Notes under the pieces: model-generated
The model's database searches: none
What the model was told of the DNA's origin: nothing
Seen by the model: only the letters and a program-made list of their open reading frames with translations
Shown here: positions 1-64,000 of the stretch, one piece after another
Layout of the letters: every line of letters starts with the position of its first letter
Numbering within the stretch: the first letter of the stretch is position 1
Made by a program: the position numbers and the translations under genes
Assembly (NCBI GenBank): GCA_028583605.1
Contig: CM053327.1
Location: forward strand, 37,270,126-37,334,125
Direction: 5' to 3'
Source: Dastarcus helophoroides
Lineage: Eukaryota; Arthropoda; Insecta; Coleoptera; Bothrideridae
DNA: 64,000 bases

Positions 1-1284
1 ATCAAAATTACAAAATAAAATGAACTTTAAAATATTAAAATTTCGTTAAAAAACTTTTAAATTTCCAAAACAAATTAGAGAGAAATCAAACTTCAGTAGT
101 ACTAATTTTTTTGAGAAATATCAAATTGTAAAAAAGGTTGAAATTTACGAGATTCATTTTTTCTTGAAATTTCAATATTTTTCCCAAAGTTCTCTTATTT
201 TTATGCAGATCTAAAGTTTATTTTCCCTAAATTTATGTTAATAATTTTCAGTTTCTCATCAAAATTACAAAATAAAATGAACTTTAAAATATTAAAATTT
301 CGTTAAAAAACTTTTAAATTTCCAAAACAAATTAGATAGAAATCAAAATTTCTACAAAAAAAAAAAAACACAAAATCTTCAGGAAACATCGAAATTTCAA
401 AAAAATTATTTGTATAAACCATTTAGAGAAAAACACAAGTTTCAAAAGAAAAAAAAGGAAAATTTTGTAGAGAAAAATCGAAATTTAAAATACCTTTGCA
501 AAAAAGTCGAAATTTTTTGTTTTTCCCAAAATGTCGAAATTTTTATAGAGCTTTGAGGGTTTTTTCCAACATTTTTTTGTCAAAACTACTGAAACTTAAA
601 TTGTCAAAATATCGTGAAAAAACTTGACATTTTGAAAGCAAATTAGAGGAACATAAAGAAAATTTTTCTTGAAATTTCAATATTTTTCCCAAAGTTCTCT
701 TATTTTAATGCAGATCTAAAGTTTATTTTCCCTAAATTCATACTTAATAATTTTCAGTTTCTTAACAAAATTACAAAATAAAATGAACTTTAAAATATTA
801 AAATTTCGTTAAAAAACTTTTAAATTTCCAAAACAAATTAGAGCTTTCAGGGTTTTTTCCAACATTTTTTTGTCAAAACTACTGAACGTTAAATTGTCAA
901 AATGTCGTGAAAAAACTTGACATTTAGAAAGCAAATTAGAGAAACATAAAAAAAAATTTGGAGAAGTTGGAATTTGTAGCAGAAATTTTAAGAATAACAC
1001 TTTCAGGAAAAATGGAAATTTCGAGAAAATTTCCTTTTATGAAATATTTAGGAAAAATTTTGTAGAAAAAATCAAAATTTCCCAAAAATTGAAATATCTG
1101 AAAGAAACTCAAAATGTTTATAGAAAATGAGATTTAAGGTAAAAATTCGAAGATACACAATTAACTTATTTTTTTAGACAAATAGTAAAATGCGAGACGA
1201 GTTGAATTTAGATTTTTTCTTGAAATTGTAATTATTTTCTCAAAATGTTGACATTTTCAAAGAAATTTGAGTTTTTTCTTAACA
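1..1284. repeat. AT-rich degenerate repeat block
   Basis: No gene is visible. A block beginning with tcaaaattacaaaataaa at position 2 recurs near 259 and near 764, and the phrase ctttaaaatattaaaatttcg follows it each time. Between these are runs built from the word aaatttcga that recurs throughout the window. Short open frames here are low-complexity and lack splice or codon support. The block lies in, or upstream of, an intron of the navigator gene whose 5' exons are outside the window. Confidence 0.6.
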
Positions 1285-1295
1285 TTTTAATTTCT

Positions 1296-1714
1296 ATGCA
1301 AGTAGAATGCAACCTAGACTACAAATTCATACATCCCTTCAGGCCTGTATAGTGTAGTGAATCATAGGTAGCTGAACCACCAACAGTTGAAACACTGTCA
1401 CCTAGCGAAGCGGTTGCTCTCTAGGAAAAAGTTTCCAGAAGACAAGGATTCTAATGCACAGACCAATAGGTTTGAACATTTATTATATTCAAAGTTTGGA
1501 AACCAAAGACCGGTTTCGATCTTGTTAGATCTCATCATTTGGTATATTCAACTCGAATGCCAGCAAATGTTTCGACAAGTAAGTACTAAAGAATTCACAG
1601 ACGACAAGCGTGTGACTCTTAGTACTATTGGTCCATAGAGAAACTAGTGCCATCGCCAACAATGTCGTATGCAACTAGACTACAAATTCATGCAGCCCTC
1701 CAGGCGTGTATAGT
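1296..1714 (-). mobile_element. F1 element copy, over-unit-length, with 11 bp target duplication
   Basis: Direct copies of TTTTAATTTCT flank the element at 1285-1295 and 1715-1725. The phrase ctagactacaaattcat occurs at 1314 and again at 1675, so the monomer is about 361 bp and the insert is about 1.16 monomers. Other copies are at 59030-59506 and 54734-55670. A hammerhead motif is read from the minus strand at 1502-1543. The over-unit length and flanking duplication fit reverse transcription and integration of a circular or concatemeric RNA (inference). No protein is encoded. Confidence 0.8.
1502..1543 (-). ncRNA. hammerhead ribozyme remnant (F1, core damaged)
   Basis: Read on the minus strand: helix I strand ACCAAA, then TGATGA, helix II GATC-loop-GATC, GAAA, CCGGTC, and the second helix I strand TTTGGT. 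Compared with the intact copy at 55576-55618, the invariant first C of CUGANGA is missing, so this copy is probably inactive. Helix I (6 bp), helix II and the GUC cleavage triplet are kept. Confidence 0.72.
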
Positions 1715-1725
1715 TTTTAATTTCT

Positions 1726-3644
1726 GCTCGAAACATTGATTTTTTCTTCAAAATTTCCTACAAAAATTAGTTTTTGTAAATGTGTTTTTGATCAAAATTA
1801 AAAATAAAATAGGTTTCTAAATGTCGTAACTTCGTGAAAGAAACCTAAAATTTCTATAAAAAGAAATCAGAGAAAATTGGACCTTTCTAATGAAAAGTGT
1901 TCAGAAAATTTTGAGAAAAAGACTCGTGAGCGGAATGGGAGTGCTGCAGTTCCACAGTGCCTATACACCAGCCGCCACTGATGAAAGTTCACATTCATCT
2001 TTGGGAGTGTGATTTCATAAATCATTTTCACGTGGGTCGAAGGTAAGGCAAAATAAACAAAAAGCTCGTTAATACAGTTCGACTAGATTGCGCAAAGCGA
2101 ACGATAAAATCGACGATACATTTATATCAATTTAATTCAGAGACTAAATTTAATCAGTTCGACAGCTTTTTCCTAATAATTTTAAGTGGATTCGTCTAAT
2201 GGCTTTTTTATGGGTGCATTACATCAAAATACAAATATTATTAGTGCTGCGTAGATTCTTTACGGTTTCTTTTCGAGATAGAATGAAATACGTAAGTCGT
2301 TAACGAGATAACCTTTCAAATTCTGAGGTGAACTTTATTTTGATGTAAACATTACATCGTCGGCCGAGAAATAAGAAATAAATAACGCTAAACCAGTAAT
2401 GACATTGTGTTGCCCAAAGCTAATGTATTCTATTGTGGATGACATCATCGCATTTATTTCGGTTGTAATGCATTTGTGCCGTTTTCTGTTGAGCAACATA
2501 TAGTTAACACAAGAATTTATTGTTAGAGATAATTTAACGAACCTCCCAACACGTAAACATGCGTGTAGACGCGGATTATTGAACTTTTTTACAACCGCAT
2601 TTTGTCACTGTCCACTCCAGCTCTTGTATTGGTAGTTGCCAATTTTAACGGAGATGCACCAAGACTGAAGCACAAATGAATCACTTATTTTATAACTAAA
2701 GTTTGCCCGTTTGTCTGTCAGTTTGATACCTTTTCTCGGCTCTCTAACTGAACAGATGTCAATAAAAATTGGTGTAGAGATTCCCTGAAACCGGGGATTT
2801 CCCGGATTCAGTTTTCCCGGATAAAACTTATTCCATTAACGACCCCGTCTTGCAAGGTACGTCTCTACCAATTTTCGTCAAAATCGCTTCTGTATTTAAG
2901 CCGTGAAAAGCGGACTAACAGGTGGACAAACACTTTCGCATTTAGATACGTCAATTAGTAGGAATTGTGATGCATCGCTGTTAACCGCTTTTGCTTAATG
3001 CTGAAAATGCTGATCTTTTAATCTATCCGGAAGTTACGAACTTGGCGACGATCTTTCTTTTTCTATGAATTACGCCGCATGAATAATTAATTTTAAAAAA
3101 TTATCCGACGTTCCGCTTTATAAGCCATCTAATGCGCACACGAATATATTTCCATTTACGAAACGCTCTTTGAACTTGGTAAATATAGTTTACTGATTTA
3201 ACAGTCATTGAATTTACTTTATATTCATTGATCTAAATTAAGAAGGAATGGTGCTCTATTGTGAACACATGATGAATTAATTCATGAGTGCATACTCCTA
3301 CTTTCGAATATGTTATATTGACGAAAATGCCCTCAATGGTACTTGATTTAATTGAATACGAAATCAATTAACTGAATACGAAATCGTTTTACCCAGTCTG
3401 TTATTATCCGCAATCGCACAAAGCGAGATGACGAAGGAATGTCATTACCTCCACAATTTGCTTTTATCCAGCAACAGCTGCAAAAATTACAAAGCAGGTG
3501 GAGCAATCTATTAAATTAACCATAAAAAATGATTAAACTATCAACGGCTGGCTCGCCCGTATTGTGTAATTCACTTTTTATGCATCTAACCAGCAAATCT
3601 AATTGCGATTGCACGGAAAAAGTCAGTTTTTTTTTCTTTTTCAG
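1726..3644. other. intron of the navigator gene, mostly unique
   Basis: No coding region is supported. The sequence is AT-rich but less repetitive than the flanks. It ends in a good acceptor (polypyrimidine run then CAG at 3642-3644). It contains a transposon-tail-like stretch at 2701-2947, listed separately. Confidence 0.6.
2701..2947. repeat. degenerate transposon 3'-tail-like sequence
   Basis: The stretch contains gtttgtctgtcagtttg, then accaattttcgtcaaaatcg, gccgtgaaaagcg and cactttcgcattta in that order. The same order of phrases appears at about 42470-42545, so this is a dispersed repeat. Such phrases are familiar from the tails of non-LTR elements in insect genomes. I cannot assign a family from sequence alone, and no open frame is present. 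Confidence 0.45.
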
Positions 3645-3728
3645 GCTCACGTGGTGGCGGCTTTCGAGCAGAGCTTGTCGTCGATGACGCAGAGACTTCA
3701 GCATCTTACTGCAACAGCTGAAAAGAAG
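3645..3728 (+). CDS. sick: navigator exon a: coiled-coil start
   Basis: This exon has 28 codons, opens after a long polypyrimidine-CAG acceptor and ends at AAG before gtcaga. It encodes AHVVAAFEQSLSSMTQRL and then HLTATAEKK, the start of the conserved coiled coil. It is in phase 0 with the next exon, which continues DSELAELKS. Confidence 0.9.
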
Positions 3729-6700
3729 GTCAGAATTTCGATATCTTTCATAGTTAATTGCATCTCATTCCGCATAATGTGCGCGTTGTTTTTAATTAAT
3801 TGAATCGGATGTCGGTCACCAGAGTACGACTCAAAACGCAATATCGAGACTGAAATGCATTATTGGATAAATTTGTTATAGTTACTAGAGTATATAACTT
3901 TGTATGCTTTTATAAAAAGTAAAGGTGATCAGAGAAAAAACAGCAAATATGATTTTTTTCAGATTTCAAGGTCAATTTGCTTTAAATTCTTTGATTGCAA
4001 TTGGTTCAAAAAATATTGTGTATTTTTGTTTTGTTTTGATAGGATTCGAAATTAAGGGTTAGAAAACAAATTTTTAGATGATTTTGAGGAAGTTGAAACT
4101 TGAAGAGAAATGGTGAAAAGAAAAATAAAAAAGCCGCTTGAAAAGTAAATTTTTATCGCAATCGTTAGAGTCCTTTTCCAAAATACGAGAGCGGATATTG
4201 AATATCATTTCAGACGTAAGATGTCAGCTGTCAGATGTCAGACGTAAGACGCCATCTCTTCAAGTTTTAAGGTACCTGGGCCATCTAACCTTTCTCGACT
4301 TTTCTTTTGTAAAATTGACTTTTTTCGGAGAAGATAATTATTTAGTCGAAATAAATATAATCGTTAGAAGCGTTTCCAAGATATCAGAGACCGTAGAGAT
4401 TTGTTAGTTGGAAGGATGACACTTTTCTTTTGTCTTGGGCAACTTAGTATTAGTAATGTAATTAAATTTATTCTTCAGGACTCCGAACTGGCCGAACTAA
4501 AATCCGCCATGGAAGCCCTACGAACCCAATCCATCCAAGCAGGCATCGGAACTGGCCTGGCGAGACAACCTTCCTCCGATAGCGTTTCTAGCTTATCGTC
4601 AGCGTGCAGTCTAGACAAACAAGACAAAAAGAAAAAGAAAGGATGGGTATGACCACTAATCATGACTTTGAACTATTATCTAAACCTTCGACGCTCCTTT
4701 TTCTTACAGTTGCGTAGCTCCTTCACCAAAGCTTTCTCCAGAAACGCCAAAGTCACCAAAGTCCAATGCCAAAGCGAAACCGAGACGGAGAGACAACACA
4801 GTCCACCACCCGCCACCCCCGTACCAACCGACGCTGGACTGGAGGTAGCCGAACTTCAGAAGCAGCTGCGCGAGAAGGATCTCGTTTTGACCGATATTCG
4901 CCTGGAAGCCTTAAGTTCCGCCCACCAGTTGGAGAGTCTGAAAGACACTGTGATGAAAATGAGGGTATGTAGAATACCCTTAATTGGGGCCATTGACGTT
5001 CACAGATTCATTTCAGAGCGAAATGTTGAGCCTAAAACAGAACAATGAAAGACTGCAAAGGATGGTAAGTGGGGTGAACAACCTTCCGGCTGATTTGACC
5101 CACACGAGAAGTACAACTAGTATAGATGCTATCAGTGACCTTATACCGGCGGAGGAGCCGCCTCCTGAGGTGGAACAGGACGGCAAACGGATCAAAATCT
5201 CTGTTTATTTAGGACAACCTCAAACTTTTACTAAGTACGTACTTTTTTGGTAACTAACGATGGTGGGGGATGAAATTTTGACTTTTCTGTCAAAATCTAC
5301 TCTCTAACTAGCAATACACTTTACGTCAGAGTCAGTTTATCTTAATTTCGTAGCGATGCGAAATTCAATTTTTGAATTTCCGGAACTATACTGCGTTGCC
5401 TCGTAAATCAAGCGCTTGGCAATGCATATGATCACAAAACAATTTAGACTTACCTTGGTATGATTCGGCAGGTATTACAATGAGCATTACGGGTATGACG
5501 GCACAAGTGATAATAATGCCGCCAACGAGATATCAATAGCACACACGAACGTCGGAGCGTCCACGTCTTGGGCCCAATTGGACAATTCCGTCAGAAGAGC
5601 CTTCAAACAACACGTAGCACGCTTAGATCCAGGAGGAGGGCTCGGTCTCGGTACCGATTCCATCGCCAGTTACAAACTAGGAGAAGCCGAAAGAAAACCG
5701 GACGCTGGTCCACCGGATTTACTGCCCGTTGGTTACGCCGTCGGAAGAATCAATACGTTGCACGTAGTTTTACAACCTGTGGCGGCCTTAGCCTTCGAAG
5801 CGCTCATACCAAAAGGAGTAGCTCAAAGATTGGTATCGCTACTCGCAGAGCATAGAAGATTGGTGCTTTGCGGAGCACCTGGCACGGGGAAGACGCATCT
5901 GGCCACCAGGCTGGCCGAATTCCACGCCCAATCGCAAGGACGGGATCCCGCCGAGGCGGTCGCCACTTTCAAGTAAGATCATACTTTTTTCTTGAAACGT
6001 TTGTTAGAAATTTTGACTGCGGCTTTGTTTTGGGCAATGTCGCTTGTGAAAGCGAACAAAGTAATCTTTTAAATAAAATTATTATTTTTATTAAACATTG
6101 TTGCATAGTTCCTACTTTAGTATCAAGATTTCGACAATTCGTTTCTTCTTCTTCCCTTTCTTTTTCCTCCTCTTCCTCTTCTTTTTTCCTTTCTGTTCTC
6201 CTTCCTCCTCTTCCTCTTCTTTTTTCTTTCTGTTCTCATTCCTCCTCTTCTTTTTCTTTATACTCCTCTTCTTTTTCCTTCTCTTTTTTTTCTTCCTCCT
6301 TCTCTCATTTTTCTTTCTACTCCTCTTCTTCTTCCTCTTCCTTTTTGTCTTCTGTCTTTTATTTTTTCCCCCTTCTCCTCTTTTTGTTCTTTCTCTTCTT
6401 TTTTATAGTCCTCTTTTTATTCTTCTTCGACCTCTACATCTTCCTTATTCTCTTCTTCCTATTTCTCTTCTTCCTCCTTCTCTTCTTCCTCATCCTCTTC
6501 TTCCTTCTCTTCTTCATCCTCTTCTCTCTCCTCTTCTTCTCATTTTTGTCTTCCGTCTTTTTTTATTCATCCTCTTCTTCTTTCTCCTCTTCTTCTTTTT
6601 CCATCTTCTCTCTTTTTGTTCTTCCCTTTTCTTTTTTATCGTCCTCTTTTTATTCTTCTTCGTCCTTCTAATCTTCTTCATTTTCTTTTTCCTCCTCCTC

Positions 6701-9700
6701 TTCTTCCTTATAGTCTCCTTCCTTCTCATCTTCTTCTTCCTCATCCTCTTCTCTCTCCTCCTCTTCTTCCTCCTCTTCTTCCTCTTCCTTTCTTCTTCCT
6801 TATCCTCTTCTTCCTTCTCTTCTTCTCATTTTTGGCTTTCGTCTTTTCTTATTCATCCTCTTCTTCTTTCTCCTCTTCTTCTTTTTCCATCTTCTCCTCT
6901 TTTTGTTCTTCCCTTTTCTTTTTTGTCGTCCTCTTTTTATTCTTCTTCGTCCTTTTAATCTTCCTCATTTTCTTCTGCCTCCTCTTCTTCCTTATAGTCT
7001 TCTTCCTTCTCTTCTTCTACCTCATCCTCTTCTTCCTTCTCCTCTTTATCTTCCTCTTCTTCCTCCTCCTCCTCCTCTTCTTCCTCATTCTCTTCTTCCC
7101 GTTCTTTTTCTTTCTTATCCTCTTCTCCCTCCTTTTCTTCCTCCTCGTCTTCCTCTTCCTCTTCTTCCTCCTCCTGTTCTTCCTCATCCCCTTCTTCCTT
7201 ACCCTCTTTTTCCTCTTCTTCTTCCTTGTCCTCCTCTTCCCCTTCCTCCTCCTCTTCTTCCTCATTCCCTTCTTCCTTCTTCTCTTCTTTCTGCTCCTCT
7301 TCTTTCTCCTCTTCTTCCCCATCCTCTTCTTCCTCATCCTCTTCTTCTCTTCTTTTCATTTTTGTCTTCCGTCTTTTCTTATTCATCCTATTCTTCTTTC
7401 TCCTCTTCTTCTTCTTGTTCCATCTTCTCCTCTTTTTGTTCTTCCTTTTTCTTTTTTGTCGTCCTCTTTTTATTCTTCTTCGTCCTTTTAATTTTCCTTA
7501 TTTTCTTCTTCCTCCTCCTCTTCTTCCTTATAGTCTCCTTCCTTCTCTTCTTCCTCATCCTCTTCTTCCTTCTCATCTTCTTCTTCCTCATCCTCTTCTC
7601 TCTCCTCTTCTTCCTCCCCTTCTTCCTCTTCCTTTCTTTTCCTCATCCTCTTCTTCCTTCTCTCTCATTGTTGGCTTTCGCCTTTTCTTATTCATCCTCT
7701 TCTTCTTTCTCCTCTTCTTCTTTTTCCATCTTCTCTTTTGTTCTTCCCTTTTCTTTTTTGTCGTCCTCTTTTTATTCTTCTTCGTCCTTTTAATCTTCTT
7801 CATTCTCTTCTTCCTCCTCCTCTTCTTCCTTATACTCTCGTTCATTCTCTTCTTCTTCCTCATCCTCTTCTACCTCATCCTCTTCCTCCTTCTCCTCTTC
7901 TTCCTCATCCTCTTCTTCCTCATTCCCTCCTTCCCGTTCTTCTTTCTCGTCCTCTTCTCTCTCCTTTTCTTCCTCCTCGTCTTCTTTCTCCTCCTCTTCT
8001 TTCTCCTCCTCTTCTTCCTCCTTCTCTTCTTCCTCTTCTTCTTCCTTCTTCTCTTCTTCCTCCTTATCCTCTTCTACCTCATCCTCTTCTTTCTTCTCTT
8101 CTTCCTCCTCATCCTCTTCTACCTCATCCTCTTCTTTCTTCTCTTCTTCTTCCTCATCCTCTTCCTTCTCCTCTTCTTCTCATTTTTGTCTTCCGTCTTT
8201 TCTTGTTCATCCTCTTCTTCTTCCTCATCCTCTTCTTCTCTTCTGATTTTTGTCTTCCGTCTTTTCTTATTCATCCTCTTCTTTCTCCCCCTCTTCTTCT
8301 TTTTCCTCCTCTTCTTCTTTTTCCATCTTCTCCTCTTTTTGTTCTTCTCTTTTCTTTTTTGTCGTCCTCTTTTTATTCTTCTTCGTCCTTTTAATCTTCT
8401 TCATTCTCTTCTTCCTCCTCCTCTTCTTCCTTATACTCTCCTTCATTCTCTTCTTCTTCCTCCTCATCCTCTTCTACCTCATCCTCTTCTTCCTTCTCCT
8501 CTTCTTCCTCATCCTCTTCTTCCTCATTCTCTTCTTCCCGTTCTTCTTTCTCGTCCTCTTCTCTCCCCTTTTCTTCCTCCTCGTCTTCTTTCTCCTCCTC
8601 TTCTTTCTCCTCCTCTTCTTTCTCCTTCTCTTCTTCCTCCTCTTCTTCCTCCTCATCCTCTTCTACCTCATCCTCTTCTTTCTTCTCTTCTTCTTCCTCA
8701 TCCTCTTCTTCCTTCTCCTCTTCTTCTCATTTTTGTCTTCCGTCTTTTCTTGTTCATCCTTTTCTTCTTTCTCCTCCTCTTCTTCTTTTTGTTCTTCCCT
8801 TTTCTTTTTTGTCGTCCTCTTTTTATTCTTCTTCGTCCTTTTAATTTTTCTCATTCTCTTATTCCTCCTCCGCTTCTTCGTTATACTCTCCTTTCTTCTC
8901 CTCTTCCTCATCCTCTTCTACCTCATTCTCTTCTTCCTTCTCTTCTTCCCCATCCTCTTCTTCCTCTTCCTCTTCTTCCTCCTCCTCTTCTTCCTCATTC
9001 TTATCTTCCCGTTCTTCTTCTTTCTCATCCTCTTCTCCCTCCTTTTCTTCCTCCTCGGCTTCCTTCTCCTCTTCTTCCTCCTCCTCTTCTTCTTCTTCAT
9101 CCTCCTCTTCCCCTACCTCCTCCTCTTCTTCCTCATCCTCTTCTTTCTTCTTTTCTTCCTCATCCTCTTCTTTTTCCTCATTCTTTTCTTTCTCCTATTC
9201 TTTTTCCTCCTCCCCTTCTTCCTCATCCTCTTCTACCTCATCCTCTTCTTTCTTCTTTTCTTCTTCCTCATCCTCTTCTTCCTCTTCCTCTTCTTCCTCC
9301 TCATCTTCTTCCTTATTCTCTTCTTCCTTGTCTTCTTCTTTCTCCTCTTCTTCATCTTCTTCTTCCTCCTCTTCTTCTTCCTCCTCCTCTTCTTCCTCAT
9401 CCTCTTCTTCCTCTTCCTGTCCTTTCGCCTCCTCTTCTTTCTCCTCTTCCCCTTCCTCGTCTTCTTCCTCCTCTTCTTCTTTCTCATCCTCGTCTTCCTC
9501 TTGTATTTGAATTGAAATCAATTTTCTCGACTCTATCAGACTTGAAAGATCCTTAAAAAATGGATCTTCACCTCACCGGGTTATTTAAATTTTTCAGTTC
9601 AATACCAGACTTATGGATTGTTTATCCATGTTGCAATAAATGACTCAATTCCTTTATAGCGTCGGAGAACAAGTCGGGTAAAGAGCTGCGTCAGTACTTG

Positions 9701-10620
9701 TCCCATTTGAGCGAACAAGCCGCGGCCGGGGACAACAGCGTTCTCCCCAGCGTGGTAGTTTTGGACAACCTCCACAAGGCGGGACCCTTGGCTGACGCCC
9801 TCGGCTCCCTCCCGCGCAATCTACCGTGTCTTCTAGGTACGATGGCCCAATCTGCGTGTTCGGCTACCGAGTCTTCAACTGCAGCATGGCTTCCGATGGG
9901 TGTTGGTCGCTCCACACATGGAACCAGCCAGAGGTTTACTAGGTAGAGTGCTTCGAAGAAGATTGGCCAGCTTGGAGCTGGATCAAGGGACCTCATCCGG
10001 AACTTGCGGCTATTTTGGGATGGTTACCTAGAGTTTGGCAACATCTAAATGCTTTCTTGGAAACACACAGTTCTGGAGACGTCGCTATTGGTCCTAGACC
10101 ATTTTTAAGTAATTATACTTTTTGAAATCAAATCAAGATATATAAAAAATTCGATTAAGTAACTAAATATTTTGTTTCTGAACCAAGCTTCTTAGTGAGT
10201 TGTCTCCAGCGCACGTATTTTTGTCTAGGTTGCCCCCTTGAGCTGGACGCGTCGCGAGCGTGGTTTGCGGACGTTTGGAACTACTCCCTAGCGCCCTATC
10301 TTCGCGAGGCGGCCAGAGAGGGTCTCCAGTTGTACGGTCGACGAGCCGCCTGGACTGACCCCTGTCAGTTCATCTTGGACACCTACCCGTGGCCGGGGGC
10401 GCCTCCACAAGGTTTAACCACAATTTCCGCCAAAGACGTGGGCCTGGAGAGCGGTCCCTCGGCTCAAGCGGAATCCGAGAGCGATCCCCTCTTAAACATG
10501 TTGATGCGGTTACAGGAGGCCGCCAATTATTCGAGCCCACACTCGAACGATTCCGATTGTAATAGTTTGGATTCGGGTTTGACGCACGGGAACGGCGTCG
10601 GCACTGAAAGCGTTTCGTAA
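3645..10620 (+). CDS. sick: neuron navigator family protein (sickie/NAV), C-terminal seven exons
   Basis: Navigator proteins bind the cytoskeleton and act in axon guidance and cell migration. They end in coiled coils and an AAA+ ATPase-like module. Seven exons are seen: 3645-3728, 4479-4646, 4710-4964, 5017-5234, 5472-5972, 9660-10108 and 10229-10620, all with GT..AG introns and matching phases. In order they encode a coiled coil (VAAFEQSLSSMTQRLQ), a Ser-rich linker with KKKKKGW, LRSSFTKAF, a second coiled coil (LTDIRLEALSSAHQLE), a P-loop GAPGTGKT, the KELRQYLSHL block, GFRWVL, FLSCPLELD and the C-terminal LMRLQEAANYSSP. Removing three single-base gains in exon 9660-10108 gives 2064 nt, exactly 687 codons plus stop. 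The 5' part of the gene is outside the window. Alternatives to the navigator family are unlikely. The fly gene name is by homology from memory. Confidence 0.92.
4479..4646 (+). CDS. sick: navigator exon b: coiled coil and serine-rich linker
   Basis: This exon has 56 codons, starting DSELAELKSAMEALR and ending in DKQDKKKKKGW before gtatga. It contains the conserved RQPSSDSVSSLSSA motif. It is read in the same frame as the next exon (LRSSFTKAF). The preceding intron (3729-4478) shows only a small internal repeat of gtcagacgtaaga near 4213-4252. Confidence 0.92.
4710..4964 (+). CDS. sick: navigator exon c: LRSSF block and second coiled coil
   Basis: This exon has 85 codons in phase 0 at both ends, from the acceptor ttcttacag to the donor gtatgt. 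It encodes LRSSFTKAFSRNAKVTK and a Pro-rich linker, then EVAELQKQLREKDLVLTDIR and LEALSSAHQLESLKD, the most conserved coiled-coil stretch of the family. Confidence 0.93.
5017..5234 (+). CDS. sick: navigator exon d: coiled-coil end and linker
   Basis: The exon runs from tttcag to the donor gtacgt and ends with two bases (AA). It encodes SEMLSLKQNNERLQRM, then an acidic Pro-rich linker and RIKISVYLGQPQTFTK. The split codon is completed by the G that opens the next exon, giving TKYYNEHYG. Confidence 0.9.
5472..5972 (+). CDS. sick: navigator exon e: AAA+ P-loop exon
   Basis: This exon opens at cag|G and ends at AA before gtaaga. It encodes GASTSWAQLDNSVRRAF, LLPVGYAVGRINTLHVVL and then LVLCGAPGTGKTHLATRLAEF. 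The Walker A motif GAPGTGKT is at 5872-5895. No frameshift occurs across its 501 nt. Confidence 0.94.
6135..9512. repeat. 3.4 kb polypyrimidine/polypurine tract with higher-order repeats
   Basis: The plus strand is almost only C and T, built on CTT and CCT words. A longer unit with the anchor ttttttgtcgtcctcttttt recurs, with starts of the linked phrase ttgttctt near 6615, 6903, 7437, 7738, 8339 and 8789. The spacings are roughly 288, 534, 301, 601 and 450, multiples of about 150. The tract lies inside the intron between navigator exons e and f. Open frames of hundreds of Ser/Phe/Leu or Lys/Arg/Glu codons on both strands are products of composition, not genes. The strand bias could allow triplex (H-DNA) formation (inference). 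Confidence 0.95.
9660..10108 (+). CDS. sick: navigator exon f: ATPase core, three single-base gains
   Basis: The exon starts after ctttatag and ends before gtaatt. Conserved blocks are split over three frames: SENKSGKELRQYLSHL through VVVLDNLHKAGPLADAL and LLGTMAQSACSATE; then LQLQHGFRWVLVAPHMEP and LRRRLASLELDQG; then PHPELAAILGWLPRVWQHLN and HSSGDVAIGPRPFL. The shifts fit one extra base each at 9664/9665, 9872 and 9990. VVVLDNL is the Walker-B-like strand. The 449 nt minus three joins both neighbouring exons in correct phase. Consensus error is the likeliest cause. A non-functional allele remains possible. Confidence 0.85.
10229..10620 (+). CDS. sick: navigator exon g: C-terminus and stop
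   Basis: The exon opens after ttttgtctag. With the A left by exon f it reads SCPLELDASRAWFADVWNYS, then YLREAAREGLQLYGRRAAW, ILDTYPWPG and LLNMLMRLQEAANYSSP. It stops at TAA 10618-10620. This is the full navigator C-terminus and has no frameshift. The intervening intron (10109-10228) is 120 bp. Confidence 0.95.
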
Positions 10621-10983
10621 CTTGTTCCTTCCAAAGAGTTAAATCTGAAGCACAATCAAAATGAAGTTCAAAGTCTACGCTAGCCTTTGGTAACACCACT
10701 TTTGTACTGCGGCGCTTTTTTCAAAATGTAGTGAGGCGTTTTTAAAATGGCCTCTTAATTCGATTTTTACTAATGAAGTGCTTTTGAATATTATTACTTA
10801 GATAGTGTTTGTTGCTTTTTGTAAAAGCTGGTGATCACTCGATATATCATCTTTGAAATTTGTGCATTTCCAAAGAAGATATATATTTTGCTACTAACTA
10901 ATCTTGAAATGAAAAATTATGGTATTGTGATGGTTATTTTGTGGCATTTTACACAAGAAATATACATTCAGTGATGTTATATC

Positions 10984-10989
10984 AATAAA
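10984..10989 (+). terminator. possible polyadenylation signal of the navigator gene
   Basis: AATAAA lies 364 bases after the stop codon. The sequence between (10621-10983) is unique and AT-rich, consistent with a 3' untranslated region. Other AT-rich hexamers occur further on, so the site is only a candidate. Confidence 0.45.
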
Positions 10990-12180
10990 TAATTGTAGAG
11001 AATTATTCAAGTATATTTCTTAACATTAACTTGTCTGTGTTTCTTTAATTTCTGGTCAAATAATCATATTTAGGTGTAAATATGTTATTTATTATTATTA
11101 TATACATATTATATATATGAAAGTTTTATATAACTATGTTTTATTGTATTTATAATCATGTAAAATGTTTTATAATAACTTTTATACAATTGTATAAAAA
11201 TGTCATAAATTATTACTGATGATTTGTCTTTCATTTCCATTTCCTGTGGATATTTGAGTGGAAAATTCAACTTTCCTTTCCAAATATGACTTTTGTTCTA
11301 AATGGTGAATTTTTCCTCAACAACATTTAAATGAAAAAGTAAAAATTCCAAAAAAAGACTTTTTGGCAAATTGCGTGTTTTTTTAAACTCGCCTTTTTCC
11401 GAAAACTGCTACTGTTTTTCACAAAATTCGACCTTTGAAAAGTTTGACTTTTTTTCGATTTATCGACACTTTTCAAGTTTTTCCAACCTGAATTTTGATT
11501 TTTTAAAAATTCTGCTTTTTCTCCAAATTCGTCTTTTTTCGAAATTACGACATTAAAGTCCTATTTTTCCAAATTGTTTCTCTTTGAAATTCGGATATTA
11601 TGTAGAAATTTTGATCATTTTCTCGAAATTTTGACGATATTTTTCGAATTCACCTAATGTCAGGCTTTTACTGCATTTTTTTCTAATTTAACCTTCTAGA
11701 TTTCCAAGTTTCTCCAAATTCATCTTATTCTCGAAATAATATCAAATTTCGACGTTTTGTTTTTAAAAATTTCTGCCTCATACTTACAGATTTTTGTCAA
11801 AATTCATTTCTTTTTTCAAAACTTGAAACGAAATTTTAATAAAATGTTGTAATTCTGAGAATATGTTTAGAACATTTGGAGAAAAAGCTTTCTTGTAAAT
11901 TTCGATTGTGTTAAAATTTAAATAAAATAATATTCTGAGAGAAATATTTCTGAGTATTTCAAATTTGTTGGCAAAATTCGTCTTTGAAAATTTCGACTTT
12001 TTTTAGGAAAACCAGCATTTTTCGAAATATTTTGAAAGGTTCGGGTTTCATTTCAAATTTAATGTTCTTACTGTTTTCTAGAAATTCCGCTTTTTTCGAA
12101 ATTTAGACATTAATTTGGAAATTCGACCCCCAAGTTCGTACACGTCAGTTTCAGTGAAAATACACAATGTACTTAGCAAG
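10990..12180. other. intergenic AT-rich degenerate repeat
   Basis: No gene is seen. From about 11270 the sequence is made of diverged words of the type tttcgaaatttcgac, seen in longer arrays elsewhere. Two TCAGT words at about 12146 and 12152 resemble arthropod initiator elements, but I cannot link them to a transcript. Confidence 0.5.
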
Positions 12181-12194
12181 AAGATTTTCTGGAT

Positions 12195-12760
12195 TTGTTT
12201 TTTTTGTTGACAATCAATTCTCAAAATAATTGCTGCCCTCCTCTAAAGGAAATCCTGTCTTCGCCCGCGGAAAATTGCGCTGATCAAGTGGACGCAAAGC
12301 CCATCAATGATTTTGGTGGATGCGTCCTGAAGCAGAGCTCCTTGGCGTCCAAAATGGCGTACGCTTTTGGTCTATTCGCTTCGCCATCTATACTTTATTC
12401 AATCAACGAAAAGTGTAATAATTAGGAAAACATACTGGGGAAAAAGGGTAAAGTTTTACAACAAAATATTTAATCTATTGAAACGAAACCAGCTAGATTT
12501 CGAATTTAAAAACGAAATTTCGAAAAAAGCTGAAGATTTGATATTCAATCAAATATTTTGATGTGTTTGGTGGTTGATTTTAGGAAATAAAAACATTCTG
12601 GTATCCGGTAGCGATCGAAGTGCGCAACCTTTGTGGTATTTCTGGTTGTCTACCCACACACTCCACGCTTCCACTTCCTATTCACTAAACGACAGGAATT
12701 TAAAAATATCGCGCTAGATACGGAACTATTCAACAAAAACAATTAACAATGGACGGATTC
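12195..12760. other. unique, GC-richer segment, unassigned
   Basis: A less AT-rich, non-repetitive stretch includes an open frame containing CADQVDAKPINDFGGCVLKQ (about 12195-12425, plus). I do not recognise it, and no convincing acceptor/donor pair links it to the membrane-protein gene downstream. It could be a 5' exon or promoter region of that gene, or an old transposon fragment. Confidence 0.3.
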
Positions 12761-13028
12761 ACAATTCGCTAATTACCCAATATAAGCGTGATGTAACTTT
12801 TCCAATAAATTTTAAATTGATAAAATTTATCTTTCGCATTCACTTTTTAAATTAACTAATCTGATAAATCCCAAGATAAAGCATTGTCAACGACGTTTTC
12901 ATTATTTCTAGTTGTACGTTTGAATGGGTAACAATTCGCGAATGTAATTATTATAATTATGACAAGATCTTCCAAGGTTGGTACATGTCACGCTTTGAAT
13001 TTCACGAATAAAGTGCGATATTTTGCAG

Positions 13029-13821
13029 GAAGACACCATAATATGGATGTGTGGGGCCGCCATTGGCGGGGTGGCTATCGTAATATTGTTTTGTATTTAC
13101 GTCGTGATTAAAATATTTGATGTCGACAAGAAAATCGAAGAAATGAAGACGAACATCCGTCTGCAGTAAGTATAGCGAACTTTGTCATTTTTTGAAAAAA
13201 AGTGCTTTATACTTGAAATATGAATTGTTCTTATGTTTTACGTTTTTAAAAAGACGTTTGAGGTTTTCATTAGAATTTAACAATCGTCTAGATTTAAATG
13301 GGGCGAGCATATTTTGCCTTCACTCCCATTCTTAAAAATGCGTTGGAGTAATGACCATTTTCGAAAGAATTTCAAATCGTTTGTTTTCAACCGTATTTTC
13401 AAAAATATTTCCAAAACAAGTTACGTGTCGCAACTGACTGATTTCAATCGTTTTCTTACAATATTAGTAAATCATTTCAGAAAAATTTAAAATCGTAAAA
13501 CGTCCCCAATTTTTACTCACACTCTATATGTAAATTGCCTTTTGATTGTCTTCCAGAAATATCAGCGCTTCAGCGAAAGATGGTCTAGATCAGTTCGAAG
13601 CCGAACCAGATTATCAAATTCCGAGAGTAGAAGGACTCAGAAGAATACCTTTAAATGAACAAATTACCTTAGCAGCTGCCAATCCTAGTCCAAATTACAA
13701 AGCTTCGTAAGTATGCGTTTATCGAAAGCAATCGGTTTTGTTTAATAAACTATTTCTTGTTAACAGTACCACTCAACCTCCAAGATATCTTAACAGGGAT
13801 AGAGAAAGCGGGTTTTATTAA
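13029..13821 (+). CDS. small single-pass membrane protein, three exons (5' end uncertain)
   Basis: Exons 13029-13165, 13557-13706 and 13767-13821 join in phase with GT..AG introns (acceptors ttttgcag, ttccag, taacag; donors gtaagt, gtaagt). The product starts EDTIIWMCGAAIGGVAIVIL, whose hydrophobic run continues through FCIYVVIKIF as one membrane helix. A charged stretch (DVDKKIEEMKTNIRLQ), a soluble tail with EAEPDYQIPRVEGLRRI and the end RYLNRDRESGFY follow, then TAA at 13819-13821. An ATG at 13047 could start it (about 106 residues), but the open frame before it and the good acceptor suggest an upstream coding exon I could not find. I do not recognise the family. Confidence 0.72.
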
Positions 13822-15014
13822 CAAAAATGAATTGTTCATACAATTTTTCTAATCAGGTAATTCAATGCATGTGTTTTTATTTAATGCTTGAATTCACAAC
13901 GAAAATTGTAATCTAGGATTTAATTTTATAAAATTGATTTGTGTCACTAGTAATTAGAGTATTAAATTAATTTTTTTAAATTTATTTGTTTTGCTAACAC
14001 TATCATAATCCTTATCCTAACAGACATATAAATGCAAAAGTGTTAAAAGTCTTTTTATAATGTTGTTTTTTTGAAAATTTAAATTTTTTACTGGGATTTA
14101 ACCAACACTACCTAGATGAGGTGATAAGGGTTTTACTCAAAATGTTTACCTTCCTGTCTAGTATAATTGCCCATTAAACTCGAAGTGGTTAGATAATGAT
14201 TTTATAAATTTTAAATTTTTTCTTCAAGTTTTGTCTGTTTTCTTAACATTTTCTGTTTAGCAATTCTTTTTTGCAATTGTAGATTAGCTTCAATTCGTTT
14301 TTGAGTTTCGAAAATTTTGTTTGAATTTTTAAATTTGTTCTCAAAATTCTAAGAATACATTTCCAGTATTTTTCTTACATTGGACGTTGAATTCAATCAA
14401 CGCTTTGGACTTTTTGATTGTAGACTCAAACACTGTTGTTTTTCATTTTTTTTTCAAAATTTTCACTTTAGAGCAAGAAAAATTAACTCTTCTCAAATTT
14501 CAAGTTTAACGTCTATTTCTTTCCACATTTTCGGTTTAAACCAAATATGTTGTCCAATTTTTCTTAAAATGACCATTTAGTGTTTCCTAATTTCGACTTC
14601 TTCCTGTACTTTCGATACTTAATTCGAGATTTTTTGTAAATTCTGGATTGGCTTTCGAATTTCAAGCTTTTTTATATAATTCCAAGTTTACACCTTCGAT
14701 TATTGCTTTTTCTTTGAAACGTCTTCTTGGAAATTGAATTATTCTTGAAAATTGCTATTCCCAATTGATAATTTTGTTGTTGTTAAAATTGCAAGTTTAG
14801 GCAAGACATTTTTTTTCCAAAAGTTTCGACATCTTGGCTTTAAATTTGAGATTTCTTCTGAAAGTTTTCAATTTCTGCTTTTTTTGTGAAAAGTTCAACT
14901 TTAAACTGTTATTCATTTGTGTTCCAAAATATCCCCTTTTCCTATCAACATATTCAGAATTTTGATGCTCCAGAGATTTTGATTTTCGTTTTGATTTTTT
15001 AAATTTGTATAATT
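13822..15014. other. 3' region and AT-rich intergenic sequence
   Basis: After the stop there are about 300 bases of unique AT-rich sequence that may be 3' untranslated. From about 14200 the same degenerate tttcgaaatt-type words return. No coding region is supported. Confidence 0.5.
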
Positions 15015-18000
15015 CCTTAGGGAAGGGTTCATAGGAAAACAACTGCAATACTGATGAACACAACTTCTTAACAAAATATTATTTTGCCTAGGGACCTCTA
15101 AAAGCACATTTGTGAATTTTAGATTAGAGAATTTTTTACTGACAAATAATTGAAATACTGATAAACTTTTGATCTGAAACATTTACGAATTTTAAAAATT
15201 TTATGGGAATGTAACTACGCCACATGAACCACCAAATACCCAATTTTTTAACATAACATCATTTTGCCTTTGATTTTCCAAGAAGAGAATGTTTCGTGGC
15301 AAAGCAACTGAAATATTGATGAACTGCGAAATGTCTAACATTTTAGCTCAAAATTATTTTGATCAGGATGCTCCATAAGAGCAGTTGCGAAGTTTAGAGA
15401 ATATTTCATGGGAAAACAACTGCTATACTGATGAGACACCAAATACACAACTTCTTAGCATAATATTATTTTGCCTAGGGACCTCCAAGAGCCCATTTGT
15501 AAATTTTAGAGAATTTTTGCGAACAAATAATTGAAATACCGATAAACTACAAAATGCCCCAACTTTTGGCTTGAAACATTTTTAAAGATTTTATGGAAAA
15601 GTAATAACGCCAGATGAACCACCAAATGCCCAACTTTTTATCATAACATTATTTTGCCTTTGATTCTCCAAGAAGAGAATGTTCCGTGGCAAAACAACTG
15701 AAATACTGATGAACTTCGAAATGTGTAACATTTTAGCTCAAAATTATTTTGATCAGGATGCTCCACAAGAACAATTGTCAATTTTAGATAATATTTCATG
15801 GGAAAACAACTGCTATACTGATGAGACACCAAATACACAACTTCTTAGCAAAATACTATTTTACCTAGGGACCTCCAAGAGCCCATTTGTAAATTTTAGA
15901 GAATTTTTGCGAACAAATAATTGAAATACCGATAAACTACAAAATGCCCCAACTTTTGGCTTGAAACATTTGCGAATTTTAAAGATTTTATGGAAAAGTA
16001 ATAACGCCAGATGACCACCAAATGCCCAACTTTTTATCATAACATTATTTTGCCTTTGATTCTCCAAGAAGAGAATGTTCCGTGGCAAAACAACTGAAAT
16101 ACTGATGAACTTCGAAATGTGTAACATTTTAGCTCAAAATTATTTTGATCAGGATGCTCCACAAGAACAATTGCCAATTTTAGATAATATTTCATGGGAA
16201 AACAACTGCTATACTGATGAGACACCAAATACACAACTTCTTAGCAAAATACTATTTTACTTAAGGACCTCCAAGAGCCCTTTTGTAAATTTTAGAGAAT
16301 TTTTGCGAACAAATAATTGAAATACCGATAAACTACAAAATGCCCCTACTTTTGGCTTGAAACATTTGCGAATTTTAAAGATTTTATGGAAAAGTAATAA
16401 CGCCAGATGAACCACCAAATGCCCAACTTTTTATCATAACATTATTTTGCCTTTGATTCTCCAAGAAGAGAATGTTCCGTGGCAAAACAACTGAAATACT
16501 GATGAACTTCGAAATGTGTAACATTTTAGCTCAAAATTATTTTGATCAGGATGCTCCACAAGAACAATTGCCAATTTTAGATAATATTTCATGGGAAAAT
16601 AACTGCTATACTGATGAGACTCCAAATACACAACTTCTTAACAAAATATTATTTTGCCTAGGGACCTCCAAGAGCCCATTTGTAAATTTTAGAGAATTTT
16701 TGCGAACAAATAATTGAAATACCGGTAAACTACAAAATGCCCCAACTTTTGGCTTGAAACATTTGCGAATTTTAAAGATTTCATGCAGAAGTTATTACGC
16801 CAGATGAATCACTAAATGCCCAACTCTTTAACATAACATTATTTTGCCTATGATTCTCCAAGAAGAGAATGTTTCGTGGCAAAACAACTGAAATACTGAT
16901 GAACTTCGAAATGTCTAACATTTTGGCTCCAAATTGTTTTGAACAGGATGCTGCGTAAGAACAGTTGCCAATTTTAGAGAATATTTCATGGGAAAACAAC
17001 TGCAATACTGATGAATAACCAAATACACGACTTTTTAACATAATATTATTTTGCCTACGGACCTCCAAAAGCACATTTGTGAATTTTAGAGGATTTTTCG
17101 TGAACAAACAATTGAAATCCTGATGAACTACTAAACGCCCAAGGTTTGGCTTGAAACATTTGCGAATTTTAAAGATTTCGTGGAAAAGCAACTACGCCAA
17201 ATGAATCATCAAATACCCAACGTTTTAACATAACATTATTTAGCCTTTGATTCTCCAAGAAGAGAATGTTTCGTGGCAAAACAAGTGAAATACTGATGGA
17301 GTTCGAAATGTCTAACATTTTAGCTCAAAATTATTTTGATCAGGATGCTCCATAAGAACAGTTGCCAATTTTAGAGAAGATTTCATGGAAAAACAACTGC
17401 AATACTGATGGATCACAAAATATACAACCTTTTAACATAATATTATTTTTCGTACGGACCTCCAAGAGCACATTTGTGACTTTTAAAGGATTTTTCGTGA
17501 ACAAACAATTGAAATACCGATGAACTACAAAATGCCCCAACTTTTGGCTTGAAACATTTGCGAATTTTAAAGATTTCATGGGAAAGTAACTACGCCAGAT
17601 GAACCACCAAATACCCAACTTCTTAACATAACATTATTTTGCCTATGATTCTCCAAGAAGAGAATGTTTCCTGACAAAACAACTGAAATACTGATGAACT
17701 TCGAAATGTCTAACATTTTTGCACAAAATTATTTTGATCATGATGCTCCGTAAGAACAGTTGCCAATTTTAGAGAATATTTCATGGGAAAACAACTGCAA
17801 TACTGATGAATCACCAAATATACAACTTTTTAACATAATATTATTTTGCCTACCAACCTCCAAGACCACATTTGTGAATTTTAGAGGATTTTTTCGTGAA
17901 CAAACAATTAAAATACTGATGGACTACTAAATGCCCAACGTTTGGCTTGAACCATTTGCGAATTTTAAAAATTTCGTAGAAAATCACCACCATGGGAAAG

Positions 18001-19130
18001 TAATTACGCCAGATGAACCACCAAATACCCAACTTTTTAACATAACCTTATTTTGCCTGTGATTCTCAAAGAAGAGGATGTTTCGTGGCAAAACAACTGA
18101 AATACTGATGAACTTCGAAATGTCTAACATTTTGGCTCCAAATTATTTTGAACAGGATGCTGCGTAAGAACAGTTGCCAATTTTAGAGAATATTTCATGG
18201 GAAAACAATTGCAATACTGATGAATAACCAAATACACGACTTTTTAACATAATATTATTTTGCCTACGGACCTCCAAGAGCACATTTGTGAATTTTAGAG
18301 GATTTTTCGTGAACAAACAACAATACTGATGAAATACCAAATGGCCAACTTTTGGTTGAAACATTTGCACATTTTAAAGATTTCGTGAAAAATCAACTGC
18401 CAGATGAACCACCAAATACCCAACTTTTTAACATAACATTATTTTGCCTATGATTCTCCAAGAAGAGAATGTTTCGTGACAAAACAATTGAAATATGATG
18501 AACTACGAAATATCTAACGTTTTAGCTCAAAATTATTTTGATCAGGATGCTCCATAAGAACAGTTGCGAAGTTTAGAGAGTATTTTATGGAAAAACAACC
18601 TCAATACTGATGAACTACCAAATGGCCAGCATTTGGCTTGAAACATTTGCAAGTTTTAAAGATTTCGCAGGAAATCAACTGCCAGATGAACCACCAAATA
18701 CCCAACTTTTTTACATAACCTCATTTTGCCTATGATTCTCCAAGAAGAAAATGTTTCGTGGCAAAACAATTGAAATAGTGATGAACTACGAAATGTCTAA
18801 CATTTTAGCTCAAAATTATTTTGATCAGGATGCTCCATAAGAACAGTTGCGAAGTTTAGAGAATATTTCATTGAAAAACAACGGCAATACTGATGAATCA
18901 CCAAGAAAAAATTTTTAACATAATAATTTTTTGCCTACCGATCTCCAAGAGCACATTTATGAATTTTAGAGAATTTTTCGTGAACAAACAATCGAAATGC
19001 TGATAAACCCAACGTTTGGCCCAAAACTCTTGGGAATTTAGAAGATTTTTTAAGAAAACCATTACCAAGTGAACCACCAAATACCCAATTTATAACATAA
19101 CATTATTTTGCCTGGAATTCTCACAGAAAA
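15015..19130. repeat. complex satellite, about 397 bp higher-order unit
   Basis: Near-identical units start at 15641, 16037 and 16434 (spacing 396-397). Each contains several related sub-repeats with the hallmark aatactgatgaa spaced about 80-112 bases. Examples of the phrase lie near 15701, 15813 and 15925 before the next unit at 16097. Phrases such as ttgatcaggatgctcc and tctccaagaagagaatg occur once per unit. Similarity falls outward from 15.6-16.7 kb. Short open frames recur in every unit with no sign of selection. Confidence 0.93.
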
Positions 19131-22100
19131 GAATGATCCATGAGGACGTTTGTGAATTTTAGAGACAATTTTATTGGAAAACAACTGAAATGGTAATGAA
19201 CCATCAATTATCTAACTTTTTAGTGTAAAGTAATTTTGTCTTTAATGAGCCAAAAGATATTTGTGCAGGAAAAGAATGTTTCTTGTCAAAACAATTGAGA
19301 TATTGATGAATTAGCAAACGCTCAACATTTTAGTTCAAAATTAACTTGATCGGGATGCTCCATGAGAACATTTGCGAATATTAAAGAAGATTTCATGGGA
19401 AAACAACGGCAATACTGATGAACTACTAAATGTCCCAACCTTTTGATATAATATTATTTTGCTTATGGACCTCCAAGTGCAAATTTGTAAATTTTTCGTG
19501 AACAAACAATCGAAATACTGATAAATTACCAAAAGCCCAACGTTTGGCCCGAAACTCATTGGGAATTTAGAAGATTTTTTAGGAAAACCATTACCAAATG
19601 AACCACCAAATACCCAATTTGTAACATAACATTATTTTGCCTGCAATTCTCACAGAAAAGAATGATCTATGAGAACATTTGTGAATTTAGAGACAATTTT
19701 ATTGGAAAACAACTGCAATGGTAATGAACCATTAATTACCTAACCTTTTAGTGTAAAATAATTTTGTCTTTAATGATCCAAGAGACATTTGTGCTGGGAA
19801 AAGAATGTTTCTTGTCAAAACAATTAAAATACTGATGAATTACCAAATGCTCAACATTTCACCTAAAAATTAACTTGATCAGGATGGCTCCTTGAGAACA
19901 CTTGCGAATATTAGAGAAGATTTCATAGGTAAAGCAACGGCAATACTGATGAACCACGTAAATAGTCCAACCTTTTGATATAATATTATTTTGCCTATGG
20001 ACCTCCAAGTGCAAATTTGTAAATTTTTCGTGAACAAACAATCGAAATACTGATGAATTACCAAAAGCCCAACGTTTGGCCCGAAGTATTTGTAAATTTT
20101 AAAAACTTTGTTAGGAAAGCAATTGCCAAATGAACCTCCAAATGCAAAAATTTTTAACGTAACATTATTTTTCCCGTGAATTCTCCAAGAAAATAATTTT
20201 CATGGCAAAACCCTTGAAATACTAATGAACCACAAAGTATTCAGCATTTTAGCTCAAAATTATTTTGAGCAGGAATGCTCCAAGAGAACATTTGCACATT
20301 TTAGACAAAATTTCATGGGAAAACAGCTGCAATACTGGCGAACCACCAAATACCTAACTTTCTAACTTAAAATTATTTTGCCTTTGATATCCCAAGAGGC
20401 ATTTGTGTAAGAAGAGAATGTTTCGTGGCAAAATGATTGAAATACTGATGAACTACGAAATGTCCAACATTTGAGCTCGAAATTATTTTATTTAGGATGC
20501 ACCATGAGAACATTTGTGAATTTTAGGAAAGATTTCATAACTGAAATAGTGATGAATCATCAAATAGCTAAGTTTTTAGTAGAAAATAGTTTTATCTTTA
20601 ATGGTCTTAGACGCATTTGTGCAACAAGAGAATGTTTCTTGGCAAAACGAATGAAATACTGATGAACTACCAAACACTTAACATTTTAGCTCAAAATTAT
20701 TTTGATCAGGTTGCTCCATGAGTACATTTGAGAATTTTAGAGAAGATTTCATGGGAAAACAACTACAATACTGATGAGCCACCAAAAACTCAAGTTTTTC
20801 GTACAAAATTATTTTTCCTTTGATGGTCCAAGAGCCATTTGGGCAAGAAGAGAATGTTTCGTATCTAAAAATTAAAATACTAATGAACTACCAAACACTT
20901 AACATTTTAGATCAAAATTATTTTGATCAGAATGCTCCATGAGAACATTTGAGAATTTTAAAGAAAATTTCATGGAAAAACAACTGCAATACTGATGAAC
21001 CATCAAATATTTAACTTTTTAACATACTATTATTTTCTTTATAGACATCCAAGTGCAAATTTGTGTATTTTAGAGAATTTTTCGCAAACAAACATCTGAA
21101 ATACTGATGAACTACTACGCGCCCAACGTTTGGCCCAAAATATTTGCGAATTTTAAAGATTAATATTCAACTTTTTTACATAACTTTATTTTCCTGTAAT
21201 TTTCTAAGAAGAGAATGTCTTGTGTCGGAACAACTTAAATACTGATGAACTGCGAAATATCCAAGATTTTGGCTCCAAATTATTTGGATCAGAAGGCTCC
21301 ATGAAAACGTTTGCGAATTCTAGAGAAGATTTCATGGGAAAACAACGACAATACTGATGAACCATCAGATACCTTACTTTTTAGTAAGAAATTATTTTTC
21401 TTTTGATGGTCCAAGAGGCATTTGGGCAAAAAGAGAATGTTTGGTTGCAAAACAATTAAAAATTATTTTGGTCAGGATACTCCATGAGTATATTTGAGAA
21501 TTTTAGAGAAGATTTCATGAGAAAACAACTGCAATACTGATAAGCCACCAAATACCCAAGTTTTTCGTACAAAATTATTTTTTCTTTGATGGTCCAAGAG
21601 CCACTGGGACAAGAAGTGAATGTTTCGTGGCAAAACAATTGAGATACTGATGAGCCACAAAATATTCAACATTTTAGCTCAAAATTATTTTAATCAGGAT
21701 GCTCCATGAGAACATTTGTGAATTTTGGAGAAGATTTCATTGGAAAACAACTGCAATATTGATGAACCACCAGATCCCTAATTTTTAAGTACGCATTTAA
21801 GCAGTGTTTGGGCAAGAAGAGAATGTTTGGTAGTGAAACAATTGAAATACGGATGAACGAGCCACCAAATATCCAACTATTTCGTACAAAATTATTTTTC
21901 CTTTGATAGTCCAAGAGATATTTGGGCAAGAAGAGAATGTTTGGTTGCAAAACAATTGAAAATTAATTTGATCAGGATCCCTCATGAGAACATTTGGGAA
22001 TTTTAGAGAAGATTTCATGGGAAAACAACTGCAATACTGATGAGTCACCAAATCCTCAACTTTTTCGAACAAAATTATTTTTCCTTTGATGGTCCAAGAT

Positions 22101-25100
22101 GAATTTGGGCAAGAAGAGAAGACAATTGAAAATTATTATGATCAGGATGCTCCATGAGTACATTTGAGAATTTTAGAGAAGATTTCATGGGAAAACAACT
22201 GCAATACTGATGAGCCACCAAATCCTCAACTTTTTCGTACAAAATTATTTTTTTTTTGATGGCCCAAGAGCCTTTTGGACAAAGAGAGAATGTTTCGTGG
22301 CAAAATAATTGAAATATTGATGAACTACTAAAACTTAACATTTTAGCTCAAAATTATTTTGATCAGGATGCTCCAAGCGAATGTTAGAGAAGATTTTATG
22401 GAAAAACAACAGCAATACTGATGAACCCCCAAATACCTAACTTTTTAACATAATATTATTTTGCCTATAGACCTCCAAGTGCAAATTTGTGGATTTTAGA
22501 GAATGTTTTTCAAACAAACAGCTGAAATACTGATAAACTACTACGCGCTCAAAGTTTGGCCCAAAATTTTAAAAAATTTCGTGGGTTAACATATATGCCG
22601 GATGAACTACCAAATATCCAGCTTTTTCACATAGCCTTATTTTTCCTATAATTTTCCAAGAAGAGAATATCTCGTGCCGAAACAACTTAAATATTGATGA
22701 ACTGCGAAATGTCCAAGATTTTGGCTCAAAATTATTTTGATCAGGATGCTCCATGAGAACATTTGGGAATTTTAGAGAAGATTTCATGGGAAAACACTTG
22801 CAATAGTGATGAACCACCAAATACCCAACTTTTTCGGATACAAAATTATTTTTCCTTTGATGGTTCAATAGCCACTTGGACATGAAGTGAATGTTTCGTG
22901 GCAAAACAATTGAGATACTCATGAGCCACAAAATATTCAACATTTTAGCTCAAAATTATTTTAATCAGGATGCTCCATGAGAACATTTGTGAATTTTGGA
23001 GAAGATTTCATGGGAAAACACTTGCAATAGTGATGAACCACCAAATACCCAACATTTTCGGATACAAAATTATTTTTCCTTTAATGGTCCAAGAGCCATT
23101 TGGGCAAGAAGAGAATGTTTCGTGGCAAAACAATTGAAATACTGATGAGTCACAAAATACTCAACATTATTTTAATCTGGATGCTCCATGAAAACATTTG
23201 TGAATTTTAGAGAAGATTTTATGGAAAAACAACTGCAATATTGATGAACCACCAAATACCTAACTTTCTAGTACGCATTTAAGAGGCATTGGGACAAGAA
23301 GAGAATGTTTGGTTGCAAAACAATTGAATAACTGGTGCACTGCGAAATACTCAAGACTTTAACTTAAAATTATTTTGATCAGGATGCTCCATGAAAACAT
23401 TTCAAAATTTGGGAGAAGATTTCATGAGAACATGAAAACAACTGCAATACCCAACTGCAATACAGATGAGCCACCAAATATCCAACTTTTTCGTACAAAA
23501 TTATTTTTCCTTTGATGGTCCAAGATAAATTTGGGCAAGAAGAGAAGACAATTGAAAACTATTATGATCAGGATGCTCCATAAGTACATTTGAGAATTTT
23601 GGAGAAGATTTCATGGGAAAACAACTACAATAGTGATGAGCCACCAAAAACCCAACTTTTTCGTACAAACTTATTTTTCCTTTGATGGTCCAAGAGCCAC
23701 TTGGGCAAGAAGAGAATGTTTCGTGGCAAAACAATTGAGATACTGATAAGCCACAAAATATTCAACATTTTAGCTCAAAATTATTTTGATCAGGATGCTC
23801 CATGAGAACATTTGCGAATTTTAGAGAAGATTTCATGGGAAAACGACTGCAATATTGATGAACCACCAAATATCTAACTTTTTAGTACGCATTTAAGAGG
23901 CATTTGGGCAAGAAGAGAATGTTTGGTGGCAAAACAATTGAAATACTGATGGACTACGAAATACTCAAGATTTTAACTCAAAATTATTTTGATCAGCATG
24001 CTCCATGAGAACATTTTAAAATTTTAGAGAAGATTTCATGGGAACATGAAAACAACTGCAATACCCAACTGCAATACTGATAAGCCACCAAATATCCAAC
24101 TTTTTCGTACAAAATTATTTTTCCTTTGATGGTCCAAGATAAATTTGGGCAAGAAGAGAAGACAATTGAAAATTATTATGATCAGGATGCTCCATGAGTA
24201 CATTTGAGAATTTTGGAGAAGATTTCATGGGAAAACAACTACAATATTGATCAGCCACCAAAAACCCAACTTTTTCGTACAAACTTATTTTTCCTTTGAT
24301 GGTCCAAGAGCCACTTGGGCAAGAAGAGAATGTTTTGTGGCAAAACAATTGAGATACTGATGAGCCACAAAATATTCAACATTTTAGCTCAAAATTATTT
24401 TGATCAGGATGCTCCATGAGAACATTTGCGAATTTTAGAGAAGATTTCATGGGAAAACTACTGCAATATTGATGAACCACCAAATATCCAACTTTTTAGT
24501 ACGCATTTAAGAGGCATTTGGGCAAGAAGAGAATGTTTGGGGGCAAAACAATTGAAATACTAATGAACTACGAAATAATCAAGATTTTAACTCAAAATTA
24601 CTTTGATCAGGATGCTCCATGAGAACATTTACGAATTGTAGAATGGGAAAACAACTGCAATACTGATGACCCACTAAATGCTCAACTTTTTAGTACAAAA
24701 TTATTTTTCCTTTGATGGTCCAAGAGCCATGAGGGCCATTTGGTGACAAAACAATTGAGATACTGATGAACCATAATATATTCAACATTTTAGCTCAAAA
24801 TTATTTTAATCAGGATACTCCAGAAGAAAATTTGCGAATTTTAGAGAAGGTTTCCCGGAAAAACAATTGAGATACTGATGAACCATAATATATTCAACAA
24901 TTTAGCTCAACATTATTTCAATCAGGATGCTCCAGAAGAACATTTGCGAATTTTACAGTAGGTTTCATGGAAAAACAATTGAGATACTGATGAACCATAA
25001 TATATTCAACATCTTAGCTCAAAATTATTTTAATCAGGATGCTTCATGAGAACACCTGCGAAATTTAGAGACGGTTTCATGGAAAAACAACTCCAATACT

Positions 25101-25430
25101 GATGAACCGCCAAATACCTAACTTTTTGGTGTAAAATTATGTTTCCCTTGAAGGTCCAAGAGGCATTTGGGCAAGAAAATAAAATTTCGTAGGAAAATAA
25201 TCGAAATACTGATGAACCACGAAATATTCAATATTGTAGCTTAAAATTATTTTAATTAGAATGATCCTATGAGAACATTTGCTAACTTAGAGAATAGTTT
25301 TAGGGAAAACCAACTACAATACTGCTAAAGCACCAAGTACCTAACCTTTTAGCATAAAATATTTTGCCTTTGATGATCCAAGTGGCATTTGTGAATTTTA
25401 GAAAATATTTCATATCAAAACAACTGAAAT
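19131..25430. repeat. complex satellite, diverged block with a 614 bp unit near its end
   Basis: The same sub-repeat words as in the block before continue but are more diverged and differently ordered. Two long near-identical stretches at 23501-23734 and 24115-24348 give a 614 bp period. A run of short units with gagatactgatgaacc follows at 24740-25030. The whole array from 15.0 to 25.4 kb is in one orientation and separates the small membrane-protein gene from the sim side. Confidence 0.9.
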
Positions 25431-25439
25431 ACCTCAAAT

Positions 25440-26400
25440 TTGACTTTTTTCTTCAACCTTCGACCTAAATTCCAAATTTTGAACGTTTCAAAAAGTTTTG
25501 TTTACTTTTTTTCGACTGTTTTAGTTTTTCTCGTAATTTCAAATTTTGTCTCGAAAATTTGTTAAAAATTCCAAAATTTCGAGTTTAAAAGTTTTACATT
25601 TTTCACCAAATTCCAAATTCTCAATTTTCGGGATTTATCAACTATTAATCTTTTTACTTATTCTGTTTCTAGATTACTCCTTGTTGCAAAGATGTTACGC
25701 TTTAAAAATACGTGTGGTACAGAGCCAGATTCAGTTTTAAAGTGCCCAGAGGCACCCTTATTTGGCAGATCGCAGTTATTTAGACCAATTAGTTGTTTTA
25801 TTAAAAATTGTGATATATTTCTGCTTCAGATCCTCACAATCCCGTAATAGAGCAGTAAACTTCTTAAAATCTCAGTTCACGACTTCCCTTCCTGAATTAA
25901 TAATTCAACTTTATTATCGGTTAAAGTACAGTTGGAGCTTGTTAATAGTTGCCCAAGTTTTATCCCTTGTTCGGACGACGTATCATCCCCCGATATTTAC
26001 TCGAAGTGTCGGCGGGACAAGGGGCGTAAAACAGCGCTAATGACGATTCTATGGGAGGCCGCTCTCCGGTATCCATGGAGACGGCACACAACCGCCGCAG
26101 AATTGCATGCTCAATCTGATATGTTTGTACAAAGATTTGATAGCAATTACGCGACGGTTTGCTGAAGCGCTTCTTTTCCGTTTCGACGTCCTCGAGCACC
26201 CTCTTCAGGCGTCCTCGGCAATTAACCCAAATCGCCTACGACGACGAACTGACGTGGCACTTTTTTTGTATCCGTCTTTGTGATGAGGTTAAAAAAAACG
26301 AAATAATTATTCACTTTCGTGCAATTTTGTTCGGTTTTTTTCCCACATAATTTACACAAATCGGTAGGTCGACAAATTAGTAAAATATAATGGAATCTGC
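25440..26400. other. mostly unique spacer with a CpG-rich core
   Basis: The segment from about 25960 to 26270 is markedly richer in G and C than its surroundings and free of the local repeats. Open frames exist on both strands but none resembles a known protein and none has paired splice sites. It could be a promoter, a non-coding exon or a conserved element. I see nothing decisive. Confidence 0.4.
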
Positions 26401-26465
26401 TTTACAAAATTTTAATTTTAATGAGAAAATTTCTTTTATTAAAAAAACATACATTTGTCAGTTAA

Positions 26466-27010
26466 GGTCAGTGTTGCCAGGTGTACGATAATTTCGGGTC
26501 CTGTAGGGTATACGATAATGGTCATTTGTACGATTTTAATGAGAAATTTCTTTTATTAAAAAAACATACATTTGTCAGTGAAGGTCAGTGTTGCCAGGTG
26601 TACGATAATTTCGGGTCCTGTAGGGTATACGATAATGGTCATTTGTACGATTTTAATGAGAAATTTCTTTTATTAAAAAAACATACATTTGTCAGTGAAG
26701 GTCAGTGTTGCCAGGTGTACGATAATTTTTACGATAATTTCGGGTCCTGTAGGGTATACGATAATGGTCATTTGTACGATTTTAATGAGAAATTTCTTTT
26801 ATTAAAAAAACACATTTGTCAGTGAAGGTCAGTACGATAATTGTACGATAATTTTAATGATAATTTCAGGTCCTGTAGGGTATACGTTAATGATCATTTG
26901 TACGATTTTAATGAGAAATTTCTTTATTAAAAAAACACATTTGTCAGTGAAGGTCAGTACGATAATTGTACGATAATTTTAATGATAATTTCAGGTCCTG
27001 TAGGGTATAC
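26466..27010. repeat. minisatellite of about 119-129 bp, five copies
   Basis: A unit with gtcctgtagggtatacg, atggtcatttgtacg and attttaatgagaaatttc repeats near 26495, 26614, 26745, 26870 and 26998. Later copies gain extra tacgataatt words. The unit keeps an open plus-strand frame across the first three copies (YDNFGSCRVYDNGHLYDFNE). I see no start context or homologue, so I treat it as DNA repeat. Confidence 0.88.
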
Positions 27011-27284
27011 GTTAATGGTCATTTGAACGATAATTTTGGGGGATTTAACATAAAAGGTAAATTTTGTGTCAATTTAATGATAGACGAAGAACCTCTGCAG
27101 AAGGTGTTGAGGGCCCTTTTTTTTGGTCGTCATAATTTGAAAGCTATGTTGAGAAAGAAGCCTGTAGACTATTTTTTTAAGTAAATAAAACTTGTGGAGC
27201 GACTTGTTTTTTGGTCAAAAATAAAATTTTAGGGATAATCTACGATAATTTTTAATACCTAATGCGATAATTTTTTTATTTTCA

Positions 27285-27405
27285 CCTGAGTTTTTCTCTG
27301 AAGATGACAGCTTGACTGTCGAAACGCGTTAGAGCAACCTTTGTTGTGCTTTTTAATCATTCTTGTTTCAGGGAACAAGTTTTGTTTTTCAATTTTTACC
27401 TGACA
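27285..27405 (+). mobile_element. F2 element fragment with hammerhead-like hairpin
   Basis: CTGAAGA (27298-27304) is followed by a hairpin GACAG/CTGTC (27306-27320), GAAACGCGTT (27321-27330) and AGAG. After these comes the shared tail ttgttgtg, tttttaatc and a caagttttg word. The same order recurs in at least ten other places in this window. Confidence 0.75.
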
Positions 27406-28089
27406 ACACTGGTGGACATTTACTTTTCTGGATTCTCTGTTCTTTTGCCATTCGTTGCCTTCTAGCGGGGTGAAATTAAACTAATCATCAAATGACTGCT
27501 AAATAACATGCCACGGGTGTCTTTATTTAATGATCCTCGCCAAAAAAGGCGACACGTGCGCCACCACGCGCCTCTTGACGTTGTAATTGTTAGGTTAACG
27601 CAAGGAGCACAGCGGGGGTTTCCCTAATGCCCCCTGGATCGCTAACAACCGACGTCCTCGGCTGTTTTATTCCGCCTTCTTTGTAATCAACTAAACTAAA
27701 CCAATTACCGATATACCCACGTACAATAGGTCGAAGCGCCACTAAATACAAAACCTTTTTTCCTGTCGAATAAACAAGAACTTTTGTTGTTTCTGCGACG
27801 AGTTCTCACGATATTCGACGACCATAAGATTACGACTTTTCACGTTTGAGCTTAAATTCGAAATTTAAAACTTAAAATGTCAATTTTAACCTCGAAATTT
27901 CGTAAACGTTTCGACTTTATCTATCGAGTATTGTCTTGTTTAATCTCGTCATTTAAAAAGCAAACTCAAATTACAATTTAACGTCAAACCTTGAAAGATA
28001 AAAGAGAGAAAATCGAAAAATTGTTTCTTAAAAATTCAAAGTGTTAACGCCCCAACGTTAAATGCAAAATCTCATCTACGAATTCAAAT
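27406..28089. other. unique spacer
   Basis: The segment is mostly non-repetitive, with a GC-richer part at about 27530-27680 (gcgccaccacgcgcctc). No coding potential can be supported. The last 60 bases share acgccccaacgttaaatgc with the tandem duplication at 30.2-31.7 kb. Confidence 0.45.
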
Positions 28090-29520
28090 AATAACTCGTT
28101 TTCAAATTTTGATTTTGGTCTCTTTAAATCTAAATGTCTTACTCCAGATTTTGGATTTATATATATATTTTTTTTCATTCTATTTCTAAAAAATGCGAGA
28201 TTAAGATAAAAATTTTGAGAAAAAAATATCGAAATTTTGACTTTGTTATCTTTAAATGTGAATGTATTTCTCCAGATTTTGGATTTATATATATAGTATA
28301 TATTTTTTTTCATTCTATTCCTAAAAAAGGCGTGATTAAGATAAACATTTTGGGAAAAAAAAGGTTAAAATTTTGACGTTGTTATCTTTAAATGTGAACG
28401 TCTTTCTCCAGATTTTGGGTTTACATTTTTTTCGTTTTTCTCCTAAATATTGCGAGATTAAGACGAGAATTTTGAGATAAATAGATCGAAATTTTAATTT
28501 CGTTATCTTTAAATGTGAACGTATTTTTCTAGATTTTGGGTTCACATTTCCTAAATATTGCGAGATTAAGACAAGAATTTTGGGAAAAAAAGATCTCCCA
28601 AATATTGCGAGATTAAGACAAGAATTTTGAGATAAATAGATGGAAATTTTGATTTTGTTATTTTTAAATGTGAATCTCTTTTTCCAGATTTTGGGTTTAC
28701 TTTTTTTCGTTTTTCTCCTAAAAAGTGCGAGATTAAGACAAGAATTTTGAGAAAAATTGATGGACATTTTGATTTTGTTATCTTTTATATGTGAACGTCT
28801 TTCTCTAGATTTTGGGTTTACTTTTTTTTTGTTTTTCTGCTAAATATTGGGAGATTAAGACAAGAATTTTGAGAAAAAAAGATCAAAATTTTGACTTTGT
28901 TATCTTTAAATGTGAACGTATTTCTCTAGATTTTGGGTTCACATTTTTTTCGTTTTTGTCCAAAATGTTGCGAAATTAAGACAAGAATTTTGAGAAAAAA
29001 AGATCGAAATTTTGACTTTGTTGTCTTTAAATGTAAATATATTTCCCTAGATTTTGGGTTCACATTTTTTTCGTTTTTTTCCTAAAAAGTGCGACATTAA
29101 GACAAGAATTTTGAGAAAAATTGATGGACATTTTGATTTTGTTATCTTTAAATGTGAACGTCTTTCTCTAGATTTTGGGTTTATTTTTTTTTGTTTTTCT
29201 TCTAAATATTGCGAGATTAAGACAAGAATGTTGAGAAAAAAAAATCGAAATTTGGAATTTGTTATCTTTAAATGTAAATGTATTTCTCTAGATTTTGGGT
29301 TCACATTTTTTTCGTTTTTTTCCTAAAAAGTGCGAGATTAAGACAAGAATTTTGAGAAAAATTGATGGACATTTTGATTTTGTTATCTTTAAATGTGAAC
29401 GTCTTTCTCTAGATTTTGGATCCACATTTTTTTCGCTTTTCTTCTAAATATTGCGAGACTAAGAAAAGAATTTTGAGAAAAAAAGATCGAAAATTTGATT
29501 CTAACCTTAAACTTTTAGAA
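28090..29520. repeat. tandem array, about 122 bp unit, around 11 copies
   Basis: The phrase agattttggg recurs near 28408, 28530, 28683, 28806, 28928, 29049, 29170, 29291 and 29412, most spacings 121-123. Each unit also has attgcgagattaaga and tttgttatctttaaatg. The same unit forms a second array at 34620-35360 in the same orientation. Confidence 0.92.
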
Positions 29521-30187
29521 ACAATAAGCATATCAAGAGTTTTTTCATTTTTCTAGATTTTTCTTCTTCTACTGAGTTTACATTTTTTTCGAATGTTCTC
29601 CATTCTTGGAATTTGGAGATCTCCTAAATATTGCGAGATTAAGACAAGAATTTTGAGAAAAAAAGATCGAAATTTTAGCTTTGCTATCTTTAAATGTGAA
29701 CGTCTTTCTCCAGATTTTGAGTCCACATTTTTTTCGTTTTTCTCCTAAATATTGTGAGACTAAGAAAAGAATTTTGAGAAAAAAAGATCGAAAATTTGAT
29801 TCTAACCTTAAACTTAGAAACAATAAGCATTTCAAGTGTTTTTTATTCTTCTACTGAGTTTAAATTTTTTTCGAATGTTTTCCATACTTAAAATTTGGTT
29901 CTTTTTGAAATTCTAGATTTTCTAATTCTAATTTCTGGAAATTTGCATTTGTTTTTCAAAAATTCTGCTTTCGCTCCAAATTTACTCGATAAAAGAGTCA
30001 AAATGTGGAAATAACCAATAGTTAGGGTAATTTTTTAGACACTTCGACTTTTATTACAAAAATCGTCGTTTTTCGAAATTTCGCCTTGTCAAAATTTAAC
30101 TCTTCTTTCAAAATATGACTGTTTTAAACTTTGTTCGAAATTGCAACTTTGTTCTCACAATTTCATTCATTTACAGGAAATTTTCAC
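29521..30187. repeat. degenerate AT-rich repeats
   Basis: Partial 122 bp-type units (about 29630-29800) are followed by tttcgaaatttcg-type words. No gene is supported. Confidence 0.5.
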
Positions 30188-31682
30188 TTTCTTTTCAAAA
30201 TTCGTCTTTTTCCTTAATTTAGCCATTTTCTTTTAAATATCGTGTTTTTTTTTAATTTCGACTTAATTTAAAATCCAATTGTCTTGAAATTTCGATTTGT
30301 TTCTCAAAGTTCGCCTCAAATTTTCTATTCAAAAATTGAGCTTTTGCGTTTCTGCAAATTTAGATTTTTTTTTCTTTTAAATTCACGTTTGTTTCTTTGA
30401 AACTCATTTCATTTTAGAAAGTTTCATTTTATTCTCAAAATTAAATTTTTTTTTCTTGAAACTCATTTCATTAGAAATTCAAAGTGTTAACGCCCCAACG
30501 TTAAATGCAAAATCTCATCTACGAATTCAAAGTGGTTACTTGAAGGACCAAATTGAATTTAAACCCGAAAGTTTAAGAATTTTTGAAGTAAAAACTTCTT
30601 TAGGGGCGTCACTTTTGATAGGGGTAGTTATGGTTCAGCGTCACCATTACGTTAATTTACGTCACCACTACTACTGTGCATTGTTTAAATTATTTGATTA
30701 TTATTTTAACTGATTAATTGTAGAATAAACTGAATTATTGTGGACAATTCAGAATATTTGATGAGACGCTTATAAGGGCGATTAAATTCCATAAGTGGCG
30801 CCATCTGCAATGTTTACCAAAGGTTTGAAGGTTTCGATTTATCCTTAGGAGCTTTCGAGTACTTAATTTTGGGCCAATGTCACAATTAATGAGATCGTTG
30901 CTGAAAAAAATTGACTATGACAGTAAAAAACTTCATTCTTTTCAAAATTCGTCTTTTTCCTTAATTTCGCCATTTTCTTTTAAATATCGTGTTTTATTTT
31001 AATTTCCACTTAATTTAAAATCCAATTGTCTTGAAATTTCGATTTGTTTCTCAAAGTTCGCATCAAATTTTCTATTCGAAAATTGAGCTTTTGCGTTTCT
31101 GCAAATTTAGATTTTTTTTTCTTTTAAATTTACGTTTGTTTCTTTGAAACTCATTTCATTTTAGAAAGTTTCATTTTATTCTCAAAATTAAATTTTTTTT
31201 CTTGAAACTCATTTCATTAGAAATTCAAAGTGTTAACGCCCCAACGTTAAATGCAAAATCTCATCTACGAATTCAAAGTGGTTACTTGAAGGACCAAGTT
31301 GAATTTAAACCCAAAAGTTTAAGAATTTTTGAAGTAAAAACTTCTTTAGGGGCGTCACTTTTGATAGGGGTAGTTATGGTTCAGCGTCACCATTACGCTA
31401 ATTTATGTTACCACTACTACTGTGCATTGTTTAAATTATTTGATTATTATTTTAACTGATTAATTGTAGAATAAACTGAATTATTGTGGACAGTTCAGAT
31501 TATTTGATGAGACGCTTATAAGGGCGATTAGTTAAGATTAAATTCCATAAGTGGCGCCATCTGCAATGTTTACCAAAGGTTTGAAGGTTTCGATTTATCC
31601 TTAGGAGCTTTCGAGTACTTAATTTTGGGCCAATGTCACAATTAATGGGATCGTTGCTGAAAAAAATTGACTATGACAGTAA
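30188..31682. repeat. tandem duplication, two copies of about 746 bp
   Basis: Segments from about 30188 and 30934 are nearly identical over their whole length. They share an 85-codon open frame (30456-30713 and 31202-31459, plus) beginning MKLISLEIQSVNAPTLNAK. The few differences between copies include amino-acid changes, so the frame shows no clear protection. A third fragment of the core lies at about 28035-28090. Confidence 0.9.
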
Positions 31683-33197
31683 AAAACTTCATGATCATTT
31701 TATAACGTTGGCCTAAAAAGATGAAGAATTCAAAATGAGCAACAATCAAAAATAACAGCGATTCTTTATTTCGTATTTGGTTAGACATGTTTTCATATAG
31801 ATTATTATTAAAAGTACTATTCACAGTCTTATATTATTGTCTGAACTATTCAAAATTATTTCGCATAAATCACGATAAAGTATTTACATTTTTTTTAAAT
31901 AATAAATCTTTTCTAGGTAGTTACAAAATGTACAGAAAAATCATATGTACTTAACGCTATGGCACAACACTCGGGTTTCAAATTTATTTACAGTACAAGT
32001 TATAAAAAGATAAAATATTGTCAAATTATTTTTTATATAATACAATATTTACATAAATTTAATCAATCTTACAAATTAGTTGTTTTCAAATTCTAGAACT
32101 TTAATCGCTTTGATATCTATAAACGTAGATGACCTTTTAATTCAATAATGATGCTACACTTAATGTAACACTATATTTGTTTTTGTTCCTCAATATTTTG
32201 AGTAAAACAGTTTAAAAATTAAAAAAAAGTTGGGCGCGAAGATTATTAGTGATGTTGAATATAAGGAAAATAAATTTCAAAATACGTGTGTACAATTTGC
32301 GTTAAGTCTGTGTTTAATAGAGAACGGAATTTCAGTTAAAGTTTGCACAAGGACTTCTGATGATACCACGGCGGCCCTACACCCCCCCCCCCCTATCTTC
32401 GCAAAAAACAATCTACGTCAATGTTCCCACGTACAAAAATGTTTAACGAACTACTTTTTCCTGTACCTGGCAAAAATCTGTTTCAAGGAAAATCGTTTTT
32501 ATAGACTAGTTCATTAACCATTTTTTTATACGAGGGACGCCCAATAAGTTTACAGAATAAAATCCATTTAACGTGGAAGAGAATTTTGGGTTTTAATTGC
32601 ACGAAATAACTGCGTCTGCAACTTCTACTCCCTCGCCATTAAACACAAACCTAACTGACGCACCAGTCGCACATTAATACTGTTTTTGAAAATTATCACA
32701 GAATTATTTACAGAATAAACTGGTGCAAGATAATACAAACTTCGAATCAAATTTTGCTACCATATGAGCCAATGTGTGTCCTTCATGTGACATCACAAAA
32801 CGGACGAAATGAACCCAAAAATACGACAAATTAAAACGTCTGTGATAGAAGCTTTAAAATCACGATTTAGCTGTATTCAAAAATCCTTGAAACAACAGGA
32901 ATTTGAGCGCTCTCATTACTTCCTTATCATGCAAATTTCATTAGTACGACTAATTTGAACATTAAGCGTCAATTATTCAATTACTAACGGATGCAAATAA
33001 ATCGAAAATACCGCTCAAGATGTTCAAAATCATTAAGTTCGTCATGTTTGCAATGGTGGACGGTCTGAAGTGCAATTCCAGATTCACCACATTCCGATTC
33101 GTAAAGATGGGTAAATAAAATTTCTCGCATTCGGCAAATAACGACACGGTTATTACACTCCTTCTGTTTACAAAATAATCCAAACACGTTTCAGTCG
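31683..33197 (-). other. region downstream of sim, probable 3' untranslated sequence
   Basis: This unique, repeat-poor sequence follows the sim stop codon at 33198. On the minus strand AATAAA words occur (for example TTTATT on the plus strand near 31765 and 31983), any of which could end the transcript. A run of about 13 C lies near 32383. The open frame at 32230-32517 resembles no known protein. Confidence 0.5.
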
Positions 33198-33858
33198 CTA
33201 ATGAACATACTCATTGGCCATTTGATACTGTTGACTGTCAACAATGACGCTCGCGTAACCAGCAGCACCCGACCCATGCCCAATCTGCTTATACTCGTAA
33301 ATCTGTTGCCCTTGCTGGTTATTGTTGAAGCAACCCGAGTTGAAATTGTGCGTACTATCACTAGCGCAATAAGAGTTCGTATTTAAACTCTGCAAGTGCA
33401 AATGCTCACTTTCCGAAGAACTACAACTCGACGACGACGCACTGAAAGGTCTCTGTTGAACACTCACCACAGGACTGGAGGCACTATAAGGTCGTTGACC
33501 TATATTCAAAAACGGATGTTGGCTCACCTCCGGATCAGAATACGGATAGAATATCTCCTGATGGTGATAGTAGGATTCCTCGCTGGCGAAATTCGGTATA
33601 AAAACCGGCGGATAATCAGGGGAAACATACGACGCCGTCCCGTTGGAATCGCTGAAATCATCCTCGTGTATCGACGAATTTTGCCCCTGCGTCACCAAAC
33701 CGCTCGAAAGCGTGGAAGTCCTGGCGTACTTATGCGGGGTTAAAATCGGACGTACGGGGGTCACTAGGGGCGATTGCCGACCATGGGGGGACGTAGGGAC
33801 GTCCTCTCTGGGCGCCCCCTGGGCGACGTTAAGTATCAATTCTTTACATTCTAAATCA
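33198..33858 (-). CDS. sim: sim exon 7: C-terminal region and stop
   Basis: The acceptor tttcag joins to read [16 protein letters not shown]. The remainder is low-complexity and rich in Ser, Gln, Asn, Tyr and His (for example [18 protein letters not shown]), as expected of an activation region. It stops at TAG, 33200-33198. It is shorter than I recall for the fly protein. Confidence 0.93.
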
Positions 33859-36800
33859 CTGAAAGAAATCGCTGGTGGACTCGCTGGATACCAAAAATCA
33901 AGTAGAGGGGGTTTCTTTGAGAGAAACTACTCACCTGAGGACGTAATTCACGGATACGATGCAGTGGGGTCGGGATGACCTCGAATTGTGGACTATGGTC
34001 GCGTAGCTCTGCATCCATACCCATCCCCCGCCTTTGCTGAGGAATCGGTAATATTTCGTCGTTACCTGGCCTTTGCAGAGCACTGGAAAATACCCCATGT
34101 TAATCCGAAGAAAAATATACATATTTATGCCCCTACCTACGTATCAGTAATCATTTAAAAAATAATCTTTAAATTAAAAAAAAAGTTGCCAGGAATGGCA
34201 AATTCAACAACTTTTTTTTTGATTTAAAGATGGCGGGCAAAAATGTATCACATAATTGACGTTGGGAGTAGTTTAAAATAAATTTTTAGTTTTTTTTTGA
34301 AACATTCTCAAAATCCAAACATTTATCCTTCTTCCGATAATTTCAAATTTAAGCTCAAAATTTTGATTTTTTTTTAATTTAACTTAGTTCCAAAAATCTG
34401 AATGTAATCTCGTTTAAGGTCGACTTTTTTCTCGATATTTCTATAAAGTTTTTCTTCAATTCGATCTTTAATAGACTTTTTCCAAAATTCAAAGGTTGCA
34501 CCTTTCAATTTTTTTACTTGCTTAAAACCCCGTTTAGTTTCCATTTTTTTTTTATAACATTTCAAATGTAATCTAAGAATTATCCTTTCTTCTGGGATTT
34601 TTAACTTGTTTTGAAATTTTGACTTTGGTATCTTTAAATCTGAATGTCTTTCTCCAGATTTTGGATTTATATACTTTTATTCATTCTATTCCTAAAAAAA
34701 TGCAAGATTAAGATAAAAATTTTGGGAAAAAAAAGATCGAAATTTTGACTTTGTTATCTTTAAATGTGAACGTCTTTCTCCAGATTTTGGGTTTACATTT
34801 TTTTCGTTTTTCTCCTAAATATTGCGAGACTAAGGCAAGAATTTTGAGAAAAAAAGATCGAAATTTTGACTTTGTTGTCTTTAAATGTGAACGTATTTCT
34901 CTAGATTTTGGGTTCACATTTTTTTCGTTTTTCTCCTAAATATTGCGAGATTAAGACAAGGATTTTGAGATAAATAGATCGAAATTTTGACTTTGTTGTC
35001 TTTAAATGTAAATATCTTTCTCTAGATTTTGGGTTCACATTTTTTTCGTTTTTCTCCTAAAAAGTGCGATATTAAGACCAGAATTTTGAGAAAAAAAGAT
35101 CGAAATTTTGACTTTGTTGTTTTTAAATGTGAACATCTTTCTCTAGATTTTGGGTTCACATTTTTTTCATTTTTCGCCTAAACAGTGCGAGATTAAGACA
35201 AGAATTTTGAGAAAAATTGATAGACATTTTGATTTTGTTATCTTTAAATGTGAACGTCTTTCTCTAGATTTTGGGTTCACATTTTTTTCGTTTTTCTCCC
35301 AAATATTGCGAGATTAAGAAAAGAATTTTGAGAAAAAAAGATCGAAAATTTGATTCTAACCTTAAACTTTTAGGAACAATAAGCATTTCAAGTGTTTTTT
35401 TTTTTCATTTTTCTAGATTTTTATTCTTCTACTGAGTTTAAATTTTTTTCGAATTTTCCCCATTCTTGGAATTTGGTTCTTTTTGAAATCCTAGACTTTC
35501 TAATTCTATTTTCTGGAAATATGCATTTGTTTCTCAAAAATTTGGTTTTCACTGCAAATTTACTCGATAAAAGAGTAAAAATGTTGAAATAACCAATAAT
35601 TGGTAATTTTTAGACACTTCCACTTTTATCACAAAAATCGTCTTTTTTCGAAATTTGTTAGTATCTATCTGAAGATGACAGCTTGGCTGTCGAAACGCGT
35701 TAGAGCAACCTTTGTTGTGTTTTTTAATCTTTCTTGATTTCAGGGGACAAGTTCTGTATCTCAATTTTCGAAATTTCGCCTTGTCAAAAATTTAACTTCT
35801 TTCAAAATATGACTGTTGTAGACCTTATTCGAAATTGGAACTTTTTTCTCACAATTTCATTCTTTTACACAAAATTTTCACTTTCTTTTCAAAATTCGTC
35901 TTTTTCCTAGATCTCGACATTTTCTTTTAAATATCGTTTTTTTTAATTTCGACTTTATTTAAAATCCAATTGTCTTGAAATTTCGATTTGTTTGCTCAAA
36001 GTACGCCTCAAATTTTGGTTTTCTATTTGAAAATTCGAGCTTTTGCGTTACTTCTGCGTTTTCCTTTTAAATTCACGTTTGTTTCTTTGAAACTCATCTT
36101 TATTCTCAAAATTAAATTTTCTCTGGAAAATTTAGACTTTATTATAATTTGGCACTACTCGAAAGTTGTGTTTTTTTTTTTCAAAAATTTTCTTCCGAAA
36201 TTATTTTACCATTTTTCCCAAAAGTTGACTTTTTCTGCAAATCTTTCTTGAAATTTCGATTTGTTTCTTAAAATACGCCTCAAATGTTCATCTTTTATCT
36301 GTTATCTTTTTTGTGAAACATTTTCTTCCGAAATTATTTTACCATTTTTCCCAAAATTCTTTCCCAGTTCTTTAACGTTGTCTTGTTTCCTAAATTTGAA
36401 GTTTTTCTTTATTTACAATCCTACTTTCCTAAAATTTCGATTTGTATCTTAAAATACGCCTTAAATGTTCATCTTTTATCTGAAAATTCGAGATATTCCC
36501 TTGCTGCAAATTTCGATATTTTTCTATTAAATTCACGTTTTTTTCCCCTTGAAACTCATTTCATTTTAGAAAGTTTCATTTCATTCTCAAAATAAAATTT
36601 TCTCTGGGAAATTTCGACCTTACTTTTAATTTGACACTACTCGAAAGTTCTGCTTTTTTTTGAAAAATTTTCTTCCGAAATTATTTTACCATTTTTCCCA
36701 AAATTCGACTTTTTCTGCAAATCTCGATTTTTTAACGTTGTCTTGTTTTCTAAATTTGAAATTTTTCTTTATTTACAATCCAACTTTCTTGAAATTTCGA

Positions 36801-39800
36801 TTTGTTTCTTAAAATACGCCTCAAATGTTCATCTTTTATCTGAAAATTCGAGATATTCCGTCTTCTGCAAATTTCGATTTTTTTTCTTTTAAATTTCACG
36901 TTTTTTTTCCTTGAAACTCATTTCATTTTAGAAAGTTTCATTTTATTCTCAAAATAAAATTTTCTCTGGGAAATTTCGACCTTCTTTTAATTTGACACTA
37001 CTCGAAAGTTCTGCTTTTTTTTGAAAATTTTCTTCCGAAATTATTTTACCATTTTTCCCAAAATTCGACTTTTTCTGCAATCTCGAGTTTTTTAACGTTG
37101 TCTTGTTTTCTAAATTTGAAGTTTTTCTTTATTTACAATCCAATTTTCGTTGAAATTTCGATTTAGTTTCTTAAAATACTCATCAAACTTTCGTCTTTTA
37201 TTAGAAAATTCGAGCTTTTGCATTTCTGCAAATTTCGATTTTTTTTTCTTTTAAATTCAAGTTTTGTTTCCTTGAAACTCATTTCATTTTACAAAATTTT
37301 ATTTAATTCTCACAATAAAATTTTCTTTGGGAAATTTCGACCTTCTTTTGATTTGACAGTACTCGAAAGTTCTGCTTTTTTTTGAAAAATTTTCTTTCGA
37401 AATTATTTTACCATTTTTCCCAAAATTTGACTTTTTCTGCAAATCTCGAGTTTTTTAACTTTGTCTTGTTTTCTAAATTTAAAGTTTTTCTTTATTTACA
37501 ATCCAATTTTCTTGAAATCTCGATTTATTTCCTAAAATATTCCGCAAATTTTCGTCTTTTATCTGAAAATTGTCCATATTTCGATTTTTTTTTCTTTTAA
37601 ATTCATGTTTATTTCTTTGAAACTCATTTTATTTTAGAAAGTTTCATTTTATTCTCACAATTAAATTTTTTCCATGAAATTTCGACTTTCTTACAGTTTG
37701 ACGCTACTCGAAAGTTGTTCTTTTTTTCAGAAATTCCGAAATTAATTTACAATTTTTCCCAAAATTCGACTGTTTCTTCAAATCTCGAGTTCTTACTGTT
37801 TGAATGTTGTCTTCTTTTACAGAATCCAAAGTTTTTTTAGGTTCCCTAAAAAGAACATTTTTTTGGAAACTTCAAAATCTCCTGAAAATCTCTACTTTTT
37901 CCAATGATTTAGAATTTTTAATTTTGACATTTTGACTTTTTTCTCACAATTTTGAGATCTTTTGACTAAATTATGGGTTTTAGAAGCTTCCATTTTTTGT
38001 TCAAATTTTGTTAAATTTTACTTCTTTTCTCAATTTGGTATTAATTTCATAATTTCGATCTTAATCTTGAAATTTCGGCTTTTTTCTTGAAATTTTAAGT
38101 GTGCGTTCGAAAATTCAACTTACTTTCAAAACTTTCGATTTAAACTTGAAAATTTGGATTTTTTCTAATAATTTTGGGAGTTTTAGACAAATAATGAATT
38201 TATGAAGCTTTCCTTTTTTTCTCTCTCTTTTAAATTTTACTTTTTTCCTCAGTTTGGACATTCAATCCCTAAATTTCGAAACTTTCAGAAGGTTTTCAAT
38301 TATTAATGTTGACTTTACTTTCCAATTTTCAAGTTTCTTTTAAGTGTGAGTTCGAAAATTAAACTTATTAAATTTTCAATTTAAACTCGGAAATTTGGAT
38401 TTTTCGAATGACTTTGAGATATTTAGACAAATAATGGCTTTATGAAACTTTCATTTTTTTTCTCTAGGAAACGCTTTTAAATTTTACTTTTTTCCTCAAT
38501 TTCAGCATTCAGTCCCTAAATTTCGAACCTTTCAGAAGGTTTTCAATTGTTAATGTTGACTTTACTTTCCAATTTTCAAGTTTTTTTTTAGTGTGAGTTC
38601 GAAAATTGAACTTATTTTCGAAATTTTTAATTTAAACTTGGAAATTTGGGTTTTTTCTAATGATTTTGAGATTTTTAGACAATTAATGGCTTTATGAAAC
38701 TTCCATTTTTTTGTCTAGGAAACGCTTTTAAATTTTACTTTTTCCTCAATTTGGGCATTCAATCCCTAAATTTCGAAACTTTCAGAAGGTTTTCAATTAT
38801 TAATGTTGACTTTACTTTCCAATTTTCAAGTTTTTTTTAAGTGTGAGTTCGAAAATTGAACTTATTTTCAAAATTTTCAATTTAAACTCGAAAATTTGGA
38901 TTTTTCGAATGATTTTGAGATATTTAGACAAATAATGGCTTTATGAAACTTTCATTTTTTTTGTCTAGGAAAACGCTTTTAAATTTTACCTTTTTTCCTC
39001 AATTTCAGCATTCAGTCCCTAAATTTCGAACCTTTCAGAAGGTTTTCAATTGTTAATGTTGGCTTTACTTTCCAATTTTAAATTTTTTTTTAGTGTGAGT
39101 TCGAAAATTGAACTTCTTTTCGAAATTTTTAATTTAAACTTGGAATTTTGGATTTTTTTCTAATAATTTTGGGAGTTTTAGACAAATAATGGATTTATGA
39201 AGCTTTCCTTTTTTCTTTCTCGTTTAAATTTTAATTTTTTCCTCAATTTGGGCAATCAATCCTTAAATTTCGAACCTTTCAGAAGATTTTCAATTGTTAA
39301 TGTTGACTTTACTTTCCAATTTTCAACTTTTTTTTTTAAGTGTGAGTTCGAAAATTGAACTTATTTTCGAAATTTTCAATTTAAACTTGGAAATTTGGAT
39401 TTTTCTAAATTTGAGATATTTAAACAAATAATGGCTTTATGAAGCTTCCATTTTTTTGTCTGGGAATAGCTTGTAAATTTTACTTTTCAATTTGAGCATT
39501 CAATTTCTAAATTTCGAATCTTTCAGAAGGTTTTAAATTATTTATTTTGACAGTAATCTCTAAATTTCAACTTTTTTCTCGAAATTTTAAGTGTGGGTTC
39601 AAAATTTGAACTTATTTTTAAAATTTTTAATTGAAACTTCGAAGTTTGAATTTCTTGTAATCTTTTGAAATTTTTACACGAAAAATGGGTTTACGAAGCT
39701 TCCATTATTTTATAGATTTCGCTTGTAAATATTACTTTTTTCCCCAATTTCGACATTCAATTCTTAAATTTAGAATCTTTCAAAAGGTTTTGAAGAATTT

Positions 39801-42800
39801 CGACCTTAGCACTCTCTTTGACTTTGTCTCGAAATTTTAAGTGTGGGTTTTAAATTGAAACTTGGTTTGGATCTTTTCTAATATTTTTTTCCAAATTTAA
39901 TTTTTTCAAGTTTTCTTCATTTTTCCCAAAATGTCGCATTTTCGTAAGTAGTTTTGTTCCCATAATTCGACTTATTTCATAAAATTTAAGTATCTCTGAA
40001 ATTCTGATTCTTCGAAAGTCTCAAAAATTCGAATTTATCTTGAAAATTCCTCTTTTCTTTAAAAACTTTACAATTTTGCCTAAGTTGCTTCTTTTTCTGA
40101 CAATCTCAATGTTTTCTAATTCATTTGTTCTCGAAATTTTGATTTTTCCTCAAAATTCAAGGTTTTTCTAAATTAAACTTTATGAAGAAACTGACTTTTG
40201 AAAACATTTCCAAATTTTTTTCAAAATTTCGACTTTTTTAATTCGTCTCTATTTCGAGATTTCTTCAGAGGGTCCTTGAGCGACGTTGGGCCTATAGGGA
40301 ATTACCATGAATAATACGAAATTATGTCATTTTTCGTTTTTGTGTGGGTTCGAAAATTAAACTTATTTTTAAAATTTTAAATTGAAACTTGGTTTGGATC
40401 TTTTCTAATAATTTTTTCCAAATGTAGTTTTTTCAAGATTTCTTCATTTTCCCCAAAATGCGACTCTCTCTTCGAAATTTAAGTATTCGTAACTAGTTTT
40501 GTTCCCAAAATTCGTCTTATTTCATAAAATTTAACTATCTCTGAAATTCTGATTCTTCGAAAATCTCAAAAATTCGAATTTATCTTGAAAATTCGTCTTT
40601 TCTTTAAAAACTTTGCAATTTTGCCTAAGTTGCTTCTTTTTCTGACAATCTCAACGTTTTCTAATTCATCTGTTCTCGAAATTTTGATTTTTCCTCAAAA
40701 TTCAAGTATTTTTCTAAATTAAACTTTATGAAGAAACTGACTTTTGAAGACATATTCAAATTTTTTTCAAAATTTCGACTTTTTTAATTCGTCTCTATTT
40801 CAAGATTTCTTCAGAGGATCCTTGAGCGACGTTGGGCCTATAGGGAATTACCATGGATAATACGAAACTATGTCATTTTTCATTTCTGTGTGGGTTCGAA
40901 AATTGAACTTATTTTCGAAAATTTAAATTAAAACTTGATTTGGATCTTTTCTAATAATTTTTCCAAATGTAATTTTTCAAGATTTCTTCATTTTCCCCAA
41001 AATGCGACTCTCTCTTCGACATTTAACTATTCGTAAGTAGTTTTGTTCCCATAATTCGACTCATTTCATAAAATTTAACTATCTCTGAAATTCTGATTCT
41101 TCGAAAATCTCAAAAATTCGAATTTATCTTGAAAATTCGTCTTTTCTTTAAAAACTTTGCAATTTTGCCTAAGTTGCTTCTTTTTCTGACAGTCTCAACG
41201 TTTTCTAATTCATCTGTTCTCGAAGTTTTGATTTTTCCCCAAAATTCAAGGTTTTTCTAAATTAAACTTTATGAAGAAACTGACTTTTGTAGAGAGTTCC
41301 AATTTTTTTCAAAATTTCGATTTTTTTAATTCGTCTCTATTTCGAGATTTCTTCAGAGGGTCCTTGAGCGACGTTGGGCATATAGGGAATTACCATGGAT
41401 AATACGAAACTATGTCATTTTTCGTTTCTGTGTGGGTTCGAAAATTGAACTTATTTTCGAAAATTTAAATTAAAACTTGATTTGGATCTTTTTTAAATTT
41501 TCCAAATTTAATTTTTTCAAGATTTCTTGATTTTCCCCAAAATGCGACTCTTTCTTTGAGATTTAACTATTCGTAAGTAATTTTATTCGCAAAATTCGAC
41601 TTATTTCATAAAATTTAACTATCTCTCAAATTCCGATTTTTCGGAAATCTCAAAAATTCAAATTTATCTTGAAAATTCGTCTTTTCTTTAAAAACTTTGC
41701 AGTTTTGCCTAAGTTGCTTCTTTTTTTGACTATTTCAACTTTTTCTAATTCATCTGTTCTCGAAATTCCGATTTATCCCTAAAATTCAAGGTTTTTCAAA
41801 ATTAAACTTTTTGTAGAAACTGACTTGAAGAAGTTCCGAAATTTTTTTTAAAATTTTGACTTTTTTAGTTTGTCTCTATTTCGAGATTTCTTCAGGAGAT
41901 CATTGAGCAACGTTGGGCCTATGGGGAATTACCACGGGTAATCCGGAACTGTAAAAGTGATAAGTGACATTTTCCGTTTCCAGAAATTTCGTTTTTTCCT
42001 CCAAAAACGTCTTTGTCTGGAAATTTGGGCTGTTTTAAGAAATAGTAAACGTTTTTAAACGAATCAATATCTTCAGAAATGTCGAAATAAATATTGCTAG
42101 GAAAATTTCAACTTTTATCTCCGAATTTTACACACTTCTCCCCCATTTATTAATCAAATTATTAAAATCGAAGTGAACAGATTCTGTCACCAAAATTTGA
42201 GATTAGAAAATGTCCCTTTTAGCCCCTTAAATGAAGAATTTCTGAAAAATTTTTTTTACTACTGATCTATACCATAAACTGTCAAAATCAAAAATAAAAA
42301 TATTTTTGATTTCTCCAGTTTAGGATCTGCGGTTATGATAAGGTTCTTTAGTCGATCAGAGGTTCTTTCTTTATAATATTAGGCATTAAACTAGTTTGGG
42401 AGTATCTGAAAGAGTTTTCCGAGATAAAACCCATTCTATTAATAATCTAGCAAAGTATATCCACACCAATTTTCGTTAAAATCGCTTCAACGATTCAGCC
42501 GTGAAAAGGTAACAAACGGAGAAACACACTTTCGCATTAATAGAATAAATATGTCTACAATTTAAGATAACTGTCTTTTTATAAGCTCATATTTTACTTA
42601 TAAGTCATAATAAAAACTCATAAAACTCATAAATAAAACTCATACTCATATTTTTAAAATTTTGTTTGTCTGTCCGTCTGTCTGCCGTCTGTTTGTCGGG
42701 CTAATCTCGGAAACGGCTAGACCGATTTTAATGAAACTTTCACTTAAATATGGGATATTCTTCCGTGCATAATTTAAGCTACTTAGCCTAATTTCAGAAC

Positions 42801-45800
42801 AATCTATAACTATGCCAAAAATTTACAAAAAATTAGCCTAAAAATGATATCATTAAAAAAAATGATATCTGTTTTACAACTTTGAAAATAACATGTAAAT
42901 AATCAGTGGTACTTGAAAAAAATTAGTTATTGATTAATTATTTAAATTTGAACTGGAGAACCAAGCTATGGAACGCGTTACCGAAAGGAATTTTTCCCAA
43001 ACCTATCCTTGTTTAATTAGGCGGTTCATCGCCATCTATCCTTGTTTCCGCGTCCTATTCGTAGTGCTTTTGAAGGCATAATGCATAATTGCGAGTGGAT
43101 TAAAAAAAAAGCCACATCTACGGAAATAGAGTGATCAATGAAGGACGTAGGCAGTTGCAATCGCCGTCCAGATAAAAGGAGTAAATGAGTATCACTTACA
43201 CTTGATGATGAGCGAATCTCATCGCGAATATATCGCTTCCGTGAATGTAATGATAAAGCGTCTTCTCTATAAGATCCTGAGGTTCGTATCCCGTCAACTG
43301 CGCCACCCTGCAAAACAAAACATCTCTCTAGCCGCCAGCATCCCACTTCCTCTTCACAAATAATAACAGATAAGAGGGCGGATCCGGTTTCTCCTTTGAA
43401 AATAATGAGAATTAGACCACCTGACGATGCTCGATGTAATTTCATCCGCCCGCTTAAATGTTAAATTGGCAAACACATCGTTTTTTTCGCTTTCGATTCG
43501 AGGGGGCGCTAAACGAGCCACTTAGTTGCAAAAGTATCGATTACTAACCTGGCGTCCAAAAAGATAAGTTTCAGATCGAGGCTGGCTCGGAACATAAACA
43601 TGCTGGTGTAGAGCTTGATTTCTGTGATGGCGCTGGGTGGTAACGAGTGACCTACGGCGACCAGGCCCATGTTCTGGTAGCAGCCCTCGTACGGCGAAGA
43701 AGCTGCGTTGTATTGCTTGACTTTCAGGTATCCCGAACAATGAATCACCTGAAATTAATACAAAGAGAATTAAGCAAAAAATCAGAGATACTAGTAGATA
43801 TATCAGGGGGATTCTGCGTCAAATGACATCACAGAACAACTACTTGTCTAACAGTTGGTTTCAGTTGGACAGCTAGTTGTCTAAGCAAGTAGTTATTAAC
43901 AACCAACCAACTGTTAGACAAGTAGCTGTCCAACTGAAATCAACTGTTAGAAAAGTAGCTGTACAACTGAAACCAACTGCTAGACAAGTAAAACCAACTA
44001 TCAGACAAGTAGTTGTTCTGGAACGTCATTTGGCACAGAATCTCTTGAGATTAGGATGGGTATAATCTCGGAAAACTCTTTCAGGTACTCTCAAACTAAT
44101 TTAATGCTAATATTATAAAGAAAGAACATTTGATGGACTAAAGAACCTTGTAACCGCAGATCCGAAACTGGAGAAATCAAAAATAGGAAATTTGGACAGT
44201 TTATGGTATAGATCAGTAGTAAGAAAAAAATTTCAGAAATTCTTCATTTATGGGGTTAAAGGGGACATTTTCTAACCTCAAATTTTGTTAACAGAATCTG
44301 TTCACTTCGATTTTAATACTTTGATCAATAAGGGGGGGGGGGTGTAAAATTCGGAGAAAAAGTTGAAAGTTTCCTGGCAATATTGCTTTGTTTAAAAATT
44401 TTTACTTTTTCTTAAAACAGCCGAAATTTCCAGACAAAGACGTTTTTGGAGGAAAAAATGATATTTCTGGAAACGGAAAATGTCACTTATCACTTTTACA
44501 GTTCCGGATTACCTGTGGTAATTCCCCAAAGGCCCAACGTCGCTCAAGGACCCCCTGAAGAAATCTCGAAATAGAAACGAATTAAAAAAGTCGAAATTTT
44601 GAAAAAAATTTGAAAATGTTTTCAAGTCAGTTTCTTCATAAAGTTTAATTTTAAAAAACCTTGAATTTTGGGGAAAAATCAAAATTTCGAGAACAGATGA
44701 ATTAGAAAACGTTTAAATTGTCAGAAGAAGAAGCAACTTGGGCAAAATTGCAAAGTTTCTTAAGAAAAGACGAATTTTCAAGATAAATTCGAATTTTTGA
44801 GATTTTCGAAGAATCAGAATTTCAGAGATACTTAAATTTTATGAAATAAGTCGAATTTTGCGAATAAAATTACTTACGAATAGTTAAATGTCGAAGAAAG
44901 AGTCGCATTTTGGGGAAAATGAAGAAATCTTGAAAAAATTAAATTTGGAAAAAATTTTGATAAAAGATCCAAATCAAGTTTCGATTTAAAATTTCGAAAA
45001 TAAGTTCAATTTTCGAACCCACCCAGAAACGAAAAATGACATAGTTTCGTATTATCCATGATAATTCCCTATATGCCCAACGTCGCTCAAGGATCCTCTA
45101 AAGAAATCTTGAAATAGAGACGAATTAAAAAAGTCGAAATTTTGAAAAAAAATTGGAAATGTCGTCAAAAGTCAGTTTCTTTATAAAGTTTAATTTAGAA
45201 AAACCTTGAGTTTTGAGGAAAAATCAAAATTTCGAGTACAAATGAATTAGAAAACATTGAGATTGTCAGAAAAAGAAGCAACTTAGGCAGAATTGCAAAG
45301 TTTTTAAAGAAAAGACCAATTTTCAAGATAAATTCGAATTTTTGAGATTTTCGAAGAATCAGAATTTCAGACATAGTTAAATTTTATGAAATAAGTTGAA
45401 TTTTGGGAACAAAACTACTTACGAATACTTAAATGTCGAAGAGAGAGTCGCATTTTGGGGAAAATGAAGAAATCTTGAAAAAATTAAATTTGGAAAAAAT
45501 TATTAGAAAAGATCCAAATCAAGTTTTAATTTAAATTTTCGAAAATAAGTTCAATTTTCGAACCCACACAGAAACGGAAAATGACATAGTTCCGGATTAT
45601 CCATGGTAATTCCCTATAGGCCCAACGTCGCTCAAGGACCCTCTGAAGAAATCTCGAAATAGAGACGAATTAAAAAAGTCGAAAGTTTTGAAAAAAAATT
45701 GGAAATGTCTTCAGAAGTCACTTTTTTCATAAAGTTTGATTTTGAAAAACCTTGAATTTTGGGGAAAAATCAAATTTTCGAGAACAGATGAATTAGAAAA

Positions 45801-48800
45801 CGTTGAGATTGTCAGAAAAAGAAGCAACTTAGGCAAAATTGCAAAGTTTTTAAAGAGAAGACGAATTCTCAAGATAAATTCGAATTTTTGAGATATTCGA
45901 AGAATCAAAATTTCAGAGATATATAAATATTATGAAATAAGTCTAATTTTGGGAATAAAATTACTTACAAATAGTTAAATATGAAGAACTCTTGAAAAAA
46001 TTAAATTTTGAAAAAATTATAAAAGATCCAAATTTCAATTTAAAATTTCAAAAATAAAAAAATCTTGAAAAAATTAAACTTTGAAAAGTTTATAAGAAAA
46101 GATCTAAATTTTCCAAGTTTAAATCGAAAATTTCGAAAATAAGTTGAATTTTCGAACTCAAAACTTAAAAACTTAAAAAAAAGTGAAAATTGGAAAGTAA
46201 AGCTAACATTAACAGTGAAAACCTTCTGAAAGCTTCCAAATTTAAGAATTGAATGCTGAAATTGAGGAAAAAAGTAAAATTTAAAAGCGTTTCCTAGACA
46301 AAAAAATGGAAGTTTCATAAAGCCATTATTTGTCTAAAAATCTCAAAATCATTAGAAAAAACCCAAATTTCCAAGTTTAAATTGAAAATTTCGAAAATAA
46401 GTTCAATTTTCGAACTCACACTTAAAAAAAAGTTGAAAATTGGAAAGTAAAGTCAACATTAACAATTGAAAACCTTCTGAAAGGTTCGAAATTTAGGGAT
46501 TGAATGCTGAAATTGAGGAAAAAAGTAAAATTTAAAAGCGTTTCCTAGACAAAAAGAATGGAAGTTACATAAAGCCATTATTTGTCTAAAAATCTCAAAA
46601 TCATTAGAAAAAATTCAAATTTCCAAGTTTAAATTGAGAATTTTGAAAATAAGTTCAATTTTCGAACCCACACTTAAAATTTTCAAAAAAAGTCAAAATT
46701 TCTAGTCCTAAGGTCGAAATTAAGACTTCAAAATTTTTGAAAAGATTCTAAATTGAAGAATTGAATGTTGAAATTGGGGAAAAAAGTAATATTTACAAAC
46801 GAGATCTATAAAAAAAAATGGAAGCTTCGTAAACCCATTATTCGTGCAAAAATCTCAAAATTATTAGAAAAAATCCAAATTTCCAAGTTTAAATTAAAAA
46901 TTTCGAAAATACGTTCAATTTTCGAACTCACACTTAAAATTTCGAGAAAAAAGTTGAAAATTGGAAAGCAAAGTCAACATTAACAATTGAAAAGGTTCGA
47001 AATTTTGGGATTGAATACCCAAATTAAAGAAAAAAGCAATATTTAAAAAAGTGACCTAGAAAAAAAGGAAAGCTTTATAAAATCCATTAGTTGTTTAAAA
47101 CTCCCAAAAATATTAGAAAGAAGTCCAAATGTCCAAGTTTAAATTGAAAATTTTGAAAGTAAGTTGAATTTTTAAACGTACACTTAAAATTTCAAGAAAA
47201 AAGTCGAAATTTCAAAAATAAGATCAAAATCAAGGAATTAATACCAAAATTGAGAAAAAAAAAGTAAAATTTAAAAGCGTGAAATTTGAACAAAAAATGG
47301 AAGCTTCTAAAACCCATAATTTATTTAAAAATTTCGAGATTGTGAGAAAAAAGTCAAAATGTCAAGATTAGAAATCAACTGTTAGAAAAGTAGCTGTACA
47401 ACTGAAACCAACTGCTAGACAAGTAAAACCAACTATTAGACAAGTAGTTGTTCTGGAATGTCATTTGGCACAGAATCTCCCTGATATATCTACTGATACT
47501 CTTTGTCATAATTTTGATAAAACCTAAAAATTGTATTTTTTTGGTAGAACGGACTAGTCCTTAGTTATCTTCAAAAATTGAAGTCACTGAAACCAAGAAA
47601 GTTTAAAAAACACAACAACAGTTGCTCTAACGCTGTTTCGATAGTCAAGTATCTCTCTAGAAGCTGATAGTTTGGCTATCGAAACGCGTTAGAGTAACTG
47701 TTGTTGTGTTTTTTAATCTTTCTTGGTTTCATAAAGATTGGAGATTGGGATTAAGGATTTTGATAAACTAAAAAATTTGGAAAAAGCCAAACTTTCGACG
47801 AAATCACGGTCTCCCACGCTCATGTGATGGGAGTTATCCTTCTGGTTTTTATTTATTCTTGTGCTTGCGGTCAATTTTTAAATTTTGATTTTTGTGGATT
47901 ACTTGATGGCCATCATTAAAAAAGAAGAAGAATCATACCCTTAGGGTTGGTAAAGATGGGAGGTTGTGAAAAATGTTTTCATTTTTCAATTATCACCAAG
48001 TAAATTTGGGTAATATTTTAATGAACCTAAATCAAAAATAGTTTAATTTGGTCAATTAACCTGATGACTAGTAGTTGGTAGGGAACCTCTTGGCTGTCAA
48101 GAAGCCTCATAGCAAATTCTATATTTTATGTTCTGATTTGTTAGATTGTCCCATTTTCTTGTTATTAAATTTCGCCCAATATTCATCCATGAATCATTAT
48201 TAGCCTCGAATGATGGAGAATTATGATGCATTTGCAACATTAATAAAGGTGCGATAAATCGTCGGGACCGGACGGAAAGACAACTGGTGGCTGGGATTTT
48301 GATCTACGTAATGTATGCGTGGACACACAATGGGGGGCGCGTGATGGCAACAATAGACCTTAAACTTCCCTTTTAGTTTTCAGCTAGACCAATACTTTCT
48401 ACTAACCGTCAACGTCAAATATCACAATATTTTAACATTAACTACTCGACATAACACCCGTTGTGTTTGTTTTCCTTGAAAGGTATCTGTAAATATTGTT
48501 TTTTCCTTCGCAAAAGTATCGTTCTGCAAGTTATTCATATTTTTACATCAATTTGAATGGTATGCATCACAACTGAGAAAATAACGTCGGTGCTCCTAAT
48601 TACACAGCGCTGAGAGACATCGAAAGACTGCTGATGCAGGAAAAAACTCGAGAGATTTCACATGCATACACGCTACTTTGTTCTTTTATTAAGTAGATGC
48701 AAAGTAGCTCTTATTCGCTCGTATTCAGATAAGATCCTGCATGATTAGATAACTAACTACTAATTTACACATCATAGGCTCAAATTTTCTTTGTAACGTC

Positions 48801-51800
48801 GAAGTCTCGAGTAATTCTGAATAGGGGCTTATAGCTGTGAACACGCATATGGAACACATGTAAATTTTTAGATCACTGGTGCCTTGCACTCAAGAAACAA
48901 AATGCAAAACACTACAGCGCTCGACAAAGACTTATACTGTGCAAAACGTACAAACGTACAACGTACAAAAACCTTCTTATCAACTAGATGGATTACAAGA
49001 ATCCTCACCTAAATCTTTTTTTATATTTCCTGGGTTCTACCTAACGAAAAAACCAATTTATATGATCGAGTTTTGTTCCACACAAAATTGGAAATCACAG
49101 AAAAAATATGAGCATTCGAAAGAGAGAAAAGAGCTCCGAAACGCACCAGGAGCCTGAAAATAATGAGAAAACGATAGTTAACCGTACGGATGATTAGGGA
49201 CTGGTGGTACGCGGCTCTTTAAAGTTGCCGGGGCACCGCCCATAGCCATCCTCAATTATATACTCCTTCATAGATGCGCAGTAACTCAAAACCACCCGGA
49301 AATTAGTGATATGTTGATTAATCTAATGCTATCTAGTTACATTTTTACATTTAAACAATGCCACAGTACTTTTTTTGGACATTACAAAATAAAAAACTAT
49401 CCACCTGAACCGAATTTATTTTGTAAATTCCTCTCACAATCAAGAGATATTTTGACCTTCGAGATAGACGTCGAAATTTTGAGTTGATGGTAAAAACTTT
49501 GGAAATAAGTCAAAAGTTTAGAAAATTTTTCGAAATTCACGTTTAAAAAATCCAAATATATTTTAATTCCATGCTAAAAGGACAACAGAAAAAAATTCAC
49601 TTATTGAGAAAGCTCGTATACGAAAAATAAATACAAAATAAATAAAATAAAAAATAAATACAAAATTTAAATCCAAATTTCGATTTTTGACTTGAAATAC
49701 AATTTTCAGTTTTAAACTGAAACATTTCGGTGCTCGAAATTTCGAGAATTTTTAAATCTAAACAAGAAATTTTGAGAAAAGAGGCCAAAGTTCAATACCA
49801 CAATTAATTTTGATGGAACAGACTGGTCCTTGGTTATCTTTCAAAAATTGATACACAAATCTTGCCCCCTGAAACCAAGAAAGATTAAAAAACACAACAA
49901 CAGTTGCTCTAAGTTGCCCTGAAGATGATAGCTTGGCTGTCGAAACGCGTCGTTGACTTTTTTAATCTTTCTTGGCTTCAGGGGACAAGATTATCAATTT
50001 TTGAAGATAACCAACGACCAGTCCATATCAAAATTAATTTTGGTATTGAACTTTGGCCTTTTTTTTCTCAGAATTTTGTGTTTAGAGTTAGATTAAAAAA
50101 CACAACAGTTGCTGTAACGGTATCTCTCTAAAGATGATAGCTTGGCTGTCAAAACACGTTTGAGCGACTGTCGTTGAATTTTTTAATCTTTCTTGGCTTC
50201 AGGGGACAAGATTATCAATTTTTGAAGATAACCAAGGACCAGTACATACCAAAGTTAATTTTGGTATTGAACTTTGGCCCTTTTTTCTCAAAATTTCGTG
50301 TTTAGATTTAGATTAAAAAACTAAACTATTGCTGTAACGGTATCTCTCTAAAGATGATAGCTTGGCTGTCGAAACACCTTTGAGCGACTGTTGAATTTTT
50401 TAATAATATATATAATAATATAATATTTAAACATTCTCATCCTTTAAATCCCAGATTTAGAAATTCTCCTTGAGTCAAATTCCTGGATTTTGACATTTTA
50501 TTTCAAGATTCTAGATCTAGAAATGACATTCAAATTTCTCGATTTAAAGACCATTGTTCGTTCATTTCACTATTTGTGGATCCTTCTCTAAACCTATTTA
50601 CTCTCTTCATTGAGGTTTCTATGTTTTGAAATCATCATTAGCTGAGTAAATTTCTAGTCCTAGAAATTCTCCTATTTTTAAATTTCATGATCATTTTCTT
50701 TTTCCAATCTTTTTTATATCTAAAGATACCCGTTCTCCAAATCTCAGATGTAGAGATTTTTTTTTTAGATTTTTGGATTTCGAAATTTTATTCCAAAATT
50801 CTAGATCTAGAAATGCTATCTTTCAAATTTCTCGGTTAGCATTTCAATATTTGTGGATCCTCCTTTAGACCTATTAATTATCTTGATTAGGGTCTCTGTG
50901 TTTAGAAATGTTCGTTCGCCGAGTAAATTTCTAGATCTAGAAATATCTTATTTTTAATTTCGGGATCATTTTCTTTTTCTTGCTTTTTTATACTCAAAGA
51001 CACTCGTCCTTCAAATCCCAAATCTAGAGATTTCCCCTTCTTTCAAATTTTTGGATTTCGAAATTTTCTTGCAAAATTCTAGACCTAGAAATCCCATCTT
51101 TCAAATTTCTCGATTTAAAAACCTTTTTTCGTTAATTTCATTATTTCTGGATTCTCCTCTAAAGTTATTAATTCCCTTCATTTGGAGTTTCTCTGTTTAG
51201 AAATCTTCATTCAAATTTCTAGGTCTAGAAATTCTTTTATTTTTAAATTTTGGGATCATTTTTTCTACAGTCTTTTTTATATTTAAATATTCTAATCCTT
51301 CAAATCCCAGATTTAGAGATTCTCCTTTCGTCAAATTCCTGGATTTTGAAATTTTATTCCAAAATTCTAGATCTAGAAATGCTATTTTTCAAATTTCTCG
51401 GTTAGCATTTCAGTATTAGTGGATCCTCCTTTAGACCTATTTATTATCTTGATTAGAATCTCTGCGTTTAGAAATGTTTGTTCGCCGAAAAAATTTCTAG
51501 ATCTAGAAATATCTTATTTTTAATTTCGGGATCATTTCCTTTTTTTGCCTATTTTATACTCAAAGACACTCGTCCTTCAAATCCCAGATCCAGAGATTTT
51601 CCCTACTTTCAAATTTTTGGATTTCGAAATTTTCTTGCAAAATTGTAGACCTAGAAATCCCATCTTTCAAATTTAAAAACCTTATTTCAACATTTGTGGA
51701 TCCTTCTCTAAACCTATTTACTCTCTTCATTGAGGTTTCTATGTTTTGAAATCATGAGTAAATTTCTAGTCCTAGAAATACTCCTATTTTTAAATTTCGA

Positions 51801-54800
51801 GATCATTTTCTTTTTCCGATCTTTTTTATATCTAAAGATACTCGTCCTCCAAATCCCAGATGTAGAGATTCCTTCTTTCTCAAGTTTCTGGATTTCGAAA
51901 TTTTACTCCAAAAACTCTAGATCTAGAAATGCCATTTTTCAAATTTTTCGATTTAAAGACCATTGTTCGTTCATTTTAATATTTGTGGATCCTTCTCTAA
52001 ACCTATTTACTCTCTTCATTGAGGTTTCTATGTTTTGAAATCATCATTAGCTGAGTAAATTTCTACTCCTAGAAACTCTCCTATTTTTAAATTTCGGGAT
52101 CATTTTCTTTTTCCGATCTTTTTTATATCTAAAGATACTCGTCCTCCAAATCTCAGATGTAGAGATTCCTTTTTTTTTTCAAGTTTATGGATTTCGAAAT
52201 TTTATTCCAAAAATTCTAGATCTAGAAATGTCATCTTTCAAATTTCTCGATTTTAAGACCATTCTTCGTACATTTCGTACATTTTCAATATTTTGTAAAT
52301 ATATTGTAATCTCTCCTCTAGAATTATTAATTCTCTTCATTTGGGTTTTTATGTTTAGTAATGTTCACTGACTGAGTAAATTAATAGATCTAGAAATTCT
52401 CTTTATTTTTTAAATTTCAGAATGATTTTCTTTTTCTTGTCTTTTTTATATATAAAGATACTCATCCTCCAAATCCCAGATCTAGAGATTGTTTCTTTTT
52501 CAAATTTTTGGATTTCGAAATTTTCTTTCAAAATTCTAGACCTAGAAATCCCATCATCCAAATTTCTCGATTTGAAGAAGTTTTTTCGTGCATTTCATTA
52601 TTTGCGGATCTTCCTCTAGACCTATTAATTCCTCTTCATTTGGGGTTTCTATGTTATAAAAATGTTCATTTAAATTTCTAGATCTAGAAATTCCCTTACT
52701 TTTAAATTTGGGGATCATATTTTCTCTAGTCTTTTTCTCGTCCTTCAAATCCCATTATTTAGAGATTCCCTTTTTTTTTCAAATTTCTGGATTTCGAAAT
52801 TTTATCCAAAATTCTAGATCTAGAAATACCATTTTCCAAATTTCTCGATTTAAAGACCAGTCTTCGTTAATTTCAATATTTGTGGGATCACTAGAACTAT
52901 TAATTACTCTTCTTTTATATCTAGAAATGTTCATTTGCTGAGTAAGTTTCTAGATCTAGAAATTCTCTTATTTTCAAATGTCCGAGCATTTTTTTGGTTT
53001 TTTTATATATTTAAAGCTGCTTGTTCTCCAATTCGTCTAATATAGAGATTTCTCCTTTTTCGGTTAACTGGATTTTGAAATTTTCTTCCAAAATTCGAAT
53101 TCTAGAAATACAATGTTTCGAATTTCTCAATTTAAATAGGTTTTTTTATTCCCTTCACTATTTTGGATCCAGACTTATTATTTCCACTCGAGTTTCTATA
53201 TTTTATTAACTATATTTCATTAACTAAGTAAATTTTCTAGATCTAGATATTTCCTATTTTCAAATTTCCAAACTTGCGTTCCGATTTTTATATTTAAAGA
53301 TTCCCATTCTCTAAATCTAAAGCTTGGCCTTGATCTAAAGATCTTTTTTGTTGATTTCACAACTCGCAAATTCATTTTGATCAAGAAATTATTTTCTCCG
53401 AAATTTTTATGTTCAGGAATCCTCTTTAGGTAAATTTCTAGATCTGTAAATTATTTTTGATTTTTAAATTTTCTTACTTGACACTATCTTATTGTGATTT
53501 TTTCCATTTAAAGATTCTCATTTGCCAACCCCTCAGACAGCTGGATTTCTCTTTTATATTATTTTTAGATTTCGAATTTGTTTTCCAAAATTTCAGATCT
53601 AGAAATCAGCCAAATCGAAACACTATTTTTGGTCGATTTCAAAATTTGTGGATTCTCTTCCAAATCTATAAAATTCGGGTATCTCTCTGAAGATGATATC
53701 TTGGCGTTAGAGCAACTATTGTTGTATTTTTTAATCTTTCTTGGTTTCAAGGGACAGAATTATCAAATTTTGAAGATAACCAAGGACCAGTCCATACCAA
53801 AATTAGTTTTAATATTGAACTTTGGCCTTTTTTTTCTCAAATTGTCGTGTTTAGAGTTAGATCAACAAACACAACAGTTGCTGTAACGGTATCTCTCTAA
53901 AGATGATAGCTTTGCTGTCGAAATGCATTAGAGTTGTTGCGTTTTTTCAATTTTTCATGGTTTCAGAGGACAAGATTTTTATATAAATGTTTATCCAAAA
54001 TTAAGTTTAAAGACGAAAATTTTTAATGAAGGAACTTTCGAATTTAAACTCGAATGAAAAGTTGAGAAAAAAATCAAAATGGGATCATCGTCATTATAAT
54101 GAAACATGTCAAGATTTTACAAAATTTAGAATTAGATTTTTCAGTGAAAGTATGTCAAAATTTTGGGGGGAAACTCGACGTTTCCAAACTCGTTATTTGT
54201 AAAGGAAATGTTCAAGTTCAATCCACTCGCAAATGGCGAAATTTCGGATTTATTCTGGAAGCTTTAGCATCGATTTTTGAATTAGAGATTTAGTCTCAAG
54301 TTTACCATTTTTTCAAAAATTCAAGACTAAAGTCGAAAGGTAAAGGATGAAGGCCAAAAGTTCGGGGATCAAATTTGAAATTTAGGGTAATTTTGCACTT
54401 TTTTCTCAAAGTTTGGATAATTTTACATTTATAAAAAAAATCATCAAATTTTCAAGTTTTAAAATTTCAAACTTGAACTCAATATTTTTGGACGAAATTG
54501 ATTGAGAAAATTCAGAATCAATTAATTCATTCTGAGCGTTAGAATGAAATTTGGAGGAAGAATTTGTAAAAATATTTGCCTTTTCAGGTTTAAATATGTC
54601 AGAATTTTAAATATTCGACTGTTTGCTCGAATTTTATTTTATTTTATTTTTTTAGAAAAATCGAAGTTATGAGAGAACAGTTTTTAGTAAATTTAATTTT
54701 ATTTTAACTTAGACTCGAAATTTCCATGCAAGTAGAATACAACAATCTAGACTTCAAATTCATGCAGCCCTCCAGACGTGTATAGTGAATCATAAGGTAG

Positions 54801-57800
54801 CTGAACTACCAACAATTGAAACACTTGCCACCTAGCAAGGCGGTTGCTCTCTAGGAAAAAGTTCCCAGAAGACAAGGATTCTAATTTTTGGTGGAACAGA
54901 CTGGTCCTTGATTATCTTCAAAAATTGAAATACAGAACTTGTCCCCTATTTCTGAAGATGAGAGCTTGGCTGTCGAAACGCGTTAAAGCAACGTTTGTTG
55001 TGTTTTTTAATCTTTCTTGGTTTCCGTATCTCTCTGAAGATGACAGCTTGGCTGTCGAAACGCGTTAGAGCAACGTTTGTTGTGTTTTTTAATCTTCCTT
55101 GGTTTCAGTATATCTCTGAAGATGACAGCTCGGCTGTCTAAACGCGTTAGAGCAACGTTTGTTGTGTTTTTTAATCTTTCTTGGTTTCAGTATCTCTCTG
55201 AAGATAGCAGCTTGGCTTTCGAAACGCGTTAGAGCAACGTTTGTTGTGTTTTTGAATCTTTCTTGGTTTCAGTATTTCTCTGAAGGTAACAGCTTGGCTT
55301 TCGAAACGGGTTAGAGCAACGTTTGTTGTGTTTTTTAATCTTTCTTGATTTCAGGGGACAAGTTCTGTATTTCAATTTTTTAAGGATTCTAATGCACAGG
55401 ACCAATAGGGTTGAACATTTATTAGATTTGAAGTTTGGAAACCAAAGACCGGTTTCGTTCCTGTTAGATCTCGTTAGTTTGGTATATCCAACTCGAATTT
55501 GGAAACCACAGACAGCGACCTTGTTAGATCTCAGTCAGTTTGGTATATCCTAGCTCGAATTCGAGTTGGTGATATACCAAACTGACGAGATCTAACAAGA
55601 TCGAAACCGGTCTTTGGTTTCCAAATTTCGAATCCAGTAAATGTTCAAACCTATTGGTCTGTGCATTAGAATCAAAATTTCAAATTTAATCCCAAAATTT
55701 GTACTTTTTTTTAAAGAAATTCTGAAAAAATTACCTGAATTTAAATTGAAATTTCGACACTTTCACCCAAGTTTTTAAATGTGGATTCTTTTTAAAATTT
55801 GATTTCACACAAAATCTAAGCTTTCTATAACTTTCTATAGCGTTGTTTTTTGTCTTCATTTTTTCTTGAAAAAGTTCTGGCTTAAGCTTTACTTTTACTT
55901 AAAATTTCTTTAGAACCAAAATTTCTAATCATTTTTTTCTAAAGTTCGGTCCTTTCTCGAAACTTTGGTGTTAATCACGAAATAACTTTCGTAAGTTTCG
56001 AGAGAAAAATTAGAGATTCATAAAGTAAAAATTTATTGCAATTTAAAGTTTAAATTCGAAATGAAAGGACCAGCGTAAGGACCGGTGTAAGGACCACAAA
56101 AACAAATCAAGTTCAAGGGACTTTGAGTTTAAAGTTGAAATTAAGTGAAAAATTCAATATTTATAAAAAGAAAATTAGGTTTTGAGTGAAAATTTTGAGA
56201 AGAAGAAAAGAGAGAAGGAGGAGTAGAAGAAGAAGAAGAAGAAAAAAGAAGAATTGTGGAAAAATGAAGGGGGAAACAGAAGGAGAGAAGAAAAAGGAAA
56301 AACAGTAGAAGAACTCAAAACATAGATTGTAAAGCCGAAATGAAAGTAAAAAACATTTTCTAAAAAAAAAGTCAATTTTATAAGTCGAGTGGCTCACAAT
56401 TTCGAACTCAAGCCAAAATGTTAGAAAAAAACGTAAATTGAGTTTTGGTGGAACGGAATGGTCCTTGGCTATCTTCAAAAATTCAGTATCTCTCTGAAGA
56501 TGATAGTTTGGCTGTGGAAACGAGTTAGAGCAACCTTTGTTGTGTTTTTTAATCTTTCTTGGTTTCAGGGGACAAGTTTTGTACTCCAATTTTCGTAAAT
56601 TGAGAAAAAAAAAATAGGTAGGTTGAGTTTAAACTCTAAATTTTGAAAAAAGAAATCGAAATTTTAAGATTATAGTGGAACTTTTGGAGAAATGTCGGAG
56701 CTTTGGGAAATAGCCCAGATTTCAAATTTACTGTCGAAATTTTACAAAACGTCAAAATTCTTACATTAAAGTTCGAAATTTCGAAACAAAGTCGAACTTT
56801 TCAGACTATGGTCCAAATTTCGAGAAACAAGTCGAAATTTAAAAAAAACGTAGAAATTTCGAGAAAAAAAGGCGAAATTTAAAAAAAAGTCGACATTTCG
56901 AAAGAAAAGTCGGAATTTCGAGAAAAATGTCGAAATTTTGATAATAAGGTCGAAATTTCGAGAAAAAAGTCAAAATTTGAAAAAAACGTAGAAATGTCGA
57001 GAGAAAAAGTCGAAATTACGAAATATTTCGAGAAAAAAGTCGATATTTTGGAAAAAAGTGGAAAATTGAGAAAAAAAAACCAAATTTCGAGAAAAAGTCG
57101 AACTTTTCAGACCAAGGTCGAAATTTCGAGAAAAAAGTCGAAATTTGAAAAAAACGTAGAAATGTCGAGAGAAAAAGTCGAAATTACGAAATATTTCGAG
57201 AAAAAAGTCGATATTTTGGAAAAAAGTGGAAAATTGAGAAAAAAAAAGCCAAATTTCGAGAAAAAGTCGAACTTTTCAGACCAAGGTCGAAATTTCGAGG
57301 AAAAAGTCGAAATTTGAAAAAAACGTAGAGATTTCGAGAAAAAAAGTCGAAATTTAAAAAAAAAAGTCGAAATTTCGAAAGAAAAGTGGATATTTTGAGA
57401 AAAATGTCGAAATTTTGACATTAGGGTCAAAATTTCGAGAAAAAACTAAAAATTTGAGTAAAAAGTCGAAATTACGAAATATTTCGAGAGGAAAGTCGAA
57501 ATTTGAGAAAAAAGTCGAAATTTCGAGAAAAAAAGTCCAAATTTGCGAAAAAAGTAAAAATTTCGAGAAAAAAAGTCGAAATTTTAAAAAAAGTCGAAAT
57601 TTCGAAGCAAAAGTCGAAATTTGGAGAAAAATATCGAAATTTTGATAATAAGGTCAAAATTTCGAGAAAAAAGTCAAAATTTGAGAAAAAGGTCGAAAAT
57701 TAAGAAAAAAAACGATATTTCGAAAAAAAAGTCGAACTTTGAGAAAAACGTAGAAATTTCTAGAAAATTTGAGAAAAAAATCAAAATTTCGAGAAAAAAA

Positions 57801-60800
57801 GTCGAAAATTCGAGAAAAAAAGTCCAAATTTGCGAAAAAAGTAAAAATTTCGAGAAAAAAAGTCGAAATTTAAAAATAAAATCGAAATTTCGAGAAGAAA
57901 AGTCGAAATTGGGGAAAAAAGTAAAAATTTCGAGAAAAAAAGTCGAAATTTAAAAAAAGAGTCAAAATTTGAGAAAAAAGTCGAAATTTGAGAAAAAAAA
58001 CGAAATTTTAAATAAAAAGTCGTACTTTTCAGATTAAGGTCGAAATTTCGAGAAAAAAGTCGAAATTTGGGAAAAACGTAGAAATTTCGAGAAAAAGTCG
58101 AAATTTGCGAAAAAAGTAGAAATTTCGAGTAAAAAAGTCCAAATTTAAAAATAAAGTCGAAATTTAGAGAAAAAAAATCGAAATTTGCAAAAAAAGTAGA
58201 AATTTCGATAAAAAAAGTCGAAATTTAAAAAAAGTCAAAATTTGAGAAAAACGTCGAAAATTGAGAAATAAAAGGAAATTTCAAAATAAAAGTCGAACTT
58301 TTCATATTAAGGTCGAAATTTCGAGAAAAAAGTCGGAAATTCATAATTATTAAACTTTATTAACGATTAGAACAACAACAGATATTAAACATTCCACAAT
58401 GTTATTGTTCTAATCGTTAATAAAGTTTAGGATCAAATTTCACCAGCGTCGTTTCTCAAAAAAAATCCCTACGCTACATTTTATTTCAGATTATAAAGTG
58501 TTTCAGTCACGTCATTAAATTTAAGAGAAATACTAATACGTGATTAATTTGTTTTATTCTATATCTATGCTAAATAATCAAAACATATTTTAAACCCCCT
58601 TACAGACTGTCACTGATTCCAAGCAGGTTCGATATTACTAGATAAGGTGACAACTGCTCCAAAATTTGCAATCTGGAATCGTTAGAAACAAAACATTGTT
58701 GAAGTTTTAGGTTATCCTTGAAAGAAGAAAGAATAAATCGGCATCGCTTTTCCCATAAACGTTTGTCGATTGTGATCGCAAAATATAGTTAATGTGAAAT
58801 CGCTAACATCGCAGAATATTTTAAAAATAAATGGGTAGAAAGTAGCTACTACTCCAGAAACATTTTCAGTTTTGAGTTTTGCGAATTTATGAGGAAAGCA
58901 GTTGATCCGACTGAAATGTTGTTGTTTGCAGGCGAATCGTTTTTTTTTTGCTTAGCGCCACAACCCCCAAATAGTTCAAAAAAGTCGGCATGTAGCTTGG
59001 GAAAGTTAACGCTTGGGCTACGTTTGTTTCTATAATGCACAGACCAATATAGGTTTGAACATTTATTAGATTCGAAGTTTGGAAACCAAATACCGGTTTC
59101 GATCTTGTTAGATCTCGTCAGTTTGGTATATCCAACTCGAATGCTAATAAATGTTCCGACAAGTAAGTACTAAAACATTCACAGGCGTCAAGCGAGTGAC
59201 TCTTTAGTACTACCACCTATTGGCCCATAGAGAAACTGTGGCCATCACCAACAATGTCGTATGCAAGAAGAATGCAACCTAGACTACAAATTCATGTATT
59301 TGGTTTCCAAACTTCGAATCTAATAAATGTTCAAACCTATTGGTCTGTGCATTATGGAATCCTTGTCTTCTGGGAACTCTCCTAGAGAGCAACCGTTTCG
59401 CTAGGTGGCAGTGTTTCAACTGTTGGTAGTTCAGCTACCTATGATTCACTATACACGCCTGGAGGGCTACATGAATTTGTAGTCTAGGTTGCATTCTTCT
59501 TGCATACTACGTTTGTTTGGTAAGTTTTTTATAAACAACAATCTAACCGTCATCGCCCATAAATATTTAATATGCTTGAATTTGAATAATCCGGATGCTT
59601 AAGCATCGAACATTAATTTTGTCGATGCCTCATTTTTTAGGTTTTCTATTTTAATTTTCGTTGTTTGATTTTCGTGCATTTTTTACATCATTTATTTTTT
59701 AGAATCTCCGTTTTAGTTTTGGTTTTGTTTGAAATACAGGACTTGACCCCTGAAACCAAGAAAGATTAAAAAACACAACAAACGTTGCTCTGTTTTTAAA
59801 TCTCTCTTGGTTTCAGGGGACAAGTTCTGTATTTCAATTTTTGAAGATAACCAAGGACCAGTTGATTAAAGAAATTAAAAATGTAACTATATGTGCAATT
59901 ATTTTCCCATTAGTTTTAAGTTACTCATCAGTTAACGATATTTGCTATCAGCAGTCTTCCTTATGCATCAAGTTTGGTTGACAAACGCCCCAGAAAGAAT
60001 CTTTTTAGTCCAGTTTTATCTTGGAATTCTGATTTAACATATCTTGTGGTCGAACATTCGAATTTTGAACGGACGACCAGTTTTCCCAAAGAAGAAATTT
60101 ACACCTAAAGACGCCAGGTTCCATTTTCAGTAAGATAACTGCAGACTAGTTGTCTAATTTTTTTTTTGGTAGAACGGACTTGTCTTTGATTATCTTCAAG
60201 AGAAACATTTGCTGTATTGTTTAATTTTCTTGGTTTAAGTTGACAAGCTTTGTATATCAATAGCTGTCTTACTGTTGGGACGAGATTTGGGGTCAGAACC
60301 CCCATTGCCTATCTACTACCTACCTTGTATCCGCCGTTGGTAAGTCCAGCGTTTCGTTTGGCCAGTACGCACTTCATCCTCAAAAAGAAGGCTCTTTCGC
60401 ACTCGTAGTCCTGCAGGGGCGGCGTGCCAGGGGGCGGCATTGTCGGACTAAGCACCGCCGTCATTTCAGTCGTGATCCGCCGGATGTATGTACTCGTATA
60501 TGCTATTGCCGGTTAATTCTACCTAGAACAGTACTATTTCATGGAGAATCCCCCCAATATTTTGACCGGTAAGAAGGTCTTACCCCTACCTGTGATAATC
60601 CTAAATGAACAGAAGCGGTTTCCGATATGTACATGATTTTTCCATCGGGGGCCACGACGAATATGAAACCGTCGAGAGTTTGGAGAAGGTAGGAGCCCAG
60701 TTCTTTGATGAGAGACTCACGAGGGTTCGGTATGGCCAGCGTTGCTCCCCAAGCGTCACCTAGACCTTCAACAATTGTGAACAATTGTGTCATAGAGAAA

Positions 60801-61689
60801 CGATGGGGATTCTTGGCTGTAGTGCAGAATAATGGATTTAAGAGGAAACGCAATCGCGAGCATCTTTCGTTTAATGTTTAGTTAATAATTATCACATTTG
60901 GTTTTGAATGTGTCATGAATATGAAAAGATCGAAATTTTTAATATGTATTAACATACTGATTCTTATCGACCCTTAATTGTACGAGAATTGTATGAATAA
61001 GTAAATATAAATACAAGCTTTCGTCACAAACAACGATGTTATCTATCATTAATTCTATTGAACATTATTCAGTACTACAAGAAGTGTCGTAACATGTTGA
61101 AAGCATACATTTTTTGACATTATATGACACTTTACAATCAGATGTGGACCCAAATTAATACTGGTTTCAATGGACGACTTTGAACTAGTAAATTTAACAT
61201 TAAACGCAAAATTTCAACTTTAACTAGTTTAGAGAAAGATTTTTTTACAAAAAAAAAAGTCAATACTTTTTATAGAGATTTTCATCCGAATATTTTCAGC
61301 TTTAAACTTGATATTCCCCCTCCAGTCTTAAAATTTCGACTTTCTATGCAAAAAAATTTCAATTTCGAAATGGAATGGATGAGAATTTTTCCTTATGACT
61401 TTAATATCAATATTATTTCGTATTTAACTTACAAATTTTGATTTTAACCTCTACGTGATACGATATAATGTCTCAGGCTTGTAATATGTCGGATTAAATG
61501 TAACTAGTACTTACCATCGGGAAACACTTGTCTCATTTTGAGGTACGAAGTCGTAAGCCTTATGACCGAAGCCTTGTCCAATTGTGATGTGGTGGCAGCA
61601 GGCAAGGGTAACAATTTACCTAATTCGAGAAATTCCGCGTTTTCCTTTTCCCTTCGAGAACGAGCAGCGTTCTTGCTCTTCTCCTTCAT
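33198..61689 (-). CDS. sim: single-minded bHLH-PAS transcription factor
   Basis: Single-minded is a nuclear bHLH-PAS factor that pairs with Tango/ARNT and directs midline development in insects. Seven coding exons are read on the minus strand: 61515-61689, 60590-60765, 60324-60522, 43549-43748, 43200-43307, 33935-34082 and 33198-33858. They give a basic helix-loop-helix ([17 protein letters not shown]), PAS-A ([17 protein letters not shown]), [20 protein letters not shown] ([17 protein letters not shown] to [15 protein letters not shown]) and a Ser/Gln-rich C-terminus of about 220 residues. The start ATG at 61687-61689 matches the usual family start, and the acceptor ahead of it implies an upstream untranslated exon. 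One base gain lies at 60468 and one base too many at the exon 5/6 junction. Without them the frame is 554 codons plus stop. Trachealess and other bHLH-PAS relatives fit worse. Confidence 0.94.
33935..34082 (-). CDS. sim: sim exon 6: PAS-B end
   Basis: From the acceptor ttttccag to the donor gtgagt. The exon encodes [37 protein letters not shown] and [11 protein letters not shown]. The [14 protein letters not shown] ending is shared with vertebrate SIM proteins. Confidence 0.95.
34083..34619. other. sim intron start, AT-rich
   Basis: This is intron sequence between exons 5 and 6 with no gene. From about 34370 it is made of degenerate tttcgaaatt words leading into the 122 bp array. Confidence 0.5.
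34620..35360. repeat. tandem array, about 122 bp unit, six copies
   Basis: This is the same unit and orientation as 28090-29520 (agattttgggttcacat, attgcgagattaagac, tttgactttgttgtc), repeating every 120-123 bases. The two arrays lie on either side of sim exons 6 and 7. Confidence 0.92.
35650..35772 (+). mobile_element. F2 element fragment with hammerhead-like hairpin
   Basis: CTGAAGA at 35669-35675, hairpin GACAGC-TTG-GCTGTC, GAAACGCGTT, AGAG, then the F2 tail ending caggggacaagttctgtat and tcaatttt. It is intact in the motif part. Helix I pairing is weaker here (CTAT against AGAG). Confidence 0.75.
35773..37850. repeat. tandem array, about 361 bp unit
   Basis: The phrase cgaaattattttaccatttt recurs near 36194, 36335, 36674, 37036 and 37398. 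The last spacings are about 361 bases. Units also share cattttagaaagtttcattt and ctactcgaaagttctgc. No gene is supported. Confidence 0.88.
37910..42435. repeat. left arm of a giant inverted repeat (245 bp and 545 bp arrays)
   Basis: Part one (to about 39850) is a tandem array with ttcagaaggttttcaatt near 38285, 38531, 38781 and 39033, so a unit near 245-250. Part two has ccttgagcgacgttggg near 40274, 40820, 41362 and (diverged) 41904, so a unit near 545. The last 450 bases are unique. The reverse complement, in reverse order, makes up 44056-47375. It lies in the sim intron between exons 5 and 6. Confidence 0.9.
42436..42780. repeat. degenerate transposon-tail-like sequence
   Basis: accaattttcgttaaaatcg, cagccgtgaaaagg and cactttcgcatta follow the same order as at 2701-2947. 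A second segment with tttgtctgtccgtctgtctg and ctaatctcggaaacggctag follows (42664-42730). Both are common in insect transposon remnants. The family is not assignable here. Confidence 0.45.
43200..43307 (-). CDS. sim: sim exon 5: PAS-B
   Basis: From the acceptor ttttgcag to the donor gtaagt. The exon encodes [20 protein letters not shown] and [15 protein letters not shown]. It ends with two bases (GT), whereas the next exon also begins with two bases of a codon, so the junction has one base too many. An extra T just before the donor would explain it. Confidence 0.9.
43549..43748 (-). CDS. sim: sim exon 4: between PAS-A and PAS-B
   Basis: From the acceptor tttcag to the donor gttagt. The exon encodes [35 protein letters not shown] and [17 protein letters not shown], ending with two bases of an Arg codon. 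The frame is intact. It sits in the loop between the arms of a large inverted repeat. Confidence 0.95.
43810..44042. mobile_element. MITE-like element with about 52 bp terminal inverted repeats
   Basis: The left end, gattctgcgtcaaatgac, and the right end read backwards, gattctgtgccaaatgac, pair over about 52 bases with a handful of mismatches, both continuing into agaacaactacttgtct. The inside repeats a unit of about 24 bases (aactgttagacaagtagctg). A half copy lies at 47370-47478. No clear target duplication is seen. It sits in the loop of the large inverted repeat, between sim exon 4 and the right arm. Confidence 0.8.
44056..47375. repeat. right arm of the giant inverted repeat
   Basis: In reverse complement this matches 42435 down to about 37910. 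The unique part with the frame gggtataatctcggaaaac comes first, then the 545 bp units (cccaacgtcgctcaagga near 44533, 45077 and 45620), then the 245 bp units (aaccttctgaaag near 46222 and 46471). It has fewer units than the left arm. It lies in the sim intron between exons 3 and 4. Confidence 0.9.
47370..47478. mobile_element. half copy of the MITE-like element
   Basis: The sequence matches the right half of 43810-44042, including the terminal tcatttggcacagaatc. The sequence after it (ctgatatatctact) matches, inverted, the sequence before the full copy's left end. So the true element ends may lie further out than the 52 bp repeats. Confidence 0.7.
47530..47745. mobile_element. F2 fold-back copy
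   Basis: The left arm (aaaccaagaaagtttaaaaa and caacaacagttgctctaacg, 47590-47633) is the reverse complement of the right arm (cgcgttagagtaactgttg, ttttttaatctttcttggtt, 47685-47732). The centre holds a hairpin GATAG-TTTGG-CTATC at 47666-47680, followed by GAAACGCGTT. The whole is a palindromic dimer of the F2 tail. The CUGAAGA core is altered here (ctagaagc). Confidence 0.75.
47746..49800. other. unique part of the large sim intron
   Basis: Except for AT-rich words at its end (49440-49790), this is the largest non-repetitive stretch of the intron. The parts at 48240-48400 and 49180-49270 are GC-richer and could hold regulatory sequence. No coding exon is supported on either strand. Confidence 0.45.
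49805..50400. mobile_element. F2 cluster: fold-back copy and two tandem units of about 231 bp
   Basis: The first copy is a fold-back: ggtccttggttatc and cctgaaaccaagaaagatta on the left mirror ttaatctttcttggcttcagg and gaagataaccaacgacc on the right, around CTGAAGA at 49919. Then two units repeat with the altered core CTAAAGA near 50128 and about 231 bases later. Each has a GATAGC-TTG-GCTGTC hairpin. Confidence 0.75.
50430..53290. repeat. tandem array, about 270-320 bp unit, around ten copies
   Basis: The palindromic word ctagatctag (or ctagacctag) recurs with its left context near 50511, 50801, 51079, 51367, 51646, 51917, 52216, 52536, 52813 and 53097. Units also contain ctggatttcgaaattttatt and gtggatcctcc or similar words. 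A second copy of the palindrome lies within most units. No gene is supported. Confidence 0.88.
53680..53960. mobile_element. F2 copies, partly deleted
   Basis: CTGAAGATGAT at about 53692 is followed directly by ggcgttagagcaac, so the hairpin's right side and GAAA are lost. A second copy at about 53898-53930 has CTAAAGA and a GATAGC-TTT-GCTGTC hairpin. The tails match the other copies. Confidence 0.7.
53961..54733. other. AT-rich intron sequence
   Basis: Diverged aaatttcga-type words with no clear period. No gene is supported. Confidence 0.45.
54886..55381 (+). mobile_element. F2 element nested in F1, 82 bp tandem units, 12 bp target duplication
   Basis: Direct AAGGATTCTAAT copies flank it at 54874-54885 and 55382-55393, splitting the F1 at a site that is continuous in the copy at 1.3 kb. 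It opens with an inverted tail (ggtccttgattatcttc and cagaacttgtcccct). Then come five hairpin motifs, the last four in units starting at 55026, 55108, 55190 and 55272 (exactly 82 apart). The end is ggggacaagttctgtattt. No protein is encoded. Confidence 0.83.
55576..55618 (+). ncRNA. hammerhead ribozyme, intact core (F1)
   Basis: Helix I is ACCAAA (55576-55581) with TTTGGT (55613-55618), six pairs. The core is CTGACGA (55582-55588). Helix II is GATC (55589-55592) with GATC (55599-55602) around loop TAACAA. GAAA follows at 55603-55606, then CCGGTC, so the cleavage triplet is GUC with cut after 55612. Helix I resumes beyond an internal loop (TTGG upstream with CCAA downstream). Every invariant position of the hammerhead consensus (CUGANGA, GAAA, NUH) is present. 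Helix III is only the self-complementary ACCGGU, typical of minimal type I hammerheads that act as dimers. Activity itself is untested. Confidence 0.85.
55680..56439. other. AT-rich intron sequence with a GAA-rich stretch
   Basis: No gene is seen. A purine-rich (gaagaagaa) microsatellite at about 56195-56310 has the same composition as the complementary strand of the tract at 6.1-9.5 kb, but is short. Confidence 0.5.
56440..56596 (+). mobile_element. F2 element copy
   Basis: Starts ttttggtggaacggaatgg, ggtccttggctatcttc. Then CTGAAGA near 56490, hairpin GATAG...CTGTG (one mismatched pair), GAAACGAGTTAGAG and the common tail to caggggacaagttttgtac. Confidence 0.75.
56600..58345. repeat. short-word array (aaaaaagtcgaaatttcgag, about 20 bp)
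   Basis: A purine-rich plus strand is made of many variants of one word of about 20 bases, with a 169 bp direct duplication (from about 56988 to 57157). This looks like the simplest form of the words that build the longer arrays of the window. Lys-rich frames on both strands come from composition. Confidence 0.9.
58351..58429. repeat. perfect 25 bp inverted repeat, 29 bp loop
   Basis: taaactttattaacgattag with aacaa at 58351-58375 is exactly mirrored at 58405-58429. It could be a short fold-back element or a transcript hairpin. No duplicate flanks are evident. Confidence 0.85.
59030..59506 (-). mobile_element. F1 element, head-to-head, with 12 bp target duplication
   Basis: CTACGTTTGTTT flanks it at 59018-59029 and 59507-59518. 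The matching site in the other arm of the inverted duplication (63859-63870, one mismatch) is single and uninterrupted. The insert is one minus-oriented part (59030-59298) joined head-to-head to a plus-oriented part starting TTTGGTTTCC at 59299, exactly the base after the predicted ribozyme cut. Confidence 0.85.
59085..59127 (-). ncRNA. hammerhead ribozyme, intact core with GUA site (F1)
   Basis: On the minus strand: ACCAAA, CTGACGA, GATC-TAACAA-GATC, GAAA, CCGGTA, TTTGGT. The only difference from the copy at 55576 is A in place of C at the cleavage position, which the NUH rule allows. Helix I keeps six pairs, and the outer TTGG/CCAA pairing is also present. Confidence 0.83.
59736..59862. mobile_element. 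F2 fold-back fragment without core
   Basis: The left half (aaatacaggacttgacccct, gaaaccaagaaagatt) mirrors the right half (aatctctcttggtttcaggg, gacaagttctgtatttc). The hammerhead-like core is missing. It is absent from the other arm of the inverted duplication, so it arrived after the duplication. Confidence 0.7.
60324..60522 (-). CDS. sim: sim exon 3: PAS-A end and FFLRMK block, one base gain
   Basis: The acceptor is ttctag and the donor gtaggt. The exon reads [18 protein letters not shown], then meets a stop. One base later it continues [32 protein letters not shown] and [13 protein letters not shown]. The extra base is at 60468. Length is 199, one over a multiple of three, while both neighbours need phase 0. 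An inverted partial copy lies at 62588-62716. Confidence 0.9.
60590..60765 (-). CDS. sim: sim exon 2: start of PAS-A
   Basis: The acceptor ttgaag joins exon 1 to read PDGLGDAWG, matching the family. A competing AG (tctag) six bases inside would remove two residues. The exon encodes [30 protein letters not shown] and [10 protein letters not shown], and ends before gtaggg in phase 0. Confidence 0.94.
60766..61514. other. sim intron 1
   Basis: AT-rich and mostly unique, with no element recognised. Diverged aaatttcga-type words lie near 61320-61370. Confidence 0.5.
61515..61689 (-). CDS. sim: sim exon 1 coding part: bHLH
   Basis: ATG at 61689-61687 lies 26 bases after an acceptor (tttgtttcag at 61716 and up). 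The exon encodes the basic region [16 protein letters not shown], helix-loop-helix [20 protein letters not shown] and [13 protein letters not shown], ending in G before gtaagt. Two residues differ from the family consensus I remember (LGKLL for LAKLL, AATTSQ for AAITSQ). These may be real or sequence error. Confidence 0.93.
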
Positions 61690-61829
61690 GGCGCCGCGCG
61701 CCGAAACACGCCCCCCTGAAACAAACAACGAATTTGTAAAAAAAACAAAACAAACATTGAAAACTAAGATAAATAAACAAGGAGCAAATCAATCCATAAA
61801 TTCCCCCTAACAGGGCGCTCTTGATTCGC

Positions 61830-62268
61830 AACAAACTCTCTTAATGAACTGGCGTAACTGCGAGGTCCTTAATCCAAAATGAAATACAAATTTGAACAAG
61901 AAATTCTAAAATTGAAACGCTGCATTTTGAGATATTAAACCAAATTTCGAGAAAAATGTTTAAATTTTGGTAGACCCAAACTCTCTTAATGAACTGGCGA
62001 ACTGCGAGGTCCTAAATCCAAATTGAAATACAAATTTGAACAAGAAATGCAAAAATTTAAACGCTGCATTTTGAGAGATTAAACCAAATTTTGAGAAAAA
62101 CGTTTAAATTTTGGTAGACACAAACTCTCTTAATGAACTGGCGAACTACGAGGTCCTAGATCCAAATTGAAATACAAATTTGAACAAGAAATTCGAAAAT
62201 TTAAACGCTGCATTTTAAGAGATTAAACCAAATTTCGAGAAAAACGTTTAAATTTTGGTAGACACATA
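61830..62268. repeat. tandem repeat, 144-145 bp unit, three copies
   Basis: ctctcttaatgaactggcg recurs at 61836, 61981 and 62125. Units share aacgctgcattttgagag and tttaaattttggtagac. It lies just upstream of the sim bHLH exon. Confidence 0.93.
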
Positions 62269-62289
62269 CTGTAAGTTTGCCAAAATTGG

Positions 62290-62460
62290 AAGCAAATTTG
62301 TTCAAACTCTCGTCAAATTATTTGTACAAATTAGAAGCTCTTTAAATTAGACATAAATTTGTTCACACTAGAAACAAACTTATTTAAATTAACAGCAAAT
62401 TTGTTCAAATTAGAATCAAACTTATTCAAATCAGAAGCAAATTTGTTCGAGTTGACAATA
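62290..62460. repeat. minisatellite of about 21 bp units
   Basis: Units of the form aaatttgttcaaattagaagc repeat with variation. Because the unit is seven codons long, the minus strand shows a heptad-like frame (LNKF repeated). I consider it a DNA repeat, not a coiled-coil gene. Confidence 0.8.
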
Positions 62461-62587
62461 CTTTTATTTAAAATTGTATATTTTGACACTTTTGTGCATA
62501 TAATCATTTTGCCTGCATATTTCAAGCTTTTTATGTTGCATATAATCCGGTCTCTACGCGCTATCATCTCGCCAAATGCATCAGATA

Positions 62588-62716
62588 CTCAGTCCGATGA
62601 TGCCGCCGCCCGGCACGCCGCCCCTGAAGGACTACGAGTGCGAAAGAGCCTTCTTTTTGAGAATGAAAAGTGTGCTCGCCAAACGAAACGCTGGACTTAC
62701 CAATGGCGGATACAAG
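62588..62716 (+). pseudogene. inverted partial copy of sim exon 3
   Basis: The plus strand reads [20 protein letters not shown] and [17 protein letters not shown], then TNGGYK, followed by the same gtaggtag donor as the real exon. The part upstream of LSP does not match. The frame is open. Most base differences from 60324-60452 are silent. Three codons change: T to M, Q to K, and the family-conserved Cys to Ser. It is antisense to sim and upstream of its bHLH exon, so it cannot be spliced into sim by a normal route. Confidence 0.85.
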
Positions 62717-63048
62717 GTAGGTAGTAGATAGGCAATGGGGGTTCTGGCCCAAAATCTCTTATGGAGGTACCTTCCCAAAAGTAAGACAGCTATTGATATA
62801 CAAATCTTATCCTCTTAAACCAAGAAGATTAAAAAATACAACAACTTGAGGATAACCAAAGACAAGTCCGTTCCACCAAAAAAAAGTTAGACACTAGTCT
62901 GCAATTACTTTACTGAAAATGGATCCTGACGTCTTTAGGTGTAAATTTCTTCGTCGGGAAAACTGATCGTCCGTTCAAAATCGAATGTTCGACCACAAGC
63001 GATGTTAAATCAGAATTCCAAGATAAACTAGACTAAAAGGATTCTTTC

Positions 63049-63655
63049 TGGAGCGTTTGTCAACCAAACTTGATGCATAAAAACGTCTAATGATAGCAAA
63101 TATCGTTAGCTAATAAGTAACTTAAAACTAATAGGAAAATAATTGCATATATCGTTACATTTTTAATTTCTTTAATCCACAACAAAACTAAACAAAAACT
63201 GGGGCGTTTGTCAACCAAACTTGATGCATAAGGAAGACTGATGATAGCAAATATCGTTAGCTAATAAGTAACTTAAAACTAATAGGAAAATAATTCCATA
63301 TATCGTTACATTTTTAATTTCTTTAATCAACAACAAAACTAAACAAAAACTGGGGCGTTTGTCAACCAAACTTGATGTATAAGGAAGACTAATGATAGCA
63401 AATATCGTTCGCTAATAAGTAACTTAAAACTAATAGGAAAATAATTGCATATATCGTTACATTTTTAATTTCTTTAATCAACAACAAAACTAAACAAAAA
63501 CTAGGGCGTTTGTCAACCAAACTTGATATAAGGAAGGCTGATGATAGCAAATATCGTTAACTTATAAGTAACTTGAAACTAATAGGAAAATAATTCCATA
63601 TATCGTTACATTCTTGATTTCTTTAATCAACAACAAAACTAACCCAAAACTAAAA
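63049..63655. repeat. tandem repeat, about 151 bp unit, four copies
   Basis: gcgtttgtcaaccaaacttg recurs near 63053, 63204, 63355 and 63506. The left arm has the unit once (about 59880-60000), so this amplification followed the inverted duplication. Confidence 0.93.
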
Positions 63656-64000
63656 CGAACAGTCTGAAAAATTAATGATGCAAATAATGCAAGAAAATCA
63701 GTTTAACAACAAAAATTAAAATAGAAAACCTAAAAAATTAAATAACGACGCATCGACAAAATTAATGTTCAATGCTTAAACATCCGGATTATTCAAAGTC
63801 AAGGATATTAAACATTTATGGGAGGCGACGCTTAGATTATTGTTTATAAAAAACTACCAAATAAACGTAGCCCAAACATTTAACTTCGCAAGATAGTTAC
63901 ATATGCCTACTTTTCCGAACTATTTGAGGCTTGTGACGTGAAGAAAAAAAGACCATTCGCCCGCAAGTAACGTGTGGTTTAAAAAAATTTTCGTCGACGT

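Follow-up and report, generated by a model that had tools for sequence, protein, structure and literature searches.

A hammerhead-bearing element with two fixed insertion ends in the beetle Dastarcus helophoroides, a probable insect retrozyme

Results

The locus and its hammerhead

The window, i.e., the whole 64,000-nucleotide stretch of Dastarcus helophoroides DNA analyzed here, contains exons of a neuron navigator (NAV/sickie-like) gene at 5464-5976 and 10159-10620 (+) and, at about 61.5-61.7 kb (-), an exon-like match to a HIF1A-type bHLH domain, followed further along, in another frame, by a weak PAS match. Many tandem arrays lie in one stretch, at 15164-25382, 28104-29500, 34613-35353, 36366-39791, 46090-47213 and 50563-52249, their periods ranging from about 110 to 500 bp. 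A long hairpin at 43844-43954 gave weak microRNA-model matches on both strands, below the gathering scores. The window also carries copies of two repeat families, F1 and F2. F1 is dispersed in the genome and has a unit of 377 nt, each unit with one type I hammerhead.

The hammerhead at 55576-55618 (+), which reads ACCAAA-CTGACGA-GATC-TAACAA-GATC-GAAA-CCGG-T-C-TTTGGT, is real as a motif. An earlier, sequence-only reading had reported all invariant hammerhead positions here, and these were confirmed base by base. Likewise, the sequence bears out a helix I of 6 bp (55576-55581 with 55613-55618) and a helix II of GATC/GATC with a 6-base loop (55589-55592 with 55599-55602). CTGACGA lies at 55582-55588, GAAA at 55603-55606 and CCGG at 55607-55610, and the predicted cut falls after 55612 (all +). 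The outer TTGG/CCAA pairing beyond an internal loop is also possible in this copy, the internal loop of which is two bases longer than in other F1 copies. The type I layout is thus complete in its invariant core bases, its three helices and its open helix I, with helix III being a 6-nt palindrome only.

The hammerhead letters alone prove little, since a loose pattern gave 2 matches in the window against 0.7 expected. A strict descriptor that requires helices I, II and III matched intact hammerheads at 55582 (+) and 59121 (-) only, and none of 300 dinucleotide shuffles of the window. No Rfam family was found in the window at gathering scores. At a relaxed threshold, RF02275 (Hammerhead_HH9, of amniote origin; gathering score 52) matched 55566-55635 (+) with 32.6 bits (E 2.5e-4), 59068-59139 (-) with 34.4 bits and 1484-1556 (-) with 31.3 bits, and a 341-base scan added 55424-55495 (-) with 26.9 bits. 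The covariance-model search proposed in the sequence-only reading thus did return a hammerhead model, although only below its gathering score; this also holds for the hammerheads of the F1 arrays described below (32.6-33.5 bits).

F1 copies in the window

Window-against-window BLAST, together with reading of the sequence, gave three F1 insertions, A/D, B and C, with five hammerhead copies. Two of these are intact (55582 (+) with GTC and 59121 (-) with GTA; both GUA and GUC are cleavable hammerhead sites) and three are broken. Unit positions are numbered from the first base after the hammerhead cut, and sites 1 and 2 are the two end sites defined below. Copy A/D is a head-to-head pair that was afterwards split by an F2 insertion. 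Its inverted arm (55559..55673, +; BLAST of the array unit) ends at site 1 (unit 63), while the other arm comprises a hammerhead side (55382..55560, -), with two broken hammerheads at about 55424-55495 and 55496-55560, and a remainder (54726..54883, -) ending at site 2 (unit 207). The F2 insertion within it (54886..55381, +) consists of five 82-bp hammerhead-like units and is bordered by AAGGATTCTAAT at 54874-54885 and 55382-55393. The flanks of copy A/D have only 7 nt in common.

Copy B consists of an arm with an intact hammerhead (59028..59296, -; C3 at 59121, GTA), ending at site 1 (unit 61), and another arm (59296..59513, +) ending near site 2 (unit 207-215, as BLAST enters the flank), and has an exact 12-bp duplication, CTACGTTTGTTT. 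Copy C is a single arm of about 1.15 units (1295..1714, -) with a hammerhead that lacks C3, an end at site 2 (unit 208) and an exact 11-bp duplication, AGAAATTAAAA. No open frames of at least 120 aa overlap the F1 copies of the window.

Arrays and units elsewhere in the genome

All F1 places considered here come from one genome search (538.9 Mb, 50 contigs), which gave 103 matches, with 40 of 1828 candidates scored. The search yielded L001-L008, to which 30 more regions were added. Once L001 and L002 (the window itself), L029 (the same as L006) and L009 (100-base probe) were set aside, the sample consisted of 38 places, 35 of them genomic regions and three of them pieces of the window. Two regions, L010 and L011, are F1 arrays with a 377-nt period, the former with seven intact hammerheads and the latter with 5 hammerheads. 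In L010, about 3.6 units on one strand stand head to head with 3.0 on the other, and its five complete units show no differences among them. The units of L011 differ by 2-4 substitutions, as do those of L010 from those of L011. The flanks have 12 nt (L010) and 13 nt (L011) in common, partly overlapping the BLAST ends. At the inner junction of L010 (about 2401-2404), both arms start at unit 208-209, beside site 2, and the + arm therefore makes almost exactly three laps; this array could contain an assembly error. A single full unit between two cut sites is present at L015 (379 nt) and at L018 (366 nt). Overall, these arrays have the form expected of an animal non-LTR retrozyme (tandem repeats of about 150-450 bp, each containing a single type I hammerhead), and the GC content of F1 (0.42) lies below 50%, as in such elements.

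An intact core was found in 49 of the 63 distinct F1 copies at the 38 places. Among these 63, H17 is A in 37, C in 25 and T in 1, never G, and N7 is C in 58 and T in 5. Core conservation was considered as a mark of selection and rejected: in an earlier set of 47 copies, 20 of 517 core cells (11 positions) were changed versus 46 of 1332 in the flank, and 95% of random column draws gave a value no higher than that of the core. As the core changes as often as its flanks, nothing indicates that the copies have been constrained after insertion. Arm ends at the ribozyme cut were likewise rejected as a cleavage footprint. The inversion junction of copy B does fall at the predicted cut, with a 3-nt ambiguity. 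However, only 3 of 47 arm 5' ends lie there (P 0.057), or 3 of 66 once more arms were included, and the genome thus does not prove cleavage.

Two fixed ends, one per arm

All 66 F1 arm ends at the 38 places fall at two sites of the unit, 35 at site 1 (56-66) and 31 at site 2 (202-220). These classes were set after 47 arms, a set in which the copy A/D arm split by F2 was entered as two, and 20 arms from ten later places agree with them. Head-to-head pairs use one site per side in 26 of 27 cases, which none of 100,000 permutations reached; the sole exception, L061, has site 2 on both sides. No tail-to-tail pair was found among the 38 places. The single arms (n = 12) end at site 1 in nine cases and at site 2 in three, and have varied starts. 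A start at unit 310-340 was seen in 39 of the 54 paired arms and in none of the 12 single arms. Because so many paired arms start in this interval, at which the joined arms form a palindrome, many pairs may go back to a common head-to-head ancestor and would then not be independent events. An arm starting outside 300-345 occurs in eight pairs chosen by eye (L010, L011, L013, L014, L023, the second pair of L024, L068 and window copy B), all of which are mixed.

The flanks point in addition to target duplications of more than 4 bp, as known from retrozymes. At least 8 nt are in common at 23 of the 38 insertions with both flanks (39 insertions in all), compared with 1.3% of 1406 mismatched pairs, and at least 10 nt at 18 of 38, compared with 0.2% of the 1406; the other 15, copy A/D among them, have fewer than 8 nt in common. 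Among two-armed insertions, 14 of 26 have at least 8 nt in common, the share of two-armed insertions being biased because the search query ends near site 1, with the hammerhead in both directions. The marks left by the F1 copies suggest reverse transcription of RNA that begins at two fixed points.

Predicted folds of the core, the dimer and the circle

The lowest-energy fold of the isolated F1 core (-10.8 kcal/mol) is not a hammerhead, the hammerhead fold having -5.8 kcal/mol. The latter value is that of helices I and II; including the A-U pair above the tetraloop raises the sum to -0.1 kcal/mol (ViennaRNA). Helix III has no loop, and ACCGGU can be fully paired only with a second copy. Two cores are predicted to form a double hammerhead of -20.5 kcal/mol versus 2 x -5.8 kcal/mol (ViennaRNA), while another pairing mode of two cores is better still, at -24.0 kcal/mol. 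The sequence-only reading had pointed to the minimal type I hammerheads of PLEs (Penelope-like elements) and animal retrozymes, which have a short, self-complementary helix III and cleave best as dimers. The loopless palindrome of helix III stands, whereas F1 is not fully of the minimal PLE type, because helices I and II and their internal loop follow the HH9 architecture. The palindrome and the modeled double-hammerhead energy fit the dimer idea.

The joined arms of copy B give a unit of 377 nt, equal to the array period. As a circle, this unit is predicted to fold at -132.4 kcal/mol, compared with -91.7 +- 6.1 kcal/mol for 200 shuffles (z -6.7, 0/200), with helix II and 5 of the 6 helix I pairs formed. 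One of 40 control stretches went beyond this z, and it overlaps an F2 hairpin. The unit of copy C is less stable as a circle (z -2.8). A stable, self-paired circle that allows the hammerhead, as described for retrozymes, is thus predicted for copy B and, more weakly, for copy C.

F2 and the Penelope-like elements of the genome

The F2 core, CTGAAGATGAYAGCTTGGCTGTCGAAACGCGTT, contains the palindromic ACGCGT and agrees with the hammerhead layout except for one extra base ahead of helix II. Its copies in the window lie at 27298, 35669, 47657, 49919, 50128, 50348, 53897, 54952-55280 (five units) and 56494 (all +). Rfam gave no hammerhead model on the F2 array at E values up to 10. Over 13 copies, 89% of the cells are paired. 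Changes on both sides occur in four pairs, a number reached by 1 of 500 shuffles, although one control slid by +3 has five. The inner arm ends of three copies (49808-50023, 59729-59862 and 60164-60261) lie at most 2 nt from the predicted cut; as a footprint, this 3 of 13 (P 0.009, with ends taken from BLAST rows) was not counted as shown. The window has six F2 copies with two arms; by reading, four of them have an extra tail on one arm, the exceptions being those at 47.5 and 49.8 kb.

Hammerheads within PLEs have reportedly been described in earlier papers. The D. helophoroides genome holds PLEs, with 91 GIY-YIG matches above the cut-off. One locus (L035) has RVT_1 and GIY-YIG in one frame, with stops read as X, and another (L034) has a 417-aa frame, the listed relatives of which include insect RT/GIY-YIG proteins. 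Of the 28 of 91 matches that were compared, 11 have an F2 arm in the same orientation as the GIY-YIG domain and no more than 1500 nt downstream of it, compared with 2 same-strand upstream, 4 opposite-strand downstream and 4 opposite-strand upstream, and F2 lies 280-314 nt behind the domain at 5 of the 28. F2 is therefore probably the terminal part of some PLEs in this genome.

The F1 unit sequence was not found in the 28 GIY-YIG loci, and no significant similarity to PLE loci was detected; the strict hammerhead descriptor gave no match on ten GIY-YIG loci. Neither RT nor GIY-YIG was found on either strand of the window between 44.1 and 63.9 kb, and F1 thus differs from a PLE in its coding content. 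On the other hand, F1 has PLE-type anatomy, with inverted halves and a one-sided tail in 26 of 27 pairs and flanks with at least 8 nt in common, as expected of a target duplication, in 14 of 26 two-armed insertions. Because F1 has no sequence in common with the 28 loci, its link to PLEs rests on this shared anatomy, by analogy with which we infer that PLE machinery may move F1, copying RNA from both target strands.

Discussion

The sequence-only reading took F1 for an insect retrozyme-like element, a view that gains support from the NAV/sickie-type exons, the insect PLE relatives, the 377-nt unit, the hammerhead-bearing tandem units, the target duplications and the lack of frames of at least 120 aa. 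At the level of sequence, F1 has the traits of animal non-LTR retrozymes that were examined, with cleavage and circles being predicted. We consider it likely that F1 is an animal-type (non-LTR) insect retrozyme copied by a Penelope-like reverse transcriptase from two RNA sites. F1 RNA oligomers would self-cleave after H17. Since the ACCGGU palindrome that forms helix III has no loop, double hammerheads would probably do this best, and the monomers would be closed into circles. Circles or oligomers would then be templates for the reverse transcriptase, with the cDNA of each arm starting at unit 56-66 or 202-220 and two-armed insertions nearly always having one of each. Reverse transcription would be primed from both cut target strands, with one site per strand, after which the two cDNAs would join. 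Several laps, or an oligomeric template, would result in arrays of identical units. The genomic copies themselves are inserted either as a single arm or as a head-to-head pair of arms, in many cases with a duplicated target. A more specific version, which we offer tentatively and judge somewhat likelier to be wrong than right, has one RNA circle held by a dimeric Penelope-type complex, the target strands cut about 12 bp apart, and one cDNA per strand made from a different fixed site over several laps.

LINEs also show head-to-head inversions, by twin priming, and variable duplications. A retrozyme moved by LINE-type machinery, with the inversions being ordinary twin priming, would share both features with F1, and comparison of F1 with PLE loci gave no sequence link. 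However, 26 of the 27 pairs mix two fixed sites and none is tail to tail, and the closest parallel in the available portions of the literature examined is the inverted pLTRs of PLEs with a tail on one of them (PMC3846280), so we regard this explanation as unlikely. The head-to-head form, with arms meeting near unit 310-340, might instead be a fixed element copied whole, such as a MITE-like DNA transposon or the product of one master transcript, in which case the paired ends would be no record of repeated two-sided reverse transcription. The clustered starts of the paired arms, absent from the single arms, and the fixed position of both outer ends speak for such an element. It is nevertheless improbable, given that the eight by-eye pairs with starts elsewhere are all mixed, that the twelve single arms reach the same two ends from varied starts, and that multi-unit arrays occur within one insertion.

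That the arrays are ordinary satellite DNA spread by unequal exchange, with the hammerhead as a passive passenger, would agree with the tandem period and with a core that has no extra conservation, yet appears extremely unlikely in view of the 12 and 13 nt shared by the flanks of L010 and L011, the two opposite arms in each, and the dispersed single arms with the same ends. A hammerhead that is a chance resemblance or inactive is hardly more credible and, in our judgment, very unlikely: the score below the Rfam gathering value, the other fold preferred by the isolated core and the unconstrained core are in its favor, while the absence of strict matches in 300 shuffles, the intact core of most distinct copies and an H17 that is A, C or T but never G argue against it.

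If the more specific version, with one RNA circle and a dimeric Penelope-type complex, is true, retrozymes would be satellites of PLEs that insert by two-strand, two-site target-primed reverse transcription. F1 gives a testable rule for the machinery that moves retrozymes, namely two fixed start sites, one per arm. The five identical units within one insertion of L010 look like a fresh record of the copying of a circular or uniform tandem template.

Comparison with known systems

F1 has no exact matches in viral contigs or in bacterial and archaeal genomes, and F2 none in viral contigs, which says little as these are non-insect collections. The F1 hammerhead shares with RF02275 HH9 the same helix I (6-bp inner part), the internal loop, the 4-bp helix II and the 6-nt loop, and differs from it in its score below gathering and in the absence of a helix III loop. 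Its helix III is like those of HHR_Amex1 and a newt satellite, likened by description only, which the available parts of PMC7229834 and PMC6155905 describe as weak, a single base pair carrying a palindromic tetraloop, and which are said there to act as dimers. The pDo500 satellite of Dolichopoda cave crickets, also likened by description only, is another insect repeat with a hammerhead in every unit; as far as the available part of PMC2837043 goes, its hammerhead is better conserved than the remainder, whereas F1 shows no extra core conservation.

Animal non-LTR retrozymes of coral, mussel and axolotl have, in the available sections of PMC7229834, a non-coding tandem unit of 150-450 bp with a type I hammerhead, a GC content below 50%, duplications of more than 4 bp and a unit predicted to be highly self-paired. 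F1 has unit size, hammerhead type, GC content, duplications and predicted self-pairing in common with them. Because the same sections already name insects among the animals with such hammerhead repeats, there is no novelty in an insect retrozyme itself. For retrozymes, the available portions of the literature examined do not describe head-to-head insertions in which each arm uses a different one of two fixed start sites. The sections of PMC7229834 also consider PLEs strong candidates for moving animal retrozymes, on the basis of coexistence and common traits.

F1 is unlike PLEs in its 377-nt unit, in the lack of any RT or GIY-YIG found with it and in its non-minimal helices I and II. In the available excerpts, the PLEs of Adineta vaga carry inverted pLTRs at their borders, one with a 31-bp tail, together with 8-10 bp duplications and palindromes where copies meet head to head (PMC3846280), and a lizard PLE shows reverse transcription from two adjacent internal sites, with both target strands cut (PMC11167929). 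While the two sites of F1 lie about 150 nt apart, compared with the 31-bp tail in Adineta (PMC3846280, as available), F1 resembles these PLEs in its inverted halves, one-sided tail, palindromic junctions, duplications and two start sites, as far as the excerpts of PMC3846280 and PMC11167929 describe them.
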